A DNA stretch of 48,246 nt, taken from positions 1 through 48,246 of IMG/VR virus record IMGVR_UViG_3300017783_000041. One strand, given 5' to 3'. The notes under the pieces were generated by a model, which saw only the letters and a program-made list of their open reading frames with translations, had not been told where the DNA came from and made no database searches. The DNA comes from a virus. Shown piece by piece: positions 1 through 48,246 of this stretch. The translations under genes were made by a program, and so were the position numbers. The number at the start of each line of letters is the position of its first letter. Position 1 is the first letter of the stretch.

Positions 1-2
1 TA

Positions 3-1160
3 CGTAGAGCAGCTTTAATTAGTTTGTTTTCTGCAGGTGACGATGAGATGATCTCGGCTAAGTCTGGTAATTGGTGGGAGACAGATCCACAAAGAGGTAG
101 ATCAAATAATTCTGCTGTTCTAATGAGACATAACGTAACTAAAGAGTTCTTTATGGATTTATGGAAACGTGTAGAGCTATCAGGATCAGGTGAACCTGGT
201 ATATACCTTAATAATGATAAAGACTGGGGTACAAACCCTTGTTGTGAAATAGCATTAAGACCTTTTCAGTTTTGTAACTTATGTGAAGTAAATGCTAGTG
301 ATATTGAATCACAAGAAGATTTAAACAATAGAGTGAAAGCAGCTGCGTTCATAGGAACGTTACAAGCAGGTTACACTGACTTTCATTATTTAAGAGACAT
401 ATGGCGAGAGACAACGGAAAAGGATGCTCTGATAGGGGTTTCAATGACTGGAATCGGGAGTGGAACAGTCCTAGGATACGACATGCAGAAAGCCGCTCAA
501 TTAGTAAAAAGAGAAAACACAAGAGTAGCAAAGGTAATTGGAATTAATCCAGCTGCACGATGTACAACCGTAAAGCCTGCAGGGACGACATCTCTGGCAT
601 TAGGAACATCATCTGGTATTCACGCGTGGCACAATGACCACTATGTCCGTAGAATCAGGGTTGGTAAAAACGAAAGTATATATAAATATTTAGTTGAAAA
701 CCATCCTATGTTAGTTGAAGATGAGTTTTTTAGACCTCACGACACTGCTGTAATTAGTATACCTCAAAAAGCACCTGAAGGTTCTATACTTAGAACTGAA
801 TCACCTTTTCAATTACTTGAACGTATAAAGAAGGTTGCTACAGAATGGGTTGTGCCTGGTCATAGAAAAGGTAGCAACACTCATAACGTATCTGCTACTG
901 TTAGTTTAAAAGCTGAAGAGTGGGAAGATGCAGGAGAGTGGATGTGGAATAACAGAAAATACTATAATGGTTTATCTGTATTACCATTTGATGGTGGAAC
1001 ATATACTCAAGCTCCTTTCGAGGATATTGACGAAGGAACTTATATAAATAAGTTACAACACTTAAAAGATATAAACTTAGAAAATGTACTCGAATCCGAA
1101 GATAACACTGATCTTAGTGGCGAGCTCGCTTGCGCTGGCGGTGCTTGTGAAATTACTTAA
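3..1160 (+). CDS. nrdJ: Class II (adenosylcobalamin-dependent) ribonucleoside-triphosphate reductase, C-terminal half
   Basis: Reduces ribonucleotides to deoxyribonucleotides for phage DNA synthesis. The reading frame is open to the left edge, so the N-terminal half lies outside the window. About 385 codons are seen of a family that is usually near 740. The NPCCEI motif (codons 234-251) holds the thiyl-radical cysteine and the active-site glutamate. A cysteine 11 residues later (in QFCNLCEV) matches the redox partner Cys419 of the Lactobacillus leichmannii enzyme. The tail ends CAGGACEIT, a CxxxxC pair that in the monomeric RTPR type reloads the active site with electrons from thioredoxin. 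Subunit architecture and tail point to the monomeric RTPR type, not class I or III. The gene is on the opposite strand to the late genes and ends just before a bidirectional terminator. Confidence 0.95.
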   Translation, partial: RRAALISLFSAGDDEMISAKSGNWWETDPQRGRSNNSAVLMRHNVTKEFFMDLWKRVELSGSGEPGIYLNNDKDWGTNPCCEIALRPFQFCNLCEVNASDIESQEDLNNRVKAAAFIGTLQAGYTDFHYLRDIWRETTEKDALIGVSMTGIGSGTVLGYDMQKAAQLVKRENTRVAKVIGINPAARCTTVKPAGTTSLALGTSSGIHAWHNDHYVRRIRVGKNESIYKYLVENHPMLVEDEFFRPHDTAVISIPQKAPEGSILRTESPFQLLERIKKVATEWVVPGHRKGSNTHNVSATVSLKAEEWEDAGEWMWNNRKYYNGLSVLPFDGGTYTQAPFEDIDEGTYINKLQHLKDINLENVLESEDNTDLSGELACAGGACEIT

Positions 1161-1177
1161 CACTTAAAAATTAAACT

Positions 1178-1216
1178 ATGTGTGAATTATGCGAAGGTCT
1201 TTGTCAAGGCTGCTAA
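1178..1216 (+). CDS. Possible 12-residue cysteine-rich peptide
   Basis: A mini-ORF begins 17 nt after the reductase stop and would encode MCELCEGLCQGC, with four cysteines in a CxxC-x3-CxxC arrangement. It has the A-rich leader seen before other genes here and lies between the reductase and its terminator, so it is on the same transcript. The spacing resembles a metal- or disulfide-binding knuckle. It might serve as a thiol donor or metal ligand for the reductase, but that is a guess. It could also be a chance ORF, since twelve codons carry little statistical weight. Confidence 0.35.
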   Translation: MCELCEGLCQGC

Positions 1217-1221
1217 ATAAT

Positions 1222-1253
1222 AAAAGGGGAGGTCATTACGACTTCCCCTTTTT
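1222..1253. terminator. Intrinsic terminator between convergent units, probably bidirectional
   Basis: A 12-bp stem with one G-T wobble (AAAAGGGGAGGT, loop CATTACG, ACTTCCCCTTTT) is followed by a T run on the + strand. On the - strand the stem is followed by TTTTATTATTT. It lies between the end of the reductase operon (+) and the end of the late operon (-), so it can stop transcription from both sides. Confidence 0.8.
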
Positions 1254-1262
1254 GGTTACAGG

Positions 1263-1290
1263 AACTTTGGGTATGGTGCCCAGTTTTTTT
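1263..1290 (+). terminator. Second, weaker intrinsic terminator for the reductase transcript
   Basis: An imperfect stem AACTTTGGG / CCCAGTT with a 7-nt loop runs directly into seven T residues on the + strand. It sits right behind the first hairpin and would catch read-through before it enters the 3' end of the late block. On the - strand it has no T run. Confidence 0.5.
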
Positions 1291-1302
1291 GTTCCTTATT
1301 AA

Positions 1303-1671
1303 TCATTTTGTTTTTGTAGAGACCTCTTCACCGTCTATAAATTTGCTTTTAAATATTTTCTTTTGTTTAATTTTTTTACCGCTATCACCTTTACCTACTT
1401 TTTTATATTTACTGATATACTTTCCTTTTCCACTAGGGTTTTTATCACCTTCGATAGCACCAGAAGATTTAACTTTTGATGTTGACTTCCAATCTTTGCC
1501 TTTCTTTTTCACTTTAACAATGGTTTTGTCACCTCTAGTTTTTGTCTTTCTGACGCCAGTCCACGCTCCTCCTCCTCCAAATAAATCATAGCCTTCAATA
1601 TATTCTTTTTCTTTTTCACCACCAACTTTATTCATTATAGCTGACATTCTTTGTAAATCTTTTCTTTCCAT
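1303..1671 (-). CDS. Hypothetical lysine-rich protein, last gene of the late block
   Basis: 122 residues, very basic, with many K, G and S residues in the last two thirds and a short GGGG run near the middle. No known domain was recognised. It starts 18 nt after the giant ejection protein gene and ends just before the bidirectional terminator, so it is probably co-transcribed with the ejection genes. A DNA-binding or minor virion role is possible from charge and position only. The + strand frame over the same bases lacks a leader and resembles no family, so the - strand frame was preferred. Confidence 0.65.
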   Translation of the reverse strand: MERKDLQRMSAIMNKVGGEKEKEYIEGYDLFGGGGAWTGVRKTKTRGDKTIVKVKKKGKDWKSTSKVKSSGAIEGDKNPSGKGKYISKYKKVGKGDSGKKIKQKKIFKSKFIDGEEVSTKTK

Positions 1672-1689
1672 TTTTTATTATTTACTATT

Positions 1690-4600
1690 TTAAAATCCAA
1701 ATTTTATTTTATCTTTACCGCTTTTCGTTTTATTTACTTTACCAAAACCAAAATCACTCTTATTATTAGTTTTGTTTTGCTTTTTGTCTTTATCAGGCTT
1801 TATCTGCCACTCTGGCCAACCAGCTAACATAGCTACCGTTTGCCAAGTTTCTGTATCTTCGGCTAATGCTGCTTCAATATTATTTACTTTGTTATAAACT
1901 CTATCAAGAGGTATGTTAGTAGTAGCTGAAAGCACCTTAGCACCAGCTTCATACGCTGGATTATCTAAGCTAAAACCTTTTTCAAATATTTCTTCTCTAC
2001 GTTTCTTACTATCAAATTGATAAGCCGCTTGCCTAACTTTAGATATTTTAGAACTAATAGGTGGAGATATTTGTAATAACTTATAAACAGCATCTACATA
2101 TTCAGGACGCTTTCTATCCGCTCTCTCATATATATCTAACAAGAAGTTTTTAATTACACCAGCTGTAGCTCCAGCAACACCTAAGCCTCTAAGTTGAGAG
2201 TCTAGCATACCATTAGCTATTTTATAGTATCTTTTGTTTTTATCCTTCTCGTGTGCCTCTAACTCTTTAGCTGTCATTTCGTCTTCATCATCTCCAAAAC
2301 CTAAAGCAAATAGTGATTGTTGTAAAGCATTGAATATTATGTTTTGCACAACGCCATAGTATATTATCTTACTTACATGAGATTTAGCATCACCTCTACC
2401 ATTTATTAAATCTTGAGCAGCTCTTTTTTGTAACCTAGCATATTGCATAGGAGTGTTGGCAAAAGCTAATACAACTCTACCTAGATCACTCGACTGTTGA
2501 GCAGATATTTTACTAGGATCTGAAGACTGTTGAGAAGTTTCAGCTATTTGTCTAAATTCAAGCATTGCTTTTTCTTTAGCCTCTGCTTCTGTTAAACCCT
2601 CGTTTTTTATAAGATCATTTATTCTATTACGATAAAATGTAGCACCACCTGAAGCTATAGCAAAACTATCAGCTATTTGAGTAGGTGCAAAACCTTTTTG
2701 TAATATATAATTTATAGCTGCTTTAGCTTTATTCTTACTTGTCGATGCTGCATCTGCTATTTCACTTTCAGATATATTTAATTTTAAACCATTACGTCTA
2801 TCCATTAAATAATCAGAGTTCATAAGATCCATAAAATCTTTCCAGTATTGCTTTTGATTAGCAAATGCTTTACCAGCTTTTATAGGGTTATTAAAACTCC
2901 AGTTAATAAAGTTTATAGAAGATATAGTCTGTAGCACAGCAGATCTTGCGTTTAAGAACATTATAGTACCAATAGAACCATTTACATAATCTAACACTCT
3001 GTTACTTAGTCTATTGCCGCTAAACAATCTATTCTTACCAGACTTCATACGCTTAAGTATGTTTTCCATAGACTCTCTATACTTCTCACCATAAGCAGCT
3101 TCTAACTTATTTAAGTTTTCTTCGCTAAATATAAGATCAGCATTTTCTAAAAATCCAGATTGTTCTAAATATTTTTTACGTTTAACAGTATTTAATACAT
3201 CTATTAAGTCAGTTGTTATTGTACCTGCTAACCAACTTTGTCCAGGCTTAGCGTAGCCATCGCCTTTAGTTAAGTTCATTAATTGATCTGCAAAAGCTTT
3301 TAACAATCCATCTGAATTAACTACATCAATAAGATCTTGTAAATCAGTTTTAGAAAGTCCAGGTGTATCATAACCCATCTTATTAAACAAGTAAACTCTT
3401 ACAGCTTGTTCATTAGTAAAACCTGTATCATTTTGTTTTCTAAGATTTTTAGGCACTTCTAAAGCTTTTTTAAGTGCTTTAAAGTCCTCCATAAGTTGTA
3501 GTCTATCAGTTGATAAGTTTTCTACAGCTCTGGCGTACGGATCAAGTAAGTTTTGCTTAAACCAAGCCATTTGACTATCACCTAACTTACCTTTACTTAA
3601 TAATGGATATATTAATCCCATGAAATCTTCAGCTGAATAAGGTATAAAGAATTTTTTATTACCTTTACCAGCGCCTCTGACTTTAGCTTTAGCTTTTGAG
3701 TAAGTTTTTTCACTTGCTATACCCGTTGTTTGCTCTATTATCTTGTTGAAATCTTCATTAACAGTTTTACTAAACTTAACTTTAGCTTGCTGCACTTTTG
3801 ATTTAACATCTAATTGACTTAAAGCATCTTGAACGGCTTCAACATTTTGATAAGCATCATCTGCAAAGTAAAAATCATTATAACCTTTAGCTGCTTTATC
3901 TATGATCCATTTAGCTTTAGCAGCGCCTGTAGAATTACCTAACCCAGTTATATTTTCTAATGGTATATTTAAACCTACACTATCTAAAAATTCTTTAATA
4001 GCTACTTGAGCTTCAGGTGCTCTAGCTGTTAGTACAAAAACATCTTCAGTTCCTCTAGCTTCTTGTATTTTTTTAGCTATATCTAATAATGGACCTGGCT
4101 TACCACCAGTTACTTTGTTAAACTCTGAAAAGTCAAACACATAACCTTCTTCTAATAATCTAGCTCCATCTTTAGCAAATTCTTCAGCATTTAATTTACC
4201 TTTAATTCCGTCAGGTGTTGTAAATAAAACGTCAGATTTAGTAGTCGCTAACGTGTCGTCAAAGTCAAACACTCTAATCTTTTTAACTGGAGCGCTAGGA
4301 TCACGAGCAATTGCTAAAGCTTCATCAACTGTTTTAGCGTAGCCTATAATATCTTCGTTAGTACTTGACTTACTAAAATTACCATAAGCAGGTTTAATTT
4401 GAGTTTTGTTTACTTCCTTAGCTTTTTGTACGTTTTCATATAAGTTTTTTAAGTTTTTACCTTTTATAGATTTTTTCCAGCTAATTGGTTTGCCATTTTT
4501 AATGGTGGGTGTATAAACAGTCATTTCAAATGGAAACTTACCAATTGAAAAGTTGTTAAAATACCTGCTAAACCTATTAATATATGCTAAAGGTATTGTG

Positions 4601-7600
4601 TCTTTGTATCTTATGTTTATAACGTCATCCATTTGCTCTGGAATAACACTAACAGATGCATCTGCAAACTTCTCTCTTAATTGGCTTTCATTTATTTGAC
4701 CATTAATATATTGAGCCATGTAAATCTTCATAACTCTAACAGGTGGATTGTGCTCAAACCTATAGTCGCTAGGGTTTGTGCTATCGCTAAGTGATATACT
4801 ATCAATAGGGTAAGCAGATCTTAATATAGAAGTCATATCACCAGTAGAAGACATGAAATACATACCTAAGTCATTTTTGCTTATACCTTCTTTTTTACCT
4901 TTATTATTTTTATAAAAGTTTAATACTCTTATTATTTCTTCTTGGTTACCTATAGCATCATTATAACTATCTGTTAAGGTTTTATCACTTAGCTTACCTG
5001 TTTTTAAAAATTCTTCTAAATAAAACTTTGTAGCAGCTTTTGACTGTTTAGCTCTATCAGTTTCTATTTTAACCCCATCGTAGAAAAAACCTTTACCTTT
5101 TTCATAAGTTAAAGCATTAGAATTGTCAAATGGTTTTAGTAAAACGTTTAGTAACTCAACCTTGTTGTTTAAAATACCATACCTAACACTACTACTTCTA
5201 CCACTTGCTTTTCCTTCTATTAATTTCCAAATACCTTTTAAGTTTTTAACCCACTTATGGTTTGGTAAAGAACCTATTTTAGCTGACGCTGCTAATGTTT
5301 CGTAATGTTGTAAAGCCCATTTAAAAAAGTCTAAATCATTATCAAACCTACTTCTATTAAATTTAAATATTTTTATCAAAGCGTTTTTAAAACTTTCTAT
5401 TTGCTTAACATCTCCAAAATTTACACCATCTTTATCTATTCCTAAACTTTCTTGAACGTCTACTCTAGGATCAGTTTGTTCTTCAAAAGTTTTGTATAAA
5501 TACTCGTTTAATTTTTCTTTATTTACGCTTTTTTTATCAAATTGTTTTTGTGGTGAATTATCAACAACTTTTTCAAATTCTTTAATTAAGTTTTCTTTAA
5601 CTTTTGTGTTTTCGTTATTTTTACCAGTAGTTAAAAACTTATCACCATACGTTTCTATAAAAGAAACTTCAATGTCTTGACCAATGTTTATTCTTTCTAT
5701 AAACTCAGAAAGTCCGCCTAAAAAGATAGCTTTATTATCTTCGTTTTTAATATCCCTAAAAGCTTTACCTAGGTTCTCTGATTTAGCAGTTTTAGAAAAA
5801 TAACCTGTTGGCATACCATCTTTAAGTGTTGATAAAGCTTCTTCAGACTTACCATCTAAAATTAATTGTTCTCTAACTTCTTGACTAGATATAACTTGAT
5901 CTAAGTTTCTTACAAAACCTTTTAATATATCACTAACTCCACCCTCGCTAGCTACTACTTTATTAACCCAATTATCTGGATTAGAATTAGTTATACCAAA
6001 AGCTTCTTTTATTTCTGAATCTTTTATATTAGGTTTTTTTATTTGAACTTGTAAACCAGGTTTAGTTTTAGCTCTTGCGCTACGTTTATTATAAAATTTT
6101 TCTAATAATTTTTTATTTACACCTGTTGATTTAAATTCAGAAGTGTAACCTTCTAATAATGATCCTTTAGCTAAGTCGATATTTGAGTTAATAAACTTTT
6201 GTATAGCTAACATTTCATCAGACTTTAAATCTGTATTTTTAGTTATTTTTTTAAATAAAGAGTCTGCTAAAGCTTTATCGTTTCTAGCTACCATGTCTAC
6301 TACTTCACGTAAAGCAAAACCTTTTAATTGTTTAATATTTTTAGCTTTAATATTTTTAGCTTTTGCTCTAACTGATTCTACAACATTATCTATGCTATAC
6401 ACCTTAGGTATTTTCTCTCTAACCTTAACACCTTTTCTTTCAGCCTGTCTTATTTCTTTGTCGGTTCTAGTATCTTCAGCTGGTGTATCATCTGCTTCTA
6501 ATTGTCTAGCTTGTTCAGAGTCTGTGCTAGTTGTAATAGATTTATCACCTATTTGTTCTTCATAGAAAGCAACAGCTCTTTTAGGTATGACGCTATTAAC
6601 ATATGTTGAGAACTCTAAACCCTTACTAGGGTCGTAATTTCTCATCACGCTTTGAAACTCTTTATTTAAAAAACTTATAGCTTCTTCAGATTCTATAGTG
6701 CCTTTTGATTTATCAAACTTCATAGCTCTTAAACCTAAACTATGGTATTGCTCTATAAAATCTGTTATTTTATCAGGATTTATGCTACCTTCTTTATACT
6801 GCTTAGCTAAACTAGTTGCTTCACTTTTACTCATAGCACCTTGAGCTCCTGCATCAATACCTTCTGAAACTATAGACCCAACTTGACCTTCAAAAGTTTG
6901 CTGTTTACCTTCTGATATAGCTTTAGACTGTCTAGCGTATTCTTTAACGAAGTTAAAAGCTTGTTTACCACTAACGAAGCTAGCGTTTTTATAACCGAAA
7001 GGCTTCAAGAAAGTATTTGTTATCATCCTACCTAACTCTTGAAAACCAGTTTCTTCAAAAGCTACTTCATTATTTATTACACCATCTGAAAGTGCTGTAA
7101 ACCACTCTTGACTAGTAGCATCTTCGGAGTTAATGTTATAATTGTTTAATAACCTATCGTTAACGGCTTTTATTTGCTTTTTATTTAATCTACTTTTAAA
7201 ATCTTTTATTAAGCTTTCGCTTTCTTCTAAAGTCTTTCCTTTTAATTGTTTATTTAGTATACCGTGTAGTAACTCGTGAGATGTAACAGGTATCTCTCTT
7301 AATTGCTCCGCGGCGGACTTATTTATATATATGTTGCCGTCTTCGTTTATATAACCAGTACTGTTTAAATCTTCAGTGTTAGTTACACCTAATTTAGATA
7401 AAGTTTTTTTATAAGTGTCACTATCTAAAACATTAAATTCTTTACCAGACTTTTCAGCTTCAGACCTAGCTTCTTCTTCTAGTCTAGAAAAGTTTTTATC
7501 AAAATCATAAACCTCATTAGTAGTTATTTCGCTTATTTGTGAATTTATATCTAATATTTCTTCTTTTTGCTTAGAAACTAAAGACTTATCGTCAGATGCA

Positions 7601-9717
7601 TCGACTTGTTTTTGAAGTCTTTTCTTTTGCTGCAATAATGAAAACACTTGCTTTTCACCATCAGCTGTTAATCTAGTCGATTTTCTTAACTCTCTAAACG
7701 TAGAACCTATTTCCCTAACTTGCCTTATTTGATCATCAACTTCTTTTTGGCTTTTACCACCAGACTCTAGCTCAGTTCTTAATTGTGTAATTTTATTTTC
7801 AATAGTATTTTCATCTGAGAAAAAAGCCCTAGCATTTTTATATTGTTCTTCGTTAAGTTGATTAACTACACCTTGTCTTTTTGCCTGCATAAAAGCATTC
7901 ATTGTACCAAAAGTACCACCAGCTATAGCTCCTACTTTAAAAGCTTGGAACATAGCATCTGGGTCAAAAGCAGTTTGTTCAGCATTGAAATAAGTTTTCT
8001 CCTCGTCGCCAAAAGCTTTTTTAGCCGTATTAAAACCTCTTTTCAAAGCTACTGTAGCTATTTCTTGAGTAACTTCAGTTCCACCCTCCATAAGACCACC
8101 AACACCAACACTAAACACTCCTCTAGCTAATTTGCTTTTTATTTCTTTCTCTAAAAGCTCTTGAACAGTCTTTTGTGTAAGTTTTTTAGTAGCATTTCTT
8201 TTTAATACATTTAATACTAGTTTTTTAGCTAGTGGATTTTTACCAACTATAGAACTAGCGCCAAGTTTCTCTAGTTTAGCTACAGTCCAACCTACAGCGC
8301 TACCAAATGCAACTTTTTGCCAATCGGGAACATCTTCAAAAACTGGATCATCCATCTCCTCTAAAATGCTTCCAGCTTCTTGTAAACCCATTATAGCACC
8401 AAAGGCTTTAGCTCCACCGCCAGGTATCAACAAAGACGATGTAACCATTTGAACTATAGAAGTTGTAACAGCACCAAACGTTGTTGCCTGAAACTCTTGT
8501 TGATACTCATTAGATATATCAGAACCTATTTCATCCTCTAGTGAAATACTATTTCTAATATTTTTTTCAATTTCATTTTTTAACCTAGCTGCTTTAGCTT
8601 CGTCTTCATTAATTAAACCAGTGTATTTTTTAGCGTCAACTACAGCATCTTGTAAAACGTTTGTACCGTCAGTTAAAAATCTATTTATCTTGTCAGGAAC
8701 ACTTAATGCTGTGTTATACCAAGACTCAACCCAAGTACCTCTATCGGCTAGTATTGACGTTTGCTCTGCTTGTATTAACTTGATCTGATCAGAAGCTTTA
8801 GATACATCTCTATCGTATCTAATTTTTAAACCTTCTCTTTCAACTCTCAATGATCTTTGCTTGTCAAGTAATTCTTTTTTACGCTCAGCGGCTTGATCTT
8901 CAGTTATTAAACCTTCATTAATATTCTTAGAATATTCGTCAACCTCTTTTTTAAATTCAGATTCTTTAGTTTCTAAATCGTTTATCTCTGTATTTATATT
9001 GTTTAGATTATAGTTAACCTTCTCGTTAGCTTCTTTAATTAACTTTTCATCGTATAAATTTACAAATGTATTTGGTTTTCCAACAGCGTTAACCATATCG
9101 CTTACCTCTACATTTTTATAATCTTTTTTATTTTCAAAGATATATTTTTTTATCTTACTAGTTTCTTTTTTTGACCCAGAATAAGTAAATGTATCTAAAT
9201 CTACCACTATACCATCCTTATCTTCATCTGTGTAAACTTTAACAGCGTCACCTAATCCAGTTTCTTCAAACCTTATACCAAAACCAGAGTAAAGTCTTCT
9301 TAGCTTAGGAACAGCTGACTCCTCTTCTTCGTTTCTTATTATAGAGTCAAGTTCTTCCAACTTGGGTTTATTTGTTATTTCCTGTATCTCTCTTACTCTT
9401 GATATTCTTTTTTCAAAATCATTAGCCCTTTCTTCCTCTAGCTTATCTTTTCTTAAAACAATTGTTTTTTTATTGTCTATTTCCTCTAACTCCTTGTTAA
9501 GTTTATCTAACCTCTCATCATCGCTTAAAGTAACTTCTTCTTCCTCTTCTTCTTTATTTAAACTAGCTAGTTCTTCCTCTGTTAACTTAAAAGGTTCATC
9601 CTCTTTTAACTCGTCTTCAGAAAACTCAAAAACATCTGTTAAGTTTAATAAACCTTCTACACTGTCATTGTTTTCTTGCGGTAATTCTAAATCTGTTAAA
9701 TTTAAAGTATCAGGCAT
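1690..9717 (-). CDS. Giant polyvalent internal virion / DNA-ejection protein
   Basis: 2675 residues, the largest gene here. Its place after nozzle and two smaller ejection proteins matches T7 gp16-type proteins that enter the host with the DNA. Residues 1-120 are acidic and E/K/L-rich. Coiled coil runs at about 220-330 and 640-760. Hydrophobic stretches lie near 405-450 and 590-612. HELLH (814-818) with a downstream Glu at 871 looks like a zincin site. Residues 1011-1060 resemble sigma-70 region 2 (YDPSKGLEFSTY). Residues 1813-1985 form a HAD domain: DFDDT (D1818, D1820), T1897, K1934/K1936 and D1953-D1954. The rest is mostly helical, with further hydrophobic segments near 2244-2275 and 2450-2475. 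This domain mixture is typical of phage polyvalent proteins. Ejection role is inferred from position and size; it is not shown that every domain is active. Confidence 0.85.
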   Translation of the reverse strand: MPDTLNLTDLELPQENNDSVEGLLNLTDVFEFSEDELKEDEPFKLTEEELASLNKEEEEEEVTLSDDERLDKLNKELEEIDNKKTIVLRKDKLEEERANDFEKRISRVREIQEITNKPKLEELDSIIRNEEEESAVPKLRRLYSGFGIRFEETGLGDAVKVYTDEDKDGIVVDLDTFTYSGSKKETSKIKKYIFENKKDYKNVEVSDMVNAVGKPNTFVNLYDEKLIKEANEKVNYNLNNINTEINDLETKESEFKKEVDEYSKNINEGLITEDQAAERKKELLDKQRSLRVEREGLKIRYDRDVSKASDQIKLIQAEQTSILADRGTWVESWYNTALSVPDKINRFLTDGTNVLQDAVVDAKKYTGLINEDEAKAARLKNEIEKNIRNSISLEDEIGSDISNEYQQEFQATTFGAVTTSIVQMVTSSLLIPGGGAKAFGAIMGLQEAGSILEEMDDPVFEDVPDWQKVAFGSAVGWTVAKLEKLGASSIVGKNPLAKKLVLNVLKRNATKKLTQKTVQELLEKEIKSKLARGVFSVGVGGLMEGGTEVTQEIATVALKRGFNTAKKAFGDEEKTYFNAEQTAFDPDAMFQAFKVGAIAGGTFGTMNAFMQAKRQGVVNQLNEEQYKNARAFFSDENTIENKITQLRTELESGGKSQKEVDDQIRQVREIGSTFRELRKSTRLTADGEKQVFSLLQQKKRLQKQVDASDDKSLVSKQKEEILDINSQISEITTNEVYDFDKNFSRLEEEARSEAEKSGKEFNVLDSDTYKKTLSKLGVTNTEDLNSTGYINEDGNIYINKSAAEQLREIPVTSHELLHGILNKQLKGKTLEESESLIKDFKSRLNKKQIKAVNDRLLNNYNINSEDATSQEWFTALSDGVINNEVAFEETGFQELGRMITNTFLKPFGYKNASFVSGKQAFNFVKEYARQSKAISEGKQQTFEGQVGSIVSEGIDAGAQGAMSKSEATSLAKQYKEGSINPDKITDFIEQYHSLGLRAMKFDKSKGTIESEEAISFLNKEFQSVMRNYDPSKGLEFSTYVNSVIPKRAVAFYEEQIGDKSITTSTDSEQARQLEADDTPAEDTRTDKEIRQAERKGVKVREKIPKVYSIDNVVESVRAKAKNIKAKNIKQLKGFALREVVDMVARNDKALADSLFKKITKNTDLKSDEMLAIQKFINSNIDLAKGSLLEGYTSEFKSTGVNKKLLEKFYNKRSARAKTKPGLQVQIKKPNIKDSEIKEAFGITNSNPDNWVNKVVASEGGVSDILKGFVRNLDQVISSQEVREQLILDGKSEEALSTLKDGMPTGYFSKTAKSENLGKAFRDIKNEDNKAIFLGGLSEFIERINIGQDIEVSFIETYGDKFLTTGKNNENTKVKENLIKEFEKVVDNSPQKQFDKKSVNKEKLNEYLYKTFEEQTDPRVDVQESLGIDKDGVNFGDVKQIESFKNALIKIFKFNRSRFDNDLDFFKWALQHYETLAASAKIGSLPNHKWVKNLKGIWKLIEGKASGRSSSVRYGILNNKVELLNVLLKPFDNSNALTYEKGKGFFYDGVKIETDRAKQSKAATKFYLEEFLKTGKLSDKTLTDSYNDAIGNQEEIIRVLNFYKNNKGKKEGISKNDLGMYFMSSTGDMTSILRSAYPIDSISLSDSTNPSDYRFEHNPPVRVMKIYMAQYINGQINESQLREKFADASVSVIPEQMDDVINIRYKDTIPLAYINRFSRYFNNFSIGKFPFEMTVYTPTIKNGKPISWKKSIKGKNLKNLYENVQKAKEVNKTQIKPAYGNFSKSSTNEDIIGYAKTVDEALAIARDPSAPVKKIRVFDFDDTLATTKSDVLFTTPDGIKGKLNAEEFAKDGARLLEEGYVFDFSEFNKVTGGKPGPLLDIAKKIQEARGTEDVFVLTARAPEAQVAIKEFLDSVGLNIPLENITGLGNSTGAAKAKWIIDKAAKGYNDFYFADDAYQNVEAVQDALSQLDVKSKVQQAKVKFSKTVNEDFNKIIEQTTGIASEKTYSKAKAKVRGAGKGNKKFFIPYSAEDFMGLIYPLLSKGKLGDSQMAWFKQNLLDPYARAVENLSTDRLQLMEDFKALKKALEVPKNLRKQNDTGFTNEQAVRVYLFNKMGYDTPGLSKTDLQDLIDVVNSDGLLKAFADQLMNLTKGDGYAKPGQSWLAGTITTDLIDVLNTVKRKKYLEQSGFLENADLIFSEENLNKLEAAYGEKYRESMENILKRMKSGKNRLFSGNRLSNRVLDYVNGSIGTIMFLNARSAVLQTISSINFINWSFNNPIKAGKAFANQKQYWKDFMDLMNSDYLMDRRNGLKLNISESEIADAASTSKNKAKAAINYILQKGFAPTQIADSFAIASGGATFYRNRINDLIKNEGLTEAEAKEKAMLEFRQIAETSQQSSDPSKISAQQSSDLGRVVLAFANTPMQYARLQKRAAQDLINGRGDAKSHVSKIIYYGVVQNIIFNALQQSLFALGFGDDEDEMTAKELEAHEKDKNKRYYKIANGMLDSQLRGLGVAGATAGVIKNFLLDIYERADRKRPEYVDAVYKLLQISPPISSKISKVRQAAYQFDSKKRREEIFEKGFSLDNPAYEAGAKVLSATTNIPLDRVYNKVNNIEAALAEDTETWQTVAMLAGWPEWQIKPDKDKKQNKTNNKSDFGFGKVNKTKSGKDKIKFGF

Positions 9718-9723
9718 ATAATA

Positions 9724-11169
9724 TTAGTTTACTTCTTTTATCTTTGTGTTAGCCGCTGTATTACCAGAAACTTTATTGTACTTTTTATTATTAAATATAA
9801 ATGTAGTACCATTGTCTAAGGAGGCTATATCATTCTTTGACTCCACTTCTATAACGTTTGAAGTTTCTTTGTCACCCTGTATTAAGTCTCTTTCAAAATC
9901 ATCCATCTTATCCACATCGTAGGTTACAGGAGCACCTGTTGGTTTCTTTGTCCTCATGTCTATTATAATAGGTTGAAAACTTAATTTACCATCATCTTTT
10001 CTTTCTACTTGGAAATCATATATTTGATACCTAGTCTCTCCAATTTTAATTTCCTTATTTTTAAAATCTTTAACAAGCGCTGCTCTAGCTTTAGTGTCTA
10101 TGTTTTCAGGCTTAACGTTATTTAAAGCAGCATCTTTACTATCTTCTTGTATTTGTTCTATTAAAGTAAAATCAATTTTTTCACCTGGAGTTTTAGTTGC
10201 TTTTCCTTTTTCTTTATCAGCCGTTGCAACTGCTTGTAATATTCTATCTTCACCAGGAAACCTTTGTTTTACTAAATGATCTATCATGTTTTGTCTAGTA
10301 GCATCTTTTTGAGCATCACTACCATCATAAGCATCTTGACTATCTTTTACAAAAGTTTGAAAAGTAGATTCATTTATTATTGGGTCTATTAATATACCTT
10401 CCTCTAGCCTTCTTCTATACTCAGCTTTGGCATTAGTATAGTCTGTATATTTTTCTTTACTAATCTTTTTGCCATCAGCGACGTCTTTGGTTATGGTTTC
10501 TACTAACTTTAAGTTGTCTAATCCCTTAGCTGCATTTACATCAGCAGCGTTTAATTCTTTGCTGTAATCGTCAGTGTAGTTAACTAAGTCAAAACCTTGC
10601 TCTTTACTTCTAACATAAGCAGATCCATTTATTAAGTCGTTGCCTTGATTATCTGCTATTATAATATTACCATCTCTTAATATAAAATTTAGGTTTTTAC
10701 CACCAGTTGAGTCTATGTCTTTTACAATGTTGACAAATTTAGGATCGTTAGATCTTAAGAAGTTTGTACCAGCATCACCTTGCATACTTTTATCATTGTA
10801 TGTTTTTGCTTCTTCGTTTAGTGAACCAACTATTTTTGGTAAAGATTCTAAATAGCTCTGCATTTGTCTTTGTTTTTTAATGAACTCAGACCTATCACCT
10901 TCAAAAGAAGCTATATCTAGCTTGTATAATTCGTCAACTTCTCTCTCTATCTCGGCTTGTAAACCTTCAAGAGGGGTTTTATCATCTACACCTTTAGTTT
11001 TTTCTAAAGCAGCTCTATTATCTTCTTCTCTTTGTGCTGCTGCGTTTTCAAAGTCTTTAACTAGTTTTATTCTATTTGAAATAACTTCGGTAGCTCCAGT
11101 TACAGCCGCTAACAACGTTGCACTTGACGTGTCTACTGTTCTACCACTTGATGGATCTCTATATGACAT
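9724..11169 (-). CDS. Probable internal virion (ejection) protein
   Basis: 481 residues, mostly charged and helical, with a coiled-coil stretch near residues 40-125. No catalytic motif was recognised. It lies between a small membrane-active-looking ejection protein and the giant polyvalent protein, with gaps of 3 and 6 nt. This matches the second member of the three-protein ejection set of T7-like phages (gp14, gp15, gp16), but sequence alone does not prove homology. It starts at an ATG directly after the previous stop codon. Confidence 0.6.
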   Translation of the reverse strand: MSYRDPSSGRTVDTSSATLLAAVTGATEVISNRIKLVKDFENAAAQREEDNRAALEKTKGVDDKTPLEGLQAEIEREVDELYKLDIASFEGDRSEFIKKQRQMQSYLESLPKIVGSLNEEAKTYNDKSMQGDAGTNFLRSNDPKFVNIVKDIDSTGGKNLNFILRDGNIIIADNQGNDLINGSAYVRSKEQGFDLVNYTDDYSKELNAADVNAAKGLDNLKLVETITKDVADGKKISKEKYTDYTNAKAEYRRRLEEGILIDPIINESTFQTFVKDSQDAYDGSDAQKDATRQNMIDHLVKQRFPGEDRILQAVATADKEKGKATKTPGEKIDFTLIEQIQEDSKDAALNNVKPENIDTKARAALVKDFKNKEIKIGETRYQIYDFQVERKDDGKLSFQPIIIDMRTKKPTGAPVTYDVDKMDDFERDLIQGDKETSNVIEVESKNDIASLDNGTTFIFNNKKYNKVSGNTAANTKIKEVN

Positions 11170-11172
11170 TTA

Positions 11173-11769
11173 TTACGGTTTTATAAATTTTGAAGCTGCA
11201 CCAGCAATACCTACTAAAGAACCTATAGCTGCAGTGCTATCTGCTCTTTTTTGATTTCCTTCTAAAGTTGCTAGATTACTATATCTATCTAGTTGTGCTT
11301 GATCTCTTTCTTCTTGTGCATCAAACATTGCTTTTTGACCTTCTGCTTTAGCCTCTTGTACAGCAGCGTCTCCTTTTGCTTTTAAAGTTTCATTTGCTTG
11401 CTCTTGTTTTTCAATGCCAGCTGATACTTCTCTTTTTGAGTCAGAAGCTGCTTGAGCTAAAGCTGTAGCACCACCTGCAGAAGCACCTGTAGCTCTTAGT
11501 GTATCTAAAGTATTAGCTAACGCTTTGTCAGTTTCTTCAGCTTTAATTTCAGCTGCTTGAGTAGCAACAGATAAGTTTGCATATGGATTTCTAATATTAG
11601 CATATGGGTTAGTTATTGCTTGCCTATTTTTCTCAAGCTCACTAACCTTATCCATGTACATTTTTTCTCTTTTTTTAGCCTTGCTGCTTTTACTAGCACC
11701 CATTATACCAGGTATAACCGCAGCTGCTAAACCCGCTATTTTAAGACCCATTTCTAATTCTGAACTCAT
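11173..11769 (-). CDS. Probable internal virion protein, gp14-like
   Basis: 198 residues from the chosen start. A hydrophobic N-terminal segment (GLKIAGLAAAVIPGIMGA) is followed by a long A/E/K/Q-rich coiled coil and a second small hydrophobic segment near the C-terminus. This two-ended pattern fits small ejection proteins that insert in the host envelope. The frame also has an ATG at 11799, which would overlap the nozzle gene by 20 nt. The ATG at 11769 was preferred because it has the usual A-rich leader and follows the upstream stop codon by 10 nt. Confidence 0.6.
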   Translation of the reverse strand: MSSELEMGLKIAGLAAAVIPGIMGASKSSKAKKREKMYMDKVSELEKNRQAITNPYANIRNPYANLSVATQAAEIKAEETDKALANTLDTLRATGASAGGATALAQAASDSKREVSAGIEKQEQANETLKAKGDAAVQEAKAEGQKAMFDAQEERDQAQLDRYSNLATLEGNQKRADSTAAIGSLVGIAGAASKFIKP

Positions 11770-11779
11770 TTCTTTTATT

Positions 11780-14700
11780 TTAATATGATGAAACAACAAA
11801 GTCAGTTGCTACAGAAAATAACTCTTTAAAGTTACCAACATCTGTAGTATTATCAACTTGTATTTTGATTGTTGTAAAATAACCTTTTACACCTGATACA
11901 TTCTCACCATTATTATCTATAATAACTTGACCAGGTCTAGTAGTATTATTACTTCTTATATTCGCTACATATCTATTTTCTTTTCTGTTAAAACCAACTC
12001 TCTTTTTAACACCATCTTCAACGTATACTCCTTCGTCGTAGCTTTTTATAGGTTTTATAGTGTCTAAGTATTCAACACCCGAGTCAACGCCTTCAGCATC
12101 TGAAAACATTTCTACAGCTTCCCAACCATTACTACCCTCGTAACTAATTGTTTTAAAGTTTTTAGTAATACTTGGTTGTGAATTAAATATAAAAGTTATG
12201 TTCATATCTCCTTGCTCTCCATAAAACTCACCTCTATTACTAACATCTGAGTAATGCTTGTATATAGTATCACTCTTAGTTGTAAAGAAATTACCTTTAA
12301 AACTAAACATTTCGTCAGGTATGAAACTTAAGAAAGTTGTCCAACCTAGTATTGTTTCATCAAAGGTCAACGTTTTAGATGATTTTGGAGTAATATCACT
12401 AGATGTTGTAAAATAAGTAAACTCATATTCTTTAACTCTAACGTCTTTAATTAGAGATATTGTATACATATCATTATTCTCGTCCCAAGCTCCTCTAACA
12501 CTGTCTTTAGCCCATCCTTCAAACTCAAAAGTACCACCTTGATAAAAATTAGAGTTATTAGTGCTAACCTGTACAGCGGTTGAGTAAGGGTTGTTTGTAT
12601 CTATATTTTCTATAAAACCATAAAAGAAATTACCTAAAGGATCTGGATTACTTATGTTTGTAACTTTCATACCAGCTTTTATTAAGTCCCTAACGTCTTG
12701 AGTAGCGTTAGCATTATTACTTATTATTAAAGTGTTTGTTTGAGAATATCCTTGAGCAAGCGCTCTAAGTTTTATGTTGTAACCTTCTGTTTCTATATTT
12801 CTTAATTCATCTCTAAAGAAATCAGACATTCCGTACTGTGATATTTCAGTTATACCATCGTTTGATATTCTAAGTACAGCGTTTCTGTTTTTATCAGAAC
12901 AATATCTTCTTCTACCAAAAAACGCGAAGCTTTCTGGATTTGTACTAATACCATATTGCCCTACGTAAGGTTGTATTTGACCTATTACTAGATTTGAGGA
13001 AGTGACAGTGCCACCACCTTCTGCCGCGTAAATAGCATCTTTGTCTATTAAAGCTCTACTTATTTTGTTTTCTTGAAATATAGTCAGATTAGTATCTTCG
13101 GCATGTAGTTTCTGTATTGAGCCATAAGCTGGTTCCGCTGTTTTAGTTATGTCTTCACCTATTGAAAAAACGTTAGTTTCGTTTATACCTGTTCTAGAAT
13201 TGTACACACCGGAATATATTAAAGAGCTAAAACGATGTGTTGACTTGTTTTGATCATCATTTTGTAAATAAGCTCTAACACCATAATCGGTAGGTGTGTT
13301 ATTATAACCACCCCTAATTCTAGCTTCCTCTATATACCAAGAATCATAAGGTAAACATTGTGTCCAGTATTGAGCAGCTTCTCCACCAGGTTTAATATAC
13401 CCAGGGTTATAATCTGGAAACATAAATAACGAGTCATATATTGGAAAATCATGCCATAGGTCAGCTTTTATTTTACCATTTGAATCATAGTTATTCCAGT
13501 TGTAATAAAACATGCTCCAAAAAGCTGGCAATCTATCAGACCATAGGTTAGGACCACCACTATAGCTTCTATACTCTCTACTTAAGTTGCTAGTAACGAC
13601 CATTGGAAATGTAAATCTATTAGGGTATTTAAACGTTGTAGTTTCACTAAGTACTCCTTCATCGTCAACCCTATCTCTCTGTATATAACCAGGAAATGGT
13701 TCGTATTGTTTCCACGTTAAACTATGTTTTATTATGTTTCTAACAGTAAAAGAATTAAAGTACTTTAACTCTAGCTCCACATACGGTGTTTGACCATTGT
13801 ATATTTCTAAACTGGTTTCTAAGTCGTTATTTAAATCGCTAATAACACCTGTGGTAGTGGTTTCCCAAAAAATATCTAAATCAGATTTAACAGGTGTAGT
13901 TTCCAAAACCCCAAACCTAACCCACCTAGCATTATTAGGTGTAGCCGCGCCTTCAAAGCCATCATCATCTTCTACAGGATAATAACTAGTTGAAGATGTT
14001 TTATCCCACCCAGCTCCTGGATCAGTGCTGTAATAACTAGAAACAGTACCTATTAATAAAGTTGAAGACTTTGTTAAAAAATTACCACCATTATAAAAAT
14101 CCCATTTAGGAATAGGATCTAAAACAAAAAAAGTGTTTGTTGCAGAAGCTTCTTCTACATCTATCAAGTCACTTGGTTCAATATTGAAAGTGTTAAACTC
14201 TCTTATTGTCTCTACTTTGTCAGGTGTTATCTCTCTATCTATTTCAAGAAAGTACTGCATACTTAAGTTCCAATTGTTTGATGAAACCCTAGTGTATAAA
14301 CCAACGTCACTTCCAGCAAAGTTTCTATCATTTGGACCAACACTACTTAGTGACCTAGGTAGTTTGTTTATATTATCACCACTTATCTCTATTTGATATC
14401 TTGGGCTACTTGTTTGAAAATAAAAGTCTACTAAATCTAAAGTTTTTGGTGTTGAAACATCACCATCTGAATTAGTACTATAATTATATCCTTTAGCGTA
14501 TGTTGTAGCACTCTGTATTCCAGGAACATACAAATTGTAGTATTCTTGTTCTTGTTGTTTTACAACAACTTTATAACTATACCAACCCAATGGATTATCT
14601 AAAGAGTATAAGTTTTCACTTTGTATCTTGTCAAGCATGTGTATTCTAAGAGAATCACCAAAATGATTACCAGCGAACCATTGATCATTCCACGCTTCTG

Positions 14701-16780
14701 AAGTTCTAGGTTTGTAAGGTACGTAAACCGTAGATGCTTTATCTCCGTTTGCGATATCTTGTATATCATCTGGAGCTACTATAACGTCAGACTGTCTTCC
14801 ATACCTATCGCATAATATAAAACCTATTTGATATGTTCTATTGTTTTTAACGTTGTGGGTTGGATATTGTTGAGCTGCAAAACTTGGATATCTATTCTTA
14901 GTCGATGTAACGTCTTCTACATTATCTATTCTTTTTCTACCAAAATTAGCTGTGTATTTTATGTTTTTAGGATAGTCATTTTTATCTATAAAATTACCAA
15001 ATATTATTCTATTGCCAATAGCTTCTTGCGTCTTAGCTCTTACTGGAACTTGATCATAAACTCTAGTCATTTCTGACTCTGGAAGAGTTTTAGTGGGCTC
15101 AGTACATTTATATTCGTATTCTATGAATTTACCACTTGGGTCTAAATCTTCAATTTTCAAAGTATCTATAGATTTAATAGACGAATCTTCAGATGATTTG
15201 TATAATATTTCAATCTCTTTTACATTGAAAGAACCAATTAATTGACTATTACTGTAGCTCAAGCCAGTAGATTCAACAACAGGGTTATCTATATACAATG
15301 TAACAGAATCAACATTGTTTTCCATTATAGGTAGATCTAAAGATTTTTTAATCTTGTTAATATCTTCACCCATTATATGGTTGTGTTGCTTTGGTGTGAA
15401 AACATGCTGGGTAAAAGGAGCTATAAGTGAGTATTCATCATCTATAAACTTGTATCTATAACTTAACCTAATAAATTTATCTTTTAAAAACTCTTTAGTT
15501 CCTGAGTAAGAAGGATCATAATCAGGATTTGGATAATGAAAAAACAACTTACATTTTTCAGCCGTTGGTTCATTTCCTCTTCTAAAACCTAATGTAGAGT
15601 TTTGAATTCTATCTAAGCTATTGTGTAGTGATTGAAGATCACTATTTATACTTCCTCCGTTAGATTCAGCCCATATTTGAAAACGCCATAATGTAACGCC
15701 ACTTATAGTTGAAGAACCCTGTAAAGAACCATTATTGATGCTTCCTTCAACTACTTTAGCACTTACCAATCTACAGTTGTTGTTTTTGCCAATAGACTTA
15801 TTATCTTGTGTTCTACTTCCATAAAAAGCAACTAATTGATTATTAGCTGGGTTTTTACCGGGTTGAACTCTATAGTCACCATTAGGGTTGTAGGTTGTAT
15901 CCGCGGGTAACCACTGCCTTTGAAGTGTATCTTTAACATTAGTATCTTGACCAGCTATATCCCAGCCACTACCTGAAAAAGTATTAGGTTCTGCATACGT
16001 GTAACAGAAGAAGTAGTGACCGCTAGTAGCTGCATACTCCTTGTATTTAATATGGCTTCCAGCAACTATGTCAGTTGTTTGTTGAGGAAACATTATAACA
16101 GGTGAATTAGTATGGTCAAGCCACCTGTCGGTTTTATTCTTCATTGATGGAACAGTCTCTATAGCATTGGTCTTTTTTTCGTATAACCTAATAGGATTCC
16201 AAGGGTAATATTTTGCTAAAGATATTTGATCTTCTCTTGAGTAGGTATTTTTACCTTCTAAAGCTTTATTTATATTTATTTTTCTAGGCTGGTTTCTATT
16301 GTCAGTCCAGAATAGCAAATCTTCTATAACGTTAACACCACAAATGGGATGTGTTTTAGAGAAGTTTAAAAAATTTCCTTCAACAAGTATAACACCTCTT
16401 TCTGATACAACTTCTTTAGTAAAATCGATCATTACTATAAAAGAGTTTTGAGGAGTATAGTAATTTTCACCAAAAAAATAACTTAAATTATCAGTGCTAC
16501 TGTCTTCAAAGCTTGTAAAAAATAAAAAAGCCCTATCTCTACTAGTGTCGATAAAACTTCCTATAACTTCTTGATGTGTTATATCATATGATTGTATTAA
16601 GCTAAGTGGATTATTAAAAATTTCATTACCTTTAATATTTTCTAAAGCACCTACATCAGCACCTTCTGATTTGCTTATAGATACGTTTTCAGCGTTTCTA
16701 TATTCACCATTAGGTATAATTCTAGCGTCCAAGTCTTTGTTCATCTTGGACTTTAAAAAAGTATTTTTAATTTGTGGCAT
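11780..16780 (-). CDS. Giant tail nozzle / tail tubular protein B-like structural protein
   Basis: 1666 residues, rich in aromatic residues and beta strands. The N-terminus (DARIIPNGEYRNAENVSIS, then a phrase on IKGNEIFNN) is the signature I associate with phage nozzle or stabilisation proteins of short-tailed phages, whose beta-propeller core closes the tail tube. It is much longer than T7 gp12 (about 790 residues), so extra domains are likely, perhaps accessory beta domains in the C-terminal half. It follows the adaptor gene by 2 nt and precedes the ejection genes, the expected position for this role. Confidence 0.75.
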   Translation of the reverse strand: MPQIKNTFLKSKMNKDLDARIIPNGEYRNAENVSISKSEGADVGALENIKGNEIFNNPLSLIQSYDITHQEVIGSFIDTSRDRAFLFFTSFEDSSTDNLSYFFGENYYTPQNSFIVMIDFTKEVVSERGVILVEGNFLNFSKTHPICGVNVIEDLLFWTDNRNQPRKININKALEGKNTYSREDQISLAKYYPWNPIRLYEKKTNAIETVPSMKNKTDRWLDHTNSPVIMFPQQTTDIVAGSHIKYKEYAATSGHYFFCYTYAEPNTFSGSGWDIAGQDTNVKDTLQRQWLPADTTYNPNGDYRVQPGKNPANNQLVAFYGSRTQDNKSIGKNNNCRLVSAKVVEGSINNGSLQGSSTISGVTLWRFQIWAESNGGSINSDLQSLHNSLDRIQNSTLGFRRGNEPTAEKCKLFFHYPNPDYDPSYSGTKEFLKDKFIRLSYRYKFIDDEYSLIAPFTQHVFTPKQHNHIMGEDINKIKKSLDLPIMENNVDSVTLYIDNPVVESTGLSYSNSQLIGSFNVKEIEILYKSSEDSSIKSIDTLKIEDLDPSGKFIEYEYKCTEPTKTLPESEMTRVYDQVPVRAKTQEAIGNRIIFGNFIDKNDYPKNIKYTANFGRKRIDNVEDVTSTKNRYPSFAAQQYPTHNVKNNRTYQIGFILCDRYGRQSDVIVAPDDIQDIANGDKASTVYVPYKPRTSEAWNDQWFAGNHFGDSLRIHMLDKIQSENLYSLDNPLGWYSYKVVVKQQEQEYYNLYVPGIQSATTYAKGYNYSTNSDGDVSTPKTLDLVDFYFQTSSPRYQIEISGDNINKLPRSLSSVGPNDRNFAGSDVGLYTRVSSNNWNLSMQYFLEIDREITPDKVETIREFNTFNIEPSDLIDVEEASATNTFFVLDPIPKWDFYNGGNFLTKSSTLLIGTVSSYYSTDPGAGWDKTSSTSYYPVEDDDGFEGAATPNNARWVRFGVLETTPVKSDLDIFWETTTTGVISDLNNDLETSLEIYNGQTPYVELELKYFNSFTVRNIIKHSLTWKQYEPFPGYIQRDRVDDEGVLSETTTFKYPNRFTFPMVVTSNLSREYRSYSGGPNLWSDRLPAFWSMFYYNWNNYDSNGKIKADLWHDFPIYDSLFMFPDYNPGYIKPGGEAAQYWTQCLPYDSWYIEEARIRGGYNNTPTDYGVRAYLQNDDQNKSTHRFSSLIYSGVYNSRTGINETNVFSIGEDITKTAEPAYGSIQKLHAEDTNLTIFQENKISRALIDKDAIYAAEGGGTVTSSNLVIGQIQPYVGQYGISTNPESFAFFGRRRYCSDKNRNAVLRISNDGITEISQYGMSDFFRDELRNIETEGYNIKLRALAQGYSQTNTLIISNNANATQDVRDLIKAGMKVTNISNPDPLGNFFYGFIENIDTNNPYSTAVQVSTNNSNFYQGGTFEFEGWAKDSVRGAWDENNDMYTISLIKDVRVKEYEFTYFTTSSDITPKSSKTLTFDETILGWTTFLSFIPDEMFSFKGNFFTTKSDTIYKHYSDVSNRGEFYGEQGDMNITFIFNSQPSITKNFKTISYEGSNGWEAVEMFSDAEGVDSGVEYLDTIKPIKSYDEGVYVEDGVKKRVGFNRKENRYVANIRSNNTTRPGQVIIDNNGENVSGVKGYFTTIKIQVDNTTDVGNFKELFSVATDFVVSSY

Positions 16781-16782
16781 AG

Positions 16783-17916
16783 TTAATGTTTAATCCATTT
16801 AGATTTGTTTCTAAACACTTGAGATATTTCTTCCAGCTTGATATTACTTAATCTTATCTTAGCGTTTCTAAGAGCAGCTCTTCTATCTCTTTTAAACCTC
16901 TGTACTAAATACTCAGGAACACCTGTTCTACCTGCTAATATTGAATACGCTATATGCATATATATAGCCTCTTCAGCGAGCTTAGGTATTTTCATATCTT
17001 CCTCATATGCTAAGCCATCTGATATATATTCTAATATTATTAATTTACCAGCTAAATCACTTGTAAAAGAAAAAGTACCTAATCTTTCATTTATAATAAA
17101 TTTACCATTTACTTGAGCTTCTTCAGGTTGTAAACCATATCTTTGACCTATTAAACTGTTGTTTCTTGGTTCATTATAACTATCTGGTCTAAAATTATTA
17201 GTCTGATCTTGGCTAGCCCATTTATCCTCAGTTAGTGATTGTTGTGCTAGTATATTGCTTTCTATACCTGGGTAACTGTCTTGTGTGGGAATACCTTTAG
17301 AATCCTGTACAGGTAATTCGTTTGGGGAACTAGTGACTCTAGTTGGATATATAATGTGTTTAGCACCAGCGTCGTCTATCCAAGAACACTTCACGTAGTT
17401 TACGTAATCTTGAGGTATAATTATAGATAAACTAGGTGGAATTGTTAATTCTTGAGATTTTATAGATTTTAAAGTGTCGTAAGAAAACTCTTGCAGACCT
17501 CTTTTGGCATGAAACATTACGTCAGTTCTTTTAACACTAGGTATAAGCTTTCCTACACCAACATAACCCACTATGAAGTTGTTTATTACATCGTCTATTT
17601 TTATATATTCGTAACTACCATAGTTTGAATTTACAAAAGGTTGTATAAGCTTAATTAACAAATTACCGTTTGATAAAGTACTACTTACAGTTACTACGTT
17701 GTTATCCGAACTATAAGAATTAGTACCTAATACATTTCCATTATTCTCTACAGTATAATTAGATATTGGAGAGTCAACGAGTAAAGTATCAAAATCACAT
17801 GTAAAAATCTGACCAGCAGATCCACTTGTTATAGGGAAAGACTGTTGACCAGCGTAGTAATTTGCGTTTGTTTCTGTGATTAAACCACCGTTTGGAACTG
17901 TAGGAATTGTAGGCAT
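16783..17916 (-). CDS. Head-to-tail adaptor / tail tubular protein A-like
   Basis: 377 residues. A beta-rich N-terminal part (about 1-105) precedes a helical half that includes KRTDVMFHAKRGLQEFSYD and, near the end, AEEAIYMHIAYSILAGRTGVPEYLVQRFKRDRRAALRNAKI split over helices. The helical layout fits gp11-type adaptors that dock under the portal. It lies 3 nt after the neck protein gene and 2 nt before the nozzle gene, the usual order. The extra N-terminal beta domain is not part of the small T7 protein; it may decorate the tail. Confidence 0.65.
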   Translation of the reverse strand: MPTIPTVPNGGLITETNANYYAGQQSFPITSGSAGQIFTCDFDTLLVDSPISNYTVENNGNVLGTNSYSSDNNVVTVSSTLSNGNLLIKLIQPFVNSNYGSYEYIKIDDVINNFIVGYVGVGKLIPSVKRTDVMFHAKRGLQEFSYDTLKSIKSQELTIPPSLSIIIPQDYVNYVKCSWIDDAGAKHIIYPTRVTSSPNELPVQDSKGIPTQDSYPGIESNILAQQSLTEDKWASQDQTNNFRPDSYNEPRNNSLIGQRYGLQPEEAQVNGKFIINERLGTFSFTSDLAGKLIILEYISDGLAYEEDMKIPKLAEEAIYMHIAYSILAGRTGVPEYLVQRFKRDRRAALRNAKIRLSNIKLEEISQVFRNKSKWIKH

Positions 17917-17919
17917 TTC

Positions 17920-18669
17920 TTATTGTTTTTCGTTAACTTCTTCTTGCTGTATTTTAGATGCTGCAGCTTGAATTATTTGTGGATCTCTAATGACTATACC
18001 AGCGTATAATAAAACATTTATAATTATTTCTGTTTGTTCTGAATTGTGTAACTCAAAGTCAACGCTAACAGGGTTAGCTGAAGAACCAGGATAATAAGGA
18101 CCTGCTGGAGTTGGTGTAGAACCGTCCCACAAAAAAGCTTCAGACACAGGGTCTATAGCATAACCCCAAACAACGTCTGATGGTTTTTTAATATACTGTA
18201 GCTCAACATTTTGATCTATAGAACTAGGAGAAACTATTATGTTGTTTTCTTCATATAAGTAAATCGGATATGATTCACTAGGGGATGTTAATGGAGATTT
18301 TATTATATTGTAGTACTCAGCTCTACCTAGTTTTTGAATCTCAACAGGTATACTGTTTGCGGAGCTATAAGTAACTGAACCTAATCTATAAAAATCATTT
18401 GGTAAAGTAAATGGATTACCACCAGTTAGTGATGAAACTCTTTTGAAAATTTCTAATTTTTCATCTGTAATGGCAACCCTGTCAGAATACTCCATATCTG
18501 TTTGTATAGATCTAACTTGTTGATTCAAGTCTTCAAAGTATCTTTCAAATATCTCTCTTTGAACTTGCGTAGCTATTTTATTGAACTCATTAGGAGTCAT
18601 ATAACCACGTTGCTCTTTGTTTAATATTAATAATACTGTTTTATATACTGCATCTACACTTACTGCCAT
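17920..18669 (-). CDS. Neck / head-completion protein
   Basis: 249 residues. It starts with a helical domain (VYKTVLLILNKEQRGYMTP, then FNKIATQVQREIFERYFE) and continues with beta-rich sequence containing repeated descriptions of PSS and P/Y-rich turns. Related proteins usually sit between capsid and nozzle genes in marine podoviruses. It is the first gene after the intrinsic terminator at 18681-18712, and has an A-rich leader (AAAAATATTAAAATG). Function is assigned from position and general layout, without a catalytic motif. Confidence 0.55.
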   Translation of the reverse strand: MAVSVDAVYKTVLLILNKEQRGYMTPNEFNKIATQVQREIFERYFEDLNQQVRSIQTDMEYSDRVAITDEKLEIFKRVSSLTGGNPFTLPNDFYRLGSVTYSSANSIPVEIQKLGRAEYYNIIKSPLTSPSESYPIYLYEENNIIVSPSSIDQNVELQYIKKPSDVVWGYAIDPVSEAFLWDGSTPTPAGPYYPGSSANPVSVDFELHNSEQTEIIINVLLYAGIVIRDPQIIQAAASKIQQEEVNEKQ

Positions 18670-18680
18670 TTTAATATTTT

Positions 18681-18712
18681 TAAAAAAAAAGGTGGCGTTT
18701 AAACCACCTTAT
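18681..18712 (-). terminator. Intrinsic terminator between capsid-linked gene and neck gene
   Basis: Read on the - strand, AAGGTGG, an 8-nt AT-rich loop and CCACCTT form a perfect 7-bp stem followed by a long T run (18681-18690). It lies in the 57-nt gap between the 259-residue gene and the neck gene, inside the late block, so it probably lowers expression of tail genes relative to head genes. Confidence 0.8.
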
Positions 18713-18726
18713 TTAATTATCACTTG

Positions 18727-19506
18727 TTATTTTAGCTTTTTATCTATTGATTTGTAAACTTCAACTCCTTCATCTGTTTTAAACCAAGCAGCTAGTGCTG
18801 AATACGGGTTTTCATCAAATGGTACGTTCATTAGTTTACGACCATTACTAGCCCAAGAGAAAGTTCTTTGATCTTGAGACAAGCTTATTATGCCTGACTC
18901 TGAAGCTTTAATACCAAAGTTTCTAAGCTCAACGTTTTCATCATTAGCTAACTCAATAAATAATATAGGGTTGTTTTTAGCAAATAACATTACATCTCTT
19001 TTAAGTTCCTTAGAGCTCATGTCACTTACGCTACTACCTATTTCAACTCTCATTATAGCTTCTGCTTTATCTAAGTCTATGTCTCTAGCCATATTTAAAG
19101 CTTCTATTTGATAGTTTAAGTTTTCTAATTCATCAACTGCTTCTTCAACAGCATCAAATTCATCATATTTTCTACCTTTTAAAGGGTGGTATAGGGATAA
19201 TAGCTTCTGCAAGGCTTGTTCGTTTTTACGAACAAATAAAACCCCTCTTTCAAAAACTATATGACCTAACATACTGTTTCCTTTTTGTTCATCCACAAAA
19301 GGAGATCTTTGATTAGTAGAGTATCTAAGCTCTCTATTGTAACCCTTTTCTTCATCAAAATAAAGTAGTGGATTTCTTCTTGATGATCTAGATCTCATTA
19401 TAAAACTTAATGGTTTTAAGTTTCCTTTAAGATAGTACTGTCTATCTTTAATCTCCCATTTTTTTTCAGCAGATGGTTTTTCTACTTTTTGTTTGTTTTT
19501 TTCCAT
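18727..19506 (-). CDS. Conserved hypothetical protein following the capsid gene
   Basis: 259 residues, charged and mostly helical, without a domain I can name. It begins with a K/E-rich tail, then an R/S-rich stretch (IMRSRSSRRNPLLYFDEEKG) and a helical acidic middle (DEFDAVEEAVDELENLNYQ). The gene is isolated by terminators on both sides (19522-19556 and 18681-18712), so its level may be set separately. A head-linked role is suggested only by position after the major capsid gene. The leader TTATATTATATTATG is shared with the scaffold gene. Confidence 0.7.
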   Translation of the reverse strand: MEKNKQKVEKPSAEKKWEIKDRQYYLKGNLKPLSFIMRSRSSRRNPLLYFDEEKGYNRELRYSTNQRSPFVDEQKGNSMLGHIVFERGVLFVRKNEQALQKLLSLYHPLKGRKYDEFDAVEEAVDELENLNYQIEALNMARDIDLDKAEAIMRVEIGSSVSDMSSKELKRDVMLFAKNNPILFIELANDENVELRNFGIKASESGIISLSQDQRTFSWASNGRKLMNVPFDENPYSALAAWFKTDEGVEVYKSIDKKLK

Positions 19507-19521
19507 AATATAATATAATAT

Positions 19522-19556
19522 AATAATAAAAAGCTAGAGCGCCGAAGCACCCTAGC
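19522..19556 (-). terminator. Strong intrinsic terminator after the capsid gene
   Basis: On the - strand, GCTAGGGTGC, a TTCG tetraloop and GCGCTCTAGC form a 10-bp stem with two G-T wobbles, closed by C(UUCG)G, the extra-stable tetraloop. A T run follows. The hairpin begins 16 nt after the major capsid stop codon. It should end or stabilise an abundant capsid transcript. Confidence 0.88.
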
Positions 19557-19572
19557 ATTATTTTAATTGTTC

Positions 19573-21033
19573 TTAAGATTGGAATAACACGAAGTTATTA
19601 GCACCTTGAACACAAAGACATCTCTCAGATAAGAAATGAACTTTCATAGCGTCTAATCCAGATGTCATAGCACCACCAACAGAACCAGTCACCCAAGACT
19701 TCATTCTTCTATCGTCAGCTTCAGAAGCTCTATATCTTACGTGTAAGAAAGGTCTTCTAATGTTTGTACCTAACATTTGATCATAAACCGTAGATGTTCC
19801 AGCAGGAATTAATACACCTTCAATAGTGTTACCAGGAGTGATATTAGTCATTCCTAAAACACCTCTTGTGGAAGCATCGTTTAGATATTTCCAGTCAGTT
19901 TTGTAGAAGTCATAAGAACCTCTTCTAAATCCTGAGAAACCTAAGTTAAGCGCCATATCAGATTCGTTGTTAAACAAACCGAAAGAAGCACCGATACCAT
20001 CAGCACCTTGAGTTGATCCATTAACCTCAGCTAACATGTCGTCCATATCTAAAGAAAGTTCTCTATTTAAGAAAAGCATGTTTTCTTCAATAGCACCTTC
20101 TTTGTCTAACTGCTTAAGAATTTTATCAAAATCAGCTAAAGCTCCAGCACCACCTGCTCCAGCTCCAGAAAAATCATCCATTACTTGACCTCTATCTTTA
20201 ATAGCAGCAAATAAACCTTCAGTTCCTTCTGTATCAGCACTTAATGTAGAACTACCTGATTTCTTCTCAGCTTCAACCATTGACATTTCAAGATAATCTT
20301 CAAAACGTAGTCTAGTTTCAGACTCAGCTTTTAGATACCATAAGTATCCAGAAGTTCCATCTTCTGTAGCAACTTCAACCCAACCAATTTGAGCAACGTC
20401 AGAACCGTTTACTTCAAATTCATCTCTTAAAATAATTGGTTTGTTGTTGTATTGAGTGAATGAAGGCACTAAGGTTTGGTTAACTTCGCTTGAACCTTTT
20501 TTATACTCAGAACCATACACGAATAACGCAACAGCATCATCTGCAGCGAAAACTCCACCAGGAGAAGCTACAAAGTTAATGTTAGTATAGGGCTTACAAG
20601 TGATCTCACAAACACCACCGCTTTCAGAACCAACAGCTTCTACTAAAGCTGTCATCTCACCAGCAGCACCTTGCACTACAATAGTTTGATCCTTCTTAAT
20701 AGCGCACTCGATACCAGCTCCAGTTGTTATAAGTATCTTATTCTCTGAACCAGCAGCACCGATCACAGCATTATCATAAGAAACATGTAATCTATTTTGT
20801 TCAGACCAAATTACTTGATCAGAACTCATAGGCATTTCAGCGCCAACCATTCTCAAGAAACCTCCGATAGTTCGGTTTCCGTATCTTTCGACTTCTGCCT
20901 CATACAATTCAGGAAGATATTGTTGAGAGAAATCATTATCGCCACCAGTAAAACTTAAGTAGTTTGAGTTTAAAGCAACACCTTTTTTAGGCGCAGGCGA
21001 TAAACCTGGTGAATAACTTGTTAATGTTCCCAT
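19573..21033 (-). CDS. Major capsid protein
   Basis: 486 residues, builds the icosahedral shell. The gene lies directly after portal and scaffold genes and before a strong terminator, the position and expression pattern of a major capsid gene. The N-terminal part has a plain arm (FTGGDNDFSQQYLPELYEAEV) followed by beta-rich sequence. A G/A-rich insertion (residues near 285-300) looks like a flexible loop. The C-terminal part (RRPFLHVRYRASEADDRRMKSWV) is consistent with an HK97-type P-domain, which I infer and cannot verify from sequence alone. Start is the ATG with leader AAATTAAAAAATG. Confidence 0.85.
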   Translation of the reverse strand: MGTLTSYSPGLSPAPKKGVALNSNYLSFTGGDNDFSQQYLPELYEAEVERYGNRTIGGFLRMVGAEMPMSSDQVIWSEQNRLHVSYDNAVIGAAGSENKILITTGAGIECAIKKDQTIVVQGAAGEMTALVEAVGSESGGVCEITCKPYTNINFVASPGGVFAADDAVALFVYGSEYKKGSSEVNQTLVPSFTQYNNKPIILRDEFEVNGSDVAQIGWVEVATEDGTSGYLWYLKAESETRLRFEDYLEMSMVEAEKKSGSSTLSADTEGTEGLFAAIKDRGQVMDDFSGAGAGGAGALADFDKILKQLDKEGAIEENMLFLNRELSLDMDDMLAEVNGSTQGADGIGASFGLFNNESDMALNLGFSGFRRGSYDFYKTDWKYLNDASTRGVLGMTNITPGNTIEGVLIPAGTSTVYDQMLGTNIRRPFLHVRYRASEADDRRMKSWVTGSVGGAMTSGLDAMKVHFLSERCLCVQGANNFVLFQS

Positions 21034-21043
21034 TTTTTAATTT

Positions 21044-22216
21044 TTATTTTTTATTTATTCTTAGTTTTAATTTAGAGCTATCTACACCATCAACAGCCTT
21101 TACTTTTAAACCATTTATAAATACATCACCAGTAGACGTAGCTCTTGGTTCGTTACTTATATTTTTAGATTTAGCCATCATATCTTTAACAGCATCGGCT
21201 TTGCCTTGCTCATAAAAATGATTAGCTATGGTATCAGCGTTTTGAGCGGCATATATGGCTTTGTGATAACCCTTAAAATCTTTTACTTCACCTTTATTAT
21301 CTAAGAACTTCCCGATTAGGTTTGTTAGATCCGATTGATTATTAGCAACATCTTCAGTATTACTAACTCCATACCTAAACTTTCTTTCACCAATGCTGAA
21401 ATCAAAACCTTTGAATTCCTTGTTGAAAAAGTTTTTAGTATTAGACTTAAACTTATTATGTTGGCTTTGCACCATTTCTTGCTCTTCGTTGTATCTATTG
21501 AAAAAATCCATAGCTTTTTGTTGGTCTTGAGTTACGCCTGGTCTCAACTTGATCTCATCGTAATATTTACTCTTTGTTTCCTCCAAAAAGTTTTTGGCTT
21601 TTGCAATTTCTTCTTTACGAGCGAGTTTTTTCTTTCTTATATCTCGCTCCTCATCCATCTCCTCATCATATGAAAAATTATCTTCTAACAAGAAGTTAAT
21701 CTCTTCCATATCTAAATGAGGTTTTGTCTGTTTATAATATTCTTTTAATAATGTATCATTATCTATGTTTGAGTAGTCAGCATTTAATCTAACGTAATCT
21801 TCTAATGTTCCACCAGTTTCTTTCATGAAGCTAACTAGTTTTTCCACATTTTCTGGTAAGTTAACTTCAGGCTGTTCTGCTTTAACAACTGGTTCTTCTT
21901 TAATTACTTCTTCAACTTTTTCCTCTTCTTCTTCAGTTATTTCTTGTATTGGAGAAGCTACTTCTTCTTCTTTCTCTTCAACATGTTCTTCAGTTGTTTC
22001 TTTGATGCTTTCTTTAGAAACTTCTTCGTTAACTTGGGATTGGTTTATGGCTGTTACTTCTTCTGTTGTTTGCTTGTCAACAACTTCTTCTTTACTATCT
22101 TCTTCTTTTTTAGACAAATCTACTTTTAAAGTTTCATCTTTTTTATTCAATTTTCTAGGTCTTCCAGGTTTTTTCTTTATTTTAAAAGATCCTTCTTCTT
22201 TTACTTTTTCTGACAT
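21044..22216 (-). CDS. Capsid scaffolding protein with an AT-hook-like N-terminus
   Basis: 390 residues, highly charged. The first 130 residues are dominated by glutamate and lysine, typical of scaffold proteins, which help capsid subunits assemble and then leave the shell. The C-terminal half is helical. KKPGRPRK at residues 15-22 is a canonical AT-hook core, which binds the minor groove of AT-rich DNA. The gene lies between portal and major capsid, where scaffold genes are found. The leader TTATTATATTATATTATG also precedes another gene at 19506. The scaffold role is inferred from order and composition. Confidence 0.72.
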   Translation of the reverse strand: MSEKVKEEGSFKIKKKPGRPRKLNKKDETLKVDLSKKEEDSKEEVVDKQTTEEVTAINQSQVNEEVSKESIKETTEEHVEEKEEEVASPIQEITEEEEEKVEEVIKEEPVVKAEQPEVNLPENVEKLVSFMKETGGTLEDYVRLNADYSNIDNDTLLKEYYKQTKPHLDMEEINFLLEDNFSYDEEMDEERDIRKKKLARKEEIAKAKNFLEETKSKYYDEIKLRPGVTQDQQKAMDFFNRYNEEQEMVQSQHNKFKSNTKNFFNKEFKGFDFSIGERKFRYGVSNTEDVANNQSDLTNLIGKFLDNKGEVKDFKGYHKAIYAAQNADTIANHFYEQGKADAVKDMMAKSKNISNEPRATSTGDVFINGLKVKAVDGVDSSKLKLRINKK

Positions 22217-22240
22217 AATATAATATAATAATTAATAAAA

Positions 22241-24661
22241 TTATCTAGGCATAAATTGCTCTAGACCAAAACCGCCCATTGCATCATTACCAGCGGATTC
22301 AAAGTTTTTTGGTAATAAATCATTTTTTCTTTGATCAATTAACTCAGATTGCTGTGTAGCTTGTATCTTAGTTCTCTCATCTTTTCTATCTTCTTTATAA
22401 GATTCTTCGTTTCTTTTAGCATCACCTTGCGCTTTAGCTAGTTTAATATTAAAGTTAAACTCAAGCTCCATTAACTGTTGCTTTATTTGAGCTTCTCTTT
22501 CCATTCTAGCCATATCAAAGTCACTTTTAGCTTTTTCTAGTTGAACTTTCTGTTCGGTCAATACTTGTTGTTTTTGTGTTTCAGCCAAAGCTGTCTCTTG
22601 TGCTAATTGAGCATTAGCCTGTGCTTGCGCTTGTATATTGGCTTGTGCCACTTGTTGATCTCTAGCAGCTTTATCTTTTCTACGCTTTTTCAACATTTGA
22701 TTAGCTAACTTTAAATTGTTAACTTCCCTAATGTCTATAGCGTCTTCTAAATCTATTTGACCACTTTTTAAAGCTATTTGAATATTTTGTTCTAATATTT
22801 GCTTTTCTTCTTCGTCTGGCTCTAATTGTATAAATATACCAAAGTCATGTATATTTAAATCAGCTAGCTCATCTAAAGTACCAACATTGTACCTTGATAT
22901 ACTAGACATTAAAGATTGTTTAGTTAGTGGAAACATTAAAGCATCTGCAACCCTTAAAGATATATTCTCACATGTTTTAAGTGTTAGGTATAAACTCGAC
23001 TGTAGTATGTGTCTAGTAGCTGTGTTTGAATTAGCAGCAGCTAGCTTTTGCAAACCTACTAAAGCATACTTATCAGGAGTACTACCGTCTCTAGCTTCGT
23101 TTAATCCAGTTACATCTCTTATCATTTTAAGGTAATATTCATAAGTCTGTATAAGACCTTGTATTTTACCCATACCATTAGATGAGGTGAGTTCTTGTAT
23201 AGGCATTTTACCTGGGTTCATAGTGCCATCTTGTGTCATAGACCTACCTACTACAGAACCCGTTTGAAAATACATATTTAAAGCTTCAGCTGGGTTGTAA
23301 TTAGTTCCATTGCCTAAGTCAACTTCTGCTAAGCCATCTATGTCCATATAAACTCCATCAGGCACCATTCTAGACATCACCTGTTGTAGTTTCAAGTGCG
23401 TAAGCTGTATCATATCAGCAAAACCGGTTATTCTGCTTACAATTGATTCTATACGCCCTTTGTATATTCTAGGAGCTACTATATTATAGCTCATATTAAC
23501 TCTAGTTGTATCAGCATTAGGTCTAGTCATATTCTCCGCTAATTGCCAATTAAGCATCTTGTCGTGACCAAGTATTTTAGCCCCACTATATAATACTTCT
23601 ATAGATCTGTAAGCTTTTTCAAAACTGTCGTTATCAGGAGCTTCTATAAAAGTATCTTGTTTCTCTAACGCTTTTTCAAGTCCTGAAGCTGTTTGCTTTA
23701 TTTTAAACACTTGATTAGTGTAAGTCTTATACTCAAAGTAAATTACTTGAACAGTTTGGTCATCGAATCTTCCACTCCAGTTTCTAGTGTAATTTTGGTT
23801 TCCTGGATATTTTTGTATTTCCTCTACATCTTGTGGTGTTAAATAAGGAAATTGCTTTTTTAATTCAGGTATACTAACAGCTTTAACTTCTCCAACATAA
23901 TACAAGTCGTCAAAGTTAGGATCTTCTGTATACGAGTAAACTAAGCTAGACGGATCTACGTAATCTACTTTAACACCGTTGGATCTATCAAAACTGGTCT
24001 TAACCGCTGATATACCTAAAACTGCTAAATCATAATTAAGTCTTCTTCTAGTTAAATCATACCTATTATAGTCAAGAATTTGATTTATAACTTCTTCTTC
24101 AGCTACTTCAATAGACTCTTTATAATCCATCTGCATGTGCAACTGTAAGTCTTCGTCATTCTCTAAGCTTAAACCTTTGTCTCCTGTTTTAGAAACATCT
24201 AGACCGGTCATTTCTCTAACTTGATTTATTAAGTCTTTTTGCCTCATGTCTCTATGAAGAGCTTCTGCATACCTAGTTCTTTTCATTATAGACTCTGGAT
24301 CTTGAGCATAAGCTTTTACGTCATAAGACCTTTGTGACATTCCATTGACTAATATATCTACAAATTTAGGTATCACAGGTACTGGTTTCCAATCTAAGTT
24401 TAAATAACTTAAATCACCATTTATAGATAATTCGTCTTTATACTTTTGTATAGATTGTTCACCTCTCGCGTATAATCTTAATTTATGAAATTTATTGTAG
24501 TTAGTATTAAACCTATCGTAAGAGCCCCTGTCGTTTCTAAACCATTCACTTTCAATAGCTCTACCAACTCTAAGTCCATATTCGTAAGTAGCTTTTTCAG
24601 CGTCAGGTACAACTTGACTTGGAAAAGAACTGTTATTGTTAGCGTTTGGAATTATATTCAT
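22241..24661 (-). CDS. Portal protein
   Basis: 806 residues, forms the ring through which DNA enters the head. Recognised by position immediately after terminase (TerL stop and portal ATG abut) and by portal-like sequence such as IPKFVDILVNGMSQR and the stretch RDMRQKDLINQVREMTGLDV. The last 170 residues are A/Q/E/K-rich and probably form the C-terminal barrel or a coiled coil. It is longer than T7-type portals (about 530 residues), which is usual for this marine group. The next gene on the strand is the scaffold. Confidence 0.85.
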   Translation of the reverse strand: MNIIPNANNNSSFPSQVVPDAEKATYEYGLRVGRAIESEWFRNDRGSYDRFNTNYNKFHKLRLYARGEQSIQKYKDELSINGDLSYLNLDWKPVPVIPKFVDILVNGMSQRSYDVKAYAQDPESIMKRTRYAEALHRDMRQKDLINQVREMTGLDVSKTGDKGLSLENDEDLQLHMQMDYKESIEVAEEEVINQILDYNRYDLTRRRLNYDLAVLGISAVKTSFDRSNGVKVDYVDPSSLVYSYTEDPNFDDLYYVGEVKAVSIPELKKQFPYLTPQDVEEIQKYPGNQNYTRNWSGRFDDQTVQVIYFEYKTYTNQVFKIKQTASGLEKALEKQDTFIEAPDNDSFEKAYRSIEVLYSGAKILGHDKMLNWQLAENMTRPNADTTRVNMSYNIVAPRIYKGRIESIVSRITGFADMIQLTHLKLQQVMSRMVPDGVYMDIDGLAEVDLGNGTNYNPAEALNMYFQTGSVVGRSMTQDGTMNPGKMPIQELTSSNGMGKIQGLIQTYEYYLKMIRDVTGLNEARDGSTPDKYALVGLQKLAAANSNTATRHILQSSLYLTLKTCENISLRVADALMFPLTKQSLMSSISRYNVGTLDELADLNIHDFGIFIQLEPDEEEKQILEQNIQIALKSGQIDLEDAIDIREVNNLKLANQMLKKRRKDKAARDQQVAQANIQAQAQANAQLAQETALAETQKQQVLTEQKVQLEKAKSDFDMARMEREAQIKQQLMELEFNFNIKLAKAQGDAKRNEESYKEDRKDERTKIQATQQSELIDQRKNDLLPKNFESAGNDAMGGFGLEQFMPR

Positions 24662-26884
24662 TTATTTTATTTTTGAAGCGTAACCTGTATTATCATAGGT
24701 TTTTATACCTAAATTAATAGATTTAGTTTGTCTTTTTGCGACTGGAGTATATCTGTTTTTATTGCAAGCCATTATAGCTAAACCAGAGCTTATTGAAGCA
24801 TCATGTTTAGTTCTATTATTAATGTTAAACTTAGCCCAGTCTTCTAAAGTTTTTTGAAAGTACATATTACCAATGTGGTTTTCTAAATTACCAACATGGT
24901 TTTCTATGTAACTCTCTATAGCAGCAGCATGTGCTTGCTTAATATCTTCACTAGTGTTAGGTATACCACCTATTTCTCTTTCTGTTGGTGATAACTTATT
25001 AAATACTTTATCAGGACGATTCATTGAAAAACCTCTGTAACCTCTTCTTTTGAAGTAGTATAATAATCTAGGTTTATTGTTTTCAGCAAGTATTGGCATG
25101 CCATAAAATATACAAGCCATTAAAACATCTTCAAAGAATATTTCAGCTGTCTGAGGTCTTGCTATATATTCTAAGAAAAAGTGATTAGCAGGAGCGTCTT
25201 CCATTGAAAATTTAGTTAATCCGTGTAAAGCTCCATTAGAACCTTTACCATCGACTGTACCAGATATATCGTAACTATCACAACCAAAAGCGCCAACATG
25301 TTCATTACCAGGAGATTTAACTCCATTATTTATTATCACTCGGTTTTGCAAGTTTTTAGGTGGCACCCAAGATATTAAAAACCTACCGTTTTTATTTGGT
25401 GTAAACAAAACTCTAGAATCTTTTATGCCATTGTCCCAAATAAAACTACCTTTAGTAACACTTTTATTATTGTTAAACTCCTCGTTGTAGTCTATTTGCT
25501 CGTATATTCTAGTTAAGTTAAATAAACTATTTTTAGTTTCATCTCTAAAAGCGTGTTGCTCTGTTCTTGGAAACTGTCTATAGTATTCATTTAAACCGTC
25601 TTGATCTTGTTTTAAACCATCTACTTCATTTTCCCAATGCTCTATTACTCCGATTGTAATTGGAACATTGTCTCTTCCGATTGTTTTATTTTTTGGCGTA
25701 AAGAATACAGGTGATCCAAAAGTATCCATGAATCCTTCGTAGTTCCATTCCATAGGGATGAAAAGAGAATACAATCCGCTAGATGTTTGTCCGTTTCTAT
25801 TTCTTTTTGTAACGTCTGAACTTTCGTATAGTTTTTTGAAGTTGTCTCCACCTTTATCTAATGCGTTTGAAGTTGAGCCCATCATACACTTGCCTACTAT
25901 TCTTGATCCTAATCTTAGTGTAGTTTTTGTAACTCTCCAATTGTTTAATATGTTGTCTGGTCTTTCCCATTTCCCTGATTCGTCGTGTGATAGTAGTTTT
26001 AATTTTTCACCATCGTAAGAGTTGTCTCCTGTATTTTTCCAATCAATCGTAGTATCTAATCCTTGCAGTTCTCTAAGCTTCTCATTGGACTCGAGTTTTC
26101 TTCTAGTAAGCTTCGAAGCCGGCACCCTATACGCGAGCTCGGTTTTTGGACGATCCATACCGTCTTGGATTGGTTTAAAGAAAAACGGATAGTTAACGGA
26201 TATTGGTACAACTTTATCTGTGAACATCTTTTTAGCATCTGCTCCAGATTTTGATAAGATACCGAATCTAGCATCTGAAGAAATTGTGGCTTGATTAACA
26301 AGCTCTGCCGATGACATAAAGGAGAAACCACTCCGTCTGTTTTTAAGATAACACATTCCGTAGCACCTGTTATCAGCCTTACAGGCTTCCCAAAATATAA
26401 AGAAGAGTCTGTTTGCTTCTCTATAATCTGGTGCTCCGACGTCAATCTTTGACCACTGCAAATACATGTAATGAGTACCAGTGATATAAGTAGGCACACC
26501 GTTATTAAAAAACCAGTGACCATCTGATCTATATTTAAATTCTTCATCTATATAATCGTACCATTTTTCTTTGAAGTCATTAGGATATTCATCCCAATCA
26601 AATCTGCTTTTTATTCTAGCTAATTCTTTTGGGTATTCTTGTTTTTCCCAATACTGTTCCTTTTGCTTTTCGCTTCGTTTAAACGGTTTATCGATTGCTG
26701 GTAAAGCAATCCTGAGATTTTGAATTTCAATGATCTGTCCAATCTTACCTGTTTTACTAATTACAATAAAATCATAATCAGGGTTATAACCATACTCCCA
26801 TTTTTTATATCTATTATTTTTAGATAATAATTTTGGGTTTACAACATCTTTTACTTCTTTCCAAAGTGTTTGTTCGTAACTCAT
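24662..26884 (-). CDS. terL: Terminase large subunit
   Basis: 740 residues; motor ATPase and nuclease that packages genome DNA through the portal. A Walker A-like loop lies at 181-188 (KNRRSGFS), atypical in its RRSG core but common in large terminases. Walker B ends in D301-E302 (KLLSHDE). The RNase H-type nuclease acids are probably D536 (GCDSYD) and D695 (HDASISSG). The protein is longer than T7 gp19 (586 residues). It overlaps the small subunit stop by 4 nt and abuts the portal start. An antisense-free second frame at 26056-26547 is just its shadow. Confidence 0.92.
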   Translation of the reverse strand: MSYEQTLWKEVKDVVNPKLLSKNNRYKKWEYGYNPDYDFIVISKTGKIGQIIEIQNLRIALPAIDKPFKRSEKQKEQYWEKQEYPKELARIKSRFDWDEYPNDFKEKWYDYIDEEFKYRSDGHWFFNNGVPTYITGTHYMYLQWSKIDVGAPDYREANRLFFIFWEACKADNRCYGMCYLKNRRSGFSFMSSAELVNQATISSDARFGILSKSGADAKKMFTDKVVPISVNYPFFFKPIQDGMDRPKTELAYRVPASKLTRRKLESNEKLRELQGLDTTIDWKNTGDNSYDGEKLKLLSHDESGKWERPDNILNNWRVTKTTLRLGSRIVGKCMMGSTSNALDKGGDNFKKLYESSDVTKRNRNGQTSSGLYSLFIPMEWNYEGFMDTFGSPVFFTPKNKTIGRDNVPITIGVIEHWENEVDGLKQDQDGLNEYYRQFPRTEQHAFRDETKNSLFNLTRIYEQIDYNEEFNNNKSVTKGSFIWDNGIKDSRVLFTPNKNGRFLISWVPPKNLQNRVIINNGVKSPGNEHVGAFGCDSYDISGTVDGKGSNGALHGLTKFSMEDAPANHFFLEYIARPQTAEIFFEDVLMACIFYGMPILAENNKPRLLYYFKRRGYRGFSMNRPDKVFNKLSPTEREIGGIPNTSEDIKQAHAAAIESYIENHVGNLENHIGNMYFQKTLEDWAKFNINNRTKHDASISSGLAIMACNKNRYTPVAKRQTKSINLGIKTYDNTGYASKIK

Positions 26885-27156
26885 TTGCTACGCCCTTCTG
26901 CGAAACCTTTAAAAGATCTTTCTTCTTTATCTTTTTTTGGTTTAGCATTAAGTATGTCTTCCTCTTCCTGTATACGTGTTAATATTTCAAAAGCATCAAA
27001 TATAGCTAACTTTTTAGTAGCAGCAGCATTTTTTAATCTATCAGCTGATACATCATCATCTGAATCTACTATTTTTTCTTTTGCTACTTTAATTAACTCT
27101 TCAACTGCTTTTTGCCCAGCTTGGATTATTTTCTTCTTCGTTTCCTTCGTATTCAT
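26881..27156 (-). CDS. terS: Putative terminase small subunit
   Basis: 91 residues, helical and charged, without a clear HTH. It lies directly upstream of the large subunit and overlaps it by 4 nt, the classical arrangement. Function rests on position and size. Its ATG at 27156 makes a 56-nt overlap with the previous gene. No other ATG exists in the first part of the frame; translation may be coupled, or a non-ATG start further in may be used. Confidence 0.55.
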   Translation of the reverse strand: MNTKETKKKIIQAGQKAVEELIKVAKEKIVDSDDDVSADRLKNAAATKKLAIFDAFEILTRIQEEEDILNAKPKKDKEERSFKGFAEGRSK

Positions 27157-27694
27157 GTGTTACGGCTATATCATTAGATTTCATACAATAAAGGCGTTCG
27201 CCTTCTACAATAAATTCAAACTCTGAATATGGCGTAAACACTACAAGGTCGCCAGGAGTTAATCCTATAGCTTCTAAGAACTTATTAGAATACTTTAGTA
27301 TACCAAAGTGTTCTTTCTCTTTATCTACACTTAGATTTGATTTATTTAAAATAGGTTTTACAAAGCAATAATCTAAATGCGGTTTTAGATTATACATGTA
27401 TATTTGGTTTAAATTGCAAAAGTATAGTTCATCTTTAAAGAAAGTTGATGAGTTTTTCTCTTCACCTCTCATGTCGTAATATCTTCTAAAAATATTATGA
27501 TGAACATATACCGTATCTCCGCATCTTATATCTGTATCAAAAGCAGCTGGAGTAGAAACAACAACTGCTTTTTTACTTACAAATTTATGATCTTCAATAC
27601 CAGTATTTATAATAAGTTCTTTATTATCTACTTGTCTAATATTATCGTACCTAGTTTTATAGGGTTTAATAATAAAGTTATATAGACTTTTCAT
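27101..27694 (-). CDS. Protein with two GroES-like folds in tandem (putative)
   Basis: 197 residues. The C-terminal half (about 108-182) reads like Cpn10: LTPGDLVVFTPYSEFEFIV, then EGERLYCMKSNDIAV, matching the GroES pattern of GDxVLF, a DGEE hairpin and DILA end. The N-terminal half (7-101) repeats it: CGDTVYVHHNIF, a short loop, FKDELYFCNLNQIYMY. No mobile-loop GGIVL motif is seen, so it may not cap a chaperonin. It lies upstream of the terminase genes and overlaps the next gene by 56 nt. Function unknown; a virion assembly role is possible. The fold call is by pattern only. Confidence 0.6.
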   Translation of the reverse strand: MKSLYNFIIKPYKTRYDNIRQVDNKELIINTGIEDHKFVSKKAVVVSTPAAFDTDIRCGDTVYVHHNIFRRYYDMRGEEKNSSTFFKDELYFCNLNQIYMYNLKPHLDYCFVKPILNKSNLSVDKEKEHFGILKYSNKFLEAIGLTPGDLVVFTPYSEFEFIVEGERLYCMKSNDIAVTHEYEGNEEENNPSWAKSS

Positions 27695-27921
27695 TAGTAC
27701 TTCAAGTCAAACTCTATAGCTATAGCCATATTCTTATTGAACTTTTTCCAAGGTAGTATTTCGTCTTCTTTTTTTATATATATTAAGTACTCCCCTTCGT
27801 AGCCTTCATTTATTATATCACATATAGTGTGACCACCGTAGACCTCTTGTCCAATAGAATAATGCATAGCTTCGTTTTTATAATCAGAACCTATACTAAT
27901 TTTTCTAATTACATTACGCAT
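27694..27921 (-). CDS. Conserved small hypothetical protein
   Basis: 75 residues, beta-rich, with phrases GSDYKNEAMHYSIGQEVYG and LIYIKKEDEILPWKKFN. I recall similar small proteins next to terminase genes in marine phages, but no function. It overlaps the 82-residue coiled-coil gene by 8 nt upstream and the tandem GroES-like gene by 1 nt downstream (stop and start share a base). Confidence 0.65.
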   Translation of the reverse strand: MRNVIRKISIGSDYKNEAMHYSIGQEVYGGHTICDIINEGYEGEYLIYIKKEDEILPWKKFNKNMAIAIEFDLKY

Positions 27922-28162
27922 CTTCTAAAACTTCTTCCTCAACTTTAGTATAAGTACCGTCTTCAACATTTATATTTATATGACCATACTCTTTTTCTAA
28001 CTCTGACTTAAAGCTTTCAACCTCTGTATTTATAGAAGAAAGATCATGTAATAAAGCGTGTTTTTTGCTCTCTAAATACCCTACCTCGTTTAACACTGAA
28101 TTTATTCTATTTTGGTGTTTCTTTATAGTGTCTAATTGGTCTTTTGTTATTTTATTTTCCAT
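27914..28162 (-). CDS. Small coiled-coil protein
   Basis: 82 residues. Residues 5-60 form a heptad-rich helix with H/L/E (LDTIKKHQNRINSVLNEV, then YLESKKHALLHDL). The last 20 residues are acidic and beta-like. This kind of protein recurs in marine phage genomes beside terminase or tail genes; its role is unknown. Leader is pure A/T (TTAAATTAAATG). Confidence 0.65.
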   Translation of the reverse strand: MENKITKDQLDTIKKHQNRINSVLNEVGYLESKKHALLHDLSSINTEVESFKSELEKEYGHININVEDGTYTKVEEEVLEDA

Positions 28163-28187
28163 TTAATTTAATTTAATTATATTTTAT

Positions 28188-28439
28188 TTATTCTCCAGGT
28201 CCTGGATCTGGTTCTGTCCAAGCTGAAGTTGCTAGCAAAGCTAAAGCTTCTTCATGATTTAAAGTCTGTAATGGAGCTACTGTACCATTAGTTATAAAAC
28301 TAGGTTCAACTTGGTAAGATAACATAGCCTCTGTGTTAGCTAAGTTTCTTCTCATAGTTTGTGAACTTGTAGTATTTATCTGACTGAAATCGATTAACTT
28401 AGTCTGCGTATCTATATCTATCACTATATATGTTGTCAT
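28188..28439 (-). CDS. Hypothetical protein following the LamG adhesin
   Basis: 83 residues. An N-terminal beta part (TYIVIDIDTQTKLIDFSQI) precedes a helix with NHEEALALLATSAWTEPDP and a P/G-rich tail. It starts 10 nt after the 1424-residue adhesin stop codon. Similar small ORFs follow tail adhesins in related marine phages as I recall. No function assigned. Confidence 0.6.
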   Translation of the reverse strand: MTTYIVIDIDTQTKLIDFSQINTTSSQTMRRNLANTEAMLSYQVEPSFITNGTVAPLQTLNHEEALALLATSAWTEPDPGPGE

Positions 28440-28449
28440 TTTTACTTAT

Positions 28450-31400
28450 TTAAGGTACATTTGTTGATCTGCCTGAATTTGCTGGGTTAGTTACACCGTC
28501 TGCGTAATCAGCCATATTAATACTGTATGAGTTGTTGATACTGTCTTTCATATCACCTTTTAAATCTGCTATTGTTGAGTTTGATCCAACACCATTAGCT
28601 GTTGAACCAGGCGCGTCACCTACTACGTCGTGTTGTTCTGTGTTTTGACCATTTCCGTCGTTTCCATTTACAATTTCCCTAACCACTAGATCAGTTCCAC
28701 CAAAATACGTATATTGTTGATCTAAAGGCCACCAAAAATACGGTTGTCCAGGCGTAAAGCTGTTATTTAAATCTTGAGTAACACCGTTATTATATAAATC
28801 TAAAGCTTCTTCATTGTTAATAGCTCTATCGTAAATAGCTATATTTGAAAGATAACCATCAAAATAAAATGAATTATTATGACCTTTACCAATACTGTTA
28901 TACGCTCCCGTGTTATAACTACCAGTTAAAAAACTATCGTAAGAAACACTATCAATGTAAACTGTATAATTATTGTTAGAGTTTACTACAATAACGTTGT
29001 GCCAATTACCATCATTTAGTCCTGACCCTATATTGTATTTCCAGGTGTTAGTACTTACAATAAAACCAATCTTATCAGCGGAGTTACCTTTAGTAATTGC
29101 AAAGTTTTTTGTAAAACTAGCTATTTGAAAAAGTCCTGAAGCCGTAGCTGTATCAGTTGTTTTAAACCATAAAGAAACACTAAAATCTGCTCCAAAAATA
29201 TCTAACGAAGGGTCTGTACCTATGTCAAAGTGATTAGTACCGTCAAATTGAATACTATAATTACTAAAAGGTAATTTTCTAGTTAAATTACTTTGTACTA
29301 AAGCTGTTCCAGGTAGAGTATCGCTTTCACCGTTAACTGTAGAAACGTTATCATCAACTAAGTTAGATTGTACCATGTTTAAACCTGTAGCTTCTTTTAC
29401 ACTTACAAAAGTATCTACAAATTGTATTCCAGTGTCTTGGTATCTGTTGTTGTAATCTAAGTCACCTATTTTATCAACAGTCCCAGCTCCAAATTCCTCC
29501 AAAGTAAACCAATGATTTGGTGATTGAGATATTGAAACTTCAGGGCTTCCATTGTTATACAAAGCTGTAACAGCTGTTTGATCTATTTCAGAACTCCAAT
29601 ATGCAAAATTAGAAATAGTACCATCAAAATAACTACCATTTACATCATTCCTTCCGCCAAAAGATGAATTATTGTAGCTTTGTCCATAGTCTATGGTTAA
29701 TGAACTAGGAGGTGTTACTGTTTTAACTAAATCTCCATTAATATAAAACTTACTATCTGTTCCGTTCCAAACAACCACAATATGTGACCACTTTCCATAT
29801 GGCGTATAATCAGGAGAAGCATCTACAACTGTGTTTTTAAAATAACTCCAGTTACCATTTTTAGCAGTACCTCCTCCATCTACTGCTGTAGTGTTTTTGT
29901 CACCTATTTGAAACTGTAAGTCGTTGTTGATATATCCTAACATAACACCTTGCCAAGAGCTTCCTTTACAAGCAAATATGTCACCATTAGTTGCTACTCC
30001 TGGTCTCGGTTTAATCCAAACTGACATTGAAAACACTTGATTCTCATATGCCGGTTGTGAATCATCGTCTCTCAACATACCAGCATCAGCTCCAGAATAA
30101 AAAGCACTTTTCCAGCTAGTAGGATATATTTGGTTTTCAAAATTCCATTTTGTACCATCCCAAGCGCTTGTTATTTTATCAAAGTTAAACAAAGCTTTTG
30201 AACTACTAGGTTGAATAGAATTTGAAATTAATGGAACACCGTTGTTATAAACCGACAAAGCTTCAGAATCGCTTAACGCGGTGTTTAACCAAGCTTGAAC
30301 ATTACTGACATTAACACCGCTTACCCCGGGAAAAGCCCCAACGCTAAACGCGCTCATTGGAACCCCACTACCACCACCAGCAGCACCATAAATTACTCTA
30401 TTTCCTACTGCATTACTCATTTTTAAACCATCTAAGAACAAGTTACAATCATCTTTATTATCAGCCGTAGGTATTGTCATTAAACAATGATGCCATTCTC
30501 CATCTTGAAGATCTACTCCTTGATTTACGTTTTCCCATTTAATATAATTATTCCCACCCGATATAAACCAAAAGTTACCTTGATAGATTCTTAAAGTCCA
30601 ATTAGTACTTGAATTTAACCCTATAACACCTTTGTATCCATCTTTTGTAATTCTCGCCCAAAATGAAATTGTGCAAACCTGCATTTTGTTAACACCTGTT
30701 AGGGTAAAAAAGTTTTCATCAACAATAACCTTCTCACTACCTAGAAATCCAAAACTCTGTGGATATGCAGATCTATTATCTGGTATGTCCCAGTGATCGG
30801 CTGAAAATGTTGCCGGTGGTTGATTTTCAGCTCCTCCATACCAACCGTATTTCGTAGTATTACTAAGAAAGTCTTCGTTATAACTAGAGCTTCCACCACT
30901 AATATTTACATCATTTATTTTTAGAAAGGAGTCAGTCGCTCCCCTGTCAACACCTTTTATTCTAATTTTTATATTATTAGAAACTGTAAGATTTCCAGTG
31001 CTAGGTATGCTAAAACTAACTGGGCTAAAGCCTCCCGGTCCGTTTGTTTGAGTATGCCAATTAACCCAACTTCCATCATCTATATTGTATTCTAATATAG
31101 CTTGACTACCATAGTATGGATCTTCATAAGATCCTCCAGTTGAAGATAAAACTATGTTACTACCACTTGTATATATAGTTGGTGAATTCCATTGAAAATA
31201 ATCGCTACCTACTGTTGTTCCAGAGTTATTATCGTGCCATATTAAGCCGCCACTGTCATAAGGACCTGAACCTGAATTGTTAGCTACGTAACAGCCATCT
31301 ATAGATTGTGAAAAATTAGGACTACCTACTTTCTCTATGCTCCAATTTGTTGGATTACCCGGTGTTAAAACAGCTGATTGATTTAGTTTGTACCAACCTT

Positions 31401-32724
31401 TTAAATATCCATTAGCAGGTATTTCAGAAAGATTCAATAAAGGCATTCCGTTATTGTAAAGCTCTTCTATTTCGCCTCCTGGCCCATCTGTTAATGCTTT
31501 ATCCCATATACAAACATTGCTTAACTCACCATTCAAACCATCGCCGCTGTTATTATATCTCCAAGCACCTAATGTCATATTGCTATCTGTAGTTGTAGCT
31601 CCTGGATTTGCACTAAAATCTGCCGATCCTGAGGTTAGTACTTCTACACCATCAACATAAAGTTTACCAGTACTACCACTTCTAACAAAAACACAGTGAT
31701 ACCACTTATTATTTTCTGTCATTACAGCGTTAGCAGTTAATATATAGTTACTACCACCACCACCATTGTAAAATAAATACAATTTATTCACACCAAAAAT
31801 ATTTCTCAAAGCCATGGATATTTGTGGGCTATTTATAGCGGTGGTAAGGCCAGTATTTAAAATAGGTCTGTATATACCTGATTGAGAACTTTGATTAACC
31901 CATGCTGATATAGTTAAATTACCTTGATTACCATCAGGAAATGGAGATGGTGTTACAATTTCCTCATTAGAAGCTGCAAAATCAAAAACACTGTCTGCAT
32001 CAGAAACTATATTAGGGTAACCAGCATCCGCTGTAGGGTTTGAATTATCACCTAGTGGCCAATACGCTACAGGTTCTGCACCTGATATAATCATTGGGTT
32101 ATTTAAGTTGTATAAATAACTTATTTGACCTTGTGAAAGCGTGTAGTCGAATACTGATACTTGACTTACTTTCCCGTTGAAATACCTGTTGTTCTGACTA
32201 CCTAAGTCCCATTTACCAATATTAAAAGGTCCAGTACTAGTGCTTGTTGTTTCAGGTATAGTTCCAGATCCACTTCCTGAGATTGGAGCTTGAGTTCCAT
32301 TTACATAAACTTTAGCTCTATTTGTGTTTCCTATTTGACTACCATCAAAAGTACATATAATATTATACCATTGTCCAGTGGTAAGAGGAGTTGTTAAATT
32401 AGTGATAATAAGATTATAACCTGAATCGCTTACACTATTTGCAATAGCAAAAAGTATATTACCACTTGAGAATGTTTGAACTGTAAAACAGTATTGTGGA
32501 CCTGTAGAGCTACCATAGCTATATAAAGTTTTATTATTAGCAACGCTGTCAAAATAAAACCATCCTGAAATAGAAAAATTAGTAGCACTAGCTAATTCAC
32601 TAATTGCACCACAATTTATATTTTGAGATCCATCTAAATCTAAACTATAGTTACTTAACCTGTTTTCCGAATTGTTAGTGTTTTCTGGCTGTCTCCATGT
32701 TGGAGCTAAATAATTTGTTCCCAT
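28450..32724 (-). CDS. Multi-LamG tail adhesin / receptor-binding protein
   Basis: 1424 residues. At least five LamG/concanavalin A-like lectin units are seen at about 24-207, 240-425, 655-828, 870-1057 and 1155-1313. Each shows an opening strand (SLDLDG or similar), a SISGWFYF/SVWIKP-like strand, a W(Y/H)xxxxxxxxxxxxxYVNG hairpin and a closing INNEEALDLYNNG-type helix. A different beta-rich stretch (440-640) may be a carbohydrate-binding jelly roll. The C-terminal 60 residues (ADLKGDMKDSINNSYSINM etc.) look conserved. Binds host glycans most likely, acting as tail spike or fibre. It is 2 nt from a single-LamG gene. Confidence 0.8.
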   Translation of the reverse strand: MGTNYLAPTWRQPENTNNSENRLSNYSLDLDGSQNINCGAISELASATNFSISGWFYFDSVANNKTLYSYGSSTGPQYCFTVQTFSSGNILFAIANSVSDSGYNLIITNLTTPLTTGQWYNIICTFDGSQIGNTNRAKVYVNGTQAPISGSGSGTIPETTSTSTGPFNIGKWDLGSQNNRYFNGKVSQVSVFDYTLSQGQISYLYNLNNPMIISGAEPVAYWPLGDNSNPTADAGYPNIVSDADSVFDFAASNEEIVTPSPFPDGNQGNLTISAWVNQSSQSGIYRPILNTGLTTAINSPQISMALRNIFGVNKLYLFYNGGGGSNYILTANAVMTENNKWYHCVFVRSGSTGKLYVDGVEVLTSGSADFSANPGATTTDSNMTLGAWRYNNSGDGLNGELSNVCIWDKALTDGPGGEIEELYNNGMPLLNLSEIPANGYLKGWYKLNQSAVLTPGNPTNWSIEKVGSPNFSQSIDGCYVANNSGSGPYDSGGLIWHDNNSGTTVGSDYFQWNSPTIYTSGSNIVLSSTGGSYEDPYYGSQAILEYNIDDGSWVNWHTQTNGPGGFSPVSFSIPSTGNLTVSNNIKIRIKGVDRGATDSFLKINDVNISGGSSSYNEDFLSNTTKYGWYGGAENQPPATFSADHWDIPDNRSAYPQSFGFLGSEKVIVDENFFTLTGVNKMQVCTISFWARITKDGYKGVIGLNSSTNWTLRIYQGNFWFISGGNNYIKWENVNQGVDLQDGEWHHCLMTIPTADNKDDCNLFLDGLKMSNAVGNRVIYGAAGGGSGVPMSAFSVGAFPGVSGVNVSNVQAWLNTALSDSEALSVYNNGVPLISNSIQPSSSKALFNFDKITSAWDGTKWNFENQIYPTSWKSAFYSGADAGMLRDDDSQPAYENQVFSMSVWIKPRPGVATNGDIFACKGSSWQGVMLGYINNDLQFQIGDKNTTAVDGGGTAKNGNWSYFKNTVVDASPDYTPYGKWSHIVVVWNGTDSKFYINGDLVKTVTPPSSLTIDYGQSYNNSSFGGRNDVNGSYFDGTISNFAYWSSEIDQTAVTALYNNGSPEVSISQSPNHWFTLEEFGAGTVDKIGDLDYNNRYQDTGIQFVDTFVSVKEATGLNMVQSNLVDDNVSTVNGESDTLPGTALVQSNLTRKLPFSNYSIQFDGTNHFDIGTDPSLDIFGADFSVSLWFKTTDTATASGLFQIASFTKNFAITKGNSADKIGFIVSTNTWKYNIGSGLNDGNWHNVIVVNSNNNYTVYIDSVSYDSFLTGSYNTGAYNSIGKGHNNSFYFDGYLSNIAIYDRAINNEEALDLYNNGVTQDLNNSFTPGQPYFWWPLDQQYTYFGGTDLVVREIVNGNDGNGQNTEQHDVVGDAPGSTANGVGSNSTIADLKGDMKDSINNSYSINMADYADGVTNPANSGRSTNVP

Positions 32725-32726
32725 AA

Positions 32727-33443
32727 TTAATCTCCCATTCTATACCACGCTGTAGGCGCGCCAGTTGATAATGTGTCTAAATTTGCTGTTTTACCAGGGT
32801 TATCATTAGTAGAATCATATAAAAGTTTACTCACACTACTTTGGTTACTTTCCCACCAAGCCCATTCGTCTATGTATCCATCGTATGGAGTATATGTACC
32901 TGTAGGATAAGTAGTATCTCCTATTGTAGGTGATGGCATGACTGTTCCCCAATATGGTAGCACCTCTGCCGATGCCTCTGGTGTTTCAGCACCGTCTACA
33001 TAATAACTTATTTTACCAGCAGGACCTTCAGCATGTTCCCACACAGACATCACAAAATGCCATTTACCATCATTTAAGATAGTTGATCCAAACACACCAC
33101 TACCTATACAAACTTTTAAATCAGTAGTCCCATAAGGAGCTCTAAGCATAATGCCAAAAGATTCACTTGGTACACTCCAAATTGCACAAGCGGTAGCCCA
33201 ATAATAATTACCATAAACTCCTGCAGTACTAGTTTTTAGCCAACAAGCAACTGTAAAATCAGTTGTGTTTGCCGCTGGTGGGGTTATCCCAGTATTAAAA
33301 CTTGTCACACTAGCCGCATCAAACAACATACTATAATTATTGTCGATCAAGTCGACAGTAGGTCCACCACCCCCACCACTACTTTTGCCTTGACCAGGTA
33401 AATTAGCCAGATTATATATTGGAGTACCTATACCTATAGCCAT
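32727..33443 (-). CDS. Single-LamG adhesin / minor tail protein
   Basis: 238 residues: an N-terminal linker with a GGGGG run (residues near 22-28), then one LamG/ConA-like domain (about 38-238) ending WWESNQSSVSKLLYD. The N-terminus MAIGIGTPIYNLANLPGQG looks like an attachment peptide. It directly precedes the five-LamG adhesin, and the two may share the same anchoring site or form a complex. Exact role is inferred. Confidence 0.75.
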   Translation of the reverse strand: MAIGIGTPIYNLANLPGQGKSSGGGGGPTVDLIDNNYSMLFDAASVTSFNTGITPPAANTTDFTVACWLKTSTAGVYGNYYWATACAIWSVPSESFGIMLRAPYGTTDLKVCIGSGVFGSTILNDGKWHFVMSVWEHAEGPAGKISYYVDGAETPEASAEVLPYWGTVMPSPTIGDTTYPTGTYTPYDGYIDEWAWWESNQSSVSKLLYDSTNDNPGKTANLDTLSTGAPTAWYRMGD

Positions 33444-33444
33444 C

Positions 33445-33747
33445 TTAGAATAAAGCTACTATATCCCAATCAGCTTTTGTACCAGCTGCATCTGTTAAAG
33501 TATAATCTGTAACACTAGTAACTAAAACTGGTAAAAAAGAACCAGCTGCTACACCTTTAAATATAGATGTTCCAGTGCCTCCTTCTGTTTGAACTGTCAA
33601 AGTCATGGCTTGACCAATGTATAAACAACAACCTCTTTGATCAGTGTGAGCTATAGAACCTACAGCTGATCCAGAAGGGGTAACATTGATTGCGTCGTGA
33701 GCAAAAACTCTTACTTGAGCTGCGAAATTATTTTGTACGCCTTTCAT
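33445..33747 (-). CDS. Small structural protein, possibly a decoration or spike protein
   Basis: 100 residues, all-beta with many T, G, V and A residues and a CC pair (GCCLYIGQAM). It lies 1 nt before the single-LamG gene and follows the holin. Small beta-sandwich proteins of this kind often decorate virions or stiffen tail appendages. No homolog function is recalled. Leader ATAAAATG is A/T-only. Confidence 0.5.
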   Translation of the reverse strand: MKGVQNNFAAQVRVFAHDAINVTPSGSAVGSIAHTDQRGCCLYIGQAMTLTVQTEGGTGTSIFKGVAAGSFLPVLVTSVTDYTLTDAAGTKADWDIVALF

Positions 33748-33752
33748 TTTAT

Positions 33753-34199
33753 TTATTTTTTTATTTTTGTAATTTTTTCAGCACCTCTAGATCCAAAGTA
33801 TGCTACGTAAACAGTTATAAGTAAAGCTTCCAATAGTGAAACCCAACCTGTTTTAATCTCTAATAGCATTGTAGAGTCTAACACTATAAATATTGTCATT
33901 GCTAATGTTAAGAAAATAAGTGTCATTGGTCTTGTGTTTTTACTAAGCCATGAGTCACTTTTCATATCACTCTCCCATCTTCTTGAGATGTTATCCATTT
34001 CAGCAATTTCTTGCTCTAGTATTTTCAAAGCAGTTTCTTTATCTACAGCCTTAATACTTTTATCACTTGTTATAAGGTTTTTTACAATACCTAAAGTACC
34101 TTGATCAGGTAAAACGTCTCCAATAGTGTTAAGTATTTTAGGGGCTTTGTTTTTTAGGAAAGCCCCTATCTTTGTTTCTTTAAATTTCTTTTTACTCAC
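33753..34199 (-). CDS. 3TM holin-like protein
   Basis: 148 residues. N-terminal half is basic and soluble (KFKETKIGAFLKNKAPKIL) and the C-terminal half has two hydrophobic helices around 92-108 and 115-135 separated by LEIKTGW. The line WESDMKSDSWLSKNTRPMTL is the signature I associate with the three-TM phage and gene-transfer-agent holin family (Holin_3TM). Holins form pores that release the endolysin. The start is GTG at 34199, overlapping the previous small membrane gene by 8 nt. Confidence 0.65.
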   Translation of the reverse strand: MSKKKFKETKIGAFLKNKAPKILNTIGDVLPDQGTLGIVKNLITSDKSIKAVDKETALKILEQEIAEMDNISRRWESDMKSDSWLSKNTRPMTLIFLTLAMTIFIVLDSTMLLEIKTGWVSLLEALLITVYVAYFGSRGAEKITKIKK

Positions 34200-34350
34200 T
34201 TTTGAAAGCTAATAGTAATTCTCTAAAACCATAACCAAAGCAAAAGCCAGCGTATATAGGGTGTTTTTCTAGCAATATAATCGCGCCACAAATACCAAAA
34301 ACAACAGCTTTTGACAATGGATGGTTTACAAGTTCTTTTACTTTATCCAT
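34192..34350 (-). CDS. Small membrane protein of the lysis cassette
   Basis: 52 residues, not on obvious gene lists. One hydrophobic segment lies at 15-28 (AVVFGICGAIILL), and a second amphipathic, aromatic region at 33-48. Its ATG shares one base with the stop codon of the preceding gene and its stop overlaps the GTG start of the holin gene, so translation is likely coupled. An antiholin or holin partner is a reasonable guess. Confidence 0.65.
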   Translation of the reverse strand: MDKVKELVNHPLSKAVVFGICGAIILLEKHPIYAGFCFGYGFRELLLAFKSE

Positions 34351-34820
34351 TACTTGTATTCTCCTTCCATACCGTGTTTTCTTTGCTCATCTGACACAAC
34401 TACATCGGATTTTTTACCACCTTGCTCTCCTGTTAAATATTTTTTACCTGCCTCCTCTTTTTGCCTTTTAATATTATAATCCATAAAAGACTTATCTTTT
34501 TCAAGCTTAGCTTTTTCAGTAGGTGTCATACCCATCCCCTCTGTATTGTATATTTTATATTGAACTTCCTTACTTAAACTTTCTATAGTCTTACCTTTCT
34601 TAGGTGGATCAACAACATTAATTGGTGATGCATGGTTTTTAGAACAACCATATTTAGCTAATGGACTTCCACCGGTTAAAGGCGAAGAATCATTACCGTA
34701 CATTTTATATGGTGATCCTTCAGCTGTTAATGGACTATACTCTTCAGCCTTCTCTCTTAACTTAGCGGCTTTTTCTTCTTTCTTTTTAGCTCTTTTGTTT
34801 AATCTTTCTACTTTACTCAT
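34350..34820 (-). CDS. Hypothetical basic protein with repeated SPL/SPY motifs
   Basis: 156 residues. The N-terminus is a K/E-rich coil (LNKRAKKKEEKAAKLREKA). Then a tandem repeat appears: SPLTAEGSPYKMYG and SPLTGGSPLAKYG, followed by HASPINV. The C-terminal half is charged. No known domain. The SP motif recurs in neighbouring proteins (see finding), so a shared virion-targeting or processing signal is possible. One-base overlap with the next gene. Confidence 0.6.
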   Translation of the reverse strand: MSKVERLNKRAKKKEEKAAKLREKAEEYSPLTAEGSPYKMYGNDSSPLTGGSPLAKYGCSKNHASPINVVDPPKKGKTIESLSKEVQYKIYNTEGMGMTPTEKAKLEKDKSFMDYNIKRQKEEAGKKYLTGEQGGKKSDVVVSDEQRKHGMEGEYK

Positions 34821-34830
34821 TTTATTTTTT

Positions 34831-35154
34831 TTATGTGTTGTATGCTTCTTTTTCCCACCAAGTTACAGGTGAACCATCTGTTTCTTTACTTCTTTTAACG
34901 GTACTCCATTTACCTTTACCGTTTTTTCTATGGTAGATATTATTATCGTCATAAGCTAGTCTACCATTTTTTATTTGATCAACGTGGACCTTTTCGTGTT
35001 TAACCACTTCCTTTATTTGTTTTTGATTTTTTATTTTGTTGTTTATAGTAATACTACAGTTCATGTTAGTTCTACCTAAAACACCATCCTCTTCATCTAC
35101 AAAGTATATAGGCGTGTTATCAACGACGTAAGGGGCTTTTATTTTGAAACTCAT
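34831..35154 (-). CDS. Putative minigluzincin-like metalloprotease
   Basis: 107 residues. HEKVH (53-57) fits the HExxH zinc site. A downstream WWEKEAY (99-105) offers a glutamate (E101 or E103) as third zinc ligand, as in gluzincins. N-terminal beta strands (GRTNMNCSITINN) match the usual edge strand above the active site. At 107 residues it is close to the size of minigluzincins such as those of archaea and bacteria. It sits between structural proteins and could process the virion or act in lysis. Catalysis is not proven. Confidence 0.55.
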   Translation of the reverse strand: MSFKIKAPYVVDNTPIYFVDEEDGVLGRTNMNCSITINNKIKNQKQIKEVVKHEKVHVDQIKNGRLAYDDNNIYHRKNGKGKWSTVKRSKETDGSPVTWWEKEAYNT

Positions 35155-35157
35155 ATC

Positions 35158-35457
35158 TTAAAATCTAGAACAACACCATCTTTTTCTTGCAGCTTTTCCT
35201 CTTTCACCTGTCCAGCTTTTAGATCTACTACAAAAAGCTTTTTGCCTTTTATAAGCTTTAGTGCCTACTTTAACATCACATTTAGTAACAGCTGTTTTAA
35301 GTTTACTACCTGGATTTTTCTTTCTATACTCTTTAACTCCTTTACTAGTCATGCCAGCACCTTCTTCAACTGTTCTGAAGTTTCTTCCCTTACCTTTAGT
35401 AGTTTTTCTTAGTCTACCTTTTTTTTCAAAAGGAGAGTTTTGCTGAGTATACGCCAT
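35158..35457 (-). CDS. Small basic conserved protein, DUF6321-like
   Basis: 99 residues, very rich in K, R and G, with four cysteines and a C-terminal CC. The segment GAGMTSKGVKEYRKKNPGSK followed by an AVT-type stretch matches what I recall of the DUF6321 family found in cyanophages and other marine phages. Function unknown; nucleic acid or virion binding is likely from charge. The start ATG shares one base with the previous stop codon. Confidence 0.65.
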   Translation of the reverse strand: MAYTQQNSPFEKKGRLRKTTKGKGRNFRTVEEGAGMTSKGVKEYRKKNPGSKLKTAVTKCDVKVGTKAYKRQKAFCSRSKSWTGERGKAARKRWCCSRF

Positions 35458-35597
35458 TACTTTTTCTTTTTAGGTAACGATTTAATTTTACCGTTTTCAG
35501 TTCTAGCATACCTGTGGGTATCTGTCTCCATGCTTGGTATTAAGGTACCATAGTAAGTACCATCTCCATATTTCCAAGAAACTTTTTTACCTGCCAT
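35457..35597 (-). CDS. Tudor-like small protein (DUF2945-like)
   Basis: 46 residues, too short for usual gene callers. VSWKYGDGTYYGTLIP is the pattern of small SH3/Tudor-like barrels seen in DUF2945-type proteins. The C-terminus is K-rich. ATG lies 3 nt after the 91-residue gene's end, and its stop overlaps the next start by 1 nt. Role unknown. The call depends on a short pattern. Confidence 0.5.
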   Translation of the reverse strand: MAGKKVSWKYGDGTYYGTLIPSMETDTHRYARTENGKIKSLPKKKK

Positions 35598-35599
35598 AA

Positions 35600-35875
35600 T
35601 TATTTATTTTTCTTATTGTGAAGTCCTCTGTCTAATTCTTTGCACCAGTATAATATCTCATCTACTTTTTCTTCTAGCTCTTCTATATGATCCGTTTGCC
35701 ACTCTTGCTTTAAATCATATTCTATACGATCAATAACTGCCTTAGGCATGTTCTTAGCATCATCTATATCTGACTGTAGAGTATAATACATACCAACAAA
35801 TGAGGCTGTTACAACTACTAAACTAATTATTGTTTTTAAATCTACATTTAGCTCTGTGCTTTGGTTTATTTTCAT
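35600..35875 (-). CDS. Rz-like spanin / small anchored coiled-coil protein
   Basis: 91 residues with one transmembrane helix near 15-34 (TIISLVVVTASFVGMYYTL) then a charged coiled coil (IDDAKNMPKAVIDRIEYDL). This matches inner-membrane spanin-type proteins that finish lysis by fusing membranes. The start overlaps the M15 peptidase gene by 4 nt (ATGA), a usual lysis-cassette arrangement. No embedded outer-membrane lipoprotein gene was seen. Confidence 0.55.
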   Translation of the reverse strand: MKINQSTELNVDLKTIISLVVVTASFVGMYYTLQSDIDDAKNMPKAVIDRIEYDLKQEWQTDHIEELEEKVDEILYWCKELDRGLHNKKNK

Positions 35876-36333
35876 TTTATAATTTCGTAAGCAGTTCTAC
35901 CTCTATTCTTATATGCTCTTAGCATCTTGTTTCTGTTCTTTTCTTTTGATACATAACTAACATGAACCCAGTCAGGGTTTTCACCGTCTCCAAACTCCCA
36001 TATCATTTGATCAAAGTCTAAGTTATCTCTTATAAACTCAAACATCTCAGCATTAGTAGCATGACCATACTTATCGTCGATATCCATTGCTTGACCTTTA
36101 CAATGTTGTGAAGTCATACTTCCACCAACAGCCTTATTTAAAGCTTCTGATCTATACATACTATTAATGCATATAGGTTTACCTACGTGACTTCTAAGAG
36201 GTTCAAATATATTTTCTGCTAAAATCTTCATGTTAACAGCGTGCTCCTCAATTGGAGCATTGCTTATACCTAGTCTTTTAGCTGTAATAGATCTTGTAGC
36301 TTCTTTATAAGAAACATGATCACTTATCTTCAC
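35872..36333 (-). CDS. Endolysin-type peptidase, M15 (D-Ala-D-Ala carboxypeptidase family)
   Basis: 153 residues; cleaves peptide bonds in host peptidoglycan. SQHCKGQAMDID (75-86) contains the zinc ligands H77 and D84 of the M15_3 motif SxHxxGxAxD. DWVHVSY (121-127) holds the third ligand H124. E113 is a likely general base. There is no signal peptide, so release depends on the holin. The ORF starts with GTG at 36333, which overlaps the membrane protein gene by 14 nt. The spanin-like gene follows with ATGA overlap. Confidence 0.88.
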   Translation of the reverse strand: MKISDHVSYKEATRSITAKRLGISNAPIEEHAVNMKILAENIFEPLRSHVGKPICINSMYRSEALNKAVGGSMTSQHCKGQAMDIDDKYGHATNAEMFEFIRDNLDFDQMIWEFGDGENPDWVHVSYVSKEKNRNKMLRAYKNRGRTAYEIIK

Positions 36334-36484
36334 TATTCTTTTTTAAGTTGTACCATCTATGAGCAGTATAACCTATTGTAACACAAAGCAGGGTAACTTT
36401 CAATAAAGGCTCTAACCAGTCGAAACTAGCAATAGTAAAAGAAGTTATATTAAAACAATATAACTTAAGATCGTCTATTCCCAT
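36320..36484 (-). CDS. Small membrane protein of lysis cassette
   Basis: 54 residues. A hydrophobic helix lies near 27-40 (PLLKVTLLCVTIGYTA) followed by HRWYNLKKNS. Very similar tiny proteins (ending IGYTAHRWY) occur in marine phages as I recall, next to endolysins. The gene overlaps the endolysin start by 14 nt and its ATG shares a base with the previous stop. It could be a holin or regulatory partner. Confidence 0.7.
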   Translation of the reverse strand: MGIDDLKLYCFNITSFTIASFDWLEPLLKVTLLCVTIGYTAHRWYNLKKNSEDK

Positions 36485-36630
36485 TATTTCTGAGCATTTA
36501 AAACAGCGTTACCTTTATATACTGGAGCTTCAATAGTGAAAGTTTTAACTATTGTTCTCATTTTTTTAGAACTTGGTATTTTACAATTACATGAACTAAC
36601 GTAATTATATGAAACATTATTATTTTCCAT
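36484..36630 (-). CDS. Small hypothetical protein
   Basis: 48 residues. The sequence has a CNC pair (residues 14-16) and a C-terminal beta-like stretch (IVKTFTIEAPVYKGNAVL). Its stop codon overlaps the start of the next small membrane gene. No family recognised. It follows the glycine-zipper gene by 18 nt. Support is coding phase, A-rich leader and TAATG coupling with its neighbour. Confidence 0.6.
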   Translation of the reverse strand: MENNNVSYNYVSSCNCKIPSSKKMRTIVKTFTIEAPVYKGNAVLNAQK

Positions 36631-36648
36631 TTATATTTTTCTTAATAC

Positions 36649-37146
36649 TTAATATTTTTCAGGCATTGAAGAAGCTCCTGATATTTTCATCATAAAAGCA
36701 GCTCTTTTAGCTTCACTACTTTTCATTTTAATTGGTGCGTACCTCATTTGGATAGCACTAAGTTTTTTAGATGGTTTAATAACACCACTCATTACTAGAG
36801 GAGCATTTTGTTGAGCTTCTAATATAGACAATCTATTTTCGTTAGCAGCAGCATCAGTGGTTAGTTGTTCATAATCAGCCCCACCGCCAGCAGGGTCTTC
36901 TTCAAGACCAGCTTTAGCTTTTTTTCTACCTGCAAGTCCGCCTATAAGACCTCCTAAAGCACCACCAATTGCAGTTCCAGCCGCGGTTCCAACACCTGGT
37001 ATAGGTATAAAAGAACCTAGTTTAGAACCTAGTTTAGCACCAATAGCAGCTCCTTTAGCACCGCCTCCTAAAGTTGCTCTTCGTAAAGCTTTTTTCTCTT
37101 CATCTGTATATAGAAAAGGTGAATTATTATTTATCTCTGTTTGCAT
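36649..37146 (-). CDS. Glycine-zipper protein, membrane-active or minor virion
   Basis: 165 residues. Residues 25-75 form an Ala/Gly-rich zipper (GAKGAAIGAKLGSKLGSFIP, then GTAAGTAIGGALGGLIGGLAG), which packs helices in membranes or in virions. The N-terminus has NSPFLYTDEE. The C-terminus is basic. It overlaps the winged-helix gene by 20 nt. Similar small proteins in marine podoviruses are thought to be virion components; pore formation in ejection is a possible role. Confidence 0.6.
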   Translation of the reverse strand: MQTEINNNSPFLYTDEEKKALRRATLGGGAKGAAIGAKLGSKLGSFIPIPGVGTAAGTAIGGALGGLIGGLAGRKKAKAGLEEDPAGGGADYEQLTTDAAANENRLSILEAQQNAPLVMSGVIKPSKKLSAIQMRYAPIKMKSSEAKRAAFMMKISGASSMPEKY

Positions 37147-37555
37147 ATTCTATTGCTTTTGTCGTTACTTTGTAACTATATCTGTTACTATTCTCTAATT
37201 TAGTTGTAGGCATGTTTTCTTCGCCTAACATAATTCGATACATTCTACTTATTAACTGTTTGCACTTTATGGATACTTTATATATATGATATTTTTGGGT
37301 TGTGCGGTTTCTTTTTCGCCACACTGTAATCCACCCTTGTTTCAATAATCTGTTCCAGCGCCTATTGTCCCAGCTATAAGAGTAAGTACCTTTTTTAAAA
37401 TCATCTTTAGTAAACAAATCTATTGCTTCAAGATAGATTAATAATTCAAGGTCTGCATCATTAAGATTACATGTTTTACACGCCCATTTACGTATAATCC
37501 TGTAATGTTTAAGTAAGTTTAATTGTTTTAGGTCAGATGAGTTAAGTTTTCTCAA
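37127..37555 (-). CDS. Winged-helix (MarR-like) DNA-binding protein
   Basis: 142 residues. Residues 30-110 fit a winged helix: helix LNDADLELLIYLEAI, second helix after TKDDF, recognition helix WDNRRWNRLLKQGWI, and a wing TVWRKRNRTTQKYHIYKVS. MarR-family proteins have this order. It probably binds DNA in late gene control or, since it lies in the virion block, within the head. It overlaps its neighbours by 4 nt upstream and 20 nt downstream. Confidence 0.6.
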   Translation of the reverse strand: MRKLNSSDLKQLNLLKHYRIIRKWACKTCNLNDADLELLIYLEAIDLFTKDDFKKGTYSYSWDNRRWNRLLKQGWITVWRKRNRTTQKYHIYKVSIKCKQLISRMYRIMLGEENMPTTKLENSNRYSYKVTTKAIEYANRDK

Positions 37556-38427
37556 TTTTTATAAAGACTTTTCAAACCTTTAACAACATTTAAAGCTGCT
37601 TGTTGATTTCTAGGTGAATTAGTCATAGAGGTGAGTTTATTACCTAAGCTCTGTTTTTTATTATTATTTTTAAAGGCTCTTTCGTTGATTCTACCAGCTA
37701 ACGTTTTTTTAACCTTCATATCTCCGCTTTTCTTTTGTTTAACAGTAGCTAGTTTTCTACCCTTAGTATCAAAAACCTTATCTTTTATTCTACCATCTTT
37801 TGTTGATCCGCTTTCAGTATAACCAGCTCCAAAGCTAGCACCTTTTTTACCTTTATAAACAACACCACCGTGAGTTTCTTTATTTGGATTAGCAGCTTTA
37901 AATTCTTTGTAAGATGGTTTCTTTTTACCTCTTTTGTTTTCCAACAAGCTTTTATTGTTATTTGCTAAAGAAACTGTTGACCTTATCTTATTATTATCTT
38001 TAGTATCTATTTTTACGGCTCTAAGTGGTTGTACTTCACCTTGTTTGCCAAAAACTGTAGCTTCACCTTTACTGTTTTTATACACCGCGTTAAGAGTTTC
38101 TTTTTCAGATTCTAATTTTGGTGAATAATAAACTTTCTCATCAGCGCTTCTCATTCTTCTATTTGTTTTTTTAGAATAAGTTGAAGTACCACTATGCACT
38201 GCTCTGTCATTAACATTATCTATATCTTTTTTAACATCTACAGAAGCTGCTAGCTTTTGCTTGCTTATACCTTGTTTTTTAGCTTCCGCAGTAGGCGATG
38301 TTGTACCGTACTTTTTAGTATTGTAACTTTTAGCTGCTTTTTCAAAATCAGAAAAGTTTTTATATTTTTTTCTTGCTGCTTCACCTTTGGCTGTTTTAGC
38401 ATTGTAAGCTTCTTTATATGTTGGCAT
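37552..38427 (-). CDS. Hypothetical basic protein
   Basis: 291 residues, strongly basic (K, N, S-rich), low complexity. Short repeated GKKGASFG-like strands occur near 190-200. The C-terminus reads MTNSPRNQQAALNVVKGL. No known domain. It follows GroES, and the leader upstream of its ATG contains a 13-nt A homopolymer that also includes the GroES stop codon. A virion or DNA-linked role is likely from charge. Confidence 0.6.
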   Translation of the reverse strand: MPTYKEAYNAKTAKGEAARKKYKNFSDFEKAAKSYNTKKYGTTSPTAEAKKQGISKQKLAASVDVKKDIDNVNDRAVHSGTSTYSKKTNRRMRSADEKVYYSPKLESEKETLNAVYKNSKGEATVFGKQGEVQPLRAVKIDTKDNNKIRSTVSLANNNKSLLENKRGKKKPSYKEFKAANPNKETHGGVVYKGKKGASFGAGYTESGSTKDGRIKDKVFDTKGRKLATVKQKKSGDMKVKKTLAGRINERAFKNNNKKQSLGNKLTSMTNSPRNQQAALNVVKGLKSLYKN

Positions 38428-38440
38428 GATTTTTTTTTTT

Positions 38441-38701
38441 TTATAATACTACTACTACGTCAAGTTCTTTTATGACTTTGTATTGTTCTTTTTTAATCTC
38501 TATTTTAAATCCAGCAGCTTTATCATAATAGATTTCATCTCCCTTTTTTAATGCTTTAACATCCGTGCCAGGTTTTACAACCTTAGCACGTCTGTATCTT
38601 ATATCTTCTCTTTGTGACTCAGCTAGTATTAAACCACCTTTTGTCTTTGTATCAATCTCCTTGATTGGTTCAATAACTATATACTTACCTATTGCTTTCA
38701 T
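38441..38701 (-). CDS. groES: Co-chaperonin GroES (Cpn10)
   Basis: 86 residues (E. coli has 97). Caps GroEL and lets substrates fold. It shows the Cpn10 start (GKYIVIEPI), a mobile loop TKTKGGLIL that corresponds to GGIVL and docks on GroEL, the KKGDEIYYDK strand and a C-terminal hairpin. Overlaps the end of GroEL by 4 nt (ATGA), so the order is GroEL first, the reverse of the bacterial groES-groEL operon. Likely works with the phage GroEL. Confidence 0.88.
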   Translation of the reverse strand: MKAIGKYIVIEPIKEIDTKTKGGLILAESQREDIRYRRAKVVKPGTDVKALKKGDEIYYDKAAGFKIEIKKEQYKVIKELDVVVVL

Positions 38702-40245
38702 GCTCGTATGTTATTAATTACACAATCAGTGGACAATATAGTTGTAGCTACTGAAGCCGCGTTCATCAGTGCACTTTTAGTAACTAACAAAGGATCTATA
38801 ATTCCGGCTTTAACCATATCAACCGTATTTCCTGTAACCACATCCAATCCTTGTCCTTCTACTTCTGGAGTTTGATAATCTTCTACGCCAGCATTTTTTA
38901 ATATCAACTCATAAGGTTTTCGTATTGCTTTATACAATATTTCCTCTCCTAATGACGTTGCTTTTAAATGTTGTGAAGCGTTTAGTAAAGCTATACCGCC
39001 TCCTGGCACTATACCTTCTTTTATCGCGGCTTTTGTAGCACAAATAGCATCTTCAACCCTATCTCTTTTTTCTTTTAACTCAACACCTGAATTAGCACCA
39101 ACTTTTACAATAGCTACTTTAGCTTTTAGTTTTGCTAACCTTTTTTCCAACCTTATTATAATATTAGGGTTTTTAGTATCTTTAATCTGATCCTCTAACA
39201 TTTTTATAGTTTCAGCTACTTCAGGTTTATCAGATAAATCAACTTGTAATATAGTCTCTTCATGGTTAGTTATAGATTTTAAGCAGCTACCTAAGTGTTC
39301 AACCCCTATTAAATCCATATCGTCTCCTAAATCCTCATTTATAACAGTAGCACCAGTTACAGCGCACAAGTCACTTAATACATCTTTTTTACTTATACCA
39401 TATATAGGAGCATCCACAACGTTCACCTTTATATTACCTTTAGTCTTGTTCATCGCTAAAGCAGATAATACTTGTTGATCAACATCCGCGATTATCAATA
39501 AACTTTTACCATTTTTAATAACGTACTCTAATACCGATTGTATTTTTCTTATATTAGGTATTTTAGATTCAACTATAAGAACTAAAGGATTTTCTAGCTC
39601 TGCCGTACCTTTTTCTTTGTTAGAAATAAAATGGTTGTTCTTAAGCGCTTGATCGTATTGTACGCCTTCTATTAACTCAACAACTGTTTCTGGCTGTTCG
39701 TTAGTCTCCATCATTACAACACCTGTTTCATCTACTAGCTTAAAAGCTTCACCTATTACTTTGCCTAAGTATTTATCATTGTTTGCAGATATCGTAGCTA
39801 CTTGGTCTATCTTCTTACCTTTAACTTTTTTTCTTTTCTTATTAAGGTAACTAACTACGTTTTCAACTCCTTGATTAATACCGTCTTTAATATCTCTTGA
39901 CGATGCGTGTTCTGACATTTTATCAGCATTATCTAATATAGACTTAGCTAATATAGTAGCAGTCGTTGTACCATCGCCTGCGTCTTTAACTGTTCTTTGA
40001 GCAGCTTCTTTAATAAGCGTTGCTCCAATATTTTCTAATGGTTTATGTAGCGTTATTGAATTAGCTACTGTTACTCCATCTTTTGTTATAACTGGATGAC
40101 CGTTTGCGTCTTCAAGTATAACACATTTTCCACTAGCGCCTAATGTTGAACTAACTGCGTTAGTTAACTTTTCAACGCCAGCTAAGACCTGACTTCTGGC
40201 AGTATCACCAAAAGCCAGTTCTTTAACTAACTTTAATTCTTGCAT
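38698..40245 (-). CDS. groEL: Chaperonin GroEL (Cpn60)
   Basis: 515 residues (E. coli 548). The ATPase residues are kept: D56 (ITKDGV), DGTTTAT at 91-97 with D91, and D399 in RVEDA, followed by GGG at 415-417. The apical domain contains the substrate-binding groove region (ENPLVLIVESKIPNIRKI). The C-terminus stops at NNIRA, so the flexible GGM tail is absent. It could fold phage virion proteins of great size. Phage-encoded chaperonins are known from marine virus metagenomes. The leader TTATTATATATTATG is A/T-only. Confidence 0.92.
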   Translation of the reverse strand: MQELKLVKELAFGDTARSQVLAGVEKLTNAVSSTLGASGKCVILEDANGHPVITKDGVTVANSITLHKPLENIGATLIKEAAQRTVKDAGDGTTTATILAKSILDNADKMSEHASSRDIKDGINQGVENVVSYLNKKRKKVKGKKIDQVATISANNDKYLGKVIGEAFKLVDETGVVMMETNEQPETVVELIEGVQYDQALKNNHFISNKEKGTAELENPLVLIVESKIPNIRKIQSVLEYVIKNGKSLLIIADVDQQVLSALAMNKTKGNIKVNVVDAPIYGISKKDVLSDLCAVTGATVINEDLGDDMDLIGVEHLGSCLKSITNHEETILQVDLSDKPEVAETIKMLEDQIKDTKNPNIIIRLEKRLAKLKAKVAIVKVGANSGVELKEKRDRVEDAICATKAAIKEGIVPGGGIALLNASQHLKATSLGEEILYKAIRKPYELILKNAGVEDYQTPEVEGQGLDVVTGNTVDMVKAGIIDPLLVTKSALMNAASVATTILSTDCVINNIRA

Positions 40246-40276
40246 AATATATAATAAAATTTGATTGTTTGAATAT

Positions 40277-40564
40277 CTACTCGAAGGTTTTAACTACTTT
40301 AGGTCCTTTTAAAAACTCTAGTTTTTTGGAGTAGTGTTCTATAGATCCATCAATAGCAGCTTCAGCGCCATCCATTGTTTCTCTACGAGTTACATCGATC
40401 CAAGTTTCTTTGTCTTCAAAGTCTTTATATTCGGTTTGAAAAAATCCATTTGGTAACTGAACAATTCTCCAATTGCTCTTTGTGGTTATATGTTTCCAAA
40501 GGTTGATCATTCTTTGATCGGGTTGTGTAGCAGCTCTAAAGCTACTGGTGTATAAAAACGTCAT
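40277..40564 (-). CDS. Conserved hypothetical protein upstream of groEL
   Basis: 95 residues. It begins TFLYTSSFRAATQPDQRMIN and contains a W-rich core (LWKHITTKSNWRIVQLPNGF, then YKDFEDKETWIDVTRRE). It may be a small alpha-beta protein; I recall similar ones beside structural genes in marine phages, with no role. Separated from groEL by 31 nt. Confidence 0.6.
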   Translation of the reverse strand: MTFLYTSSFRAATQPDQRMINLWKHITTKSNWRIVQLPNGFFQTEYKDFEDKETWIDVTRRETMDGAEAAIDGSIEHYSKKLEFLKGPKVVKTFE

Positions 40565-40598
40565 TGTTTTGGTTTTATGTTTAACGTTGGTTATTTAT

Positions 40599-40614
40599 AC
40601 TATCACATGATAGT
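40599..40614. repeat. Near-perfect 16-bp inverted repeat between genes
   Basis: ACTATCA, a 2-nt spacer CA, and TGATAGT. It lies in the 58-nt gap between the 220-residue gene and the 95-residue gene. No T run follows on either strand, so it is more like an operator or transcript-stabilising hairpin than a terminator. Confidence 0.5.
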
Positions 40615-40622
40615 TCGGTTAT

Positions 40623-41285
40623 TTATGACCCACCTGGAATAGAGACATATGTTATAGATCCTTGAATATACATTGATTCAGTTATAGAATTAGTTCCAGT
40701 CCAATTACACGGAACAACATCGCCGCTTGTATCTACTCTGTAAAAATTCATTGTTTGTGGACTAGATCCTGTAATTTCACATATAGTAGCCTTTTGCTCT
40801 AAGTTAGGTGCGTCTGTTACTACTACTTGACCATACCATTTAGCGCTGTTTGGAAAACTTTGAGGAGTTCCTGGTATATTTTGAAATCTCATAACATTGC
40901 TAGTATCGCTAAGTGATACTATATTAATTCTAAAATTAAAAGTTATTATATCTGTACTACCTTCTCTAACGCTCAAAGCATATGTAAATCCACCTGTTCC
41001 AACATTTGGTGTTGAACCAAAGCTTACGTAAGGTTGAAAACTGCTTGCGTTATACTGAAATAAAGAAGCTCCACCACTACCAATTGGTTCATAAAGAGAA
41101 TCAGACTCTATTCTAAATTCGTCTAAAGACTTTTTAATATCAGCTTTCCAAACTTTACTTATAACTTTGTATATAGCCTCATAAGATATTGATTTTGTTA
41201 AATTTTCATCTCTAGAATCCGATATTATAAATAAATCATTATCTTCTATAAACTCTTTTTTTGGGTATGTATATAGTATTGCCAT
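40623..41285 (-). CDS. Tail-associated protein sharing the fibre N-terminal module
   Basis: 220 residues. Its start (ILYTYPKKEF, then DLFIISDSRDENLTKSIS) matches that of the large fibre-like protein (IKYTYPRKAV, DLILISDSVDNNKTKTIS), which indicates common virion attachment. The rest is beta-rich with FGSTPNVGTGGFTYALS. Probably a second appendage or adhesin using the same anchor. No enzyme motif seen. Confidence 0.6.
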   Translation of the reverse strand: MAILYTYPKKEFIEDNDLFIISDSRDENLTKSISYEAIYKVISKVWKADIKKSLDEFRIESDSLYEPIGSGGASLFQYNASSFQPYVSFGSTPNVGTGGFTYALSVREGSTDIITFNFRINIVSLSDTSNVMRFQNIPGTPQSFPNSAKWYGQVVVTDAPNLEQKATICEITGSSPQTMNFYRVDTSGDVVPCNWTGTNSITESMYIQGSITYVSIPGGS

Positions 41286-41301
41286 TTTTTGTTTTTAACT
41301 A

Positions 41302-41940
41302 TTATTTTAATTCTGTAGCGTTTATTAACATTGTTATAGAACTTTCAGTACTTGGAAATTCAGACACAGTTATTCCAAAATCTGCACTTGAAGCTGTTGA
41401 ACCGCTGTTCAAAACAAACCCATTACTTGAAGAAGATGTTAATAAATCCCTCTGTGAGTAAGTAGTTGAAGATGTCTTAACGTAAGCAATACCGGTGCAC
41501 TGTATACTTATTAAATTATACAAATCAGCAGAACCTTGTGTTTCTCCATTCCATGATACACCTATACATCTCTCTCCATCTGTACCTCCTAACTCTACTC
41601 TACCTTTAAAATTTGTTGACTCAGGAGCAGAAGAGTCTAACTCTGGTTGAACCCACTTTCTTCCAACATCTACTTCACCTGCTGACACATATGTGAACAT
41701 TGTAGCGTCTATAAAAGTGCCAGTTGGCACATCAAATCTAGGTTGTGGCCCAAATGGGTTTGCTGGCGCTAAAGGATTTCTGCAATAAGCCATAGTGCTT
41801 TGAAAAGCTCCATTAACTCCAGTAGTATAAAAAATAGTTTCTCCTGATTGTATATATATAGTACCTGGTCCTGATTCCGCTAAATCTATTATATCATCAT
41901 ATGTTCTGTCTCCGAAAGTGTGAAAGTTTTGAAAGCTCAT
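41302..41940 (-). CDS. Small tail-associated protein, TFGDRT paralogue
   Basis: 212 residues, beta-rich with few charged residues. Begins HTFGDRTYDDIIDLA, related to the starts of the next two genes (TWGSKTVAEM and TWGFKTYNQI). C-terminal half reads like a beta barrel (ISIQCTGIAYVKT-like strand). Probably a structural part of tail or baseplate. Tandem duplication is likely within this cluster. Confidence 0.55.
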   Translation of the reverse strand: MSFQNFHTFGDRTYDDIIDLAESGPGTIYIQSGETIFYTTGVNGAFQSTMAYCRNPLAPANPFGPQPRFDVPTGTFIDATMFTYVSAGEVDVGRKWVQPELDSSAPESTNFKGRVELGGTDGERCIGVSWNGETQGSADLYNLISIQCTGIAYVKTSSTTYSQRDLLTSSSSNGFVLNSGSTASSADFGITVSEFPSTESSITMLINATELK

Positions 41941-41949
41941 ATATTTTTT

Positions 41950-42504
41950 TTAAACGTATTCCACTGTTTGTAAAGCTGACCATGCTAACACTGTGTTTCC
42001 AGCTCCGTTACTAGCCTCTTCTAAAGTTTGGCAAACAACACCATCCGTTCCAAAAGTGGAACTTTCCACTGCTGAACCTTTAAGTTTACCATAGTCACCT
42101 AAAGAAACTTCATCTTCCCATAAAACTTCCCATTTACCCATAAAAGCAACTTGAACATAACATTTAATATCATTGTCGCTATTAACTCCTCTAATGGCTA
42201 TACCTGCGAATTCATCAATATCAAAATATGCAAGTGAAAAATTTCTACCTGCGTTCATATTACTAACCCCCATTGATATGCCTTTGTCTATGAACCCACT
42301 ACAAGTTAATATATAAGACTGATCGTTGACCCAAACTGGTCCAGGATTAGAAGATACCGCATCTGGATAGTTTTGCTCGTAAACACAAGTCTCCATTATA
42401 TTCCAATCTAAGTTCCAAACTGTGTCTCCAGGCTTAGCATTTAACAATTGCATTTCAGCAACTGTCTTACTTCCCCAAGTAAAAGGTAGTTTTTGATAAC
42501 TCAT
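41950..42504 (-). CDS. Small tail-associated protein, TWGSKT paralogue
   Basis: 184 residues. Starts YQKLPFTWGSKTVAEMQLLN followed by GDTVWNLDWN, the same opening as its neighbours. Rich in W and aromatic residues, beta-type. Shares a base with the stop of the gene before it. Likely a virion appendage component; no known domain. Confidence 0.55.
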   Translation of the reverse strand: MSYQKLPFTWGSKTVAEMQLLNAKPGDTVWNLDWNIMETCVYEQNYPDAVSSNPGPVWVNDQSYILTCSGFIDKGISMGVSNMNAGRNFSLAYFDIDEFAGIAIRGVNSDNDIKCYVQVAFMGKWEVLWEDEVSLGDYGKLKGSAVESSTFGTDGVVCQTLEEASNGAGNTVLAWSALQTVEYV

Positions 42505-43238
42505 TAGTATTGCTCTCTTTTAGTTCCCCATAATAGTATTAGATTACCTTCTTTGTGATCAGCATCTATTGGCACAGCGTCAGTAGATCTTATTATAGCG
42601 TGATTTCCGTCTATGATAGTTCCTGAAGGTAGTTGTGTTTCCCATTGATTAGGATTTGTTATAGAATTATCAACAAAAGCGTAGTTGGCTACAGTACTTA
42701 AACCCAGAGTCCCAACACCACCGGAATTAGCGGAAACTGCTTCAAGTTCGCTTCCTGAAATACCAACTGTTGTAACACCTCCGAAACCTTCACTGATTCT
42801 AACTGGCCATATTCCACTAGTAGCTATAGTTGCAATTGTCCCTGCTGAATAAGCTTGCAAAACTACACCAGCTGAAAACTCTCTCTCACTAGTGGCTGAT
42901 GCTATAGTTACTCTAGGAAGACTATACGTACCTGTACTGTTACTACTAACAACTACATAGTCCCCATTAAACGCTGTACCTGCGCTAATCAAAGTGGCTC
43001 TATATATGCCGGTACCAAACCAATAAACAGCTGTATTTCCACCTCTATCTCCAACAGGTAATATTTTAGCAGTTAAAAGTTTGTTGTTAGTTGAGCATAT
43101 AACTGTGTCTAAATTTCTCACTCTACTTTTGTCCCAGTATTCAGCCGCGCCAACAGTTTGACTATTAGGTGCGAATATTTGGTTGTAAGTTTTAAAACCC
43201 CAAGTAGTTCCGCCAGTATTAGAAGAAGTGTAGCTCAT
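42504..43238 (-). CDS. Small tail-associated protein, TWGFKT paralogue
   Basis: 244 residues. Starts SYTSSNTGGTTWGFKTYNQI and continues beta-rich with G, S, T repeats and no charge clusters. It belongs with the two following genes by its N-terminus. It lies 7 nt after the large fibre-like gene. Structural role inferred from position. Confidence 0.55.
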   Translation of the reverse strand: MSYTSSNTGGTTWGFKTYNQIFAPNSQTVGAAEYWDKSRVRNLDTVICSTNNKLLTAKILPVGDRGGNTAVYWFGTGIYRATLISAGTAFNGDYVVVSSNSTGTYSLPRVTIASATSEREFSAGVVLQAYSAGTIATIATSGIWPVRISEGFGGVTTVGISGSELEAVSANSGGVGTLGLSTVANYAFVDNSITNPNQWETQLPSGTIIDGNHAIIRSTDAVPIDADHKEGNLILLWGTKREQY

Positions 43239-43245
43239 TAGTTAT

Positions 43246-45714
43246 TTATTTTATATACCATAGTTTAACAGTGTTTAAACCATCAATGTAGACATGTGCT
43301 ATAAATTCATAATAAGTATTTACAGAACCTAATTGCAGATAATTAGCTGGTGTTGAAGTTCTATCAAACCCATCTATTAACTCACCCAAGTTTGAAGCTT
43401 TAACTAAAACCGAATCTGTAGTATAACTAGTGTAATCAATCCATTTAACCCCTATTGTTTCTCCGTTGGTAGTAGGTGAAGGTAGCACTACCAAGCCTTG
43501 TGCGCTTGATGATGTATCTACTAAAACCATTTCTCCAGCAGAAGCTGTGTAATTACCTGATGCAGGAGTAGGTGTTAAACCACCAGTAGGCGTGTTAACC
43601 CAAGATAGTTGTCCATTAGTATCTGATTGTAGTATTTGATCATTGGCTGGCGCAACTAGAGGTAGTTTTATATTGTAGTCTTCTGTAGTATAAGAAGATA
43701 AAGTTACAACTTTACTAGGGTTTGGAGATGGTTGTTGTGTTAAAAACTGTATAGAAGCTGGTGTCGTGATTGGGAATTCTCCTGAAGTAAAGTAACCACT
43801 AAGTTTTAATATACCTCTTTTATTTGTCGTTCCTGTATTAGCTAATTGTAGAATTTTATCATTACCGCTTGTTGTGAAGTTAAATCCTTCATCACGGGTA
43901 AAATCTTGAGCACTGGCTCCAGTAGTGAACTGTACATCTCCAGCATTACCTGGGGCTGGTGTTGTAGGTGTAACTACCCATGATAAATCACCAGAAGCGT
44001 TAGACTGTAATATTCTATTACCTGTAGGTGCTGCACTTGGAAGAGTTATAGTGTAGTCTGCACTTGGATTAGCTCTTAACCTTAACGTGTTAGTAGCTGA
44101 AGCATTTACAAACTCTATAGCTGCACTATCATTATTTAACCCAGCGGCTCCAGAAAAGTTAGAACCATAAAGTTTTAAAACTCCACCATTTAAATTATCT
44201 GTAGAAGCACCTATTTCAAGTGTAGTTATAGAAGTAGGAAAACCACCTTGATCATTACCACTTACTTTAATATGCTTTAATTTACCAGAATCAAAAGCGT
44301 TTCCAGTTGCATCTGTAAATTGTAATTGACCTACATCTCCTGAAACTTTAAAGTTATTCCACCACGTGCTGCTTAAATAACCGTCAGCTAAAGTATCAGC
44401 TTCCGGTATTGAAATATCAGGTGCTGTAGTACCATTGGTTACTACTATGGGAGCGTCAGCTGTAACTTCAGAAATACCACTTTGAGTAACCCATTCAGGA
44501 GCATCTCCAGTTGAGTTAACAGCTAGAACTTTACCAGCATCAGGCGCAGACATACCTAGCTTAGTTAACGATGTTGTCGAATTTGCATAAAGTATATCAC
44601 CAACGTTATAAGAACTAAATCCAGTTCCACCATTCGCAGCTACTAAAGTTCCATCAACATCAACTACACCGCCTGTGTCAGTATTTGGTGTTAACCCAGT
44701 TGTTCCAAAGTTTATTGTGCTTACAAAAGCACTACCTGACCATTCAGCTGATAGTCCATTTGAAGTTAATACTTGACCACTTGTTCCTATGCCTAACTGT
44801 TCTGGAACACCGTCATTGTCACCTATCCATATAGATCCTTGAGGTATATTAGGTAAATCGTTTGTTCTACCGATGCAAGACACTTGTATAGATCCATTAG
44901 CTCCAGTCTTTGTTATTATACCTACGTTTTGTATTAAGTCAGTATTTATAGGTTTTACTATAGTCAGATTATTTGTAGACCCGGTGTTGTCAATATAAAC
45001 TATTTCGTTTATAGATGATCCAGATGCTCCAGTTATAACATTAGTGTTTATATCTTCTAACACACCGGTGATTATCATTTTACCAGTAGTGTTTTGAGAA
45101 TAATCTTCTAAAGCTATACCAACCGCTGGCATTTTAGCGTCGTCAGTTGCGTCGGCTATACCTACTGTTGGTATACCTGGATTACTACCAAAACCTTGCC
45201 CAGAAACGTATAAAGCGTCTCCTTTTGAAACTTGCTCGCTTATTCTAACGTTTTCTACTGTTGTTGAACCAGATATATCTACTGTAACTTCACCTGCGTT
45301 CTCAGTTGCTACTACACCAGGGCCTGTAAAGTTTATTAACGAGGGATCTGAAGCTAGTGCTGAACCTTCATATTCTATGCTAAATCCAGAAGCTGGGGTA
45401 CCCCAAGTTCCATCACCTCTTAAGTAAGTGGAACCTGTACCTCCAGGTGGTACGTAACCAGCGTTATCCCCACCATCATATTTATTTATAGAAAATGTTA
45501 CACTACCCGTGTTAGAGTCCAAAGAAAGAGCGTCTTGAATACCGGTAGATACACCATTTGTTGAGAAAATACTAAAAACACCAGTACTACCGCCTCCAGG
45601 TAACGTATCTATTGATATAGTCTTTGTTTTGTTATTATCTACAGAGTCAGATATTAAAATCAAGTCTCCGTTAGAAGGTACTGCTTTACGCGGGTAAGTA
45701 TACTTTATAGCCAT
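43246..45714 (-). CDS. Tail fibre-like protein
   Basis: 822 residues from the ATG at 45714. Head module IKYTYPRKAV... then a G/S/T-rich repetitive shaft with phrases LRGDGTWGTP, VLTSNGLSAEW, LQSNASGDLSWV and LQSDTNGQLSWV, common in phage tail fibres. C-terminal end is beta-rich with YYEFIAHVYIDG. An ATG at 45753 would overlap the previous gene by 29 nt and adds an unrelated 13-residue start; the internal ATG was preferred because its MAIKYTYP start is shared by another protein (40623-41285). Probably recognises host surface. Confidence 0.7.
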   Translation of the reverse strand: MAIKYTYPRKAVPSNGDLILISDSVDNNKTKTISIDTLPGGGSTGVFSIFSTNGVSTGIQDALSLDSNTGSVTFSINKYDGGDNAGYVPPGGTGSTYLRGDGTWGTPASGFSIEYEGSALASDPSLINFTGPGVVATENAGEVTVDISGSTTVENVRISEQVSKGDALYVSGQGFGSNPGIPTVGIADATDDAKMPAVGIALEDYSQNTTGKMIITGVLEDINTNVITGASGSSINEIVYIDNTGSTNNLTIVKPINTDLIQNVGIITKTGANGSIQVSCIGRTNDLPNIPQGSIWIGDNDGVPEQLGIGTSGQVLTSNGLSAEWSGSAFVSTINFGTTGLTPNTDTGGVVDVDGTLVAANGGTGFSSYNVGDILYANSTTSLTKLGMSAPDAGKVLAVNSTGDAPEWVTQSGISEVTADAPIVVTNGTTAPDISIPEADTLADGYLSSTWWNNFKVSGDVGQLQFTDATGNAFDSGKLKHIKVSGNDQGGFPTSITTLEIGASTDNLNGGVLKLYGSNFSGAAGLNNDSAAIEFVNASATNTLRLRANPSADYTITLPSAAPTGNRILQSNASGDLSWVVTPTTPAPGNAGDVQFTTGASAQDFTRDEGFNFTTSGNDKILQLANTGTTNKRGILKLSGYFTSGEFPITTPASIQFLTQQPSPNPSKVVTLSSYTTEDYNIKLPLVAPANDQILQSDTNGQLSWVNTPTGGLTPTPASGNYTASAGEMVLVDTSSSAQGLVVLPSPTTNGETIGVKWIDYTSYTTDSVLVKASNLGELIDGFDRTSTPANYLQLGSVNTYYEFIAHVYIDGLNTVKLWYIK

Positions 45715-45724
45715 GTTTAATTTA

Positions 45725-46840
45725 TTATTTTGAACTAGCAGAAACCCAATCAATAATAAACAATGTGTTATCTTTGTTTCTACCTGGTTGTGATATTTTT
45801 TGATGAGTTACTTTATATCCGCTTTTAACTAGTGCGTATATTTCAGTTCCTGAAACCTCATCTCCTGTTAGTTTTATTTTAGTTTCACCTTTATAGCAAG
45901 CTTCTTTTATTTTGTCAATTATACCTCCGATGTCTAAATTAAAAAGACTTTCTCTAGTTAGAGATAGCGCAGATTTAGCTTCAAATATTTTATTATTCTT
46001 TATATTTTCAGCTATTACTTCATCAACAATTTCATCATCGCCATCCCCATCAATGCCCATTTCTACTTTAAGTTCAGTTATTACAACTTCTGAATCACCG
46101 GCAAGATCATCCAATTCACTTGTAATACCTGTGTAGTCACCCTTTAGTATACCACCTTTTCTATCCTGCTTAACAAAAGAATCTTCTATAGCTTCTTTTC
46201 TTTCAGCTTTTTCTTCATTATATCTATTAATAAGATCGCTGTTGTCAATGTTATTTGTAATCCAATCATTAGCTATTGGAGTCATTAGCTCAACAACATC
46301 TTTACTTATTACTTTATCAAAATCATCTTTAGAATATCTATCAATTGCTGTTTTCAAATCATTATAAGCTTGTTCAAAGTTGTCTTTTTCAGCAAGATCT
46401 GAAATAGCACCATGAAGAGTGTTGTATCTAGCTTCAGCAGCATCATCTATATCTTTTTGTCTCTGCTTAACAGTACTGTCAAATGTTGCTCTAGCGTCTG
46501 TCCAGTCGTCTTCTTTAGCTTCTACGTAATCTGGATCTGTTAATTCAAATATTTGCTCTCCTCCAAAAGCGTATTTGTTCTCTCCCACTAAAATCTCTGT
46601 AGAAACTTGTGAAATTAAACCTTTTCTACCATTTAATATATTTACTAACTCTTCAAAGCCACTAGAGTTTGCACCAGTTAAGGTTATACCGTCCGATATG
46701 ACTGTAATTAACTCAGCTTCAGAACTTGAAAATTTTGATGAAGACGTTGAAACGTCTATTTGAAATTTTTCTAATGCTTCATCTATTTCATCTTTTAATC
46801 TTTGAAGATCTGCTATATCACTTTTTTTAACTAATGCCAT
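45725..46840 (-). CDS. Coiled-coil structural protein
   Basis: 371 residues. Residues 1-40 and 120-260 are helical and charged. The C-terminal 70 residues form an alpha-beta module (IIDKIKEACYKGETKIKLTG, then ALVKSGYKVTHQKISQPG) ending in FIIDWVSAS, which I recall at the C-terminus of structural proteins in several marine phages. Function unknown; possible chaperone or fibre connector. The start shares one base with the previous stop. Confidence 0.6.
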   Translation of the reverse strand: MALVKKSDIADLQRLKDEIDEALEKFQIDVSTSSSKFSSSEAELITVISDGITLTGANSSGFEELVNILNGRKGLISQVSTEILVGENKYAFGGEQIFELTDPDYVEAKEDDWTDARATFDSTVKQRQKDIDDAAEARYNTLHGAISDLAEKDNFEQAYNDLKTAIDRYSKDDFDKVISKDVVELMTPIANDWITNNIDNSDLINRYNEEKAERKEAIEDSFVKQDRKGGILKGDYTGITSELDDLAGDSEVVITELKVEMGIDGDGDDEIVDEVIAENIKNNKIFEAKSALSLTRESLFNLDIGGIIDKIKEACYKGETKIKLTGDEVSGTEIYALVKSGYKVTHQKISQPGRNKDNTLFIIDWVSASSK

Positions 46841-47109
46841 TATTTTTTGTTTTTACGTTTTGTTTTTTTATTTTTACCTTCTTTTTTAGTTCCATTACCG
46901 TCATTGCCTCTGTTACGCTTGACAGTTTCAAACTTATTATCTTCGTGGTCAAAGTCTAAACCTTTTAAAGAGTCCTTTCCATGTAACTTAATATAGATTC
47001 TTCTTCTTCTTTGATTCTCCGCCTTCTTTTTTCTTCTAGCCGGTGTCATAGCCGCTTTTTTATCTCTTACAGCTTTTCTTTTAGCTGCCTCCTTGCTTAG
47101 TTTTGCCAT
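46840..47109 (-). CDS. Basic protein with degenerate HNH-like core, first gene of the late block
   Basis: 89 residues, strongly basic. KGLDFDHEDNKFETVKRNRG resembles the H-N core of HNH proteins but lacks a convincing second histidine, so nuclease activity is doubtful. The ends are K/R-rich. It is the promoter-proximal gene of the late block and its leader begins about 12 nt after a Bacteroidetes-like promoter candidate at 47128-47135. A DNA-binding role is likely from charge. Confidence 0.55.
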   Translation of the reverse strand: MAKLSKEAAKRKAVRDKKAAMTPARRKKKAENQRRRRIYIKLHGKDSLKGLDFDHEDNKFETVKRNRGNDGNGTKKEGKNKKTKRKNKK

Positions 47110-47154
47110 AATTTAAGATATTACATGCAAATACAGCAATTTACTAGCAAAAAA

Positions 47155-47202
47155 TGTGACAATTGCCTGTTATTCTAAGCTTATTAACAACCTAATGTCA
47201 CA
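47155..47202 (+). repeat. Dyad element, copy 1
   Basis: 48 nt bounded by TGTGACA and its reverse complement TGTCACA, with an inner imperfect palindrome around TAAGCTTA. The first 22 nt match copy 2 at 47792 at 20 positions (TGTGACAAT, W, GCCTGTTA). T-rich sequence follows on both sides, so it may act as a hairpin terminator or as a binding site. Confidence 0.65.
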
Positions 47203-47245
47203 GTTTTATTTTTTATTATTTAAATATATAGAGTTATAGTCCTAT

Positions 47246-47275
47246 ACCCCTAACCTACTGATTATCAGTCAGTTA
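47246..47275 (+). repeat. 30-nt control-region repeat, copy A
   Basis: ACCCCTA, ACC, TACTGATTATCAG, TC, AGTTA. It matches copy B at 23 of 30 positions and contains the near-palindrome CTGATTATCAG. The start-to-start spacing is 54 nt. Confidence 0.6.
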
Positions 47276-47299
47276 CAAAACGGAATTTAAGAAATGCAG

Positions 47300-47329
47300 C
47301 CCCCTATGTTATTGATTATCAGCGAGTTA
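47300..47329 (+). repeat. 30-nt control-region repeat, copy B
   Basis: CCCCCTA, TGT, TATTGATTATCAG, CG, AGTTA. The core TGATTATCAG and the end AGTTA are identical to copy A. Iteron-like spacing suggests a repressor, activator or initiator site. Confidence 0.6.
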
Positions 47330-47401
47330 TGTTTACGTTTTTATATTTATATTACATAATTTTATTTAACTTTTTTAAATATATATTAATATTTATATTT
47401 T

Positions 47402-47437
47402 ACAGACTAACTACGATACATTATAGATAATATTAAT
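47402..47437 (+). repeat. 36-nt element, copy 1
   Basis: ACAGACTAACTACG, a 9-nt variable centre, then AGATAATATTAAT. It is 27 of 36 identical to copy 2. The AGATAATA end resembles a -10 box (TATAAT). Confidence 0.6.
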
Positions 47438-47478
47438 GTAACAAACAAACAAACTAAATTAAATAAACAAAACAAGTT

Positions 47479-47514
47479 ACAAACTAATTACGACGATCAA
47501 TAGATAATAATAAT
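47479..47514 (+). repeat. 36-nt element, copy 2, upstream of the 76-residue gene
   Basis: ACAAACTAATTACG, a 9-nt variable centre, then AGATAATAATAAT. It ends 36 nt before the ATG at 47551, so a promoter whose transcript starts shortly after the element is plausible. Confidence 0.65.
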
Positions 47515-47550
47515 AACTAAAATAAATATAAATAAATAAAATAAATAACT

Positions 47551-47781
47551 ATGAATAATATAACAACTAAAAGATTTGTAATCAGAAAATCACTAATCGG
47601 TACTAATACAGTAATCACTTTCACTAATAAAAAAGATATTACATTCACTTATGATCACGACGAAGTATACTCTACTTTTCAAGAAAAGTTTGAATCAATG
47701 AAGTGTTTTCAAGAATACAAGTCATATACTAATAGTAATACTGTACCAGCTTTCGCTAGATCACTCGCAGAAATAGCTTAA
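47551..47781 (+). CDS. Small hypothetical protein, first right-arm gene
   Basis: 76 residues, mixed alpha-beta, with FVIRKSLIGTNTVITFTNKK and TFTYDHDEVYSTFQEKFESM. No family recognised. It is the first gene reading right from the control region and is flanked by a 36-nt element and dyad copy 2. Early or host-takeover genes often lie in such places; this is inferred from layout only. Confidence 0.6.
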   Translation: MNNITTKRFVIRKSLIGTNTVITFTNKKDITFTYDHDEVYSTFQEKFESMKCFQEYKSYTNSNTVPAFARSLAEIA

Positions 47782-47791
47782 GTAAGTAACA

Positions 47792-47838
47792 TGTGACAAT
47801 AGCCTGTTACTCTTATATTCTAATAGGCTTATGTCATA
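47792..47838 (+). repeat. Dyad element, copy 2
   Basis: 47 nt running from TGTGACA to TGTCATA, with AGCCT and AGGCT as inner arms separated by a 19-nt loop region. It lies 10 nt after the stop of the 76-residue gene. The left half matches copy 1. A transcript-ending or processing hairpin is possible, although no strong T run follows. Confidence 0.6.
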
Positions 47839-47926
47839 CTATTCTAACTTATTATCAATGAGATAATGAGAGGTGGAGAATAATACCTACTAAACAAAAA
47901 TAACTAATAAATAATTATACACCTTT

Positions 47927-47961
47927 ACAAACTAAAAACGATGCAGTAAAGATAATATAAT
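47927..47961 (+). repeat. 36-nt element, copy 3, upstream of a possible AUA-start ORF
   Basis: ACAAACTAAAAACG, a 9-nt variable centre, then AGATAATATAAT. Same fixed spacing as the other two copies, and it is 5 nt before the ORF at 47967. The rest of 47839-47926 contains no ORF that I can support. Confidence 0.6.
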
Positions 47962-47966
47962 AAACA

Positions 47967-48113
47967 ATAACAAAAGTCTTAGTTGATGGTAATACTTTAG
48001 AGACTATAAATATAACGAATATATTACTCAGTTTAACTGATGAGAGTTTAATACTCGAAACTGTAAGTCGAACTCCACTTATTAAAGTAGTGATACGAGA
48101 GCGCAAGTCTTAA
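47967..48113 (+). CDS. Possible small gene with a non-ATG (ATA) start
   Basis: 48 codons if counted from ATA at 47967. The frame is open from a TAA at 47961-47963 and contains no ATG. The translation looks protein-like (TKVLVDGNTLETINITN, then LSLTDESLILETVSRTPLIK). An A/T-rich leader and the 36-nt element lie directly upstream. ATA starts are rare, so a sequencing error, a missed start or chance are alternatives. Confidence 0.4.
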   Translation: MTKVLVDGNTLETINITNILLSLTDESLILETVSRTPLIKVVIRERKS

Positions 48114-48133
48114 ACAATAAAATAATAACTATT

Positions 48134-48246
48134 ATGAATAAAGAAGAAATGGAAGAAACTCTTGTAGAGTTGATAGAAAATAATGAATTAACAGAATTTC
48201 AACTTGACTATATATTAAAGTGGTTAAGCGGTAATGGCTATGTAAA
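48134..48246 (+). CDS. Hypothetical protein, cut by the window edge
   Basis: 37 codons are seen; the frame is still open at the window edge. Acidic helical start NKEEMEETLVELIENNELTE, then FQLDYILKWLSGNGY. Leader ATAATAACTATTATG is typical for this genome. Function not recognised. Confidence 0.6.
   Translation, partial: MNKEEMEETLVELIENNELTEFQLDYILKWLSGNGYV

Follow-up and report, generated by a model that had tools for sequence, protein, structure and literature searches.

A giant phage protein joining metallopeptidase, sigma-like and phosphatase modules as a candidate ejected polyvalent protein

Main

A single 2675-residue protein of a virus fragment combines three modules: a zincin-like metallopeptidase, a helical unit resembling sigma-70 region 2, and a HAD phosphatase. 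We propose that it is an ejected polyvalent protein, encoded behind the muzzle gene in an ejection cassette of three genes, of which its own is the third and the largest, and for this full mechanism, as set out in the Discussion, we put the probability at about 0.6. The presence, conservation and order of the modules and the genes around them were observed directly. The fragment, hereafter the window, is the whole stretch of 48,246 bases that was analysed. The giant multi-module gene occupies positions 1690..9717 on the minus strand and is one open reading frame from ATG to stop. As the original prediction held, three different modules share this chain: the frame is uninterrupted, the zincin ligands are invariant and the HAD motifs are complete.

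A giant gene and its relatives

The window terminase shares 64.7% identity with its counterpart in MW202828, a complete environmental podovirus, and about 45% with those of Flavobacterium elemo phages; the window muzzle bears the crassvirus muzzle C-terminal domain. These identities and this domain mark the phage as a relative of Elemovirus and Pervagoviridae phages, which have the muzzle in common with Crassvirales. Because the terminase and muzzle matches come from phages of Flavobacterium, Cellulophaga, Tenacibaculum and Maribacter, the host is likely to belong to the Bacteroidota. Elsewhere the window encodes a protein of 1424 residues that is probably a fibre or adhesin and has five concanavalin-like (Laminin_G_3) stretches (28450-32724, minus strand), a GroEL (38698-40245, minus strand; GroEL is annotated in phi38:1 and MW202828 too) and, on the strand opposite the virion genes, the C-terminal part of a ribonucleotide reductase truncated by the window end (3-1160, plus strand).

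The whole giant protein had no match above the cut-off in Pfam, its sole PHROGs match below E 0.01 was phrog_415 (E 0.0017), and tblastn against 50,697 phage records found no relative. One scan with the giant protein yielded 27 relatives, and a scan with a profile of the core alignment yielded at least 546 confirmed stretches, of which the best 80 were retained. Across the loci from both scans (L002-L110), 102 distinct ORFs carried the core. Requiring a start within the locus, at least 2200 residues and the HAD motif left 94 of them, the eight removed being fragments or split frames. Only identical sequences were discarded, so near-identical versions remain among the 94 relatives, which are not independent of one another. 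The original prediction had proposed a homologue search for domain gain and loss; in this set the sigma-like unit was detected in 46 of the 94 relatives, a kinase-like domain in 5 of the 102 ORFs and exactly one HExxH in 91 of the 94.

The giant gene is split into two or three frames in L023:7925-16236, L028:8108-14920 and L022:2077-12181. The break in L022, which falls between the zincin and the sigma-like unit, could be read as a gene that split naturally. We rejected this reading: its two frames abut at a place where the unsplit L021 is continuous, so one frameshift, whether natural or introduced during assembly, is the likelier cause.

The giant gene lies behind the muzzle

On the minus strand upstream of the giant gene are a 481-residue protein directly next to it, in the position of a gp15-like or cargo protein (9724..11169), a 208-residue protein in the position of a gp14-like channel protein (11173..11799) and a crassvirus-type muzzle, or tail nozzle (11780..16780; Pfam crAss_MUZ_C, E 2.1e-10). 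This order, with the muzzle followed by proteins of about 208 and about 360-750 residues and then the giant, is conserved. In 95 of 96 loci the giant is immediately preceded by an ORF of 356-752 residues, the exception being the frame-split L022, and the gap from the giant to the next ORF ranges from -48 to 24 bases across the 96 loci. The sequence of the 481-residue protein is not conserved, with matches in 2 of 96 loci. More than 2.5 kb of upstream sequence was available in 87 loci; of these, 86 have a homologue of the 208-residue protein on the same strand and 77 have a muzzle homologue. The muzzle domain and the conserved upstream ORFs bear out the earlier description of a setting of ejection genes and nozzle, and the giant is encoded beside virion genes, as polyvalent proteins are. 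In size and order the cassette resembles the T7 gp14-gp15-gp16 and DEV/N4 ejection operons.

In N4 and DEV, the virion RNA polymerase is a giant third protein that is ejected along with two channel proteins (PMC12633501), and the N4 enzyme also carries an HEXXH metallopeptidase (PMC5512222). N4 gp50 and the DEV virion RNA polymerase are like the window giant in being a giant third protein with two smaller ones by gene order, whereas these Schitoviridae proteins have an RNA polymerase domain where the giant would instead have a sigma-2-like unit and a HAD phosphatase. In phicrAss001, gp45, gp46, gp47, gp49 and gp50 follow the muzzle gp44 and are cargo proteins that mass spectrometry detected in virions and that are expected to be ejected (PMC10172136). 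That phage has three large RNA polymerase-associated proteins against one giant here, and the two are likened by gene position, not by sequence.

The same genomic slot is occupied by phi38:1 gp101, elemoA_7-9A gp21 and the MW202828 giant, although the core profile showed no sequence homology to these giants of phi38:1, elemo and MW202828. The first two are labelled as structural, the labels being annotations. Whereas elemo gp21 and the MW202828 giant carry HExxH, phi38:1 gp101 is shorter and lacks it. The MW202828 giant (L031:741-12320) has 3859 residues and two HExxH motifs (aa 1615 and 2500). The record note on phi38:1 gp101 (L030:27423-32498) cites similarity to 'phi18:1_gp101', which is doubtful because phi18:1 is a 39.2 kb phage (PMC11946311). 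A 2026 mSystems paper on phi38:1 covers methylated virion proteins only, does not name gp101 and is neutral on its presence in the virion (PMC13288928).

One possible alternative is that the giant protein is a late product that never exits the cell in which it is made, acting for instance as an assembly factor. The position in the cassette, the structural annotations in cultured relatives and a core fold held in common with an annotated structural protein (see below) all argue against this, and we consider it distinctly unlikely.

A conserved, putative carrier end and a probably exchangeable N-terminal part

The last ~890 residues of the giant protein are 41-67% identical to 22 relatives (alignment A1), and a conserved helical core, the putative carrier, spans aa ~2000-2651 (1765..3720, minus strand). 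The N-terminal part, around aa 434-1294, is often not alignable among relatives. The extent of the match to the window disagrees with the identity of the core: L032, with a core 85% identical, matches only from aa 1617 onward, whereas the match of L047, more distant with a core identity of 67%, starts at aa 614. This disagreement suggests exchange of modules by recombination, and we infer that the giant protein consists of a conserved C-terminal core with the HAD end and a swappable N-terminal two thirds.

Most of the chain is predicted to be helical. When the core was compared with a library of viral structures (BFVD), 61 matches had E values of 0.001 or less. The first four were direct relatives, 30-45% identical; past these, TM-scores by query length were modest, from 0.14 to 0.44. 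The matches listed include a PolyVal ADP-ribosyltransferase, an ART-PolyVal-like protein, a Large polyvalent protein-associated domain and a MuF C-terminal protein, as well as the 'structural protein' of Tenacibaculum phage Gundel_1 and that of Flavobacterium phage elemoC_14-1A. The core fold thus appears to be common to these and to proteins annotated as PolyVal or LPD, yet no LPD family of Pfam was significant in the core or the N-terminal halves. The core profile had no match among PDB sequences.

Hydrophobic segments had been predicted at both ends of the protein. Those found are marginal at best, and the first lies ~400 residues into the chain. It is a glycine-rich stretch at aa 413-445 (8383..8481, minus strand; Kyte-Doolittle 1.40 and 1.13 per 19 residues), a marginal candidate for a membrane span, and contains the maximum of the 19-residue mean, 1.40 at aa 413-431. 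Towards the C terminus, two weakly hydrophobic segments on the minus strand, aa 2456-2474 (2296..2352) and aa 2509-2527 (2137..2193), each score 1.16.

A candidate self-processing metallopeptidase

The structural model and matches to Pfam Peptidase_M78 place a zincin-like metallopeptidase module at aa ~760-885 (7063..7440, minus strand). It contains the HELLH catalytic motif (aa 814-818; 7264..7278, minus strand) and E871 (7105..7107, minus strand), the presumed third zinc ligand. In an alignment of 21 sequences that was cut around HExxH, H814, E815, H818 and E871 were the only invariant columns, against a mean column identity of 18%. When we aligned 18 complete N-terminal halves, this time delimited by the HAD position and with no regard to HExxH, M1 and the same four residues alone were invariant. 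The E871 column was at least 90% conserved in a 37-sequence set, and in the zincin-containing alignment (aa 434-1294, 20 relatives) the relatives are 12-21% identical to the window.

Amino acid composition predicts 0.0056 HExxH motifs per protein, compared with the single copy found in nearly all full-length relatives. In L081 the motif is HExxxH, a form described for some polyvalent metallopeptidases (PMC5512222); the full-length relatives L077 and L088 have neither HExxH nor HExxxH, and we identified no replacement in them. The predicted model runs from strands to the HExxH helix and then to a later helix carrying E871, the order described for polyvalent metallopeptidases (PMC5512222). Invariance and predicted secondary structure, with HExxH preceded by a small beta sheet and followed by a helix bearing the Glu, thus point to a zincin-like metallopeptidase. 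Of 37 members, 9 matched Peptidase_M78, the commonest Pfam match (best E 7.5e-4; the window itself, E 0.09), and hhalign aligned the N-terminal profile to elemo gp21 at the metallopeptidase with 74.6% probability. A PDB profile search gave no significant zincin. The VIA comparison with the second model gave none among the 50 matches listed; sigma factors and long-helix proteins fill that list, which barely tests for a zincin.

The zincin most plausibly processes the giant chain itself. We propose self-cutting by analogy with P1 DdrB, which is processed before packaging; the N4 virion RNA polymerase, which is packaged uncut with its metallopeptidase, is a counter-example (PMC5512222). Alternatively, the metallopeptidase may be an effector that cuts host proteins and not its own chain, as Iyer et al. 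deemed possible for the polyvalent class (PMC5512222). The fixed place of the module in nearly every relative, beside a payload that changes, would fit self-processing better, and we regard the cutting of host proteins as rather unlikely.

A putative end-healing phosphatase

A HAD phosphatase, probably of polynucleotide-phosphatase type, lies at aa 1810-1973 (3799..4290, minus strand). All four motifs (D1818/D1820/T1822, T1897, K1934 and D1953/D1954) are present and are invariant or at least 90% conserved, and the window protein has the corresponding DxDxT, T/S, K and DD on a Rossmann-like fold; the HAD fold is predicted with good confidence. DFDET replaces DFDDT in L018, L021 and L022. The region matches the polynucleotide kinase family phrog_415 (E 2.3e-5) and, above the cut-off, Pfam DUF2608. 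In the VIA comparison Pnkp1 came first (Z 11.1, 122 residues, rmsd 2.6) and T4 PNKP second (Z 10.3), tied with Nir2 (Z 10.1), which is within 1 Z of both. The phosphatase-like module of the original prediction can thus be narrowed, on motifs, matches and model, to a probable polynucleotide-phosphatase type.

The P-loop kinase-like domain occurs in L019, L020, L082, L083 and L016. In the first four it lies inside the HAD, 34 residues past the first HAD motif (L019:8352-9068, L020:9314-10036, L082:10103-10825, and L083), and in L016 it is placed after the zincin. All four that were scanned (L019, L016, L020 and L082) matched the polynucleotide kinase family phrog_505 (E 1.6e-13 to 2.9e-8), and they matched phrog_12810, an uncharacterised family, better still. 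Pfam assigns the domain to AAA_33 or Zeta_toxin, and a zeta-toxin-like role is possible for it. The position of the insertion at the HAD motif had suggested an intein, which was ruled out by its being a P-loop kinase. At the contig end of L019, the HAD and core occur again on the opposite strand, with an extra insertion between them (L019:17840-21385, minus strand), which could reflect assembly or a second phage.

A kinase paired with a phosphatase is the architecture of end-healing enzymes such as T4 PNKP, and because of this pairing we read the HAD, tentatively, as an end-healing module. T4 polynucleotide kinase/phosphatase and bacterial Pnkp1 are alike with the giant in the HAD phosphatase fold and, in five relatives, in a kinase-like partner. 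Unlike in those enzymes, the HAD here is embedded in a giant chain; four relatives have the kinase within the HAD, and the window giant has no kinase.

Given its locus, which in Crassvirales holds a virion RNA polymerase, the giant protein could itself be one. However, the DFDDT motif belongs to the HAD fold, neither of the two DxDxD strings (aa 164 and 1459) was placed in a polymerase fold, and the core fold matches polyvalent proteins. Domain, PDB-profile and fold searches gave no RNA polymerase match, with models that exclude aa 1-639 and 1295-1763. The gene annotations of the complete relatives MW202828 and phi38:1 list no RNA polymerase. We consider a virion RNA polymerase highly improbable.

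Another possible explanation is that the giant protein is a structural ejection or core protein that is ejected but retained in the envelope, with relict domains, the HExxH serving virion maturation only and the rest scaffolding. The mostly helical chain is consistent with this, as are the precedents of DdrB and the N4 virion RNA polymerase described above. By contrast, the catalytic residues of the zincin and HAD are far better conserved than their surroundings, and some relatives have added kinase domains. We therefore consider a purely structural role unlikely and favour an ejected polyvalent protein with working modules.

A recurrent sigma-like unit

Between the zincin and the HAD lies a helical unit resembling sigma-70 region 2 (aa ~979-1060; 6538..6783, minus strand), proposed from VIA, profile matches and recurrence. 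Residues 985-1060 of the window protein include RNYDPSKGLEFSTYVNSVIPKR, which we take to resemble sigma region 2. A four-round profile census that started from 25 sequences always found the unit at this place in the relatives that have it; the profile had no match in the other 48 of the 94, and none in reversed sequences at E 0.1. Given this census and its reversed-sequence control, the unit is a real, recurrent domain, although the control itself does not prove sigma ancestry. Comparison of its subgroups by hhalign gave 99.4%, 91.6% and 82.9% for three pairs and 6 and 14% for two others.

Profiles pointed to sigma factors to differing degrees. Against the PDB, a sigma factor was the top match of profile A5 (E 0.016; 3 of 7 matches were sigma factors), and 11 of the 14 matches of the broader A6 profile up to E 10 were sigma factors, many of them RpoS (best E 0.0071), whereas the narrow A7 subgroup profile had three matches and no sigma factor among them. 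A single-sequence PDB search with the stretch returned antibodies and other chance matches. Pfam showed no sigma family in it, nor was Sigma70_r2 among the matches listed for single members. Sigma70_r4_2 appeared in one relative at E 0.088 and in another at E 0.01, neither significant; otherwise region 2 alone was seen.

Structural comparison gave a similar picture. Sigma factors ranked first, second and third when Foldseek compared the sigma-like model with the PDB, all at E >0.1, and every E value exceeded 0.001 for both models; the top match, RPSH, is presumably sigma-H. In VIA, pro-sigmaK scored Z 7.5 with an rmsd of 2.0 across 68 residues, and many sigma factors aligned to model residues ~340-420 (aa ~979-1059), while unrelated long-helix proteins attained Z 7.1 in the same comparison. 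The model confidence of the region is ~43-66 pLDDT. The sigma-like module of the original prediction therefore stands as a recurrent domain, and its sigma ancestry is less firm, given the low pLDDT and the A7 profile that found no sigma factor. On profiles and model together, we lean towards a sigma-2 identity for the unit; that it contacts RNA polymerase is a more tentative suggestion. Among open-licence articles, as judged by titles and the starts of abstracts, we found no report that describes an ejected or polyvalent protein with a sigma-like part.

Discussion

The published class that the giant protein fits is that of phage polyvalent proteins (Iyer et al. 2017, PMC5512222). Like them, it is a very long chain with several unrelated modules in a late-gene neighbourhood, including a zincin metallopeptidase with HExxH and a downstream Glu (PMC5512222). 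Disparate activities appear to be joined in one chain, with zincin and HAD solid and the sigma-like unit weaker. The terms sigma, haloacid and phosphatase, like crAss and Cellulophaga, do not occur in the main text of that article (PMC5512222), and the giant protein has a HAD phosphatase and a putative sigma-like unit. The class is known; with its HAD and sigma-like unit, this giant has an unusual set of parts. The reading of the protein as a multi-enzyme takeover package, as first put forward, is consistent with this published class (PMC5512222).

We infer how the protein would be packaged, ejected and processed, what its substrates would be and what the sigma-like unit would do; packaging and ejection are proposed because of the gene context and the polyvalent class. 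The C-terminal helical core and HAD would form a stable carrier end common to all relatives, with part of the core probably serving packaging or membrane passage, and the N-terminal two thirds would be an exchangeable payload that always includes the metallopeptidase. The giant would be packaged as one chain, threaded through the tail after the channel proteins and ahead of or with the DNA, and would refold at the host inner membrane or in the cytoplasm, where the zincin most likely cuts it into working pieces. The HAD phosphatase may strip terminal phosphates from RNA or DNA ends and so counteract host nucleases whose targets are tRNA or the incoming DNA. For the sigma-2-like unit, contact with DNA or host RNA polymerase is the most likely role, and such contact could bring about an early start of transcription that helps to pull the genome in.

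A bolder version of this mechanism, which we regard as speculative and on balance improbable, is that a sigma-2-like module ejected with the DNA recruits host RNA polymerase at the ejectosome, while the ejected phosphatase, with or without a kinase, repairs cut RNA or DNA. If this is true, a borrowed polymerase would do what N4 and crAss phages do with a polymerase brought along, and one swappable polyprotein would deliver both transcription start-up and damage repair before phage genes are read. The sigma-like and end-healing modules, as we read them, give concrete predictions that can be assayed, and a conserved carrier with a swappable payload would provide several hundred natural versions for testing delivery, self-processing and early counter-defence. 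The proposed working of this protein bears on how phages lacking a virion RNA polymerase may begin transcription and survive their first minutes in the cell.

Follow-up and report, generated by a model that had tools for sequence, protein, structure and literature searches.

Genomic context of the giant protein

The window, by which we mean the whole 48,246-base IMG/VR record analysed here, carries a crAss-like structural block, in which a large terminase, a portal, a muzzle protein and further structural proteins are encoded. A giant protein is the product of the last large gene in this block, and the features of interest lie within it.

22241..26884, minus strand: portal and large terminase (phrog_6547, phrog_6681)
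11780..16780, minus strand: Muzzle-type virion protein (PF25729 crAss_MUZ_C, E=2e-10; phrog_14478, E=6.5e-79)
1690..9717, minus strand: giant protein of 2,675 aa
6880..7602, minus strand: region with an HExxH motif (HELLH, residue 814), conserved, recovered by iterated profile
6529..6828, minus strand: sigma-70 region-2-like domain, residues 964-1063 (the confident helices of the model)
6601..6636, minus strand: motif YDPSKGLEFSTY (residues 1028-1039), which corresponds to the stretch from F419 to Y430 in sigma-70
5773..6315, minus strand: conserved domain of unknown function (A6), residues 1135-1315, C-terminal to the module
3805..4287, minus strand: HAD-like region with a DFDDT motif (residue 1818)
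1801..4326, minus strand: C-terminal part with the strongest conservation (residues 1798-2639; relatives share 45-60% identity)

The nearest named relatives of the large terminase are found in the uncultured podovirus MW202828 (65%) and in Elemovirus Flavobacterium phages (45%), with Maribacter phage Panino at 41%, Pachyviridae and Pervagoviridae phages infecting Cellulophaga at ~37% and Tenacibaculum phage Gundel_1 at 31%. Gut crAss phages are further off, at ~21%. With relatives among phages of Flavobacterium, Maribacter, Cellulophaga and Tenacibaculum, the host is likely to belong to the Bacteroidota and to be flavobacteria-like.

In cultured cousins, the corresponding position is held by genes with a structural annotation (elemoA gp21, phi38:1 gp101, phi13:2 gp127 and Gundel_1 gp074), and the "structural protein" gp074 of Gundel_1 has the C-terminal domain of the giant protein (E=4e-11). 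These annotations, together with the homology of gp074, suggest that the giant is probably a virion protein of the cargo or ejection type. The cargo proteins gp45-gp50 of the Crassvirales phage crAss001 are giants that are encoded after the muzzle gene and carried in the virion (PMC10172136), and both they and gp66 of phi14:2, a virion RNA polymerase, lie past the muzzle, as the giant does here. Polyvalent proteins are multi-domain proteins that are injected with the phage DNA, and T4 Alt acts on the host RNA polymerase immediately (PMC5512222). By analogy with the crAss001 cargo proteins and the polyvalent proteins, we infer that the giant would be packaged and then ejected into the host.

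Family and domain organization

One scan of IMG/VR gave 27 relatives of the giant protein, and a search with an alignment of its C-terminal half raised the number to at least 554 IMG/VR stretches that encode relatives, the best 80 of which were taken on; the family spans a large uncultured phage group. Homologues longer than 2,000 aa, 98 in number, are counted as giants below. When the giant and the C-terminal half of one relative were compared by tblastn with 50,697 phage records, nothing matched, and the giant thus has no close named relative among them. In one relative (L018), there is a plus-strand giant ORF, and a minus-strand ORF at the start of the other strand encodes the C-terminal part once more (59-63% identity), reflecting either a duplication or an assembly artefact. 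Relatives of the giant gene also occur in MAGs labelled Aliivibrio, Ilumatobacteraceae, Woesearchaeota, Alphaproteobacteria and Maricaulis (L107, L109, L110, L111, L112, L114-L116); these are probably misbinned phage contigs, and the labels do not name true hosts.

The order within the giant is HExxH region, sigma-2-like module, A6, HAD-like region and conserved C-terminus. The HExxH motif is present in 98 of 98 giants, and by this motif the region would be a zincin-like metallopeptidase. The DFDxT motif is present in 97 of 98; matches to phrog_415, a polynucleotide kinase (E=0.0017), and to DUF2608 and Hydrolase families are weak and, with the motif, suggest the HAD assignment. Polyvalent proteins combine several effector-type domains in one delivered protein; with an HExxH region, a sigma-2-like domain and a HAD-like domain in a row, the giant may be a candidate for this class. 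The A6 domain (5773-6315, minus strand) has the signature LPEG..x..G.ATGV....FY.K, and a search of the PDB with it returned no relative and no sigma match.

A module resembling region 2 of sigma-70

The segment for which a likeness to sigma-70 region 2 was originally predicted, 6538-6687, corresponds exactly to residues 1011-1060 of the minus-strand ORF (6687-6538 in the direction of reading) and has the sequence given for it, including SFLNKEFQSVMRNYDPSKGLEFSTYVNSVIPKRAVAFYEEQ; the plus-strand translation of the same bases is meaningless. Neither the whole giant protein nor the segment alone reaches Pfam Sigma70_r2 at E<=10. When 65 family members were compared with Sigma70_r2 singly, one reached it, at E=0.15, and none passed the gathering cut-off. 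A phmmer search with one relative gave a sigma domain at E=0.023, yet dynamin-like proteins score equally, so that single sequences prove nothing.

The family alignment leads further. By iterated profile search (E<0.001), the module was found in 66 of the 98 giants; of the 32 left over, 17 have a weaker form at the position where it would be expected. The family alignment, A3, contains 65 sequences, with no sigma factor among them. Its profile was run against all PDB sequences by hmmsearch, and the top three matches were sigma factors (best 8b3z, E=0.0019), as were 8 of the 21 matches that had E-values of 10 or less; the non-sigma matches were to MukE, ALG-2 and an ice-binding protein. In an hhalign comparison with the aligned region 2 sequences of 30 sigma factors encoded by two Bacteroidota genomes, the module family scored 36.5 (Prob 87%, P=4e-6), in a register that is gapless across helix 2.2 to 2.4. 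The probability was 90.6% with the trimmed alignment A5 and essentially the same (86.7%) when the window sequence was left out. Against the score of 36.5, the maximum was 11.1 for 100 column shuffles, about 10 for reversed profiles and 17.1 (2.2%) for 29 slices taken from the C-terminal half of the same proteins.

The A3 profile was also run over the ORFs in stretches of crAss001, phi14:2 and cr1_1. The best match was a cr1_1 ORF (E=0.0021), which carries the annotation RNA polymerase sigma factor. The module was not detected in the searched stretches of crAss001 and phi14:2 or in cultured cousins, where one of the searches had no positive control. The relationship to sigma-70 region 2 is significant at the profile level only: with the family, the resemblance lies far beyond chance, but it is not significant from the module's own single sequence.

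Predicted fold

AlphaFold2 run on A3 with the window sequence first gave confident helices over residues 964-1063, and run on A5 with a relative (L077) first it gave a model with a mean pLDDT of 86.6 and a pTM of 0.75. The predicted helices 1.2/2.1 to 2.4 follow each other in sigma order, and the likeness extends N-terminally over the region 2.1-like helices. In Foldseek searches of the PDB with the two models, sigma factors made up 50 of 50 and 49 of 50 of the matches listed, with probabilities up to 1.00 and E-values of only 0.1-0.3, which are not significant alone in a database rich in sigma chains. Examples are 5h6x, a fragment of RpoS region 2 (TM-score 0.71 by target; rmsd 3.0, 94 columns), and SigE 8b3z (28-30% identity), and in BFVD the named top matches are phage sigma factors. 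The weight of these predicted structures lies in the lack of a competing fold. The likeness proposed in the original prediction is thus borne out by the family-level PDB search, by hhalign and by AlphaFold with Foldseek; no confident match to a different fold appeared, and sigma matches were obtained with the close homologues.

Residues retained and lost

The module has the helix order, register and predicted fold of sigma-70 region 2 (Pfam PF04542, which includes the ECF sigmas), and the turn F/Y-D/N-P..G/N..F/L..Y/W is common to both. In sigma-70 numbering, assigned by alignment, the module is aromatic at 419 in 100% of sequences, has Pro at 421 in 80%, and is again aromatic at 430, the equivalent of Y430, in 92%. 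Positions 412, 431 and 435 are hydrophobic, position 432 is polar (mostly Asn) in 76%, and K or R occupies 438 in 93%. In sigma-70 itself, Y430 stacks on the -11 base of the promoter and belongs, with W433/W434, to the aromatics that serve in promoter melting.

The face that meets the polymerase has fared differently. Q406 and E407 of sigma, with D403, touch the RNA polymerase clamp. Among 40 module sequences, Q406 occurs in one, Q406 together with E/D407 likewise in one, and an acidic residue at 403 in 25; the window has S1015 and F1016 where sigma has Q406 and E407. The host sigmas have D403 in 26 of 30, Q406 in 24 of 30 and E407 in 20 of 30. Within this phage group, the standalone sigma genes have Q406 in 9 of 9, and D403 in all 8 whose stretch covers it. 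Loss of the clamp residues in the module, set against the retention of Q406 and D403 in the standalone sigmas, is the sharpest result against sigma-like binding of the polymerase. The module is also not aromatic at 433/434 (S and V in the window), the equivalents of W433/W434 being missing; this tryptophan pair is missing in many ECF sigmas too.

In contrast to the sigma-70 family, then, the module lacks Q406/E407 and W433/W434, and it is embedded in a giant virion-type protein. Neither region 4 nor a partner DNA-binding domain was found past the module in the PDB search, and the rest of the giant was unmatched. With no region 4 detected and the residues that normally contact the clamp lost, the best reading of the sequence is that the module would not be a working sigma factor and that its polymerase interface has been altered or lost.

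Transcription setting

The D[FY]DGD catalytic motif was found in none of 19 records including the window, and Rpb1 domain 2 in none of 19 records, whereas 14 of 14 control genomes were positive for it. A search with PF00940 (single-subunit RNA polymerase) was uninformative because no control genome was positive. Of 20 viral records that measure 56 kb or more, 15 have a standalone sigma-like gene (E<0.001) whose product is roughly 250-260 aa long. No such gene occurs in the window, a fragment that stops 1.7 kb past the giant gene. The missing multisubunit polymerase signature and the standalone sigma genes together indicate that these phages probably use the host RNA polymerase, and an early-transcription role for the module is plausible. 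Presence of the module and presence of a standalone sigma showed no clear pattern in these fragmentary records.

The standalone sigma-70-like protein, seen in many relatives (L118, L163-L169, L023), is divergent and ~250-263 aa long. It comprises region 2 and an apparent C-terminal HTH; an insert replaces the usual FDP..G..FSTY turn, and the protein ends in a conserved KSFLSKRIKGAIRR.

Origin and possible function of the module

Descent of the module from sigma-70 region 2 is, in our view, highly probable. Convergence, by which a helical bundle without common descent came to resemble region 2, is improbable, although the domain is short and all-helical, its single sequences never significantly reach Sigma70_r2, and the Foldseek E-values do not fall below 0.1; the gapless register, the far lower scores of the controls and the lack of a rival fold speak for descent. 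That the giant might instead be a virion RNA polymerase as in crAss phages, with the segment forming part of it, was considered since the giant follows the muzzle gene, on the side where the virion RNA polymerase gene block of phi14:2 lies. Unlike the Crassvirales virion RNA polymerase, however, the giant has no polymerase motif: D[FYLI]DGD is missing from the giant (P0001), the 19 records yielded neither D[FY]DGD nor, with its positive controls, Rpb1 domain 2, and the DFDDT motif is HAD-like. A built-in virion polymerase was rejected for want of the catalytic motif; the reading is largely refuted and only a very slim chance is left to it.

The question is then what a domain derived from sigma region 2 would do in a virion protein. 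In our proposal, the domain, lying between the HExxH and HAD-like regions of a giant packaged in the virion, would be delivered along with the phage DNA. The mechanism that we favor most is that, once ejected, it would engage the host's transcription apparatus at an early stage by way of a remodelled interface, its target being the polymerase clamp or opened promoter DNA, in phages that use the host RNA polymerase. Taken as a whole, with descent from sigma region 2, a virion giant and a transcription-directed mechanism, this statement is tentative and falls somewhat short of an even chance. Alternatively, the domain may have taken on a new task within the ejection protein, in its structure, in folding or in the handling of DNA, for example by keeping hold of the DNA end that goes first or of a second cargo protein, and may have no role left at the RNA polymerase; this is a substantial possibility that we would likewise not call probable. 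Such reuse would fit the loss of the clamp face beside the retained core, aromatic turn, N432 and K/R438, and in many of these phages there is a standalone sigma that can take care of transcription; on the other hand, we found no known precedent for it, and the aromatic that stacks on the -11 base in sigma-70 is still kept. The sequence accommodates both action on the transcription machinery and repurposing, and the residue pattern makes both directly testable. Even without polymerase contact, a transcription-factor fold would have been recruited into a virion protein.

The original prediction went further in proposing that a virion-borne sigma-like module could bind host RNA polymerase at once and redirect or block it. 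The likeness, the conserved element and the probable virion protein are in its favor, but binding in the sigma manner is not supported, Q406/E407 being kept in 1 of 40 modules while 9 of 9 standalone sigmas retain Q406. The polymerase may be bound through a changed interface. The specific scenario in which a phage that lacks a polymerase delivers a sigma-2-derived domain, and this domain attaches itself to the host's RNA polymerase or to promoter DNA ahead of all phage expression, biasing the first minutes of transcription, seems unlikely to us as it stands.

Among the known ways in which phages solve early transcription are a carried polymerase (N4, crAss phages, phiKZ), an injected enzyme such as T4 Alt, and use of the host sigma. 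If our proposal is true, a sigma-derived domain carried by a probable ejection protein would add to these solutions. T4 Alt differs in that it modifies the polymerase enzymatically, with no sigma mimicry. A closer likeness is offered by the late sigma of T4, gp55, which consists mainly of a sigma-2-like domain and whose residues 44-123 have been modelled on the beta-prime coiled-coil: a sigma-2 domain can work without the rest of sigma and can dock alone (PMC2988020). However, gp55 is a small, late-expressed protein, whereas the module lies within a giant virion-type protein. The word sigma is missing from the searchable text of PMC5512222, PMC10172136, a crAss-like genome survey and a Crassvirales review, and we found no earlier description of such a domain in the searchable literature, outside of which most subscription papers lie.

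Other genes of the window

Two further minus-strand genes of the window were noted. The gene at 28450-32724 encodes a protein of 1,424 aa in which five stretches are of the concanavalin A-like/laminin G kind; it is probably a tail protein that binds a receptor or glycans. At 38698-40245 lies a gene for a phage GroEL-type chaperonin (Cpn60, E=1e-54); GroEL and GroES occur in cousins too, and these phage chaperonins perhaps fold giant virion proteins.
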